39,214 nt of DNA, taken from contig JAJDCD010000016.1 of assembly GCA_029261035.1 (NCBI GenBank), forward strand, positions 1 to 39,214, read 5' to 3'. Below are positions 1-39,214 of the stretch, in pieces. A model generated the notes under the pieces. The model was given only the letters and a program-made list of their open reading frames with translations, did no database searches and was not told where the DNA came from. Position 1 is the first letter of the stretch, and every line of letters starts with the position of its first letter. The position numbers were made by a program, and so were the translations under genes. The DNA comes from Candidatus Omnitrophota bacterium (GTDB taxonomy: Bacteria; Omnitrophota; Omnitrophia; Omnitrophales; JACROU01).

Positions 1-3000
1 TTCAAATCAACAGTTTGGCCTGCATTCGTCAAATCTAAATTTGCTGTAAAGGTTCCTGCCGTTATGGTCATAGTGTGACTTGTACCACTTCCCAAATCAT
101 CAAACGTTAATACCAAGTTGGAATTACCAAAATCACCTGTATTGTTTTGAATATAATTTCCTCCTACTGTAATTGTTCTTGTCCCACCAACTCCTTCAAT
201 ATCTGCACTTCCTACAGTATCTGAAACGGTCAGATCTCCTGTTATTGTAAAATCAGATAATAGATCTTTGTCTCCTGAGGTATGGGTAAAGGTAAGATTA
301 CCTATAGTTCCAGCCGTTTGGGTTATAATTCCCGAGCTTCCATCAAAGGTAACATCAGGAATTACACCCCCTGTTTGAGTAAAATTAGCAGCAACATTCA
401 AAACACCAGCTCCCACTGTAACACTTCCACTCGATTGCCATGTTCCATTCACATCAATAGTATTAGCACCTACAGCTAAAGTTCCTCTTATATCAATCGT
501 ACCTCCGGAATTAATCGTAACATTCGCTCCAGGAGTATAAGTTGCCCCAAGAATAACCAACAATTCTTCACCAGTCGCAATCGTAACATTATCACCACCA
601 TCAATTGTGTAAATCGCAGCAATATCACTATCACCACTATTATTTGCTGTATCTAAATTATCATTCGTTATAGGCCCGCCATTTTCATGGCGAAGCGTTA
701 AATGGTTTTGATGAAGACTAATATTTGAAAGAGCACCTGCTGTGGAATCGATATTGGATAGCGTCACGGTAACTGCGTCAACAGTTCCGTCATTATCAAC
801 ATAAAATGTAATCACATCACCACTAGAAAAAGTATTTCCGGAAACCGTGAACGCTCCAGAAGAAACTGTTGTTGATGCCGCTAAGGTTGCAGCTCCTCCG
901 TTAACAGAAACTGCGATGGTTTTTCCAGCAATTCCACTACCTCCTACTGCATCTAATAAAAACCCTGCCACATCCCCAAAAAAGATCCAATTCGTGTTAT
1001 TGCCAGAATCAAGACTTCCAGCACCCGCCGCCGCAGCGGTTGCGTTTACATTGTTGGAATCTTGAACATCGATGTTGCTAAAATCTCTTGTTCCTTGTGG
1101 ATCAATTTCCCATTGAGTTCCCCCACTAGTACTATCTAAAGTTAAATCATTGGTGGCATTTCCTTTTAAGGTTGTGGTGTTGGTAATTGTGACTCTCTCA
1201 TCTGCCGTCACAAGTAAGGATGCCGCATTGCTCGTAGCACTTTGGTCATAGGTCAAGTTATAGAAAGTAACTCCTGCTGTTGTGTTATCAGGATCTATGG
1301 TATGAGACGTACCTGTAAAAACAACGGTTCCTTCATCAGCATTGAATGAAACAGTTCCTCCGTTGGCAATAGTAAGGTTACCACCAATATTTAAATTATT
1401 GGCACTATCATTAAAGGTTGCTGTTCCAGATAAATCAAAATCACCTGAAGCTGTAACGTCCCCACCTTGATTGAAAATAGCTGTTCCAGAAAGTATATAG
1501 TCTGTGTCTGTCATACCTCCTGATGGGGAGTTGAAAGTTCCACCACTCTGATTGTATGAATTTGCTGTTCCCACGTAACTACCTGCTCCGGCTACAAAGA
1601 TTCCACCGGTTTGCGTATAAGCTCCTGTAGTAAAGGTGCCTGAAGCAACCGTTAGCTGTCCTGCTGTTAATGTAGTCGTTCCTATATTTGCAACCGTTAC
1701 ACCAACAGCATCAAAAGTATCTAAAGTACCATTCGTATCATTAATGACTAAATTGAAATAGTCATCTCCTGTAAATGTTGGAAGTGTACGGCTTGCCCCA
1801 GCATCAGTTCCTATAAATTCCCAAGTTCCAGAGTCTGTATCATTAGTTGTGACAATTACACTCTCATCACCACGGGCACGAATGGTGCCTTCATTAACAA
1901 TAGTACTTGCTACTAAAGTCTCTCCAACAAGTGCCAATGTAACATTTTCTGCAATATCAAGCGTCACCACCGAAACAGAATCACCTGCTGTATAAACGAT
2001 AGATCCTACGTTAACATTTAAATCTAACACCCCTGCTGGGTTCATCGTTCCAAGAGTCGAATCCTGAGATGCATTTAATATAATGTCTCCTGAAGTAACG
2101 GTTGTCACCAAATCTCCGGGGTTAATAGTAATACTTCCAGTACCATTCGAATCTGAATCTGAATTCAAAGTAAGATTTGCATTAGTGACAATAATATTGT
2201 TATCAACCACAATATTCGTTCCTGCATTTAAAGTCGTCGTTCCATTCGTGTTAATACCCACAAGTGCATTCACGGTTCCTACTGTCACCACATCCGCATC
2301 CGTAAAGGCAAAGGTATTACCCGCACCTGTAATCGAAGCCGCAATAGTCGCTAATGTATTATTTTCAGTAGAAAGGTCGACATTACCTGAAGCTGTAATG
2401 CCAAAACCAGCCGTACCTACATTAATTAAGGCACCTCCAGCCTGAGTCATACTGGTTCCAACAGTAACTGTTGCATCCCCATTATTCGTCGTTAAACCAG
2501 TAACACCATCTACCGTTCCTAATGCTAAGTCATCGGTATCTCTGATATCTACCGTATTACTAGCTCCACTCACATTAATCGCAACGGTATCAAAATCATT
2601 CGATGCATTGTTATAAGTAACATTACCCACAGCATCTAACCTTAAGTTCGTCACAGACATACTATTGCTTTGAGAAATAGTCGATCCGGAAATTAAGGAT
2701 AAGGTTGAAGCTCCTCCACCGGCAGATGTATTAACGGTAGTCAATGCCCCCGTTGTGCTATTCCCAAGACGTAAAGTACTAATTCCTGTAAAAGCTCCGA
2801 TTTCACCCGCTGTAACTTCCATAGTACCTACAGATCCAAAACCAAAACTTCCGCTGTTTGAGTAGTTCACTAATTGACCTGCATTGGCAGGCTCAAACGT
2901 AACCGTTCCACCAGCTGTCATGGTATTGTCTGTTCGAATCGCAATGTTATCGGCAACAAATCTCATTCCACCCGTTGCAATAATTTCAACTGTTCCCGTG

Positions 3001-6000
3001 ATACCAAATCGTATTTGAGCTTCATCGGCACCCAAGATATAAGTAAAGAATCCAGCACCGGCATCCACCTCTGTACCCGTTGTAGAGGCAAATTCCACAT
3101 CCGTTGCTACATTATTTGTCAATGTCACATCTCCATCATTCGTCGTAATACCATTTATACCATCTGCAGTAAAAGGGGCAAGACTAAATGAGGATACACT
3201 TGTCACACTCAATGCATTGCCCGAACCTGTAATATTCACAGCAATAGCACTCATTGGATTAGCTTCATTCAACGTAATTGCTCCCACACTTTGAAAAGCC
3301 GTAAATCCTACATCCAAAGTAGCTCCTGCTTGCTGAGTAATCGTGCCCCCTGTAATAAATGACGCTTCATTATTGGATGAAATTCTTGTTTGAGGGGCTG
3401 TAAATACAATATTTCCACTATTCGAGTCGCCTATTCTTAATATGGTTCCACTTGCAGGAGAAAATTTATCTAACTCGGTATCGGTTAATCCTAAAATACC
3501 AGCTGCATCAGCAGACCCAATATGAATAAGGGTACCTGCTGTACTTGGTTTTAGATGGGCTCTTTGCACTAATGAAAAACTAGCATTAGTAAAATCCATA
3601 TTATCTCCTGTCAAAGTCAAAAACTGTGTGCCTGAAACTTGAGCAAGAGCATTAATTGTGAGAACACGGTTCGTTCCACCAGCAGTTAAAGTCATTGTTG
3701 AAAAACTGTCGGCAATAACGTCCTCATCGATTGTTAAATTACCGTCTGTCGTTATAACAGTAATGGGGCCACTCGTAGTATTGATGGCACCATCATAATC
3801 AATACCTGTAATACCATCAACAGTTCCTACAATCAAATCATCCACATCCGCAAAACTAAAACTTCGAGCCTGAAAATCAGTACCATTAAAATCACCTGCA
3901 ATTTGGTCCACATCATTTGCTTCATTAAGTGTGAGATTCTTCCCAGCAACTACTTTTAAATTCGCAATACCTGTTAAAGTCGCACCTCCTGCTTGAGTGA
4001 TATCATTAGAGGATCCTGTAGTAGTCAAAGAAAGGTTGGTAATATTGTCGAAAGAGATGGCTTCGGCAAAATTAATTCCCCCAGCTGAATCAATACGTAA
4101 TAAATTTGCTGTAATCGTATCAATTTCGGCATCGGTTAAACCTAGAAGCGAGGTTGAGTCCGCTGAACCAAATTCAACTGCATGAGCGACAGCATCAATA
4201 GTTACGGTAGCACCCGTTGCTGTCGTGTCTCCGGTTAATACAAGTTGATCTGAATTATATGTCACACCACCGGTTCCCCGAACATCCCCGGCAACTGTGA
4301 TAATGGCATCAGCCGTAGAAGCGGTCAGTGCAAGCGTACTTGTACCTGCATCTAGATCAAACGTCGCAGCTGTATTTGTAATTGTGATGTCATTACTTGT
4401 TGATGTTAAAGAGATAGCCCCATTCGTTGTCACAATTCCGCTCAAACCGTCAACCGCACCTCCGAGACTGATATCCGCGGTTGAAGTAAAACTAAATGCA
4501 TTTCCAGAACCTGAAATCGAAGCGGCAAGATTTCCAGTAATCGTTCCACCCGATAAAGTAATTGCTCCGACACTTACTAATTTGACATTGGTACCATTAA
4601 TGGAATTATTACTAATAGGTCCATTGGAAGTTAATACTAATAATGGAGTGATGTTTTGTATAAAGGTTCCTGTAATGCTTCCTGTATTGGAATCCCCAAT
4701 ACGAAAAGCAGTGGCACCTGTGATATTATCTAATTCTTGAGACCCTAATTCCATAATACCGTTACTTCCCTGAGATGCTCCACCTCCAGAAAGATTGATA
4801 CTATGACCTACTGTAGCTGGGGTAATAACGACTTCACCCAATGTCGCAATGGTAGAAGAATTATGGATCACCAAATGATCCGCATTAACATTAATACCTC
4901 CATTGGCTGTAATTTGAATACCTGCCGTGGTACCCCAGTCAAGGTCTGCATCGACGCCACTCAAGTTAAAGGTTAAAGTACCTGAACCAATACCAATTTC
5001 ATCTCCTGTTCGATTCGTAATATCGAAATCACCAGCCGTTACATTAATTGTCACGTCCCCATTATTCGTAGAAATATTAGTAGCACCTCCGTAAGACCCT
5101 AAAAGAAGTGCATTGGATTCTGTAAAATTAAAGGTGTTTCCCGCTCCACTAATATTAGCTGCAACTTCAAATACTGCATTGGCTTCAGTCAAAGTAATCG
5201 ATCCAACACTAATCATTCCTAAAGTATTGGTTGAAATAGTTGCAGAAGCAGATTGCGTAATGGTTCCACCTGTTGTAAGTGACATATCATTGCCATTTTG
5301 ATTACGAGTAATAGCTGAAGTAAAAGTAATATTTCCAGTATTCGAATCACCTATAAATAAGTTTTGAATTTGATTTGGAAGTGTATCTAATTCGGCTTGG
5401 GTTAATGATAGCTTCCCAACAGTATTTGTACCAAAATCCATTTCACGTCCATTAGTCACTTGACGAATATAGAGAGTTGCAGCAGTCCCTGGTGTTGAGC
5501 CCGTAAGGGTCATATTGTCTGCCACAAGAGTATAAGAGGTGCCTTGACTTCTAATGGCACCTGTAATCGTTAATGTGTTATTTACACCTCCTGCAGTTAA
5601 AAGCATATTTCCAGTTGTGAACACATCGTACGTAGCAGGCGTATCTAAAATGCTCAAATCACCGTCATTAGTCGTCAACGTTACAGTGGCAAATCCACCA
5701 GCACCTGAAGCGACTCCGTCCACACCATCAACACTGGTAATAGTTAAATCCCCTGCATTCGTAAAACTAATAGGATCGAAATCACTCACTACAATAGCTA
5801 AATTTGTAACACTATTTGCTTCGATTAAAGTAACCGTCTCTTCAGCGGATATTCTCAAATTAGTCTCGGTAATCGTAGCAGACCCTGATTGAGTCACGGT
5901 ACCAAACGATGTTCCAGTAATCAACGATAAGGTGCTCGTTCCAGAAAGATTAATAGCTGAAGTAATTGATATATTTTGTGCAGAAGTAATTCGAATAATA

Positions 6001-9000
6001 TTTGCGGTAATCGTATTTAATTCTGTATTCGTTAGGCCTAATGCTGACGTTGAATCAGCACCACCTAAATCAACAGCATGAGAAGAAGTTGCTGCGACAT
6101 TTAACGTTACTGTTACTCCAGTCGCTGTAGTTGTACCCGTTAAAGTCATATTATCTGCTGTATAGTTCACAGCTCCGGTACTTGAAACATTTGCACCAAT
6201 TGTTAATAGTTGATCAGCACCTAAAGCATTTAATGTAATTGTTCCACTTCCTACACTAATAGCTTGTTGAACATTGATACCACCCGTATCTGCTTCTACC
6301 GTGGCATTTTGATTTGTTGTTTGAATACCAGAAAGTCCATCTACGGTACCAAGGGTCAACGCAGTCGTATTGTCAAAATCAAGTGTTCCCGTTCCAGAAA
6401 TAGAAACTGCTAGAACATCAATATCATTTGAATTCGATGCAGGTGTAAAGTCAATATTCCCGACACTTTCAAGCCTGAGATTGGTTGCTGTAATTGAATT
6501 CGCAGTTTGAATAATTGTAGAACCCGTAATGATTGCCACATTAGTAAAATCAGTAATACTAGGTGAAAATGTACTTACCGTTACAGCTCCACTCGACGCA
6601 TTACCTAATCTCAATGTATTGGAGCCAGTAAATCTATCCAATTCTTGTATTTGCATACTGAAAGTTCCAGCACTTCCAAGAGATTTTCCATTGGCATTAC
6701 CGAACGTCAAAAGTTGACTAGCTGAAGAAGGTTGTAATCTAACAATTCCTCCAGTTATAATTGTACTCGTAGTATCAATTCCAATATGATCGGCAGTAAA
6801 ATTAATACCCCCCGTTGCGGTAATTTGAATTCCAGCAACGGTTCCTAACTCAATCGTGGATTCATCGGCACTTGCAGTAATGGTTAAAAGACCGGAACCT
6901 AAATTAATTTCATCACCCGTTCCATTAGCTAAAATAAAATCACCCGTATTCACAGTCAATGTAGCGTCACCATTATTCGTCGTCACACCCGTAATTCCAT
7001 TGACAGTTCCTAAGACAAAAGCATCCGCATCGGCATAAGTCAATAAAGCGCTGGCATCATTCACATCGGCAGCAAGGGTGGTAATATTATTTGCCACTTC
7101 CCCTAATAAAACATTGCCACCGGAACTCACGTATAAACTTGGGGTGGTTAATACATTACCTGAAGCTTGTGTCACTCCACCTCCACCTGCTCCACCACCT
7201 GCATCAGCTGTAATTCTGATTTCACCACTGGATGCCGTTACATCACCCGCCGCATTTAAAATAACATCATCACCCGCATTCAAGATGACATTTCCACCGG
7301 TACTTGTGACACTTGCATCTAAGGTAAGATCATCGTCTCCTCCTCCATCTCCTGTTGCTGTTAAAGTAACGTCTCCTGCTTCTGAAATAGCTTCACTCAC
7401 GGTTAATGGACTGGAAGCAACAATGGTTACACCTCCACTTGTACCACTTACTCCTACAGTTGCTCCAATACCTCCAATGGTTAAAGCCCCTGTATTTGTT
7501 AAGTAAAAACCACCTGTTCCGTAACTTCCTTCAACATTAGAAGTTGTTGTTGCTACAGGGTTCCCTGAAGTTCCTACAGCCCCAGAAGAAGCAAGAAGAG
7601 TTAAGTTACTTGCTGTTAAACTACTACTTGTTCCAACAATACTTCCTGAACTAGCTGTTAATGTAATATCTCCAGAACCAGAATTAGCATTTAATGTTCC
7701 AGCTGTAATTGAAGCTGCTGTTAAATTGATATTTCCTGTAGAGGTAATTGAGGCTGTATTATTAATGGTGCCCACAGCTACTAAACTAAAACCTGCTAAA
7801 GCCACAGCCCCCGCACTATTCACAAAGTCATTAGAAACATTCATATTCGCACCTAATGTAAACGTTCCAGAACCTGTATGATTTAAATTATAAAAACTAG
7901 TTGTAGATGCGCCTGAAATTGTTTGAGATCCAGATCCGCTGAATGTGACGGTTCCAGTTTGCGGACCAAAGGTTCCATTATTAACCAAGTTTCCTTGAAG
8001 AGTAATCGTCGATGACTCGGATGCAGTGAGTCTTGCTAAGCTATTAATGATTAAATCACCTACTACTGTAATAGTAGGATCAAAATCGGCACCCGATATA
8101 GGCCCATCAATAATTAAGTTTCCATTCACCGTTAAGGTTTGTCCTGTTCCAGAACCTAATCGAAATGTATCTTTACCTCCAATATCCACTTTTACAATTC
8201 GAGTTGGATTTGTATTCAAACCAAAAATAAGTTCCCCACCAGTAGAATCAATCACAGCAGCTCTAGGAGAATGTAATAAAAATCCTACAAATGTAAAACC
8301 ATCTATACGGGAGAATGTAGGATCATTCAAGTCTACTTTCACGACATGCGCATTACTTGTAGATTGAGTTGCACCCCAATAGGATATTCCAGTATTCGGA
8401 TCTAATACGACAGCACCAAATAAATCATTTTCATTGGTATTTAAAGTAATATGACCCACTCGAGTAAAACTAGAAAGATTCACTTTAATAATACGAGCAG
8501 GCGTTAACGTAGAGGTACCAAAGTAAGCAAAGTTACCATTCGGTCCTAAAACAGCCGATTTAGCACGTCCATCTCCTGCATCCAAAGTCAATGCAGACCC
8601 AACTTCTGTAAACGTACTTAAATTAACTTTCATGATTTTACTTGGTGTTGTATCGGTTGCAAAATAGGCAAAACCTGCAGACTCATCAATTAAAGTAGCT
8701 GCTGCATTAAATGTAGGACTTTCAGATAAGACAATAGACCCATTTAAAGAAAATGCTGAAATATCAATTCGATTAAGGCCGGTTCCTCCAGTGATATAAG
8801 CATTTTTATTAATCGAGTCATAAACAGTCCCATTAGGAGTAAAACCTAAAGCTAAATCATCGGATGTAAAGTTGGACAAGTTCACACGAACCAGTTTTTG
8901 TCCAGATGTTGGAAAATAAGCATAACCTAATGAAGTATCAATAAAAGCACCCACTCTCATACTACCCACTGATGAAAGTGACAAAATAGATACCATTTGG

Positions 9001-12000
9001 AAATCAGAAAGACGAATCTTAAAAATTTTATTACTATCACTACCAAAGTATGCAAACCCACCATCCACATCAATCACACCTGAATTGGCCCCTGAAGCCA
9101 CTAAGGTGGTATTCAAATAATCATCCTCAACAAAAGTCGTTAAGTTCACTTTCGCAATACCGCTACTTCCAAAACCTATTCCAAAATAAGCAAACCCTCC
9201 GGCTGTATCGACAACCCCACCACGAATTCTATTACTTGAAAGCTCTATTTTAGAACGACCCCCAACCGTAAAATTATTTAAATCAATTCGAATCAATTCA
9301 TCATTCGAACTGGTTACCCCTGTGTAAATAAAATCATTCACAGTATCAATTGCCATCGTATCACCAGCAATATCCCCAGAAGCAAAATCAACGGCACCCA
9401 CACGTGTCAATGTACTCAAATTAACCTTAATCACTCGACCCGGATTAGTCCCGGTTCCAAAATAAGCAAAGCTAGTGGCTCCAGAGGTATCAATCGCAGC
9501 GACTCGAATAAAGTCATCAGAGGCATCCAAATTAGTAAAGCCTGTACGAGTGAATGTGTCTAAATCTACTCGAACAAAACCACTGTCCGTGGATGCATTA
9601 TTTCCTAAATAAAGTTCTCCATCCGTCCCTGCCCCTTCATCAATAATTACTGCTTTATAAATATTTTCTCCAGAATTTAACGTTAATGTAGAACCATCTT
9701 GCGTGAATGTAGAGTAATCGATTTTAATAATCTTAGAAGGAAATGTGTTGGTAACAAAATATCCATAATTAGTCGCTCCTGATAAATCAGAAACAGCCGC
9801 TGAAATATTATTTTCTCCAGAAGCTAAAGTAATGGCTCCAGCTCGTTGAAAATTCACAAGGTCTATTTTAATAATAATTCCTGGACTCGTCCCGGTTCCA
9901 AAGTAAGCTGCATTTCCTTGCGTGTCTATGGTTGCCGCACCAATATTATTTTCTCCAGAACTTAAAGTAAGAATACCCACTACAGAAAAATCTGAAATAC
10001 GAACTTTAAAAATTTCAGCAGACGTATCATTAGTTGCGTAGTAAATGAAACCATTAGCTGTATCTATAACCGCCTCATTTAAATTTGAGGAATCTGTTAC
10101 CAAATGGTTATCTTCAGCAAAGGCTGTAACTTCTAATGGTGTTAAAGTTAAGTTATTAAAACTAGAAACAGGACCACCTGCTGTTACATCTACAGTACCT
10201 TCATTGGTAAACTGAACCGTATTCGGTGTATTAGTTGTTGTGTCTAATGACCCAGATCCAGTTAAAGGAGTTCCATCGCCCGTTATTTTTAAAATACTAT
10301 TAGCACCTAATATCATGGTGGCACCCGTAGGAATTTCAACAGTTTCAACTTCTAATGTAGCGCTGGCAGGAGTCTCAAATGTTTTGTTACCCCAAATATA
10401 TAACTCTGTATTAGCCGAAACTGTGATATTACTACCTGATAATGAATAAAGAATTTCCACATCACTTTGAGCACCCTTAGCTGTATTCAAATCAGATTGG
10501 GTTACAGCGCCAACATCATCACTTCTTAAAATTAGAGTATCTCCGTATATGTCTAAATCGGAAATATCCGTACCTCCAAGACGCGTCACAGTTGTACCAT
10601 CTGTTGCATCTCCGTCAATATAAACCAAAACCACCTCAGTGCTTGATAAAGTAAGTCCTGCAAAAGTATAGGAACCACCACCTGCAGAAACTTGCGTCCC
10701 TTGGTCTACGCCATTAGAAATCAACCTGATTGTCACACCATCTAATGTAGTAGTTCCTTGATCTGAATATACTGTTCCTCCAATAGTAGTAACTACAAAA
10801 TTCCAATTCACGTTATTCAAGGAATCGATACTTGATACAGGAACAAGCGCTTGAGCATCTGTATTATTACTATCCTTTACATCCACATCCGTCACACTTT
10901 GATTTCCTGTAAATCCAGTCGTATGATCCAAACTCCATTGAACCGTATCAGTGGTGGATCTTAATAATAATTTATTGGAGCCATCCCCTGTTAAGGTTAG
11001 GGTCCCTGCAATAGTTTGTGTGGTTCCTTCTTGGAAAGTTAAGGTTCTAGAGGCGCCTCCACCTGAAATATCTTTAGTCAAATGATTGAAGGTGGTGGAA
11101 CCATTGATTTGTTGGTCCTGTCCATTTAGAACCACTGTTCCACTATTATGTGTGAAGGAGCCAGAATTTGAAAAGTCGCTGGCCACATTAAGTGTCGTAG
11201 GAGCTGTAACGCTACCGGCAGTCAAAGTAAAACTACCATTGACAGTAATTGCTCCTGCGAAAACAAAGGAATCTGGAGTTCCTGCAGTATCATTGACGAC
11301 TAAATTAAAGAAAGTACTAAGACCGATTGATTGGCCAGATCCAATATTACGAGTCTCTGAGGTTCCCCCTCCGTCTCCTACTAACTCAAATGTCCCTGTT
11401 ATCCCAATGCCAGAAGGTGCAATGATAGTTTCATTCCCTAAGACTCTTAACGTTCCTGCATAACTTAAAGTTGTTGTAGTTAAATTTTGACCATTGAGAG
11501 CTAGGGTAACACCTGCACTAATATCTAATGTGTCACTAATCGATGTCATAGCATTATTAGCGGTATAAACAACAGTACCCGAACCCACATTCAATCCTAA
11601 GTCGGCACCAGATGCTAAATTAATACCTCTTAATGTAGAAGCATCTGAAGCGGTAAGAGTTAATGCTCCGGAAGTCACTGTGGATATGGTTGTCGATGCA
11701 TTCATGGTAAAGGCGCCCACACCATCAGAATCTGCATCCGCATTAAAGATAATATTACCACTTGTCACCGTAACGTCGTCGCTGACCGTAATTCCATCAT
11801 CGACCAAAAATTGTAAATTACCCGTATTCGTTACCGTACCTGTAGTATCAATAGTCAATGCGCCGCCACTAATAAAAGTACTTTCAGACGTTGCTGTCAA
11901 GAATTGAACTTCAACATTATCGGTTTCTGTAACATGAACTCCGTTCGTTCCACCTGTCGTTAAAGAAATTGTGGCTACCGAAGTCTCAATAGGATCTAGA

Positions 12001-15000
12001 CCCGTTCCAACGCTTCCTTGAGAAAATAGCGAAGCATCTCCTGCTGTGATATTTAATGTTGCTCCATTACCATCCAAAATACTTCCAGAAGTAAACATAT
12101 TCACTGTGAAATCACCCGTACCTAAATTAATGGTATTCAAGGTTAAGTTCCCAGCTGTATTATCAAAACTTCCACCTCCACTTTCTCCTGTAGTATTGGC
12201 TGTTAAAGAAACATCTCCTGTATTCGAAATTTCAAAACCATCTGAAGCTGTTACTGTAATCGTATCTGCATCTGTAGTAAGGACCAGACACCCCCCACCT
12301 CCAACAACATTATCTGCGGCTGTTTGATTAACAGTCAAAATCAAATCATTTCCAATTAAGGCCGTTCCTGCTTGTTCATTGAGAATTGCTCCATCCGTGG
12401 CCACCATCGTAATATCACCAGTACCACTATTTGCATTAATACTTCCATTCGTATTAATAAGGAAGTCAAGAGCTGTCAAAGAAACATCTCCACCTGTAAC
12501 TACCGTATTGTTAAATGTAATACGTCCTGTGGTAGTGGTTGAAGTTAAGGCATTACCAATGGTTATGGTATTTAAAGCAACCGTGCTTGCAGAATTAATG
12601 GTCATATTATTTAAGGTGTCGGTACCTCCCCAAGTACCTTGAAGATCAATTGCTCCACCGGTTCCAGCAGTAAATGAGAGGGAATCATCATTACTACCTA
12701 CACTATCTCCATTACCTGTTCCCGTAATCGTAATATTCGCTCCAGTAGAAACAGCGCCAGCATTCGTGGTATCAATCAAACGATCACCGGTAACTAAAAC
12801 AGAGTCATTAATTGTTACAGCAACACCTGCTGTAACGATATCTGCATTAATCGTTGTCGTCGCACCTGTCCCATTGATTGTCAATCCTCCTAACGCATTT
12901 AAATTTCCATTAATTGTTGTTGTGCCAGCTCCTGCTGGAGCATTTAATGTAAGTGGTGCATTTACCGTGACTGCGTCCACAACGACAGCATGTTCACCCG
13001 TTCCTGCAGTGCCAATAACAACTCCTGTCAAAGTATTTGATAAAGCAGCTAAAGTTGTAGATGAAAGATTTAGCCCTCCACCAACACTTCCTAAATTAAT
13101 AGCACTCGTTGTACTCGCAGGTTGCAAGGTCAACGTTCCTGTTCCTGTTACAGAATTAGCCCCTCCACTAAAAACAATACTATCCGCAACAATGCTTCTA
13201 TTATTACCTTCTATATCTAAAATTCCTGAAGCACCTATAGTAAAACTTCCAACCAAATTAATATTTCCATTAATGGTTACCGTACCATTATCAATAAGAA
13301 CATTATTAAAATTAGTATCTGTCGTGTCTAAAGTACCACTGCCAGACAATCCAAAAGTAGAGTTCTCTGACTGAAAATCTACATTATCATCAGAATAGTT
13401 ACCAACAATCCATGTTCCAGAACCCGCATTTATAATTTTAGAATTTGTCGTTGTTCCAATATCAATGTTGTCCAACAATGCATCTGATCCAAAATCATCA
13501 TCATTCACAGCTTCGATATGAACACCTTTGATATCATCAGGAACACCAGCAAGAGAAAAGCTTTGAGCTGTAAAGACCACTTGGTCTGACAAACCTTCTA
13601 AATCATCCAAAACGTGAATCGTGTCAGAACCATCATCTAAAATGACAGATATTTTTAAGTTATCAAATCCATCTTCAATATCCCCTTTAATATATACTTG
13701 TAATACAGAATCAGAACCAGGAGTAAAAGCAGTAAAGGTTTGAGAAATAATTCCTGTCTGAGAGTCTAACGCCCCTGCTGTTTCTAAGGAATACGTTCCT
13801 GGAAAAACTGAGTCCAAGCCATCTATTGGAAGAGTCACATCTCCATTAATCAAATCAGCTGTCCAGTTTGTTAAGTCCCCTGTTTCAAAGTCTCCATTCA
13901 GAACAACACTCGACGAAGAAAATGCTTGAGTTAGTGCAATAGAACCACCCGATAACGTTCCTGTTACATTAACATCAGGGTTGTTTGTAGCTGCATCCAC
14001 TGTGATTAAATCACCTGAATCTTCCACATCAACCACAAGGTTATTCAAAATATTAAAAGTTCCAGCTTCAAGTGTAATAACACGGTTAGCAATACTTAAC
14101 GTTCCCAACAGACTAAGGTCATAATAACTACCATCAGCAATCGTTACATTTTGAGAAATTGGAATAATCCTAAAGTGAGCCTGCCCTGGATTTAAAGTAC
14201 CATCATTAGTTAAATCACCATTTTGAACAGTTACTACTGTCCCTGCAACAGAGCTACCATTAAATGTTCCACCAATAAGCAAACTTCCGCCATCAATAGT
14301 TAATATATCTGTTTGTGTGAATGTATTTCCGGTTGGAACAGAAAAATCAGCAAAGTCTATTGTAATTGCAGGGGAACCTGGTGTGTAAAGGATATCCGAA
14401 TCATCAAATGAGCCTTTAGAGTCTTGTAAAGTACCATTGGTAACCTCCTGAGAACCTTGACTATAAATACCCACCTCGTTTTCATTCAAATTCATTCCTG
14501 TAATCACAGCTGGAGTAGCCGCAGTTCCTCCAACCTGAGTCACCGAAGTAGAAACCTCTGCTTCACCATCTAAATAGATAAGGATATTATCTCCCAAAGC
14601 ACTGGTAATATTAAAAGTAAAAACTCCAGTTCCACCATCTGATATTTGAAAACCTTCATCAATTCCATTTCGAATTAAACGAACCGTCTTTGAAGTTAGT
14701 GAAATAGTGGTACCTGAAACAGTAATAGGGCCTGAAGAAACAAAATTGACTTTTGGAACTGATCCACCATCATCATTATTACTACTATTAATTGAATCTG
14801 CTGCATATAAGTTGTAACCTAACACTTCAACATCAGCAATATCAGCAAAACTAATATTTTTAGAACCTGATGGTAAATCTAAATTAAACTTACCAACGCC
14901 TGTATTATCACTTTGAAGTACAATTTCATCCGCTGCAGAACCAGCAATATTAAGAATGTTTGTAACTGTAGTTGTTGAGTTGGTTGCAAAAATTAATGTA

Positions 15001-18000
15001 GTTGTGGTAGCTGTTGCATTTAATGTATCAAAAGTACTATCTCCACTAATCGTGTGAGAACCAGTGGTAAAGGAAATATCTCCTGTTGATGTAAATGTTC
15101 CAGAATTACTAAAATCGGCTCCAGCAGTAATATCATTTGTGCTCATGTTTAAAGTAGCACCTGTTCCAATACTTATATTACCGTTTACTACTAACGACCC
15201 CTGCGGTGACCATGTTCCTCCATTACCATTAAAGTTCACGTGATGTAATGTGTCATTAACCGTAACATTTCCACCCGTAGTGTCGTCAAAGGTTGTCGTA
15301 TTTCCTGATTCCACATTGTAAGTTAATCCAGAAAGATCTACTCCTGTACCATCAAACGTTACAGTTCCAGAACCTGCGTTAAAAATCACATCCCCTGTTC
15401 CGCCACCGCCACCACTAGAAGCAATTGCAACGGTATAATCTTCGGTTTCACCATAATCAAAAACACCAGAACCTGATTGATTAGGCACTGGAGATTCAGC
15501 AAATTCATTAGTTACTCTCATACGAACATTACCCACAGAAGCCCCTGAAGGCGTATTGACTGTTGTACTGAATGGACTACCCGCATCCACAGATTCTGCT
15601 AGAATTATTTTCTCACTAGAACCAACACTATCATCATAAAAACCATCTCCGTCAAAATCAATCCACACCGTAATGTATTCAGATGAATCAATCACAATAT
15701 CAACACTTAACAAATCAGAACCACCTTGTGTTACATTTGCGGCTGTTCCACCCGTAAAGTCACTATAAGTTGTAGAACCCGTTGAATTGTTAATTCCTGC
15801 AAAAGTAACATTCTGAATATATTCAAAGCTAGCATCATCAGATTGTGAAGTTCCTGTTACGTCATAACAATCTGGGCCTGCTCCTGTACAATTATCAGAA
15901 AAAGGTCCTCCTCCGCCACCTGTAGCAGAAACACTTAAGGATGTAATCGTAATTGAGGGATCATTAACAGATGCTTCTAAAGTAATATCTCCTCCTCCAG
16001 AAGTATTAATTTCCAAAGTAGCAAAAGAAACGTCAGAGTCAATATTAAGTGTTCGTGCTGTTGCGCCTGTATTCAAAACTCTAAAAACATTAAAAGATTC
16101 ACCAGCTGCATCGACAGTAATATTTCCATTCGTAATATCTACAATGATTGTTGAAGTTTGAGCTGTAAGAAACCCTCCTGAAAAATCAAGGTCACCAGTA
16201 AAAGTATGTGTTCCAGAACCTGCTTCGAAAGTGCCATTGACAACTAATGCAACAGCCTCTAAGTTTCCAGTGGTCATTCTAAGCGTATCAACAACATCCA
16301 ATGTAGCTGCTGTAACGGCTATATCGTTTCCAGAAACAGAATATGAAATATCTCCTGGTGTTGCATCGGTATAAGATCCTAAGGCAAGAGATAAGTCATT
16401 TGCTGTAGCAAGACCGGATCCCAATTTGCTCATTACAGAAAACGTATCTGCTGAAATATCAAAGTCCGTTATTGCAGCTACTGGTTCTCCTGCTACAGCA
16501 ACGGCTAACCCTTGAAATGTAACGCTATCTAAATAACCTAACACTCTTTGTCCTGGGTGTAACGATAACGTAGTACTAAAAATTCCTGACCCGTCTGTAT
16601 CAAATGTTCCCTGATCAATACCATCAATCAATAAACGAACAGCATCAGTAACACTAATTTCAGGTGTTGTTCCCGAAATAGTTACTGCTGTTCCTGCACC
16701 AAACAACCAAGATGGAATTCCTTCGTTATAATCAGTATTAACTCCGTCTGTTCCCAATACAGAAATAATGCTACTTGTCGTTAATTCGGAATTATTAACC
16801 GTTACATTCCCAACATTTTGTCCAGATGCAAGATCCCAAGTAAAACGAGTGCTTTGATCGGTACTGTCTAAAGTAACTCCATTTTCTAATGTTACTACTC
16901 CTGCGATAGTAAAAACTGTTCCACTTTCAAACCGAACCTCTTTTCCGGCTGTATCAATAGTTAAGTCATTAAAATTAGTTGTTCCTGTAACAGAAGCTGT
17001 ATTACCAGAATTATTAAAATTGATTTCTCCTGTAGTCACATAACCCGTAGACCCTACTTGATTATCAAAATCACCTCCAACAGTAACAACAAAACCACCA
17101 TCATTAAGCACACCATTTTGAATTAATAAGTTTCCTGTTACCGTTACATCATCCGCTAAGGTAGCGACAACACCAGCATTTTTATTCACTCTTAAACTAG
17201 CCATAGTGGCTGTTGTTAAGTTTGTAGTCCAAGATTGAGAATTAGCTCCACCTGCAAATGTAAATGCACCTAAGATATTAATTGTTCCTGCTGTAATATC
17301 TGCATCTCTAAATAAGTTAAATGTATCATTAACTGTTAAAGTTCCAACTCCGACATCAACTGTAAAAAAATCAGGATAAACAGCATCAAAAGTAGCATTG
17401 TTTGCATCTGTAACAGTCACATCACCAGGGTTATTAATATCTCCAACAATCACATCACCCAAAGGTGCATTAAAAGTAAAGTTGTAGAAATTATTACTAT
17501 CTCCATCTGTGTCCCCTAAAGTAATATTACCTGTTGTGCTATCAAAAGATGAATTTGCTTCAAGAAAAACTTCTTGTTCTATAGAAATATTGCCAGTTGT
17601 AAAAACACCTCCCTCAACATCTATCGTGTCGCTGAAACCATTTCCAGACCCTGTTGAAGTAAAGCTAGATAAACGATCTGTAGCTCCAAGCGGTGTATCA
17701 AAATCAACATCACTGGCGGTTCCTATGGTAACTGTAAGTGAAAAGTTATTCCCACTTGATGATTCAAAAGATTCATGATCAAAAAAGATGTCTGCTCCAG
17801 CTGGAGACCCTCCAGCATCTGTAACATCTAACACAGTATTTCCTGTTAGAATGACATCAGCTACGTTATCAAAAGTAATATCATTTCCTTGGGTAATAAT
17901 ACTTCCATTCAATTCTATATCAATCGGTGTATTAGAACTTCCTCCAAATCGAAAACTAGCGTCATCATTACCTGTCAAAGTTCCATTAACTAAAAATTTT

Positions 18001-21000
18001 CCTGTATCTGCTTGAGCAATATTGTCCACACCATCAAAATGAACTGGATCTTTAAATGTAGCGGTTTGAATTTCTAGCGTATGAAGCATAACCGAAGCGC
18101 CGATCGTAATTAAACTAAACCCGTCTGCTAAAGCGTTCACATCTGTTGTTGTTAAGTCCATTTGACCTACAGTATCCCCAGCACCACCAATAACAGCATC
18201 CACAGAATTTTGCGTTGTAAAGTTCAGAAAGTTAATTGTTAATTCAATACCAGCACCACTGGCTGAAACAGAATTAATACCTCCGTTAAAATCAACTTCT
18301 TCTACATGAACACCTCCAGAAGAAGTGAAAGTTAGCGTGGAATTGAAAGTGACTTTTCCTCCTCCATTCTGAGATTCTATTGTTCCTCCATTCATGGTAA
18401 CCGCTCCATTAAAAACAACATCGTCATCATCAAAGAGCCACCCACCTCCATTAGGAAAGTCCGCATTAAAAAATGTTAGAGTTCCTGAACTATTAATGGT
18501 GTGGGTTCCCGCAAAATCATCAAATTGAAAGGTTCCTGTATTAGGGTTATAAGTTCCTGAACTTAGGTTGGCTGCGCGTCCTACTCGAATGGTTCCTGTA
18601 TTATTATTCAAAACTCCTGCGCCACTAGACATCAATAAATCTAAATCAACTGAAAATGTTCCAGACTGAACATTTAAGGTTCCTCCCGTAATAGAGGAGC
18701 TGCCTAACATAGATAATGTATTACTTCCTAATTCCACCGTTCCTCCAGACTGTGTATAGGATGTAACACTTGGAGCATCTAAAAATAGGTCTCTAGCTAA
18801 GGTAATGGTTCCTGTATAAGCTGCGCTAATAATCAGACGGTCTACTGTCCCACCAAATGAAGCATCAACCGTAGAATCATCTGTAGAGGTTCCATCGAAG
18901 GTAATAACATCGGCTGCTCCTGGAATGCCATTTGGATCCCAATTAAGTGGATCAGACCAAATTCCTGTGCTACCTCCATTATCCCAGGTAGGGTCAAAAT
19001 CCCAATTCGTGTTATTTCCGAAACTAGCAGCTGGCTTCACCTTAATGATACTTTCTGACACATTATTAGAATCTCCAAAAAAGACATATTCTAATATCAC
19101 ATTTCCGAGAGGGCTCAAGTTCCATTGACCATTTCCAGGATCCGTGGATTGCACTCGAATTAGATTTTCACGATTTCTGCCATCTTCACCCAAAATGCTC
19201 ATTTCATTCAAAATGGTTTGAGTGGATCCAGATTCGATATAAATTTGTTTTGCAGGAGAATGTGAAACAAAATTGTGATAGGTGTTGTCGCCGATAACGG
19301 TCGAGGCTAAATTTGAGTTCATAAAATTAACGGTTGAAGTGCCTGAATTAAATGTGCCACCCTGACTCACCCAGTTTCCACCCACCGAAATTTGATTTCC
19401 ACCAGCGTTCAAAACACCCCCTTCAAGAATCAAATCAGTAGAAACGGATAAATCACTATTAACAAAAATATTTTCGGAAAAATTACTCATAAGATGAATT
19501 TCTTTAACTTCTGTTGGGGAATCAATAATGGAATTACCTAAGGAAGAACTACTAAATATAACAATATCCCCTGCACTAGGGACTAAATTACCTTCCCAGT
19601 TCAGCGGATTTGACCAATTCGAATTATTTCCTGCACCTGTCCAAACAATACCTCCTAAAGAAAAATCCCATCCGGCGTTTCCAGATGAGTCAAAACTGTG
19701 GCGTAAACCAGATGGTGGCCCGTGGATATTGACATTAGTTCCGTCCATCATATCAACATAAGATATGCTACTTTGGTTCTGAATATCGATCTTCCATGGA
19801 ATCCCTGGAGCAGTCGATTTGATCTGAAGCAACTTTCCAGGAGCTCCTCGAAGCGTCAAAGTACCCAAAACGGCCTGGGTACTATCGGCCTCAAAACTCA
19901 CAATTTTTCCAGGTTCTGTAACAGTTAAGTTATAGTAATTGTTATCTCCGTAAATTTCTGTTTCGTCAAAACCGAAGAATTCTACTGTCGAAGTACCTGG
20001 ATTAAAACTACCCATATTGATCCAGTCAGCACCTATTTTGTAGAGTCCATTCTCTGCATTCACCAAAACTCCGGGGTCAATAACCAAAGATCCATTGGCC
20101 TGAATAGTCGTATCTATACCCTGGTCAAAAGTGGTTGTTACTGAGCTCTCGACAGCTGGACTTAAAATCAAGTCTCCAGCAGCGGCAATTTGACCCAAAA
20201 TACTGTCTCCAGAAGCCGATACTTCCACATCTCCATGGTTAATTGTCATAACCGTAGTATCCACTTTTTGCTCAAACCTTCCAACTCCATCCTGATCGTG
20301 ATCTGCAGAGAAGCTTAGCTTACCGGATACGACTGTGACATTATGATTCACTAATATATGATTATCTGCATTCATCGTCAGATTACCTGTGGCTAAAACA
20401 TCCTCCACAACTTCAATATCAGATGCCGACTCCAATAGAGTGTCCCCATTATTAGCTTGGTACACACCTCCCACCTCCAACTTAGAATCACTCGATATCT
20501 TAATCTGCCCATCATTAGCTTGAAGAGCTCCTACACTACGAACAGGAGCCCCTACTCCTAAGATCTCAATCTCCCCATTATTGTTTACTACAGAGTTTGC
20601 TCGAATAATACCCGTTTGATTTACGGCATGATCAAAAAGTCCCATAGCTGACTTCGCTTTTAAAACAACAACTCCTCCATCGGCATTAATCTGACCTGAT
20701 TGATCAATTTGATCTGAAACTGGATTTCCCTCAAAATCTAAAACAGAATGTGTTGTTGCCTGATCAACTCCTATAGCAATCTGACCATTCCCTGAAATTC
20801 CGATTGTAACAACATTACCTGTTGCAATTGCAGCTGTACCTAACGGAGCTACTACAACTCCCGTATTTCTAACTGCATCACCCACCAAAACTGCAAAGCC
20901 CCCCTCTCGGGTATTAATATTTCCTTCATTCAATAAAAATGACATTTGATTGTTAATGGTTTGATCGATCGATCCAAATAAATATTGACCTGCTAAAAAG

Positions 21001-21413
21001 TTTGCATTTGGAATATCTAAAGTTGAGGCGATAATTCCACCCACATTGATATTCGCATTTTGAGCAAAATGGATTCCCGCAGTGTTCACTAAAATAATAT
21101 TTCCATTCGCTGTTAGAGTTCCGTTAATCAAAGATTGATTTCCTCCAATTACACGATTCAATGTTATGGCATTCACATCAGGAAGATTAAAATTAACTGT
21201 TTCGTTTTGAGCAATGTTAAATGAATTGTATTCGATGATGGAGTTATTAGAAGCTGTGATGTTCAGCGTGCTGGAATCGGATTGATCGAAGGAAACATTT
21301 CCTTCAACAACATTATAGTCTTGAGGTAAAGCTAAAAGCACAGGTGATAAAACCATAACTAAACACAAGACCATAAAACCAGTAATAAAATTTCTGCTTC
21401 GCCCAAATACCAT
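1..21413 (-). CDS. Giant filamentous-haemagglutinin-like TpsA exoprotein (C-terminus beyond left edge)
   Basis: The ATG at 21413 lies 8 nt after a GGAG ribosome site (21421-21424). The frame, read by eye, stays open to base 3, giving at least 7137 codons without a stop. A signal peptide of about 30 residues (cleavage near LLA/LPQ) precedes a TPS secretion domain at about residues 30-300, with NRVIGGNQSLINGTL and GGIIASTLDI typical of the haemagglutination-activity family. Then come G/N/T/S-rich beta-helix-type repeats and two W-x-G/NW modules (about 591 with WTGAGNNSNWSNPLNW, and about 821). A GEVED-type domain lies at about 1845-1990 (WIDFDGDG, DYGETEDYTV). A NGDFETGDLTNW module is near 2508, a propeller-like block at 3768-4418 and a repeat array at about 4905-6240. 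Family knowledge: such proteins leave the cell through a TpsB pore and act as adhesins. The specific role and partner are not known. No anchor is visible because the C-terminus is missing. Confidence 0.88.
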   Translation of the reverse strand, partial: MVFGRSRNFITGFMVLCLVMVLSPVLLALPQDYNVVEGNVSFDQSDSSTLNITASNNSIIEYNSFNIAQNETVNFNLPDVNAITLNRVIGGNQSLINGTLTANGNIILVNTAGIHFAQNANINVGGIIASTLDIPNANFLAGQYLFGSIDQTINNQMSFLLNEGNINTREGGFAVLVGDAVRNTGVVVAPLGTAAIATGNVVTIGISGNGQIAIGVDQATTHSVLDFEGNPVSDQIDQSGQINADGGVVVLKAKSAMGLFDHAVNQTGIIRANSVVNNNGEIEILGVGAPVRSVGALQANDGQIKISSDSKLEVGGVYQANNGDTLLESASDIEVVEDVLATGNLTMNADNHILVNHNVTVVSGKLSFSADHDQDGVGRFEQKVDTTVMTINHGDVEVSASGDSILGQIAAAGDLILSPAVESSVTTTFDQGIDTTIQANGSLVIDPGVLVNAENGLYKIGADWINMGSFNPGTSTVEFFGFDETEIYGDNNYYNLTVTEPGKIVSFEADSTQAVLGTLTLRGAPGKLLQIKSTAPGIPWKIDIQNQSSISYVDMMDGTNVNIHGPPSGLRHSFDSSGNAGWDFSLGGIVWTGAGNNSNWSNPLNWEGNLVPSAGDIVIFSSSSLGNSIIDSPTEVKEIHLMSNFSENIFVNSDLSVSTDLILEGGVLNAGGNQISVGGNWVSQGGTFNSGTSTVNFMNSNLASTVIGDNTYHNFVSHSPAKQIYIESGSTQTILNEMSILGEDGRNRENLIRVQSTDPGNGQWNLSPLGNVILEYVFFGDSNNVSESIIKVKPAASFGNNTNWDFDPTWDNGGSTGIWSDPLNWDPNGIPGAADVITFDGTSTDDSTVDASFGGTVDRLIISAAYTGTITLARDLFLDAPSVTSYTQSGGTVELGSNTLSMLGSSSITGGTLNVQSGTFSVDLDLLMSSGAGVLNNNTGTIRVGRAANLSSGTYNPNTGTFQFDDFAGTHTINSSGTLTFFNADFPNGGGWLFDDDDVVFNGAVTMNGGTIESQNGGGKVTFNSTLTFTSSGGVHVEEVDFNGGINSVSASGAGIELTINFLNFTTQNSVDAVIGGAGDTVGQMDLTTTDVNALADGFSLITIGASVMLHTLEIQTATFKDPVHFDGVDNIAQADTGKFLVNGTLTGNDDASFRFGGSSNTPIDIELNGSIITQGNDITFDNVADVILTGNTVLDVTDAGGSPAGADIFFDHESFESSSGNNFSLTVTIGTASDVDFDTPLGATDRLSSFTSTGSGNGFSDTIDVEGGVFTTGNISIEQEVFLEANSSFDSTTGNITLGDTDGDSNNFYNFTFNAPLGDVIVGDINNPGDVTVTDANNATFDAVYPDFFTVDVGVGTLTVNDTFNLFRDADITAGTINILGAFTFAGGANSQSWTTNLTTATMASLRVNKNAGVVATLADDVTVTGNLLIQNGVLNDGGFVVTVGGDFDNQVGSTGYVTTGEINFNNSGNTASVTGTTNFNDLTIDTAGKEVRFESGTVFTIAGVVTLENGVTLDSTDQSTRFTWDLASGQNVGNVTVNNSELTTSSIISVLGTDGVNTDYNEGIPSWLFGAGTAVTISGTTPEISVTDAVRLLIDGIDQGTFDTDGSGIFSTTLSLHPGQRVLGYLDSVTFQGLAVAVAGEPVAAITDFDISADTFSVMSKLGSGLATANDLSLALGSYTDATPGDISYSVSGNDIAVTAATLDVVDTLRMTTGNLEAVALVVNGTFEAGSGTHTFTGDLDFSGGFLTAQTSTIIVDITNGNITVDAAGESFNVFRVLNTGATARTLNIDSDVSFATLEINTSGGGDITLEASVNDPSITITSLSVSATGGGGGPFSDNCTGAGPDCYDVTGTSQSDDASFEYIQNVTFAGINNSTGSTTYSDFTGGTAANVTQGGSDLLSVDIVIDSSEYITVWIDFDGDGFYDDSVGSSEKIILAESVDAGSPFSTTVNTPSGASVGNVRMRVTNEFAESPVPNQSGSGVFDYGETEDYTVAIASSGGGGGTGDVIFNAGSGTVTFDGTGVDLSGLTYNVESGNTTTFDDTTGGNVTVNDTLHHVNFNGNGGTWSPQGSLVVNGNISIGTGATLNMSTNDITAGADFSNSGTFTSTGDISFTTGSHTISGDSTFDTLNATATTTTLIFATNSTTTVTNILNIAGSAADEIVLQSDNTGVGKFNLDLPSGSKNISFADIADVEVLGYNLYAADSINSSNNDDGGSVPKVNFVSSGPITVSGTTISLTSKTVRLIRNGIDEGFQISDGGTGVFTFNITSALGDNILIYLDGEAEVSTSVTQVGGTAATPAVITGMNLNENEVGIYSQGSQEVTNGTLQDSKGSFDDSDILYTPGSPAITIDFADFSVPTGNTFTQTDILTIDGGSLLIGGTFNGSSVAGTVVTVQNGDLTNDGTLNPGQAHFRIIPISQNVTIADGSYYDLSLLGTLSIANRVITLEAGTFNILNNLVVDVEDSGDLITVDAATNNPDVNVTGTLSGGSIALTQAFSSSSVVLNGDFETGDLTNWTADLINGDVTLPIDGLDSVFPGTYSLETAGALDSQTGIISQTFTAFTPGSDSVLQVYIKGDIEDGFDNLKISVILDDGSDTIHVLDDLEGLSDQVVFTAQSFSLAGVPDDIKGVHIEAVNDDDFGSDALLDNIDIGTTTNSKIINAGSGTWIVGNYSDDNVDFQSENSTFGLSGSGTLDTTDTNFNNVLIDNGTVTINGNINLVGSFTIGASGILDIEGNNRSIVADSIVFSGGANSVTGTGTLTLQPASTTSAINLGSVGGGLNLSSTTLAALSNTLTGVVIGTAGTGEHAVVVDAVTVNAPLTLNAPAGAGTTTINGNLNALGGLTINGTGATTTINADIVTAGVAVTINDSVLVTGDRLIDTTNAGAVSTGANITITGTGNGDSVGSNDDSLSFTAGTGGAIDLQGTWGGTDTLNNMTINSASTVALNTITIGNALTSTTTTGRITFNNTVVTGGDVSLTALDFLINTNGSINANSGTGDITMVATDGAILNEQAGTALIGNDLILTVNQTAADNVVGGGGCLVLTTDADTITVTASDGFEISNTGDVSLTANTTGESGGGSFDNTAGNLTLNTINLGTGDFTVNMFTSGSILDGNGATLNITAGDASLFSQGSVGTGLDPIETSVATISLTTGGTNGVHVTETDNVEVQFLTATSESTFISGGALTIDTTGTVTNTGNLQFLVDDGITVSDDVTVTSGNIIFNADADSDGVGAFTMNASTTISTVTSGALTLTASDASTLRGINLASGADLGLNVGSGTVVYTANNAMTSISDTLDISAGVTLALNGQNLTTTTLSYAGTLRVLGNETIIAPSGIGITGTFELVGDGGGTSETRNIGSGQSIGLSTFFNLVVNDTAGTPDSFVFAGAITVNGSFTLTAGSVTAPTTLNVASDFSNSGSFTHNSGTVVLNGQDQQINGSTTFNHLTKDISGGGASRTLTFQEGTTQTIAGTLTLTGDGSNKLLLRSTTDTVQWSLDHTTGFTGNQSVTDVDVKDSNNTDAQALVPVSSIDSLNNVNWNFVVTTIGGTVYSDQGTTTLDGVTIRLISNGVDQGTQVSAGGGSYTFAGLTLSSTEVVLVYIDGDATDGTTVTRLGGTDISDLDIYGDTLILRSDDVGAVTQSDLNTAKGAQSDVEILYSLSGSNITVSANTELYIWGNKTFETPASATLEVETVEIPTGATMILGANSILKITGDGTPLTGSGSLDTTTNTPNTVQFTNEGTVDVTAGGPVSSFNNLTLTPLEVTAFAEDNHLVTDSSNLNEAVIDTANGFIYYATNDTSAEIFKVRISDFSVVGILTLSSGENNIGAATIDTQGNAAYFGTGTSPGIIIKIDLVNFQRAGAITLASGENNISAAVSDLSGATNYGYFVTNTFPSKIIKIDYSTFTQDGSTLTLNSGENIYKAVIIDEGAGTDGELYLGNNASTDSGFVRVDLDTFTRTGFTNLDASDDFIRVAAIDTSGATSFAYFGTGTNPGRVIKVNLSTLTRVGAVDFASGDIAGDTMAIDTVNDFIYTGVTSSNDELIRIDLNNFTVGGRSKIELSSNRIRGGVVDTAGGFAYFGIGFGSSGIAKVNLTTFVEDDYLNTTLVASGANSGVIDVDGGFAYFGSDSNKIFKIRLSDFQMVSILSLSSVGSMRVGAFIDTSLGYAYFPTSGQKLVRVNLSNFTSDDLALGFTPNGTVYDSINKNAYITGGTGLNRIDISAFSLNGSIVLSESPTFNAAATLIDESAGFAYFATDTTPSKIMKVNLSTFTEVGSALTLDAGDGRAKSAVLGPNGNFAYFGTSTLTPARIIKVNLSSFTRVGHITLNTNENDLFGAVVLDPNTGISYWGATQSTSNAHVVKVDLNDPTFSRIDGFTFVGFLLHSPRAAVIDSTGGELIFGLNTNPTRIVKVDIGGKDTFRLGSGTGQTLTVNGNLIIDGPISGADFDPTITVVGDLIINSLARLTASESSTITLQGNLVNNGTFGPQTGTVTFSGSGSQTISGASTTSFYNLNHTGSGTFTLGANMNVSNDFVNSAGAVALAGFSLVAVGTINNTASITSTGNINLTAASITAGTLNANSGSGDITLTASSGSIVGTSSSLTASNLTLLASSGAVGTSGNPVATTTSNVEGSYGTGGFYLTNTGALTIGGIGATVGVSGTSGGVTIVASSPLTVSEAISEAGDVTLTATGDGGGDDDLTLDASVTSTGGNVILNAGDDVILNAAGDVTASSGEIRITADAGGGAGGGGVTQASGNVLTTPSLYVSSGGNVLLGEVANNITTLAADVNDASALLTYADADAFVLGTVNGITGVTTNNGDATLTVNTGDFILANGTGDEINLGSGLLTITASADESTIELGTVAGIQITATGGINFTADHIGIDTTSTIITGGIVRLQPSSASQLLTFGNANGKSLGSAGTFSMQIQELDRFTGSNTLRLGNASSGAVTVSTFSPSITDFTNVAIITGSTIIQTANSITATNLRLESVGNIDFTPASNSNDIDVLAVSISGTGTLDFDNTTALTLGTVDGLSGIQTTNQNATVEADTGGINVQQAISVGSGTITLNALGADQLLTIGANVSSTGAVNYTADNMTLTGTTTATGVTVTLNVAATSSHAVDLGGADSTSALGLTNTELNTITANIIRITSAQNISITSAINLSGTSTLSLITGTSFGTVTQSGSATITETNLRISAEETVTLIEANSVTNLAIVVSDFDPISFTNAGDLTITSVDGVDGVASGAGGFATVTLTTNDGDLSILDTPATYDVFTTGNMLLTAGGVNNTLTITGAIRSQGTSYTLVADNMTLTGSTPGTAATLYIRQVTNGREMDFGTNTVGKLSLTQAELDTLPNQIQNLFIGDSNTGNITFTSAITRNQNGNDMSLTTGGTITQSASATISTNTLGMISVGSITLTEANAVFEVAANISGAGNTFNFTESNALLLGSYGGATNISTNNGDVTINVTAGDFDITNRTGDEIGIGSGTLTFNLSGVDADLDWGTTAGIQITANGGINVNADHLVIHNSSTIATLGEVVITPATVGHSINLSGGGASQGSNGIMELGSQELDNITGATAFRIGDSNTGSITGTFIQNITPLLVLTSNGPISNNSINGTNVKLVSVGAITLSGGTITGNLAASISGSGNAFSFTSTADISLGGAVDGLSGIVTTNGAISLTSTSNDITITNTAATFDLDAGTSTLALTASTADAIITVAGDVRGTGGVTYNSDQLVLTGDTTATGATVTIDAVAHAVEFGSADSTSLLGLTDAEIDTITANLLRIDSAGGINFAEAISFDNITNLSLTTTGSSNDITQAGGATLTGIANLKVVAGKNLTLNEANDVDQIAGDFNGTDFQARSFSFADVDDLIVGTVDGITGIDYDGAINTTSGPITVITTDGNLTIDEDVIADSFSTMTLTAGGTNRVLTINALAQVSGTQFLTLTGDNMDFTNASFSLVQRAHLKPSTAGTLIHIGSADAAGILGLTDTELDKFSPASGTILRIGDSNSGNIVFTAPQTRISSNNEASFITGGTITQQAGATLDVGFTAFQSVGAITLNEANPMSAIAVNITGSGNALSVTSVSSFSLAPFTADGINGITTNDGDVTLTNNVATDVEFASTTGTEVDAGAGFFTYILGADEAQIRFGITGTVEIIATGGMRFVADNIAIRTDNTMTAGGTVTFEPANAGQLVNYSNSGSFGFGSVGTMEVTAGEIGAFTGISTLRLGNSTTGALTTVNTSAGGGASTLSLISGSTISQSNSMSVTNLRLDAVGNVTYNNASNDFDTVAINVSGASNTVDIRDTDDLALGTVDGVTGLTTNNGDATVTVGTSMTQAGGALINVGTAGFGITASGNVDLSTENNTLATIAASITGAGNTFAFTDADVVTVGTVNALVGINTNGTTTLNAGTNIVVDNNIIVTNANLTLNSDSDSNGTGSITINPGDLVTTVTSGDIILNASQDSTLGTMNPAGVLDLNVNVGSIVYTAGDSVSVVTLDIAENVTLALVGETLVASTIVNEGTIRARGDESVIVTTNDTDSGTWEFIGTDAGASRTLPTFTGDDYFNLVINDTNGTLDTFDAVGVTVANIGTTTLTAGQLTVASGTFTTGAYTQTGGIFVAGAGSYVGTANSYNQSGGTFNSPSGGMTDTDYILSGTAIFNQGGDVTASGDFDLSGTATFNDSANNLNIGGNLTIANGGTVSFNADEGTVVFTGTSHTIDPDNTTAGVTFYNLTYDQSATSNAASLLVTADERVTITNTTTLKGNATNDLTLDSTSGGTQWEIDPQGTRDFSNIDVQDSNNVNATAAAAGAGSLDSGNNTNWIFFGDVAGFLLDAVGGSGIAGKTIAVSVNGGAATLAASTTVSSGAFTVSGNTFSSGDVITFYVDNDGTVDAVTVTLSNIDSTAGALSNISLHQNHLTLRHENGGPITNDNLDTANNSGDSDIAAIYTIDGGDNVTIATGEELLVILGATYTPGANVTINSGGTIDIRGTLAVGANTIDVNGTWQSSGSVTVGAGVLNVAANFTQTGGVIPDVTFDGSSGIITQTAGTIGNLTFTHTSGDKDLLSDFTITGDLTVSDTVGSADIEGVGGTRTITVGGNYIQNNTGDFGNSNLVLTFDDLGSGTSHTMTITAGTFTANLDLTNAGQTVDL
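2600..6720 (-). repeat. Seven-unit higher-order repeat array inside the giant TpsA
   Basis: Seven units share the pattern E-(L/I)-(D/G)-x-(F/I/L)-x-x-x-x-x-L-R-(I/L)-G-x-S-x-T-G-x-(I/V). Aligned arginine (or equivalent) codons are at 2769, 3435, 4095, 4701, 5355, 5991 and 6609, so spacings are 666, 660, 606, 654, 636 and 618 bp. The units fall into three classes in the order A-B-C-A-B-C-A, which gives a super-period of about 1.9 kb. Each unit also contains a linker like LGTVDGLTGITTNNGD. A single related unit occurs in the second TpsA near 38460. Confidence 0.7.
8160..10110 (-). repeat. 14-unit propeller-like repeat block inside the giant TpsA
   Basis: The protein reads as about fourteen consecutive units of 40-50 residues with the pattern A-x-x-D-x-x-G-x-A-Y-F-G-T-x-x-x-P-x-x-I-x-K-V-x-L-x-x-F. 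Examples are GFAYFATDTTPSKIMKVNL and AAYFGTGTSPGIIIKIDL. This looks like a beta-propeller (NHL/YVTN-like), and fourteen units would give two seven-bladed propellers. The pattern is unlike the T/G/N-rich beta-helix sequence on either side. The fold and blade count are inference from pattern reading. Confidence 0.7.
20500..21350 (-). other. TPS (haemagglutination-activity) secretion domain of the giant TpsA
   Basis: This is the N-terminal secretion domain inside the giant gene. Readable motifs are YNSFNIAQNETVNFNLP, NRVIGGNQSLINGTL, NGNIILVNTAGIHF and GGIIASTLDI. They follow the usual order of the two-partner-secretion domain recognised by TpsB POTRA domains. The common NPNG stretch is replaced by NTAG. 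The left boundary is approximate. Confidence 0.85.
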
Positions 21414-21731
21414 AAAGAATCTCCAAATAAGTAAAATTTATGAGCTAACCACATTGTTACACTAAATAATAATCTTTTATAATAACTTTAACTTAAATGT
21501 ACTAGATTGCCCTCAATGCTTTCTCCATAGTTAAAGTATAACACATTGGGGGGTGTATTATTAATCTGTAAAACCCTATAAAATAAGGGGTTTACAAGCT
21601 ATTTTTGCATTGGATATAGGAGTGCCCAATATTTTGACATATAAGCTTTAATGTAAAAAATAGATACACACCCAAGCAAGCATCTCTCTAAGGGGCCAGG
21701 CCCCAAAAGGGCCTGGCCCCTTAGAATAATT
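21414..21731. other. Intergenic region between the usher-like gene and the giant TpsA
   Basis: This 318-bp gap holds the leader of the giant TpsA gene, read on the minus strand. A GGAG ribosome site lies at 21421-21424. A TATACT hexamer at 21535-21540 (minus) is a weak -10 candidate without a convincing -35 box. The end next to the usher-like gene carries the long hairpin listed separately. An AAACCC/GGGTTT inverted repeat lies near 21570-21595. I see no small gene or riboswitch here. Confidence 0.5.
21688..21724. repeat. Perfect 16-bp GC-rich hairpin, possible orphan REP sequence
   Basis: CTAAGGGGCCAGGCCC at 21688-21703 and its exact reverse complement at 21709-21724 flank a 5-nt loop. The hairpin lies 8 bp past the stop codon of the usher-like gene. 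There is no T-tract on the minus strand after it and only a weak AATAATTTT run on the plus side, so it is not a textbook intrinsic terminator. Its GCCAGGCC core is also the core of the repeats flanking the RAYT gene at 28256-29035, so it may be a scattered member of the same REP family. It could still block transcript decay or elongation. Confidence 0.75.
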
Positions 21732-24653
21732 TTAGCTATTTGAGCTTACTTTTTGGGCGACATATTTTAGGATGGGTTTAAAACCAAAGTCGAAACGTTT
21801 TTTTACGGTAGGTTGTGATGATATTTCAATCTCGAATGTCTCTCTTGAAGTTAATGTATAAGAACCTCTAGTTAGACTTTCATCAACTTGTATTTCATAA
21901 TTTCCGGGAGTTAAACTACGGAAGACATAAAACCCGTCTTTATTCGTCATAATTTCTTCTGAACCTAAACGCACAACAATGCCACTCATTCCTCGTTCAT
22001 CTCCAGACATTCTTCCATTTCCATCAACATCTTCAAACACATAACCTGAGATACTTCTTTGCGCTTTTAGAGGGACATCGTATTCATAAATTTGCCCTGC
22101 GGAAGTATCAAAATCTTTTCTAATAGGAACTAAAGATTGATATCCATCAGGAATACTCATAATACCTAAGTTAACAGAATTCTCTCCAGGTTTTACTTTG
22201 CGAATGTAATAATAACCTTCAGAACTTGTTCTGGCAGACTGTCCAGAACCTAGATTAATTACTACGTTTTGAATAGGCTCATCTAACCCTTCATCATAAA
22301 CTTTATTTTGGTTCACATCGTTAAAGATACGCCCTTTAACTTCGACCTCTGTAGAAACACCAAAGTCGACCGTTAAAGCCTCTTTAGGTAGAACAAAGAC
22401 ATCCTGCGAGCTAGCTGTAGTAAAGAATGCTCCTTGTGGAATTGTAGACTGATCCACCTTTAAGGTTACACTCCCTTCTTTTATTCTCTTCAAACGATAA
22501 CTGCCTTCACTCGTGGTATTAAACGATTTCCCACCTTCGACATAAACCCGGACATCACCGATCCCTGGCTCTCCAGGATCCCTTACTCCATTAATATTAA
22601 TATCCTGAAAAACAACCCCATCAATAGATCCAGGCTGTGGAAATACAAGCTTCGTATCCCATAGAGCTCTTACCCCAGAGAATAAGGTAACTTCAACATC
22701 AGCCTCTCTTCCCACCTTGATTGTTTCTGATTTACGATACCTTATATTCCAATTGGAAAAGACCTCTATTGTATCTGTAATAGGCATTGTAATATTGGCA
22801 ACCCCTTCTAAACGGTCATCATCACTAAAGCTTTGATGAATACGATTAAAGGTATTTCTAACATTTTCATATCTGAAAATAACGTTTACATTCATAGGTT
22901 TAATAATCGGAAACTTTACTTTACGCCCATACCCGAGACTAACCGTGAAACGACTAGGAAAAATACTACCCGGCTCATCGCTCGGTATTTCTTCTTTCAA
23001 AATAGCTTTTGTTAAAGATACATTAGCCGTAAATCCATCAAAAAGACTGGCTCCTACAGAAACTGAGGCTTGCTCTAAACTTGCATCAAATCCAGGGATG
23101 AAAATCGATTTTTCCCACTTATCTCTTTTATTGCCAATAGAAAGATTAATTCTCTTAATACCATATTTATTAATATAAAATGTTTTAGCTAATTTTAAAC
23201 TGTATCCCCAATTAGTAAAAGGCTGAGAGCTTGCACTTTCATCTTTGTAAAAAATACGGCCTCTTAACCTTACTTTAAAAGGAAATCGAACAGAACCTGA
23301 AAGAGAATAAGACTCATTCATTTCACTAAAATTATTAGCATTTCTATCGGTAGTGTCATCAGAAAGAACATTCTGAAAAGTAAGACTTATAGCGTTATTA
23401 AAAAAAGGAGGATTTACATTAACCGTATTCTCCCATCGGGTTTGCCCTTCCGTTCCTATGGTCCCCTCAACAGAACGATACCGCTTAGACACTTTGATAA
23501 AACGCTCTCGGATCGTAACCCACTTCAACGGTCTATACCGAGCATTTAGTCTTACAGCACTTCCAGGACCATTGGTGGCTAACTCTCCATCCAAGGACAA
23601 GTAATCTCTAAATTTAAAATCAAAACCTCCAGAAACCACATTATTGCTTCTTCCAGTAGCGAGTTTCCCATAGCGATTAATCAATATCCCATAGATCTTC
23701 CCCTCATCCCAAAGGTGATATACCACCTTATTCGCCCGAACATGATTGTGCCCTCCTCTAGGTTGAAAACCTGCCCTAGAATCCAATATAGACCCTTGCC
23801 TTACTTGCCCTTCAACATAAGTCCAGTCCAACCTCCCTTTCTTTCCTATTCTTAAACGTGATTTAGCAGGATGAAGCCCAAAACCTCTTATTTTTCTTCC
23901 TCTTAAAGTAAATCGAGTAAAATCTAAAAAATTATCTACCGCAACTAAATCAACCTCTCCAAGAATAGGTGCTTTTACATTCTTTAATTTAAAAGATAAA
24001 TTACGAAGTTGAGTTACCTCTTTTCCGATCGATTTGTCTCTTCGTGATTCAATATAAATATCACTATCAAAATCCCCAAAGGGTAAAGCCATAGTCACCT
24101 TACCTTGATGAACTCGAGTTCTAGTTTCTTCCTGAAGGTCGGGTTGACTGAGCTTAATTCCTGAATCCAGGTTACGATGAGACGCTTCATATCGAATCTT
24201 CAAACTTCTTTGACCGAGATCTAATTTCTGACGGCGAATATTCTCTTTCCCTTTCTTGATCCGTTCTCTAATAATATTTAACTCAACCACGTCAATCCGA
24301 TACGTTCTTATCCCTGACTCATCCAATACATGAATCAAAGAATTTCCTTTTCGAACCCCCTTAAGTTCTACTAAATTATTCAATGCTTTTTCTATTTTAA
24401 GGGCACTTGGATCTAGAATAAGAACACGGGCTTTTCCGATGGTAGGGATAGAAAGTTGTTTCGTTCTTTCAACTTGGAGTATTTCTATCGAAGTAGGACT
24501 AATAGAAGTCACAACTTCAGGATTTGGATTAAAAGAAGATACAACATCTATAGAATGGGCAGAAGGAATATACATCCCTAGGACAAGTAACACCACTAAT
24601 CCTTGAAATGTAAATTTACTATAGAAAAAAAAGATGCCTATTTTATTAAACAT
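21732..24653 (-). CDS. Usher-like outer-membrane protein with secretin/pilus N-domain and SdrD-like C-terminal repeats
   Basis: This 973-residue protein has a signal peptide (about 1-34, cleavage after AHS). At about 45-125 is a domain resembling the secretin/pilus N-terminal family (pil_N type): LVELKGVRKGNSLIHVLDES followed by GIRTYRIDVVE. Residues about 190-675 show alternating, aromatic-rich sequence without hydrophobic helices, as expected of an outer-membrane beta-barrel. Three prealbumin-like SdrD-B-type modules start near 676, 771 and 868 (for example GVVFQDININGVRDPGEPG and GYVFEDVDGNGRMSGDE). Following four small secreted proteins and a chaperone-like gene, it occupies the usher position of a chaperone-usher pilus operon. 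It is not a recognisable FimD/PapC and resembles the alternative (CS1-like) layout more. The usher role is inference. It could instead be a barrel adhesin. ATG 24653 follows AGGGG. Confidence 0.7.
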   Translation of the reverse strand: MFNKIGIFFFYSKFTFQGLVVLLVLGMYIPSAHSIDVVSSFNPNPEVVTSISPTSIEILQVERTKQLSIPTIGKARVLILDPSALKIEKALNNLVELKGVRKGNSLIHVLDESGIRTYRIDVVELNIIRERIKKGKENIRRQKLDLGQRSLKIRYEASHRNLDSGIKLSQPDLQEETRTRVHQGKVTMALPFGDFDSDIYIESRRDKSIGKEVTQLRNLSFKLKNVKAPILGEVDLVAVDNFLDFTRFTLRGRKIRGFGLHPAKSRLRIGKKGRLDWTYVEGQVRQGSILDSRAGFQPRGGHNHVRANKVVYHLWDEGKIYGILINRYGKLATGRSNNVVSGGFDFKFRDYLSLDGELATNGPGSAVRLNARYRPLKWVTIRERFIKVSKRYRSVEGTIGTEGQTRWENTVNVNPPFFNNAISLTFQNVLSDDTTDRNANNFSEMNESYSLSGSVRFPFKVRLRGRIFYKDESASSQPFTNWGYSLKLAKTFYINKYGIKRINLSIGNKRDKWEKSIFIPGFDASLEQASVSVGASLFDGFTANVSLTKAILKEEIPSDEPGSIFPSRFTVSLGYGRKVKFPIIKPMNVNVIFRYENVRNTFNRIHQSFSDDDRLEGVANITMPITDTIEVFSNWNIRYRKSETIKVGREADVEVTLFSGVRALWDTKLVFPQPGSIDGVVFQDININGVRDPGEPGIGDVRVYVEGGKSFNTTSEGSYRLKRIKEGSVTLKVDQSTIPQGAFFTTASSQDVFVLPKEALTVDFGVSTEVEVKGRIFNDVNQNKVYDEGLDEPIQNVVINLGSGQSARTSSEGYYYIRKVKPGENSVNLGIMSIPDGYQSLVPIRKDFDTSAGQIYEYDVPLKAQRSISGYVFEDVDGNGRMSGDERGMSGIVVRLGSEEIMTNKDGFYVFRSLTPGNYEIQVDESLTRGSYTLTSRETFEIEISSQPTVKKRFDFGFKPILKYVAQKVSSNS

Positions 24654-24738
24654 AAACCCCTATGACATATCAAAATCTAGCATAATTATTTAGAAAATGG
24701 ATAGTAAGCTAAGTATTATTATCGACTATTCTAAGTAA

Positions 24739-25599
24739 TTATTTTACTTCAAAATCGATTTCTTTAATCAAAGCTTCTGCACCATCAGGGTTTAATTCAT
24801 AAGTAAGTAGAACTTTGTACTTCCCGGGAGGAATATCACCACTAAATTCCGCCTTTTCACTACCCACATCACCAGGAAAAGACTTAAAACCAGGGAGGGC
24901 TCCTTTTCCATAAAGGCTCCCAGAATCATCCAAAATAAAATAAACACCACTTAGGTCAATGTGCGCATTCCCCGTGTTTTTGAATTCATATTTAATACTG
25001 AGAGGTTTGTCCTCAGAAGGAGGGCTAAAATCCAATTTGGTAATTTCACCTGTTCTTCGAATACTTCCTTGAATTTCAAAAAATACAGACATCCCAATCC
25101 TAGGAATGGTTATCAACTCCGCTTGTTTTTCAGCTTTCTCTTTATCTGAAAACTCTGGAACTCCACGAATAAATAAATAAGCTGCATATCCACCCGATAG
25201 AGCGTTTTCTGGAGGAGACAAAACAAACTTTAAATCAATAAAATTGCCCGGTTTAACAATCGAGCCTTCTCCTTGAAGAATCTGTATCCAACGAGCGCAA
25301 GAATAAGGTGTTGAGCCTAAAGGTTTTGCTTGTCTAATAAGCTGCCCCTCCTTATTTCTTACATTCCCTGTATCACCCACATCCGTAAGAATTTTCATAG
25401 AACTTCCGCCTTCGTTAAAAACACGAACCTGCCCAGAAACAGCTTCTCCCTGTTCACTAACCAATCGAATTCGGCTAGGAGAAATCTTCAAACCTAGGCC
25501 AGCGGCTTCAACTGTAGGAAGCTCCAAAATGGAGATACTTAGAAAAAGAACTACTGGAAACATAAAAATGTGATTAAAACTAAAGTATCTTATCTTCAT
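24739..25599 (-). CDS. Periplasmic pilus-chaperone-like protein
   Basis: The protein has 286 residues and a signal peptide (about 1-32, cleavage after VEA). The mature part reads as two Ig-like beta-sandwich domains. The first (KISPSRIRLVSEQGEAVSG, then VRVFNEGGSSMKI) has the strand order of PapD-like and DUF916-like proteins, including the region SCARWIQIL followed by V-K-P-G. The second (SIKYEFKNTGNAHIDLSGVY, PPGKYKVLLTYEL) also looks Ig-like. No membrane helix follows the signal peptide, so it should be soluble in the periplasm. Its ATG overlaps the stop of the preceding subunit gene by 4 bp (ATGA), indicating translational coupling. Proposed role: holding the small subunits and delivering them to the usher-like protein encoded next. 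The assignment rests on fold-like pattern and context, not on a clear family signature. Confidence 0.65.
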   Translation of the reverse strand: MKIRYFSFNHIFMFPVVLFLSISILELPTVEAAGLGLKISPSRIRLVSEQGEAVSGQVRVFNEGGSSMKILTDVGDTGNVRNKEGQLIRQAKPLGSTPYSCARWIQILQGEGSIVKPGNFIDLKFVLSPPENALSGGYAAYLFIRGVPEFSDKEKAEKQAELITIPRIGMSVFFEIQGSIRRTGEITKLDFSPPSEDKPLSIKYEFKNTGNAHIDLSGVYFILDDSGSLYGKGALPGFKSFPGDVGSEKAEFSGDIPPGKYKVLLTYELNPDGAEALIKEIDFEVK

Positions 25600-26087
25600 T
25601 GCGTCACCACCCTAAATGTTAAGTTTGAACGATAATATCCAGATTTTTGACCTACAGGGACTCTTACGGTATAGGTAATAATCAAACGCTCATCACTCCC
25701 TTGATCATCTGAAATAAAAATTTCAACTTCTCCCTCTTGCAAACTTACCGTACTCGGAAAACGCACCGTCCCGGTTCCGTTACTACTAATAATATAAAAA
25801 TCAACCTCTTCAACAGGAAAGTCTTCTCCTTCTTCATTCTGCCAAGGACCAAACAAACTTTGGTAAACTCGATATATTTTTCCCGAATCATTATCAATTA
25901 CAATCTCAACTTCTCTAACCACATAATCGGATTGAGCTTCCCCTCCAAAGCCTAAACTTTGAGCCTCTCCAAAACTAACGTCCCGACCACCCTGCAACGG
26001 TTGCACATCAATAGCAATTTGACCAAAGACATTACCTGTTGAAAGCAACATAATCAAAAATAGGAATAAAATATTTTTTAATTTCAT
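25596..26087 (-). CDS. Small secreted pilus-subunit-like protein (paralogue of the gene at 26097)
   Basis: The protein has 163 residues and a clear signal peptide (1-22, cleavage VFG/QIAID). The mature protein is beta-rich and has no cysteine. It shares a layout with the neighbour at 26097-26603: YR(V/I)xQS, then F-P-(V/L)-E-(E/K)-V-x-F, then a V-P-V-G or I-P-A-G turn and a final amphipathic strand (RSNLTFRVVTQ here). A P-x-G-x-Y-like turn before a last strand is common in fimbrial subunits. The ATG has an AGGA ribosome site and lies 9 bp after the preceding stop. The stop overlaps the chaperone-like start. Probably a minor or adaptor subunit. I recognise no named family. Confidence 0.65.
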   Translation of the reverse strand: MKLKNILFLFLIMLLSTGNVFGQIAIDVQPLQGGRDVSFGEAQSLGFGGEAQSDYVVREVEIVIDNDSGKIYRVYQSLFGPWQNEEGEDFPVEEVDFYIISSNGTGTVRFPSTVSLQEGEVEIFISDDQGSDERLIITYTVRVPVGQKSGYYRSNLTFRVVTQ

Positions 26088-26096
26088 CTATTTTTC

Positions 26097-26603
26097 CTAA
26101 AACCTTTCCTCTCGAATATCTATTCGAGCCCGGTAATTCCCTGCAGGAATAACTTCTTTTTCGTCTACTAAATAAGATATCGTAAATAGATCAGCATCTC
26201 CATTAGAGTTAGAAACAAAAATCACAGTTGAATCTTTACTCATAGATCGTTCTCCTGTGACCTGAGAAACACCTCCGTTTTTACCATCACTCACTAGAAA
26301 TCGAACCTTCTCCAAAGGAAAAATAAAACCAGATTCATTTTCAAAATCATCCTGAACCGACTGAACAATGCGATAAGAATTACTTTCATTCGTTTTAATA
26401 TTAACCTCAAGAGACTGAAGAACCCTTTGTCCTCCAGGATAAATTGGGCCTAATGTTATGTTCCCTCCCTCTTGTGTTTGTATATCTAAAGCAAATGCAG
26501 GTGAAATCTCAATTTCAAAAGCTACCGTTTGCGTATCTGAATCCTGAGCATACGCTGTTGTAGCAAAGAGTAGAAAAGTAATTAAAATTAATTTAAATCT
26601 CAT
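26097..26603 (-). CDS. Small secreted pilus-subunit-like protein
   Basis: I prefer the ATG at 26603 (168 residues) to the upstream ATG at 26624. The later start has a GAGG site 8 nt upstream and gives a compact signal peptide, MRFKLILITFLLFATTAYA, cut before QDSDTQ. The longer form would overlap the previous gene by 11 bp and add a charged leader. The mature protein is beta-rich, with a central SYRIVQSVQ and a C-terminal IPAGNYRARIDIRE strand resembling the last strand of fimbrial subunits. It is a clear paralogue of the next gene (25596-26087). Spacings of about 10 bp on both sides mark it as part of one operon. No named family recognised. Confidence 0.65.
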   Translation of the reverse strand: MRFKLILITFLLFATTAYAQDSDTQTVAFEIEISPAFALDIQTQEGGNITLGPIYPGGQRVLQSLEVNIKTNESNSYRIVQSVQDDFENESGFIFPLEKVRFLVSDGKNGGVSQVTGERSMSKDSTVIFVSNSNGDADLFTISYLVDEKEVIPAGNYRARIDIREERF

Positions 26604-26613
26604 AAAACAAACC

Positions 26614-27150
26614 TCACTGTCCATCCACTATGGTTAGTGTTAAAATTTGAGCATCGGTCCCAGCAGGCATTACAGAGTTAAGCGTTCCCTTCCAAGTAAT
26701 CGTCAATGTTCCATCAATACAAATATCTCCTTGTCCTGTCCCTGGGGTTTTATCCGCTAAGTCCGTAGTCGTTGTTGCAATAGTTACAAAACCTCCTGAG
26801 GACTCTGCCAAAGAAGCAAAACTAGGGTCTCCAAGATTAGAATAAGAATCCACATCTCCTTTAAAATCAACATGTTCAAAATCATCGGAAAGAGCTGCTG
26901 AAATGGCTCCATTGATTGTTCCTGCAGCCATAGTGTTAGATTGAACGGTATAAACGACTTGCTCTGAATTACTATCGGTACCAGGGAGGAAGTTGGGAAA
27001 CTCTAAAACAATAACTCCAACAGAAGCAGAAATACTCAATACAGGAGGAGCTCCAACAGTCAAAATAACAGCCCCTGCATTAATGGGCCACATAAGCAGT
27101 CCCAAAAAAAGGGCCCCGCAGCAAAAAAATTTAGAATGTAATGTTTTCAT
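26614..27150 (-). CDS. Small secreted pilus-subunit-like protein
   Basis: The protein has 178 residues with a signal peptide (1-27, cleavage INAGA/VIL). The mature part is beta-rich, G/T/S-rich and has one cysteine (GDICIDGTLTITWKGTL). It ends in a P-A-G-T turn and a final strand, ILTLTIVDGQ. The overall plan matches the first gene of the cluster (27361-27939): both have a (T/S)-x-K-G-T-L-(N/T)-S motif about 20 residues from the end and finish TLT(I/V)-(V/N)-D. They may therefore be divergent paralogues. An AGAGGG ribosome site precedes ATG 27150. It is the first gene after the terminator at 27232-27273. Probably a minor or tip subunit. No named family is certain. Confidence 0.6.
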   Translation of the reverse strand: MKTLHSKFFCCGALFLGLLMWPINAGAVILTVGAPPVLSISASVGVIVLEFPNFLPGTDSNSEQVVYTVQSNTMAAGTINGAISAALSDDFEHVDFKGDVDSYSNLGDPSFASLAESSGGFVTIATTTTDLADKTPGTGQGDICIDGTLTITWKGTLNSVMPAGTDAQILTLTIVDGQ

Positions 27151-27215
27151 AATAATCCCTCTAAATCATAAGACGAAACCTAAATCATTCTATTCGCAAC
27201 TTATTGTATAGATCT

Positions 27216-27221
27216 ATTATA
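27216..27221 (-). promoter_or_regulatory. Candidate -10 box for the distal pilus genes
   Basis: A perfect TATAAT lies on the minus strand just downstream of the terminator and about 65 bp upstream of the gene starting at 27150. No good -35 hexamer sits 16-18 bp away. It may be a weak internal promoter or a chance match in AT-rich DNA. Confidence 0.3.
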
Positions 27222-27231
27222 GCGAATAATA

Positions 27232-27273
27232 AAAAAACGGGAACACAAAACATTCTCTGTGTTCCCGTTTTTT
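27232..27273. terminator. Strong intrinsic terminator after the first pilus-subunit gene
   Basis: A perfect 16-bp inverted repeat (AAAAAACGGGAACACA and its complement, 27232-27247 and 27258-27273) encloses a 10-nt loop. On the minus strand the GC-rich stem is followed by a run of T residues, so it should end transcripts from the gene at 27361-27939. The A/T flanks are symmetric, so it could work in both directions. Partial read-through would give less transcript for the five genes downstream. Confidence 0.9.
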
Positions 27274-27360
27274 AGAGAGACTTCTCTATCCTAAGAAGTA
27301 GCTCCTTCTTTTTATTACTATGCGCATATAATTATGTTACAACCCAAACATTAACTTAGA

Positions 27361-27939
27361 TTATGCATCATTAACAGTTAATGTAATTGTAGCTGTTTCT
27401 CCACTAAATGCTGGTTGTGCTGATGTTAACGTACCTTTAACTGAAAAAGGTATCGTAGCATCAATGGTCTGTTTCGCCCCGGCTGCAACTACTGCCTTTG
27501 CTACTAAATTAGTTGGAGAAGTAGTCAAAGTTGTAAAAGCACCAGATGAATCAGATAAATCAGTAGCGTCTAAACCACCGCTACCCCCATTTTCTGTTAA
27601 ACCAGCAGAGTTAGGGTCAATCTTAATGTCGATAAAACTGATAGCTGCATCAATAGCACCCGTAACAAAATTCGATAACGCACCTACGACAACAGCATTT
27701 CCAACAATCGTCGCATTTAAGGTAATCGTATCAGAATCTGTTCCAGAAGCTTCATCGGCGAAATCCATTGTTGTATCACCGCCTGATGCTGCTGTTACAA
27801 TGGATAGTGATGATTGTTGTTGCATCGTCACCAAACTACCTCCATCATTTGCAGTAGCAGCCCAAACATTAGATGTACCCAACCCAAATGAAAGCCCAAA
27901 TATCAACATAGAAACTAGCATTATTTTTGGAATCTTCAT
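27361..27939 (-). CDS. Probable major pilus subunit (secreted, riboswitch-controlled)
   Basis: The protein has 192 residues with a signal peptide (1-27, cleavage NVWA/ATAND). The mature part is rich in A, G, T, S and D, has no cysteine, and alternates like a beta-sandwich. It ends in FSGETATITLTVNDA, a last strand like those of fimbrial subunits. It is the first gene of the cluster, preceded by a promoter and a GEMM-like riboswitch and followed by a strong terminator, an arrangement that would make it the most abundant product. AAAGGAGAG lies 6-10 nt before ATG 27939 and can be masked by an upstream complementary stretch. The major-subunit role is inference from position and composition. I cannot assign a protein family. 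Confidence 0.65.
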   Translation of the reverse strand: MKIPKIMLVSMLIFGLSFGLGTSNVWAATANDGGSLVTMQQQSSLSIVTAASGGDTTMDFADEASGTDSDTITLNATIVGNAVVVGALSNFVTGAIDAAISFIDIKIDPNSAGLTENGGSGGLDATDLSDSSGAFTTLTTSPTNLVAKAVVAAGAKQTIDATIPFSVKGTLTSAQPAFSGETATITLTVNDA

Positions 27940-27946
27940 GAGAGTC

Positions 27947-27990
27947 TCTCCTTTCGCTTTCGCGTTAATTATTTAGAATCGAAAAGGAGA
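27947..27990 (-). promoter_or_regulatory. Shine-Dalgarno-sequestering hairpin in the pilus leader
   Basis: On the minus strand TCTCCTTTTCG (27980-27990) can pair with CGAAAGGAGA (27947-27956), leaving one bulged base. The second arm contains the ribosome site of the gene starting at 27939. This would form a translational expression platform for the upstream aptamer. Pairing was read by eye. Confidence 0.6.
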
Positions 27991-28037
27991 ATTGCTTGGG
28001 GCTACTTTACCCAATAATGGAAGGTGTTCTTATACCC

Positions 28038-28149
28038 AAAATTCGGTAGCCGGGCTGCCATTGAAGACCCCTTGCTTTGCCATGATCCTTTATAGGTTCA
28101 TGTCCCCTAACTTCAGGGAGTCCCATCTTTTCAGATGGTTTGCCATTTT
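28038..28149 (-). promoter_or_regulatory. GEMM-I (cyclic di-GMP-I)-like riboswitch aptamer with an insertion
   Basis: Read on the minus strand, the hallmarks occur in order. GGCAAACC (28137-28144) opens the P2 hairpin CCATCT-GAAA-AGATGG (28123-28138), which has a GNRA tetraloop, and is followed by GGGAC (28120-28124). Next come GCAAAGC (28074-28080), GGGGTCTT, and CAGCCCGGCTACCGA ending at about 28042. A short closing stem AAAAT/ATTTT joins 28145-28149 with 28038-28042. The class I cyclic di-GMP riboswitch normally runs GGGACGCAAAGC without a break. Here 39 nt (28081-28119) able to form two small hairpins are inserted. The first G of GGCAAACC, which I align with the base that separates cyclic di-GMP from cGAMP binders, is G, favouring cyclic di-GMP. 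Ligand identity is inference. Confidence 0.78.
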
Positions 28150-28174
28150 CGATTCAGATTTTTTATTTGTTTCT

Positions 28175-28209
28175 ATTATAAGTATCCCCCATAAATCACC
28201 ATAAGTCAA
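28175..28209 (-). promoter_or_regulatory. Sigma70-type promoter of the pilus cluster
   Basis: On the minus strand TTGACT (28204-28209) is separated by 17 bp from GATACT (28181-28186). A perfect TATAAT follows immediately (28175-28180) and may be the true -10 with a poorer -35. Either start would place the transcript about 20-35 nt before the riboswitch aptamer. Confidence 0.55.
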
Positions 28210-28255
28210 ATCCAAACACAAACCCTAACTCATTTATCTATAACACCTTACCCAC

Positions 28256-28303
28256 CCAAAGTGCCAGGCCTTTCACCTCAAAATTGTAGCAAAGTGCCAG
28301 GCC
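28256..28303 (+). repeat. Left 48-bp inverted repeat of the RAYT element
   Basis: This arm contains two direct copies of CAAAGTGCCAGGCC (starting at 28257 and 28290) separated by TTTCACCTCAAAATTGTAG. Its reverse complement occurs at 28988-29035 with a single mismatch (47 of 48). It resembles a REP-doublet arrangement, with the cores GTGCCAGGCC at 28261 and 28294. Confidence 0.9.
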
Positions 28304-28373
28304 TTTCATAATTAAGAGAAAATAAATTATTATTTTATTTAAATTTTATTATTTATTTTATATAATTATAATT

Positions 28374-28967
28374 ATGGGAAGAGGGCCAAGAAACTTATAT
28401 CCAGGAGCTTATTACCACGTATACAATCGTGGAGTAAATAAGCAAAAAATAGTATTTGATAATGAAGATAAAAACCTATTTATCCAACTTTTGTGTAAAT
28501 CTATAAGAGAATATGATGCAAATCTAATTTCCTTCTGTCTTATGGATAACCATTTCCATTTATTTCTACAAACAAAGCTTCCAAATCTTAGTAATGCAAT
28601 GTGGTTCTTTTCTTCCCGTTTTGCCTATTTGATTAATGAAAAATACAATCGAGTCGGTCCGCTTTTTCAAGGAAGGTTCAAATCACGTGATGTTCAGGAA
28701 GAACTCTATGGGAAAGTATTACTTAGATATATACATAATAATCCATGCGATGCACATATAGTTTCAGCAGCTGATCAATACAAATGGTCTAGTTTTAATT
28801 GTTATTCTGATAAAAATTTAAGTTGGGATTTTATAGACACAAGAAATGGGTTTTTATTTTTTGATAAAAATCCACAAAGAGCAAAAATGGATTTTATGGA
28901 ATTTCATGCACAACACCCTTCTATAAATTTAGATGCCAGATTGAGAAACATGCGTTGTTCTCTCTAA
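28374..28967 (+). CDS. REP-associated tyrosine transposase (RAYT, Y1/HUH family)
   Basis: This 197-residue protein belongs to the IS200-like Y1 transposase superfamily. It has N-terminal YHVYNRGVNKQKIVFD, the metal-binding HxH at residues 60-62 in MDNHFHLFLQ, GPLFQGRFKS near 95-104, and YGKVLLRYIHNNP with Tyr112 as the probable catalytic tyrosine. It ends the family core with YKWSSF. These motifs are intact, so the enzyme could be active. Family knowledge: RAYTs nick and move short REP hairpins. The inverted 48-bp repeats on both sides are the likely substrate. It is the only plus-strand gene and sits between the tpsB pair and the pilus promoter. The leader is extremely AT-rich and no Shine-Dalgarno site is visible before ATG 28374. 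Confidence 0.9.
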   Translation: MGRGPRNLYPGAYYHVYNRGVNKQKIVFDNEDKNLFIQLLCKSIREYDANLISFCLMDNHFHLFLQTKLPNLSNAMWFFSSRFAYLINEKYNRVGPLFQGRFKSRDVQEELYGKVLLRYIHNNPCDAHIVSAADQYKWSSFNCYSDKNLSWDFIDTRNGFLFFDKNPQRAKMDFMEFHAQHPSINLDARLRNMRCSL

Positions 28968-28987
28968 AATTAATAGATTAATTCAAT

Positions 28988-29035
28988 GGCCTGGCACTTT
29001 GCTACAATTTTGTGGTGAAAGGCCTGGCACTTTGG
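28988..29035 (-). repeat. Right 48-bp inverted repeat of the RAYT element
   Basis: This is the reverse complement of 28256-28303 with one mismatch. It holds two GGCCTGGCAC cores (28988-28997 and 29021-29030). It ends 14 bp from the stop codon of the TpsB gene at 29050. Confidence 0.9.
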
Positions 29036-29049
29036 AGGGGTATGAAGGT

Positions 29050-30768
29050 CTAGATGTCCATGCGGATGGTGAAGTGGAGTCTGGAGTGATCTGATTCTGT
29101 GAGGGGTTCGTTTCCTAGGGCATGTGCAAAAATGAGGTCAAGGAACATGTATTTGTAGAGTCTCATTCTAAGGCCTGCGCCTGCTCCCAATAGAAAGCGG
29201 GACCGCACTTCAAATTGAGAAGGGCCTTTTAAGCGACCATAAGCTGCATCCAAAACAGATAATAGCTGCATACGATCTTTTATCACCGTATTCGTAAATG
29301 GAAAAGTTAAATTTTTAGGAATAAAAAAGGCAGGCATCACATACTCAATAGAAGCTAATACGCCTTGGTCTGCCAAATAGTCCCCTTCAGGATAACCTCG
29401 AACTGTATTTGCTCCTCCTAAATAAAATTGCTCTTGTGGAAATAACTTTCCTTTTGATAATTGAAATTCTAAATCAATGTTTGCTTGAGTCCCAAAAGGC
29501 ATAATCTGACTTCGAGATATAGAACCATTGAATCTAGCTAAATTAGGTTCAGCGCCTCTCCTTCCCGAAAATGGATTATTTACCCCCGAAGCACCAAACC
29601 CCTGAATCCCAAAAGACAACTCTCCATTGAGTCGTGTCACACCATAACGGTCTTGAACCGTTCCTTCAATGGAAGGTCTCAAAATTCGAAGTCTATCTCT
29701 ACGACTAGTACCAATAACACTTGTGGTTACGTTATCTTTAAAATCAAACACAGCTTGCGCATGAGAGGTAATGCGTTCATTCTCAAATAGAAGCTGTCTT
29801 AATGTGAGGGAGTATGTTTTAGAAATTCCCTGAATATCCGATCCCTTAGAGGCTCTCTTAGGGGCCACCGAAGAATAACTAAAACTAGGAATTAATTGCG
29901 TTCCAAAAGGACCAATAGGAATTAAATATTGGGCATAGACCACTCCAAAATCTTTACCAAATACAGTCCCCGTTTGTAAGGTACTATCAGGGATAATAAA
30001 GTTCGTATGGCGCGCATTGAAACCTATCCGTTTTCTTCCCGTGGATCGAACTCCTTGTTGATCAAATTGAAAACCCGCATGCAATGGGAATCTATCTTGT
30101 ACTTTTAAATAAATATCGGTGGATCCTGTATCTTCTCCTGGTCTCATAATGGCCTGAACCGATCGATCTGGGTTCTCATTCATCCTCCGAACACTTACCG
30201 CTAACTGCTCATATTTTAAATTCTCTCCTTCTTTTAAACGTGAATATCTTCGGATAGACTTTTCAGAAAACCACTTATTTCCTTCAATAATCGTTTTTCC
30301 TACTTTACCTTCAACAACTTGAATAAGCAGCTTCTGATCTTTAACTTTTTGAGGCGGAACATAACAAATCGCGGTAACAAAACCTTTGGTACGATATATG
30401 TTCTGGATCTCTGAGGCTAAATCATTAGCTTCGCTCAGCTTAATTTCTTTTCCTTCATAATTGGAAATCAAAACAACCAAATCAGAAGTAGGAATTGCTT
30501 CATTTCCTGCAATCTCAATAGAATCTACATAAAAACTTATATCTTGGTCAACGGCAGCTTGTTGAGGACGTTCAGGTTCAACGATTTGAGGACGTTCAGG
30601 ACGGGAAAGTAATTGTTTCCTTGCGTCTCGATTTACTTGGGATTCAATCGTTGCTGCATCAGCGCTAGCAGGGGGTTCAATTACTTGTTGAGCAAAAGCT
30701 GCATTGCTAAATAAGAATAAGCTTAAGCTTAAGAAGAAAAAAACCTGTTTAAAAAATTTAGACAACAT
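29050..30768 (-). CDS. TpsB outer-membrane transporter (ShlB/FhaC family), second of tandem pair
   Basis: The protein has 572 residues with a signal peptide (1-26, cleavage AFA/QQ). A proline-rich linker of about 50 residues follows. POTRA domain 1 (about 79-152) starts FYVDSIEIAGNEAIP and contains YRTKGFVTAICYVPPQ. POTRA 2 follows with EGNKWFSEKSIRRY. The rest is a beta-barrel containing the family signature TVRGYPEGDYLADQG, the conserved VRGY loop, and it ends in a strand finishing LHFTIRMDI. The TpsB function is to recognise the TPS domain of a TpsA in the periplasm and export it. It lies 57 bp after the paralogous gene at 30826, so the two are probably co-transcribed. The cognate TpsA may be either giant protein of this window. 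This cannot be decided from sequence. Confidence 0.92.
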   Translation of the reverse strand: MLSKFFKQVFFFLSLSLFLFSNAAFAQQVIEPPASADAATIESQVNRDARKQLLSRPERPQIVEPERPQQAAVDQDISFYVDSIEIAGNEAIPTSDLVVLISNYEGKEIKLSEANDLASEIQNIYRTKGFVTAICYVPPQKVKDQKLLIQVVEGKVGKTIIEGNKWFSEKSIRRYSRLKEGENLKYEQLAVSVRRMNENPDRSVQAIMRPGEDTGSTDIYLKVQDRFPLHAGFQFDQQGVRSTGRKRIGFNARHTNFIIPDSTLQTGTVFGKDFGVVYAQYLIPIGPFGTQLIPSFSYSSVAPKRASKGSDIQGISKTYSLTLRQLLFENERITSHAQAVFDFKDNVTTSVIGTSRRDRLRILRPSIEGTVQDRYGVTRLNGELSFGIQGFGASGVNNPFSGRRGAEPNLARFNGSISRSQIMPFGTQANIDLEFQLSKGKLFPQEQFYLGGANTVRGYPEGDYLADQGVLASIEYVMPAFFIPKNLTFPFTNTVIKDRMQLLSVLDAAYGRLKGPSQFEVRSRFLLGAGAGLRMRLYKYMFLDLIFAHALGNEPLTESDHSRLHFTIRMDI

Positions 30769-30825
30769 GAGTTTCCACTCTTTTGTATAAGTAATTAATA
30801 TAATAATTCTTCAGGTAAACTCAAT

Positions 30826-32544
30826 TTAAAAGTCTGAAGTCAAAGTAAAGTGGAGACGAAATTGATCTCCTTCATTAGGAACTGCTCCGATGGCTTGAGC
30901 AAAGTAAACCCGTGCAGAAACATGATTGAAGAGATTCATCAGAACTCCACCGCCAGCACCTGCAAGGAATTTATTGTCGCGCTCTCCATTGAGTGGGCTT
31001 TGCAACCAAGCTCTGCCTGTATCAAAAAACCCTACTAATTGAAATGTATCTCTTAAATTGATTTGATGTCCAAAAATTGAAATAGGTTTCTTAGGAAAAA
31101 AGTAAGTTGGTATTCTTAACTCAGCAGATCCAATAAATCCATAATCCCCCAAATAGTCTCCTTCAGGATACCCTCTAACCGTTTCCATCCCACCAATCCT
31201 AAATTGTTCTGAAGAGACTAATCGATCTGGAGAAACTTGTGCTGAACCTTTTAAAATCAAAATTTGGTCCCACCATAATCTTTGAAAACGAATAGCCCCT
31301 ATGCTGTAGGCAAAAAACTGCCCTCCCGTTTGAGCTCTACTCGCATTTTCATCCTTTTTATCTGATGCTCCTAAAATAGAACTAAAACCAAAACTTACTT
31401 CATTAGTCAATATCGTTCTACCCCACTGATCATATTGAGTAATATTTGGACCAAAACGAAGAACTCTTAATTGATCAAGGGAATCTTCTCGAGCTAATAT
31501 TCGAGTTCGACTTTTAGATATATCTACACCAAAATTCATCGATCCTTCAAAACGAGAAGTAACAAATAAAGGAATGCTTAACGTAGGGTTAATTGTTGTA
31601 GACCCACCAAGAATCTCTAATGGTTCTAGCGATTTCCCCAAAGATAATTGCACATGACTAAAATTTAAACCCGCTTCCCAACCCTTAGAATTGATTGGAA
31701 CATTATAAGAAGCAGAAATTCCTACCAAGCCTAAACTGTTAGACAACAAAACACGTGAAACCAATCGATCATTAAGTGTTAAAAAATTATTATGCGTCAA
31801 AATAATATTTTGACGATTACGCCCCGAGAATTTCGTTCCCAAATTATCAAATTGATGCCCAACATGAATAGGAAACTTATCTTCAATCTTCACAATGATA
31901 TCTGTAGATTCTTCAATTTCACTGGGTGCTAAAACAGATCTTGCTGAAAGATCAGGATTCCGATTCAAACGAAGTAAACTCCGTTCAAGATCTTGAGCAC
32001 GTAAAACCTGTTGAGACTTCATCCCAACTAAACGTTTAATTGAATATTCTTTAAACCACTTTTGTCCCTCTACTTGAATTTCTCCTACCTTCCCTTCTAA
32101 TATTTTTATTTTAACGATACCTTCTTCTATTTTTTGAGGAGGGATATAAGCTTGACTGGTTACGTAACCTTTACTTCGATATAAAGCGGTTATTTGTTTG
32201 GCACATTCACTGATCTCTGAAAGTAAAATATTTCGATTCTGAAAATCTTGAGTTATCTCTAAAATTTCTTCTCTCGAGACAACCGTATTTCCTTCAATTT
32301 CAATTTCTTTAATAAAAATTTCTTTTTTAGGAAGTTCGATCCCATCCTCTTCTTGAAGGGGCTCGTCAATATCAACTTTTGCACGTGGTTTTGGAATATC
32401 AGGCATTCTTTGACGGCTAATTGCTTTTGCTTCTGCGGATACATCTGCAGAAATATTAGGAGGAGGTATTTGTTGAGCAAACCCACTTGGAATACCTAAA
32501 GAATAGAAAAATGTAAGTAGAACTAAAGCATATATATATTTCAT
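30826..32544 (-). CDS. TpsB outer-membrane transporter (ShlB/FhaC family), first of tandem pair
   Basis: I choose ATG 32544 (572 residues) rather than the in-frame GTG at 32553. The ATG follows a GTGGA-like ribosome site and directly starts the signal peptide MKYIYALVLLTFFYSLGIP (cleavage GFA/QQ). Two POTRA domains follow a charged, proline-containing linker: the first has IEIEGNTVVSREEI and YRSKGYVTSQAYIPPQ, the second EGQKWFKEYSIKRL. The C-terminal barrel carries TVRGYPEGDYLGDYG and ends LHFTLTSDF. It is a clear paralogue of the gene at 29050 along its whole length, indicating an old tandem duplication. It follows the second TpsA gene on the same strand after about 280 bp, the usual tpsA-tpsB order. 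Export of that TpsA is the simplest role. Confidence 0.92.
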   Translation of the reverse strand: MKYIYALVLLTFFYSLGIPSGFAQQIPPPNISADVSAEAKAISRQRMPDIPKPRAKVDIDEPLQEEDGIELPKKEIFIKEIEIEGNTVVSREEILEITQDFQNRNILLSEISECAKQITALYRSKGYVTSQAYIPPQKIEEGIVKIKILEGKVGEIQVEGQKWFKEYSIKRLVGMKSQQVLRAQDLERSLLRLNRNPDLSARSVLAPSEIEESTDIIVKIEDKFPIHVGHQFDNLGTKFSGRNRQNIILTHNNFLTLNDRLVSRVLLSNSLGLVGISASYNVPINSKGWEAGLNFSHVQLSLGKSLEPLEILGGSTTINPTLSIPLFVTSRFEGSMNFGVDISKSRTRILAREDSLDQLRVLRFGPNITQYDQWGRTILTNEVSFGFSSILGASDKKDENASRAQTGGQFFAYSIGAIRFQRLWWDQILILKGSAQVSPDRLVSSEQFRIGGMETVRGYPEGDYLGDYGFIGSAELRIPTYFFPKKPISIFGHQINLRDTFQLVGFFDTGRAWLQSPLNGERDNKFLAGAGGGVLMNLFNHVSARVYFAQAIGAVPNEGDQFRLHFTLTSDF

Positions 32545-32553
32545 GTTATCCAC

Positions 32554-32822
32554 AGGTTTTTAGCAATGAGTTTAAACAAAGTAAGTGAATGTATACTGTA
32601 TCGACTAAATATTATTCTTTTTTTACCCTTAATTTACAATAAGAAAATTATTATAGGAACATCTACTACCTATATACCCGTAAATTGATAACAATAATTT
32701 AAGAGAAAAGCTCACCAAACAAATTATATTCCATAAGATCCTTCTCTTCGCTCAGGATGACAAGCATTCACCCTATATCAAAACGAATAAATTGTCATTG
32801 CGAAGCATCAGGATGACAAGGT
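32554..32822. other. Intergenic region between the second tpsA and the tpsB pair
   Basis: This AT-rich gap has no intrinsic terminator that I can see, so read-through from tpsA into tpsB is possible. A TATAAT on the minus strand (32650-32655) is a weak promoter candidate lacking a -35 box. The part next to tpsA holds the dispersed-repeat-like motifs listed separately. No small gene is evident. Confidence 0.5.
32736..32820. repeat. Pair of dispersed-repeat-like motifs ending in CAGGATGACAAG
   Basis: TCAGGATGACAAG occurs at 32752-32764 and again at 32808-32820. The first copy is preceded by AGATCCTTCTCTTCGC. The second sits in TTGTCAT...ATGACAA, a 7-bp inverted repeat (32792-32819) that begins TGTCATTGCGAAGC. 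Sequences of this GTCATTGCGA / CTTCGCTCAGGATGACA kind are common intergenic repeats in many bacterial genomes. Identification as such is from memory of the pattern and was not searched. Confidence 0.5.
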
Positions 32823-35800
32823 TTATGCTTTGGATGAAGCTTCAGGAGTTCCGTTGATTTGTTCAAAGTAGAAGTTGAAATCGTACGTTCCTGCAGATGG
32901 ATTATATTCAAAGATATGTTTCACTATAAAATATTTGTCGTCTGGCGTTTTAAATAGGCTTGATGCCAACCTCAAACGACGATCTAGTTTATGTAACATA
33001 TTTTCAACAATAAGATTGTTAGCAAAGAGTCCAAATTTATTATAGTTCTTCACCTTAACAATATCTGAAAAATTAAGTCCTGAACCCTTTTGATCTTTTG
33101 CTGTTAAAGAAGAGGCTCCAAAGTTCATCGTATAAGAAATTGTAAGATCTAAATCTTTTTGTTGATCATCAGAAAAAAGTAAAGACAAATCAAAAGTAAA
33201 CTGCATAAAGTCTCCACCTTCAATAAACCCTGTATCGGAGTCTACTAGAATCTTTTCAGCCAATAGAGAATCAGCCAAAGCTCCATAACGTCCTACATTT
33301 TCAAGCTTAAAGAAATCCCCTTCTCCTAAACCTAAAATACTTATTAAATTTAGAGGGGATGATAATAGCTGAAGAGCTTGATCCCCCTGAAGAAGTAAAT
33401 CTTCAAACCAAGCATCCAAATCAATCAACGATTTACCAAATGGGATTCCATCATTTTCAAAACTTTCTAAGGCAGTAAAAAGTCCTGCTAAAATATCTTC
33501 AGAAAGAGCAAATGGAGGAAGAACAGAACTTGATGCTACAGGAAGTGGGAATAACAATATTCCATTGAAGTAAACTTCTCCACCGTAAGGAAGAGATAAT
33601 GCTAATGTGTTCGTTGGAGTAACCGTTCCATTCACATTAACAGAAATTCCAGCAGCATTAACACCTGGAGCAAACACGGTTAAAGAACCCCCAATCACAT
33701 TAACATCTACAGAAGTTGCTGCCCCACCCACAAGACCACCACTAATCGTTCCTAATGCTCCTGTTGCAGTTAATGTAGAATTTCCATTCGCAGTAAAGTT
33801 ATTTGCTGCTCCATTGTTATCAATAATAGATGAGCCGTCCGTTGCAGAAACATCAAAACTACCACCCGTAGCTGTAATCGTTGTTACCGTAATATCTCCA
33901 GCACCATTAAAGGTTACATTCCCCGCACCCGTATTAATATTCTGAATATCAACAGCACCTGTTTGATTAATTGCAATATTTCCTGTTGTTGTCGTAGCAG
34001 TCAATACATTTACGGCTGTTTCAAGAGCTCCTGGGTTACCAATAGCTGTTGCTGCAGTTAGAACCAAAACGTTAGCCGTAATATCTACAGTTCCATCTGT
34101 TCCTATTTCTTCAATACGTTCAGCAGAAGTAATTGTCACGTTACCAGTCGTATTTACAATATCTACATTCACATCTCCAGAACCTGTTGTAGTCAACATA
34201 ATGTCTGCACCTGGAACACTGGCATCAACCTCTGTTGCATTCAAAGCACCATTATTTGATGTCAAATCAATATTTCCGGTATCCGTTGCTTGAGCTGCAT
34301 TAACGTTCATACCCCCTTCTGAAGTAGATGTTAGAGAATTCCATGTTTCAGCAGAAGCATAAGTAATCACACCGTTTGTTGCGTTCGCCGTTAAGTCCAC
34401 ATCGCTTACTGTTCCACCAAAAAGAACGCCTCCAGTTCCAATTGTAAGAGCTCCCATTTGATTTAATGTAATATCTCCACCATCCGCATTAACAGCCAAA
34501 CTACCTCCTGCTGTTTGTTCTATACCAGCATTGGTAGCTGTTAAATTAATATTTGCAGCATTAAGATCTGCAGTACCATATTCAATCCCTCCAACACCTG
34601 TTGTGCTCCAATCTAAAGTGTTAGCCCCTTGCACATTAATTGTTCCTGTTCCTGTAGCATCAATCGTTCCGGTAATCGTATTGTTTGTAGTAAAATTTCC
34701 ACCATCCACATTTAATGTTCCGCTAACATTAAGGTCTACTGAGTTTGAATCTTGAATATCTAATCCATTGGTGTTCGCATTCAACGTTGTCGCTGTTAAA
34801 GTAACTCCAGCACCTTCAGCATCAATGGTACTAGCGAGTGTAATTGTGTCATTCGCCTGTAAGGTCACTCCCGTTCCTGTTAAACTTCCAATAATTACAT
34901 TTGCTCCACCTGCATTCGCTGTTACGGTGACAGCCCCCGTAGCCGTTAACGTATTCGTGCCGGCTGCAATATTTCCTGTAGTTGCTTGCAAAGTTATCAC
35001 TCCGTTATCCGCTGTTTGAGAATTACTAACAACAACTCCTGTTCCACCCGTTACAGCAAGACTATTTAAATTAAATCCATCCGCTATAGTAATCTGTCCT
35101 GCACTCGTACCAGATAAATCAATATGGGTTATGGTGCCTCCTAATAAAACCCCTCCAGTTCCAATAGTAAAATCGGGAGTTTGGTTCAACAAGACATCTC
35201 CTCCATCTGCATTAACAGCTAAACTTCCGCCAACACCTTGTGAAATTGTAGCTCCGACATTCGTTGTATTTAATGTGATACTTGAAGCATTAAGGTCTGC
35301 ATTACCATAGCTAATTCCTCCAGCACCACTCGTGCTCCAATTTAAACTATTCGCTCCTTGTACATTAACTGTTCCTGTCCCTGTAGCATCAATTGTTCCA
35401 GTAACTGCATTATTGGCTGTAAAATCACCACCATCTACATTTAACGTTCCGCTAATATTAAGGTCTACTGAGTTTGAATCTTGAATATCTAATCCATTGG
35501 TATTTGCATTCAAAGTTGTTGCTGTTAGCGCAACAGCGCCACCTTCAGCATCAATGGTGCTAGACAATGTAATTGTATCTGTTGCATTTACAGTCACACT
35601 ACTTCCTGTCATGCTGCCTAAGGTAATGTCAGCAGCAGCTGTTCCATCTATTGCTGTAACCGTTACAGACCCTGTAGCAACTAAGTTGTTAGCTCCACCA
35701 GCAATCGCTCCATTTGTTGCTGCAATATTAATATTTCCGTTGTCTGCAGATTGTCCACCACTTAACACAATTCCATTTTGACCCGTAGTGATCAATGCAT

Positions 35801-38800
35801 TCCAAACACTTGTACTTAAGTAAGTAACAACTCCGCCCGTTGAGAAAACACCCAAATCAATATCCGCAATGTTCCCACCAAATCCAATTCCTCCAGCCCC
35901 AATCGTAATACTTCCAGCTTGCGTTAACGTTACATCCCCGCCATCCCCATCCACTTCTAATGTTCCTGTAGCTGTTTGAGTAATAGATCCCGCACTTGCT
36001 GTCAAAATAATATTTGCTGCATTAAGATCTGCATTACCATAGGTAATACCACCAGCACCACTCGTGTTCCAATTCAAGTCATTCGTTCCCAAAACATTAA
36101 TGGTAGTTGATCCCGTTGCATCAATCGTTCCTGTAACTGAATTATTAACTGTAAAACTTCCTCCATTTACATTCGTGGTACCAATATTAAGGTCTACGCT
36201 ATTAGAATCTTGTATATCTAACCCACTAGCTGTTGCATTCAATGTTGTCGCTGTCAACGCAACAGCTCCTCCTTCTGCATCTAATATGCTAGAAAGGTTA
36301 ATCTCATTGTTAGCGCTTACGGTGATTCCATTTCCAGTTAAACTTCCTAAGGTTACATCACTTCCTGCTGAGTTCGCATTCACGATAACAGAGCCAGCTC
36401 CAACCAAATTATTATTGCCTGCATTTATATTTCCTGTTGTTGCTGTAACACTGATATTACCTGTATCCGTTGTTTGGGTTCCACTAATAACAACCCCTGT
36501 TTGTCCTGTAGATGTAAGTGAGTTTAAGTTTTGAGCTCCTGTTATTGTCACAAGCCCAGCTGTTGAGTTTGCAGTTAAATCTATATCCGCACTTGTTCCC
36601 CCGAGAAGAACTCCACCAGCACCTAACGTCAGTGCTGCTGATGTATTTAAGGCAATATCTCCACCATTTGCATTTACACTCAAACTTCCACCAACTCCTT
36701 GCTGGACACTTCCAGCTGTTGTGGTTAAATTAATATTTCCTGCATTAACATCTACGTTTCCATAGGTAATTCCTCCAGCACCACTCGTTTGCGCTGTAAA
36801 GTTATTAGCACCTACTACATTTACTGCTGTTGATCCTGTTAAGTCAATTGTTCCGGTGATTGCATTATTAATCGTATAGTCTCCACCGTTTACATTCGTA
36901 GTACCAATATTAAGATCCACTGAGTTTGAATCTTGAATATCTAATCCGCTCGTTGTTGCATTCAGTGTGGTAGCTGTTAAATTAACAAACCCACCTTGAG
37001 CATCTAAAGTACTTGATAATGTAATCGTATCATTTGCAGTTACTGTAATTCCATTACCTGTTAAACTACCTGCTGTAACATTTCCACCCAGGCTATTAGC
37101 AATTAAGGACAAAGAACCTATAGAAGTAAAATTGTTGCTGCCTGCATTTATATTTCCAGCAGTTGATTCAAGGAATAGATTTCCAGTTACATTTATTCCG
37201 ACATTAATATTAAGGTTATTTGCTACTTGCAATGTAATTACATCACCACTTACATTTTCATCCACGGTTAAATCTGCTGTTGAATTAATTTCAACATCAC
37301 CCGTTCCAGCATCAACCCCATCCAATCCTCCAACTCCACCTATAATCAAACTTCCTGTATTATCAATAAATACTCCACCCGTATTCGTGCTGGCTTCAAG
37401 GTTACTTAAAACAGTTTCAATAGGATTAATCAGCGTACCTATTCCTGTATCTGATATAAAACTAGCCCCACTCGCTGTAAGGTTATTTGTAGCTCCATTA
37501 TCATCCACAACACTTCCGTTAGTAGCTTCTAAATTAATAGTATCTGGAGCGTTGATCACACCCAAATTAATATCTGCTGTATCTGCTGTAAGGTTGACAT
37601 CATTTCCAGCACCGGTAACAAGAACATCTACAACTTGGATTCCACCACCAGAAGAAAAATTAAACGTTCCATCCACAACATCAATATCTTGTAATATTAA
37701 TTCATTTGATTCGGATATATGAACATCCCCAGAAGTACTCGAATTTAAATTTAACGTATCTGCAGAAATTTGAAATGGATTAATTAATGTTCCAAGACCT
37801 GAAACAACATTTACAGTTAAATCTGTTGCTGAAACATCAACAGATGCTGTGCCCCCCGTTACCGTTCCGAGTTGAGCCGTTAAACTTACTGCTAATGTTG
37901 AATCGATTCTTGCATTTCCACTAAACGCTATAGCATCCGTTGCTATACTTGCCGAGTTAACCGTAGCAACATCATTAAATGTTGTCGTACCAGAACCATC
38001 CACCTGAGTTAAAGCTCCTACCAAGTTGACAGTCTCCAAATTCACATTTCCGGCATTGCTGATAGTAAGAAATTCTAACGCTACCAAACCACCAACAGCA
38101 GAATTAAAAGTAATAGAGCTAATTCCTATATCTAAAGTAAGCCCTTCATCTGCTCCTCCTGCCGTTCCATCAATAGTGTCTGAAAAAGAAACCACTCCAT
38201 CTGTTACATCGTTGGTATCCACAACTACATCAGCACCTAAAACCACAGGGCCATTTACAGTAACATTTCCACCGTCTGTCGTTAGATTGGCATTCAAATT
38301 AACTGAACCATCCGTTGCATCTAAAATAAGTTCTGATTGATTTGTTGTATTAAGAGCACCACTCACGGTGATACTTCCACCTACTTGTGGGGATTGTATA
38401 GTTACATCTGAATCAAAAGTTACCGTGTTTACGGTAACAGCACCATCTCCATCTGTTCGACCTATCGTAATAGAATTAAAGATGCCCATTGCTGCCAAAT
38501 CTGTAAGGGTAATGTCTAAAGGAGCTCCTGAATCAGCTGCTCCGCCCACAACTACCGCTTGTGAAGCTGTCGCTGGCTGTAACGTAATAGTTGTTCCTGT
38601 AACGGTATCAACTCCACCTAAGAAGTCAATTTCTCCTCCAATAAATATTGAATCCCCACCCCCATTTACATCTCCGTTATATTCTTGTAACCCTGTGCTT
38701 GTCATATCCATATCTGTTGCCGTAACATCACTGTTTGCTGTAAAAGTTGTAGAGTCTACAGTTAACGTAGTACCCACAATTAATTCATCATCAAAAAGAA

Positions 38801-39214
38801 TAGCGGTTCCCGTTAAGTCAGCAAAAAATACAATATCTGTAAAGAAATGATCTTGAGTTCCTGTTGTTACTACTGTAAAGGAGTCTGCTTCTGTTTGATT
38901 ATTTTCTAAACTTCCTGCTTGAATATCGACTAAACCACCCGCTTCTAATTGGTCATACTGTACTAAACCAGTAACATCTACAGTTAATATGTCTAAATCA
39001 TACTCAGCTCCTGTAAAAAATGCTCCTGTGACATCCACAACATCTCCACTATTAATATCGTTAATATTCACACCACCTGTTCCATCTAAATCTATTCTAT
39101 TTCCATCAGCATCAATATCTCCTGAGATAAATATCTGACCTACCGTACTAGTTAAAGTTACATCTGTAGTCAGTGCTATAAAACTGTTAAAGGACATACT
39201 TGGTGCTGTTATAT
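32823..39214 (-). CDS. Large filamentous-haemagglutinin-like TpsA exoprotein (N-terminus beyond right edge)
   Basis: The frame is open through the right edge. The first ATG in the window (39197) is preceded by in-frame codons for ITAPS, so it is probably internal, and the signal peptide and TPS domain should lie further right. At least 2129 codons are present. The protein is T/G/N/D-rich beta-helix-type sequence. Near 38460 it has one unit related to the array of the giant TpsA (TDLAAMGIFNSITIGRTDGD). The middle holds four tandem repeats of about 243 residues with GLDIQDSNSVDLN. The last 280 or so residues are non-repetitive, more hydrophobic and lysine-bearing (LSLLFSDDQQKDLDLTISYT, LHKLDRRLRLASSLFKTP), unlike the rest. 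It precedes two tpsB genes on the same strand and is probably secreted through one of them. Likely an adhesin or matrix protein. Its target is unknown. Confidence 0.88.
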   Translation of the reverse strand, partial: ITAPSMSFNSFIALTTDVTLTSTVGQIFISGDIDADGNRIDLDGTGGVNINDINSGDVVDVTGAFFTGAEYDLDILTVDVTGLVQYDQLEAGGLVDIQAGSLENNQTEADSFTVVTTGTQDHFFTDIVFFADLTGTAILFDDELIVGTTLTVDSTTFTANSDVTATDMDMTSTGLQEYNGDVNGGGDSIFIGGEIDFLGGVDTVTGTTITLQPATASQAVVVGGAADSGAPLDITLTDLAAMGIFNSITIGRTDGDGAVTVNTVTFDSDVTIQSPQVGGSITVSGALNTTNQSELILDATDGSVNLNANLTTDGGNVTVNGPVVLGADVVVDTNDVTDGVVSFSDTIDGTAGGADEGLTLDIGISSITFNSAVGGLVALEFLTISNAGNVNLETVNLVGALTQVDGSGTTTFNDVATVNSASIATDAIAFSGNARIDSTLAVSLTAQLGTVTGGTASVDVSATDLTVNVVSGLGTLINPFQISADTLNLNSSTSGDVHISESNELILQDIDVVDGTFNFSSGGGIQVVDVLVTGAGNDVNLTADTADINLGVINAPDTINLEATNGSVVDDNGATNNLTASGASFISDTGIGTLINPIETVLSNLEASTNTGGVFIDNTGSLIIGGVGGLDGVDAGTGDVEINSTADLTVDENVSGDVITLQVANNLNINVGINVTGNLFLESTAGNINAGSNNFTSIGSLSLIANSLGGNVTAGSLTGNGITVTANDTITLSSTLDAQGGFVNLTATTLNATTSGLDIQDSNSVDLNIGTTNVNGGDYTINNAITGTIDLTGSTAVNVVGANNFTAQTSGAGGITYGNVDVNAGNINLTTTAGSVQQGVGGSLSVNANGGDIALNTSAALTLGAGGVLLGGTSADIDLTANSTAGLVTITGAQNLNSLTSTGQTGVVISGTQTTDTGNISVTATTGNINAGNNNLVGAGSVIVNANSAGSDVTLGSLTGNGITVSANNEINLSSILDAEGGAVALTATTLNATASGLDIQDSNSVDLNIGTTNVNGGSFTVNNSVTGTIDATGSTTINVLGTNDLNWNTSGAGGITYGNADLNAANIILTASAGSITQTATGTLEVDGDGGDVTLTQAGSITIGAGGIGFGGNIADIDLGVFSTGGVVTYLSTSVWNALITTGQNGIVLSGGQSADNGNINIAATNGAIAGGANNLVATGSVTVTAIDGTAAADITLGSMTGSSVTVNATDTITLSSTIDAEGGAVALTATTLNANTNGLDIQDSNSVDLNISGTLNVDGGDFTANNAVTGTIDATGTGTVNVQGANSLNWSTSGAGGISYGNADLNASSITLNTTNVGATISQGVGGSLAVNADGGDVLLNQTPDFTIGTGGVLLGGTITHIDLSGTSAGQITIADGFNLNSLAVTGGTGVVVSNSQTADNGVITLQATTGNIAAGTNTLTATGAVTVTANAGGANVIIGSLTGTGVTLQANDTITLASTIDAEGAGVTLTATTLNANTNGLDIQDSNSVDLNVSGTLNVDGGNFTTNNTITGTIDATGTGTINVQGANTLDWSTTGVGGIEYGTADLNAANINLTATNAGIEQTAGGSLAVNADGGDITLNQMGALTIGTGGVLFGGTVSDVDLTANATNGVITYASAETWNSLTSTSEGGMNVNAAQATDTGNIDLTSNNGALNATEVDASVPGADIMLTTTGSGDVNVDIVNTTGNVTITSAERIEEIGTDGTVDITANVLVLTAATAIGNPGALETAVNVLTATTTTGNIAINQTGAVDIQNINTGAGNVTFNGAGDITVTTITATGGSFDVSATDGSSIIDNNGAANNFTANGNSTLTATGALGTISGGLVGGAATSVDVNVIGGSLTVFAPGVNAAGISVNVNGTVTPTNTLALSLPYGGEVYFNGILLFPLPVASSSVLPPFALSEDILAGLFTALESFENDGIPFGKSLIDLDAWFEDLLLQGDQALQLLSSPLNLISILGLGEGDFFKLENVGRYGALADSLLAEKILVDSDTGFIEGGDFMQFTFDLSLLFSDDQQKDLDLTISYTMNFGASSLTAKDQKGSGLNFSDIVKVKNYNKFGLFANNLIVENMLHKLDRRLRLASSLFKTPDDKYFIVKHIFEYNPSAGTYDFNFYFEQINGTPEASSKA
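34270..37160 (-). repeat. Four tandem repeats of about 727 bp in the second TpsA
   Basis: The anchor GAATCTTG on the plus strand, within the codons for GLDIQDSNSVDLN, occurs at 34747, 35476, 36205 and 36928, giving periods of 729, 729 and 723 bp, all multiples of three. Each unit also contains a G(I/V)TL/V-type motif followed by ANDTITL, then a NWSTSGAGGI(T/S)YGNADLNA-like motif and a GGVLLGGT-like motif. Copies 1 and 2 are visibly similar at the nucleotide level around the anchor. Confidence 0.88.

Follow-up and report, generated by a model that had tools for sequence, protein, structure and literature searches.

The window analyzed here (i.e., the whole stretch of 39,214 nucleotides) carries six minus-strand open reading frames (ORFs) in the region from 21,732 to 28,209, which we designate p6 to p1 from upstream to downstream (Table 1). 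All of them are present, in the single direction and in the order given in the original prediction. The spacings of 4 to 10 bp that the same prediction assigned to the cluster are only partly correct. The genes are tightly packed in p5-p4-p3-p2 only, where p5 and p4 overlap by 11 nt, p4 and p3 are separated by 9 nt, and p3 and p2 overlap by 4 nt; larger gaps separate p6 from p5 (210 nt) and p2 from p1 (85 nt). A terminator-like hairpin of 19 pairs lies within the p6-p5 interval. This consensus match could lower the expression of the downstream genes, and with the p6-hairpin-p5 arrangement, p6 may be produced in larger amounts than any other subunit. A Shine-Dalgarno-like sequence (AAAGGAGAG) precedes p6. 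Searches of the window proteins against Pfam and NCBIfam yielded nothing above the cutoff for p2 to p6 and only SdrD_B-type matches for p1.

The riboswitch anticipated in front of the cluster is also present and belongs to the c-di-GMP-I type. Its aptamer, located upstream of p6, is the only match to RF01051 above the cutoff in the 2.7-Mb source genome. The GGC variant gave a better E value (1.7e-6), yet this match remained under that variant's own gathering score.

TABLE 1 Features of the pilus-like gene cluster, with positions counted from the first nucleotide of the window
Feature	Position	Strand	Description
c-di-GMP class I riboswitch aptamer	28042-28154	(-)	37.2 bits versus gathering score of 35; GGC variant best by E value
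p6	27361-27939	(-)	192 aa; secreted pilin-like subunit, probable major pilin, donor-strand-like N-terminal extension
Terminator-like hairpin, 19 pairs, between p6 and p5	27232-27273	(-)	Consensus match only
p5	26614-27150	(-)	178 aa; secreted pilin-like subunit, p6 paralogue
p4	26097-26624	(-)	175 aa; secreted subunit, ~16-residue donor-strand-like N-terminal extension, p3 domain family
p3	25596-26087	(-)	163 aa; secreted subunit without N-terminal extension, probable tip subunit
p2	24739-25599	(-)	286 aa; periplasmic two-domain Ig-like chaperone, FimC/EcpB/WxLIP-like fold
p1	21732-24653	(-)	973 aa; outer-membrane usher-like protein
p1 secretin-type (T2SS-T3SS_pil_N-like) N-terminal domain	24285-24485	(-)	Residues 57-123
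p1 barrel	22644-24206	(-)	Residues 150-670; ~26 predicted strands, no plug insert
p1 C-terminal SdrD_B-type modules, three	21783-22637	(-)	Residues ~673-957
Long G+C-rich hairpin directly 3' of the p1 stop codon	21687-21725	Listed for (+)	Possible operon end

The chaperone-like protein p2

The AF2 model of p2 (pLDDT, 93.2) consists of two Ig-like domains with the PapD-type fold of FimC, CfaA, EcpB, and the Gram-positive WxLIP, in line with the earlier description of this protein as a two-domain Ig-like periplasmic protein. In VIA-align comparisons, WxLIP ranked first (Z = 14.0; 231 aligned residues; RMSD, 7.9 Å) and FimC second (Z = 13.7; 185 aligned residues; RMSD, 4.1 Å), followed by YadV, SafB, Caf1M, CfaA, DraB, CsuC, CupB2, PapD, and EcpB (Z = 12.8 for Caf1M, 12.7 for CfaA, 12.5 for CsuC, and 11.5 for EcpB). 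Foldseek likewise gave WxLIP the best E value (3e-13), with the CfaA type being the best among the pilus chaperones (CfaA; 1.9e-9). At the sequence level, a p2 profile matched WxLIP best in the PDB (E = 3.1e-7; EcpB, E = 2.8e-5), and hhalign related the p2 family to EcpB/EcpE of the alpha type with a probability of 93%, versus 68% for six classical K-12 chaperones. Among 59 p2 relatives, 16 touch the WxLIP_PGBD model, and the sole invariant residue is R167. This residue opens the strand that precedes the domain border, and hhalign aligned it with R-I of the FimC-type G1 strand. PapD_N (PF00345), a family suggested for comparison in the original prediction, was not matched by p2 of the window and exceeded the cutoff in none of the 193 phylum genomes. 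The suspected kinship of p2 with both pilus chaperones and DUF916/WxLIP proteins was found on both sides, EcpB being the nearest on the pilus side. A chaperone of this type links the PapD family with the Gram-positive WxLIP proteins.

The WxLIP matches, which were the best for p2 in both the Foldseek and the sequence profile searches and recur in the 16 relatives, would suit a WxL-like surface complex without a polymeric fiber, in which p2, as a WxLIP-type bridge, would fasten the small secreted proteins to the envelope and p1 would serve for export or anchoring. Strand donation is predicted in WxL clusters (WxLIP, DUF916/DUF3324) too, since a WxLIP strand is predicted to complete the WxL sandwich (PMC10599100). 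We nevertheless consider such a complex improbable: the RMSD of p2 is lower to the chaperone-usher chaperones than to WxLIP, p2 has an usher-like barrel as its partner across the phylum, and extensions on all subunits except one would be needless in a nonpolymeric complex. WxL clusters are known from Gram-positive bacteria and contain no outer-membrane barrel, and WxLIP has a C-terminal transmembrane helix that p2 lacks.

The usher-like protein p1

The AF2 model of p1 (residues 1 to 672; pLDDT, 87.4) comprises a domain at residues 57 to 123, a helix at residues 126 to 143, and approximately 26 strands between residues 150 and 670; the large barrel expected for this protein is thus predicted. 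The best VIA-align match was FimD (Z = 17.9; 395 residues), with residues 143 to 669 of the model placed on FimD residues 134 to 662 (i.e., along the whole length of the barrel), while MtrB, another large barrel, scored 17.2 and further barrels scored 16. The top 12 Foldseek matches were all PapC/FimD (E = 5.5e-11 to 2.4e-8), and the next unrelated barrel followed at 1.6e-7; in these comparisons of the model, Foldseek separates the usher likeness of p1 from other barrels better than VIA-align does. Sequence homology to ushers was undetectable: hhalign with the E. coli ushers gave 2.6%, profile comparison detected no relation to EcpC, and the usher model PF00577, which matched its E. coli control, matched neither p1 of the window, nor its relatives, nor any of the 193 phylum genomes. 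Because of these negative results and the close score of MtrB, the usher likeness of p1 rests on its predicted fold. Taken together, the fold matches and the sequence comparisons suggest that p1 probably works like an usher, though it is no member of the usher sequence family.

The secretin/pilus-type N-terminal domain claimed for p1 was recovered through the family, given that 43 of the 50 p1 relatives matched PF13629 (T2SS-T3SS_pil_N; best E, 3.5e-15); p1 of the window itself did not reach an E value of 1. SdrD_B was matched by all 50 relatives, many of which carry TPRs at the N terminus, and SdrD_B stretches were found for the three C-terminal modules of p1. The N-terminal domain family is common to p1 and the RcpA/CpaC-type secretins of Tad systems. 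Unlike in secretins, no secretin domain is listed after this domain in p1 or its 50 relatives, and the remainder of p1 is a single-chain barrel.

The original prediction that p1 departs from the FimD/PapC layout agrees with these results. In addition to the unmatched usher model, the predicted barrel contains no plug domain (its longest nonstrand stretch is ~17 residues) and has approximately 26 strands versus the 24 of classical ushers; the secretin-type domain stands where the usher NTD would be, and the SdrD_B modules stand in the place of CTD1/CTD2. Instead of a separate class, the system could be a branch of one of the known chaperone-usher clades that has diverged too far to be recognized by profiles; the alpha type (class 5; CFA/I CfaA and the E. 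coli common pilus EcpB/EcpC) would be the most likely candidate. This alternative concerns classification and implies the same mechanism as the one proposed below. The sequence relationship of p2, closer to EcpB/EcpE than to the classical chaperones, points in this direction. However, we find this assignment unlikely, as p1 shows no relationship in sequence to either EcpC or PF00577, lacks a plug, and differs in its end domains.

Two families of secreted subunits

Sequence comparison assigned p3 and p4 to one domain family and p5 and p6 to another. In p4-type proteins, ~15 to 17 residues with alternating hydrophobic residues (QDSDTQTVAFEIEISP) lead from the signal peptide to the domain, the lengths of such extensions being dependent on cleavage sites placed by a crude rule; in p3-type proteins, the domain begins almost directly after the signal peptide. 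Donor-strand-like stretches are found at the start of p4, p5, and p6 but not of p3. The p3-type/p4-type pair also occurs in several relatives, and 35 loci carry three-domain p3/p4 fusions (~460 aa), in which domain 1 begins shortly after the signal peptide, and linkers with a strand-like segment lead to domain 2 (median, 23 residues) and domain 3 (median, 21 residues). As far as the sequences indicate, this extension pattern is what donor-strand complementation with a single tip subunit (i.e., p3) would look like.

Profile searches with the subunit families matched no known pilin profile and no PDB entry, hhalign of the subunits with the K-12 pilins was not significant, and p3 to p6 matched none of the WxL families in Pfam. 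The NCBIfam family CPR_Pam_pilin_C was rejected as an identity for the subunits, since its weak matches, in 6 of 62 domains and with E values of 0.0084 at best, are far under the cutoff; a literature search found no paper on the Pam pilus.

Conservation of the gene cluster in Omnitrophota

Relatives of p2 were found in 86 of the 285 Omnitrophota genomes, and an independent search placed a p1 match on the same strand, at most 5.5 kb after p2, in 67 of these 86; in several of the others, p2 lies at a contig end. A profile of the p1 N-terminal domain and barrel matched at E values of ≤1e-10 in 189 of 384 genomes, including long matches at approximately 100 places; the short matches are confined to the TPR region at the N terminus, a part also found in other proteins. 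In gene maps of 60 loci, the chaperone is preceded by secreted proteins of pilin size and followed by p1; as most of these loci were chosen through p2, this count is biased when taken by itself. A widespread order in the phylum is a three-domain protein of ~460 aa, a protein of ~200 to 250 aa, the chaperone, and p1. The pairing of the chaperone with the outer-membrane protein and the adjoining pilin-like genes are kept across the phylum, so that the lack of co-occurrence named as a refutation in the original prediction does not apply.

Scanning contigs with p1 alone gave no match. With an alignment of eight main-clade p1 relatives, the scan found 39 loci, all of them titled Omnitrophota or Omnitrophica except three with other or unspecific titles; such a pattern scan is no strong test of absence outside Omnitrophota. 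The viral contigs and plasmids scanned contained no p1 relatives.

This conservation bears on a non-pilus secretion system, in which p1 would export proteins in general and the small proteins would be separate secreted adhesins, perhaps tied to the adjoining giant adhesins. The position of the operon between two giant repeat-rich ORFs and next to two FhaC-type transporters would accord with it, as would the matches of p1 to nonusher barrels such as MtrB. The giant neighbors, however, lie outside the conserved cluster in the relatives, and p1 regularly comes with a chaperone of its own and with several subunits that are paralogues; we regard this possibility as very improbable.

Chaperone relatives also occur in other surroundings. 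At locus L107 (8176-14186), three successive chaperone paralogues alternate with subunit-like genes on a contig without an usher-like gene; an usher-like gene of this genome is located elsewhere (L110). At L108, L109, L114, and L115, chaperone relatives without an usher-like protein have other neighbors (e.g., a 2,216-aa protein at L108) and possibly represent other systems built on the same chaperone fold.

Riboswitches and a mini-protein of the relatives

A riboswitch of the c-di-GMP-I type is present at 36 of the 48 scanned loci (i.e., the window and relatives). It lies on the operon strand upstream of the subunit genes in the window and at six other loci, whereas at approximately 32 loci it is found on the other strand, beyond the 3' end of p1, and mostly shortly before a small convergent gene. 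Such a gene follows p1 in most relatives (approximately 40 loci; e.g., L094:9665-9928(-), L090:9401-9715(-), and L103:9915-10172(-)) and encodes a mini-protein, mostly of 72 to 115 aa, with a signal peptide, a donor-strand-like segment with the motif S-x-S-F-K-V-S-x-T-I-P, and a C-terminal tail. The next best matches of a 17-residue model of the mature motif include many N termini of operon pilins, with weak E values. The mini-protein of L073 retains a piece resembling a subunit domain, and L074 and L080 have a subunit-like protein in its place. In the source genome, no mini-protein was found (best E, 1.7). Judging from these sequence features, the riboswitch-linked mini-protein is a candidate pilus terminator, which would offer a donor strand without an acceptor groove and thereby end the pilus at its base.

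Proposed assembly mechanism

We established the genes, the riboswitch match, the predicted folds of p2 and p1, the gene order, and the pattern of subunits with and without extensions; they are best read as a distinct pilus system of the chaperone-usher-like kind with a new composition, which largely bears out the original prediction. The operon shares with classical chaperone-usher pili (FimC-FimD of type 1 and PapD-PapC of P pili) the two-domain Ig chaperone fold, several small secreted subunits, and a chaperone gene directly before the usher or usher-like gene. It differs in that its barrel and subunits have no sequence similarity to theirs and in that neither PF00577 nor PF00345 is matched above the cutoff. 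That the parts work together as described below and assemble a fiber appears likely to us.

The subunits p3 to p6 would be exported by Sec, and p2 would hold each of them before handing it over to p1; the G1 strand of p2 (approximately residues 167 to 176) would probably be inserted into the incomplete sandwich of the subunit. With its large barrel, secretin-type N-terminal domain, and C-terminal SdrD_B modules, p1 would serve as an usher-like gate through which the subunits are secreted. The even number of strands predicted for the barrel implies that both ends of p1 are in the periplasm, where they may replace the usher NTD and CTDs as docking sites. Polymerization would proceed by donor-strand exchange, each incoming subunit (p4, p5, or p6) completing the previous one with its N-terminal extension; p3, having no extension, would form the tip, and p6/p5 would form the shaft. 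Binding of c-di-GMP by the leader RNA would set the expression of the operon.

Most known chaperone-usher pili come from a small number of phyla and have a single usher design. A phylum-wide plug-less variant with other end domains would reveal which usher parts are essential, and we tentatively entertain the idea of a separate Omnitrophota-wide pilus class, in which a secretin-type domain gates a plug-less usher and most members use a c-di-GMP-controlled mini-subunit, with a donor strand and no acceptor groove, to stop pilus growth. The riboswitches, which sense the surface-life signal c-di-GMP, provide a direct handle on the timing of surface-fiber building in uncultured, possibly host-attached Omnitrophota. 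Our literature search found no papers on plug-less ushers or on ushers outside the known phyla, and a genome survey of Omnitrophota treats giant ORFs as well as pili of the type IV and Tad kinds, with the word "usher" being absent from its main text (PMC10066038).

Neighboring genes

The window also contains two giant ORFs, 3-21413(-) (7,137 aa) and 32823-39212(-) (2,129 aa), both of which run off its ends. The start of the former resembles a filamentous-hemagglutinin-type adhesin. Two FhaC/ShlB-type transporters (29050-30768 and 30826-32553) suggest two-partner secretion. A Y1-type transposase gene, 28374-28967(+), adjoins copies of a motif containing GGCCTGGC, with repeats near 28250-28300 and at 21687-21725. 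The transposase and the motif copies may constitute a REP/RAYT pair; one such hairpin directly follows p1.

Follow-up and report, generated by a model that had tools for sequence, protein, structure and literature searches.

Anatomy of the element and its surroundings

The stretch of DNA analyzed here (the window) is 39,214 nucleotides long and makes up an entire contig (C8) of a Candidatus Omnitrophota genome, which was assembled to 2.70 Mb in 26 contigs. Positions 28256-29035 of the window form a compact unit of 780 bp, in which an open reading frame (ORF) for a RAYT/TnpA-REP-type Y1/HUH transposase lies inside 48-bp inverted arms. The unit and its immediate neighbors are laid out as follows.

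24739 to 27939, minus strand: operon of secreted, pilus-type proteins (so named in an earlier note on the window), starting 316 bp from the left arm
28236 to 28257, no strand: left outer flank, with weak inverted similarity (15/22) to 29034-29055
28256 to 28303, plus strand: left arm, with cores at 28258-28270 and 28291-28303 and, between them, a spacer with GTAG at its end
28374 to 28967, plus strand: RAYT/TnpA-REP-type Y1 transposase of 197 aa, assigned from its ORF, family models, and predicted fold
28988 to 29035, minus strand: right arm, repeating the left arm in inverted orientation (47/48), with cores at 28988-29000 and 29021-29033
29034 to 29055, no strand: right outer flank, which takes in the native ATC TAG end of TpsB1
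29050 to 30768, minus strand: TpsB-type outer-membrane protein (TpsB1), presumed, with 14 bp between its stop and the right arm

The product of 29050-30768 is taken to be TpsB-type on the identification made in the earlier note. The left arm and the reverse complement of the right arm are identical at 47 of 48 positions, and each arm carries two direct GTGCCAGGCC cores located 33 bp apart. The earlier note, which was made from the letters of the window, had described the intact Y1 transposase, the nearly identical inverted arms, and the two direct cores in each arm, all of which were confirmed. Its placement of the unit between the TpsB gene and the pilus operon was likewise correct, the element following the TpsB stop after 14 bp and lying 316 bp upstream from where the first pilus-type gene starts. 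A giant TpsA-like open frame occupies positions 1-21413 and runs off the contig start, and a second repetitive protein, of 2124 aa, is encoded at 32823-39197.

A weaker inverted-repeat extension continues outward from the arms and matches at 15 of 22 positions, a level seen in 7 of 200,000 pairs of random windows, although the 22-position stretch was picked after being seen. This outer similarity may stem from the target flank having been copied in inverted form. The possibility that the right end of the element supplies the TpsB stop codon was ruled out, as the end of TpsB1 (HFTIRMDI) resembles that of its paralogue (HFTLQLDI).

The transposase protein

The protein encoded at 28374-28967 passes the cut-off of the Pfam model Y1_Tnp (43 bits against a cut-off of 23) and scores 58.3 bits with the NCBIfam model REP_Tyr_transpos (NF047646), under its equivalog cut-off of 80. 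The HUH and Y...NP motifs are present as NHFH and YIHNNP, and H60, H62, and Y119 are invariant across 27 aligned sequences, many of which were cut to the matched stretch. The AlphaFold2 model of the protein has a mean pLDDT of 91.1 and a pTM of 0.87. A fold search of the PDB with this model placed the REP-bound RAYT 4er8 first (E value of 9.2e-8), and a sequence-profile search of the PDB also ranked 4er8 first (E value of 5e-7); the single sequence gave no match in the PDB.

The available portion of PMC6006769 discusses five residues of E. coli TnpA-REP in connection with the GTAG guide, namely W94 (described there as of unclear role), Q95, E100, H101, and R104. When mapped by hand, their counterparts in the window RAYT are F98, Q99, S104, R105, and Q108, so that one of the five (Q95) is kept. 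Because four of these five residues are replaced, repeat recognition by the window RAYT must differ. By the motifs NHFH, FQ, and YIHNNP alone, the protein would fall between the published subclasses 2.1 and 2.6 (Table 1 of PMC6006769, within the portion available).

Dispersed cores and hairpins

The earlier note had proposed a genome search for the 14-bp core and for the whole 780-bp unit. The core proved to be present in multiple copies, whereas the whole unit has no second copy in the genome; the longest other match to it is the RAYT gene on contig C15 (67% over 406 bp). The 13-mer AAAGTGCCAGGCC, with at most one mismatch, has 20 matches in 2.70 Mb versus 1 for the reversed control, and the exact 14-mer AGTGCCAGGCCTTT is rarer, with 4 matches (3 of them inside the element) versus 0 for the reversed control; copies may be missing from these counts because the genome is 94.8% complete. 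The 20 matches comprise 4 within the element and 16 at nine other loci, eight of which hold hairpins of three kinds.

C16:92702, C16:204429, and C19:4492: head-to-head core pairs of 54 bp, with 37-bp spacing
C16:421064: compound copy of three cores, with spacings of 35 and 33
C16:605534, C15:8241, C26:2379 with C26:2516, and C4:35357: short hairpins, five at four loci, with the core pairing at C4:35357 and C26:2516 judged by eye

The ninth locus (C16:468546), a lone mismatched core within a 531-aa ORF, was taken as a chance match and removed from the family. At six of the eight hairpin loci, no ORF of at least 70 aa runs across the core, and at the other two, C15:8241 and C16:92702, the only ORFs across the core (126 and 95 aa) are antisense to a longer ORF. 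From C19:4492 to the contig end, the sequence repeats the C16:92702 hairpin and the start of its downstream gene with scattered differences. The downstream bases match at 62 of 74 positions up to the contig end and the upstream flank at 15 of 59, a pattern suggesting that C19:4492 may be an assembly-edge duplicate of C16:92702; it was kept in the family but is doubted. The family is therefore small, with approximately seven independent dispersed loci.

With DNA parameters, the folding energy is -1.2/-1.4 kcal/mol for a lone core and -5.8 to -8.6 kcal/mol for a whole arm, which is a direct doublet. On either strand, the values for the three 54-bp pairs are -18.7 to -28.3 kcal/mol; the compound copy reaches about -34.5 kcal/mol, and the three short hairpins that were folded, of the five, range from -13.0 to -15.0 kcal/mol. 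Since the lone core and the arm fold weakly and the pairs strongly, the strong hairpin is formed by a head-to-head pair of halves. The element repeats this arrangement on a larger scale, its outer halves pointing toward each other across about 700 bp that include the gene. When the two outer arm halves were fused by script, the product matched the three 54-bp pairs at 46 to 49 of 54 positions in either orientation, with gaps and at a junction of the analyst's choosing; the match is no proof that the pairs descend from the element, because near-palindromes align well regardless. The comparison is nonetheless suggestive of dispersed hairpins that derive from the element by loss of its gene-bearing middle, and the dispersed inverted pairs look like REPINs, that is, two outer arm halves joined without the gene. 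Among the 30 of 72 matching papers listed by a literature search for the core, no title concerned a repeat of this kind.

Repeats that can form hairpins and that lie between two transcription units could also simply terminate transcription, or act as insulators, on either side of a small gene, and the earlier note had suggested that the element insulates or influences the flanking operons. No terminator-like site was found in 27850-29150 (1.0 expected in shuffles), and promoter-like sites around the element were at chance level (6 versus 5.3 in shuffles). Moreover, the arms are direct doublets with the modest folding energies given above, and their sequence is dispersed in mixed contexts. We regard a terminator or insulator role as extremely improbable, and the suggested insulation of the neighboring operons was not borne out.

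Four RAYTs with four repeats

A Y1_Tnp family search of the genome returned four matches, hence four RAYTs, and each has a different flanking repeat. The repeats are listed below with their matches in the genome and in the control at up to two mismatches, counts in which the C18 and C16 patterns cross-hit and some near-palindromic cores appear twice, once per strand.

Window RAYT: GTGCCAGGCC inverted doublets, dispersed
C15 RAYT (C15:54395-54922): TTTGGGCCCGGGCCT, direct orientation, 27 matches versus 1 in the control
C18 RAYT (C18:332816): GTGACTGTCAC, arms 82% complementary, 141 matches versus 7 in the control
C16 RAYT (C16:193129): AAGGGACAGTCCCCTAGGGGGACAGGT, 27/27 inverted, 86 matches versus 6 in the control

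Dispersed pairs of the C15 repeat include C16:270685 and C18:310150. The C18 family, at no more than one mismatch, has 73 matches, among which are 23 neighboring pairs less than 100 bp apart, 19 of them inverted. The pair spacings cluster at 17-18 bp (10 pairs) and 36-39 bp (6 pairs, one in the other orientation), near two of the spacings of the window family (17 and 37).

In a tree that took 65 of 68 RAYT rows (three rows shorter than 140 aa were excluded), the window RAYT and the C15 RAYT are sisters with support of 100/99, and they share 53% identity over 176 residues. Their repeats are unlike in both sequence and orientation, that of the C15 RAYT being a directly repeated palindrome. A tentative proposal, which we hold to be possible but doubtful, is that the sisters have split their targets between an inverted GTGCCAGGCC doublet and a direct GGGCCCGGGCC palindrome, each with a hairpin population of its own, and that the hairpins are deletion derivatives with fused outer halves, so that a RAYT element would itself amount to a large REPIN whose loop contains the gene.

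The gene could instead be a fixed, domesticated RAYT with another function in the cell, such as single-strand DNA processing, and the hairpins could be old remnants or RNA 3′-end or regulatory structures. The gene is indeed single-copy, with an intact ORF and invariant catalytic residues, and three copies of the repeat lie 12-14 bp past an ORF stop (the window TpsB, C16:204429, and C16:421064, the ORFs at the last two being mechanical calls), a position at which a hairpin could protect the mRNA. This explanation is rather unlikely, as four RAYTs and four dispersed repeats in one genome argue for partner pairs, and the gene is kept at the same place in no relative among the 57 seen. The earlier note had held that single-copy arms at the same location in all relatives would indicate a fixed domesticated gene; the cores are in fact multicopy, and none of the 57 relatives shows the unit.

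Gene order and the question of insertion

The TpsB gene leads directly to a TpsA-like gene, without a RAYT, in the paralogue on contig C21 and in two other genomes (G013 and G029), with ORF gaps of 364, 177, and 127 bp, respectively; TpsB genes on contig C3 and in G011 have arrangements of other kinds. In the window (21413-29050), the RAYT unit and the pilus-type operon separate TpsB1 from the giant TpsA-like gene, which is likely its partner. In another genome (G001), the pilus operon adjoins a TpsA-like gene on a 9.8-kb contig that is without a RAYT. By sequence comparison, this gene order fits an insertion between TpsB1 and the TpsA-like gene, with an exact empty site not demonstrable because the TpsB proteins are 45-50% identical. 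A composite transposon carrying the pilus operon was considered and rejected: the contig holds no core (with at most one mismatch) beyond the four in the arms, and therefore the operon is not enclosed between the arms.

The RAYT-free arrangements in C21, G013, G029, and G001, together with the compactness of the unit and the 47/48 match of its arms, are what would be expected of an autonomous insertion sequence that transposes as a 780-bp unit like IS200/IS605 and recently inserted beside the TpsB gene. However, the genome holds one copy and no near-identical ones, and at the DNA level the element was seen in 0 of 57 relatives, none of them of the same genus (no more than nine first-look candidates were scored per genome). 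The gene-order difference also fails to isolate the RAYT unit, because the entire pilus operon differs as well. Furthermore, the window RAYT has Y-x-x-x-N-P, as opposed to the Y-x-x-x-Q given for IS200 in the available text of PMC6006769. We therefore consider an autonomous insertion sequence very unlikely, and the earlier suggestion that the whole unit could be mobile found no support, given its single genomic copy.

Comparison with known systems

Two of the papers used for comparison, PMC2817692 and PMC3116915, are presumably those of Nunvar et al. (2010) and Bertels and Rainey (2011), respectively. RAYT genes between inverted repeats, with several per genome and a repeat of their own for each, are described in the available parts of PMC2817692 and PMC6006769 (Quentin et al. 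2018). The window element resembles these REPtrons in all of these respects and in the combination of a low-copy gene with dispersed repeats, and the inverted repeats that flank its gene are found again elsewhere in the genome, in extragenic positions. It differs from canonical REPtrons, as the same sources present them, in that no single hairpin has GT[AG]G at its foot, GTAG/GTGG lying instead in the spacer, in its few copies, and in the replacement of most of the residues discussed for GTAG (PMC6006769). The REPIN, proposed as the spreading unit in the available text of PMC3116915, has its likeness in the dispersed inverted doublets of the window family, which are extragenic and multicopy and fold to one long hairpin. 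The window pairs are shorter, however (37 bp start to start versus 71 bp for GI), the window family is much less numerous, and a half on its own scarcely forms a hairpin.

Members that have TIRs at their flanks and do not belong to the GTAG class were described as TIRtrons/TIRYTs by Di Nocera et al. 2013 (PMC3733652). In the part of that paper available to us, TIRtrons, like the window element, have a RAYT-like Y1 gene enclosed by long inverted repeats, further copies of the repeats are scattered singly, as dimers, or in groups, and several such genes with differing repeats occur per genome. The window arms, which are direct doublets, lack the GGGGWSAS of some (not all) TIRs, although the arms of the C16 RAYT in the same genome carry GGGGACAG. 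The window element has long terminal inverted repeats that are not GTAG REPs and that recur as dispersed dimers. Since GTAG is not at the hairpin foot and one of the five GTAG-discussed residues is kept, the TIR-flanked class appears to be its best fit. IS200/IS605 elements (IS608 and ISDra2) share the HUH/Y1 fold with the window RAYT, but the window element differs in its long inverted arms, its single copy, and its Y-x-x-x-N-P motif.

The earlier note had read the arms as REP doublets. This reading stands insofar as a RAYT is framed by doublets that are also dispersed, but the arms are not canonical GTAG-footed REPs, because the single core folds so weakly. The note had also posed a choice between a mobile unit and a domesticated gene. 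A single-copy gene and dispersed repeats were both seen; the choice is not a clean one, because the available portions of PMC2817692, PMC3116915, and PMC8266576 treat the short repeats as the mobile part.

Because the unit is single-copy, the cores are dispersed as hairpins, and the four RAYTs have differing repeats, we conclude that the element is very probably a REPtron of the terminal-inverted-repeat kind (TIRtron), the protein of which would spread short GTGCCAGGCC hairpins while the gene stays single-copy. As a HUH single-strand endonuclease/ligase, the protein most likely binds its cognate GTGCCAGGCC hairpins in single-stranded DNA, and it would cut and rejoin them via Tyr119. It plausibly acts in trans on the dispersed hairpins. 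Short, nonautonomous, REPIN-like hairpins, with the outer arm halves head to head, would arise through loss of the gene-bearing middle and spread into intergenic DNA. Strand-specific cleavage and joining of REP DNA are reported for E. coli TnpA-REP in the available part of PMC8266576 (2021).

The element belongs to a known kind; its repeats are dispersed, and nothing points to movement of the gene. RAYT/REP systems are a standard example of a low-copy transposase tied to a dispersed repeat family, and the element is otherwise ordinary, its most useful feature being the sister RAYTs with unlike repeats. The four RAYT-repeat pairs, two of the RAYTs being sisters, are matched sets for mapping repeat recognition by protein and hairpin swaps in vitro.

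RAYT loci in other genomes

A RAYT homologue is present in 40 of the 57 other genomes. Among the first-look candidates scored in these relatives, just two DNA matches to the element reached E ≤ 0.001, one of 24 and one of 27 bp, and both fall inside the gene. A repeat family common to the relatives was rejected, as the exact core occurs 7 times in the 57 genomes versus 9 for the reversed control, which is chance level. In one genome of the same order, two exact cores form an inverted pair 17 bp apart (G027:C132:33437 and 33454), and this pair is possibly a related hairpin and an exception to the chance-level result.

The best repeat shared between the two flanks exceeded the maximum of 15 shuffles by at least 5 at 44 of 68 RAYT loci and failed to do so at 24. 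The loci that passed include all four in the genome studied here, 22 of 29 in the relatives, and 18 of 35 among the named RAYTs (35 of 43 named loci entered the comparison); some of the flanks compared were cut by contig ends. This frequency of flanking repeats broadly agrees with published REPtrons and TIRtrons.
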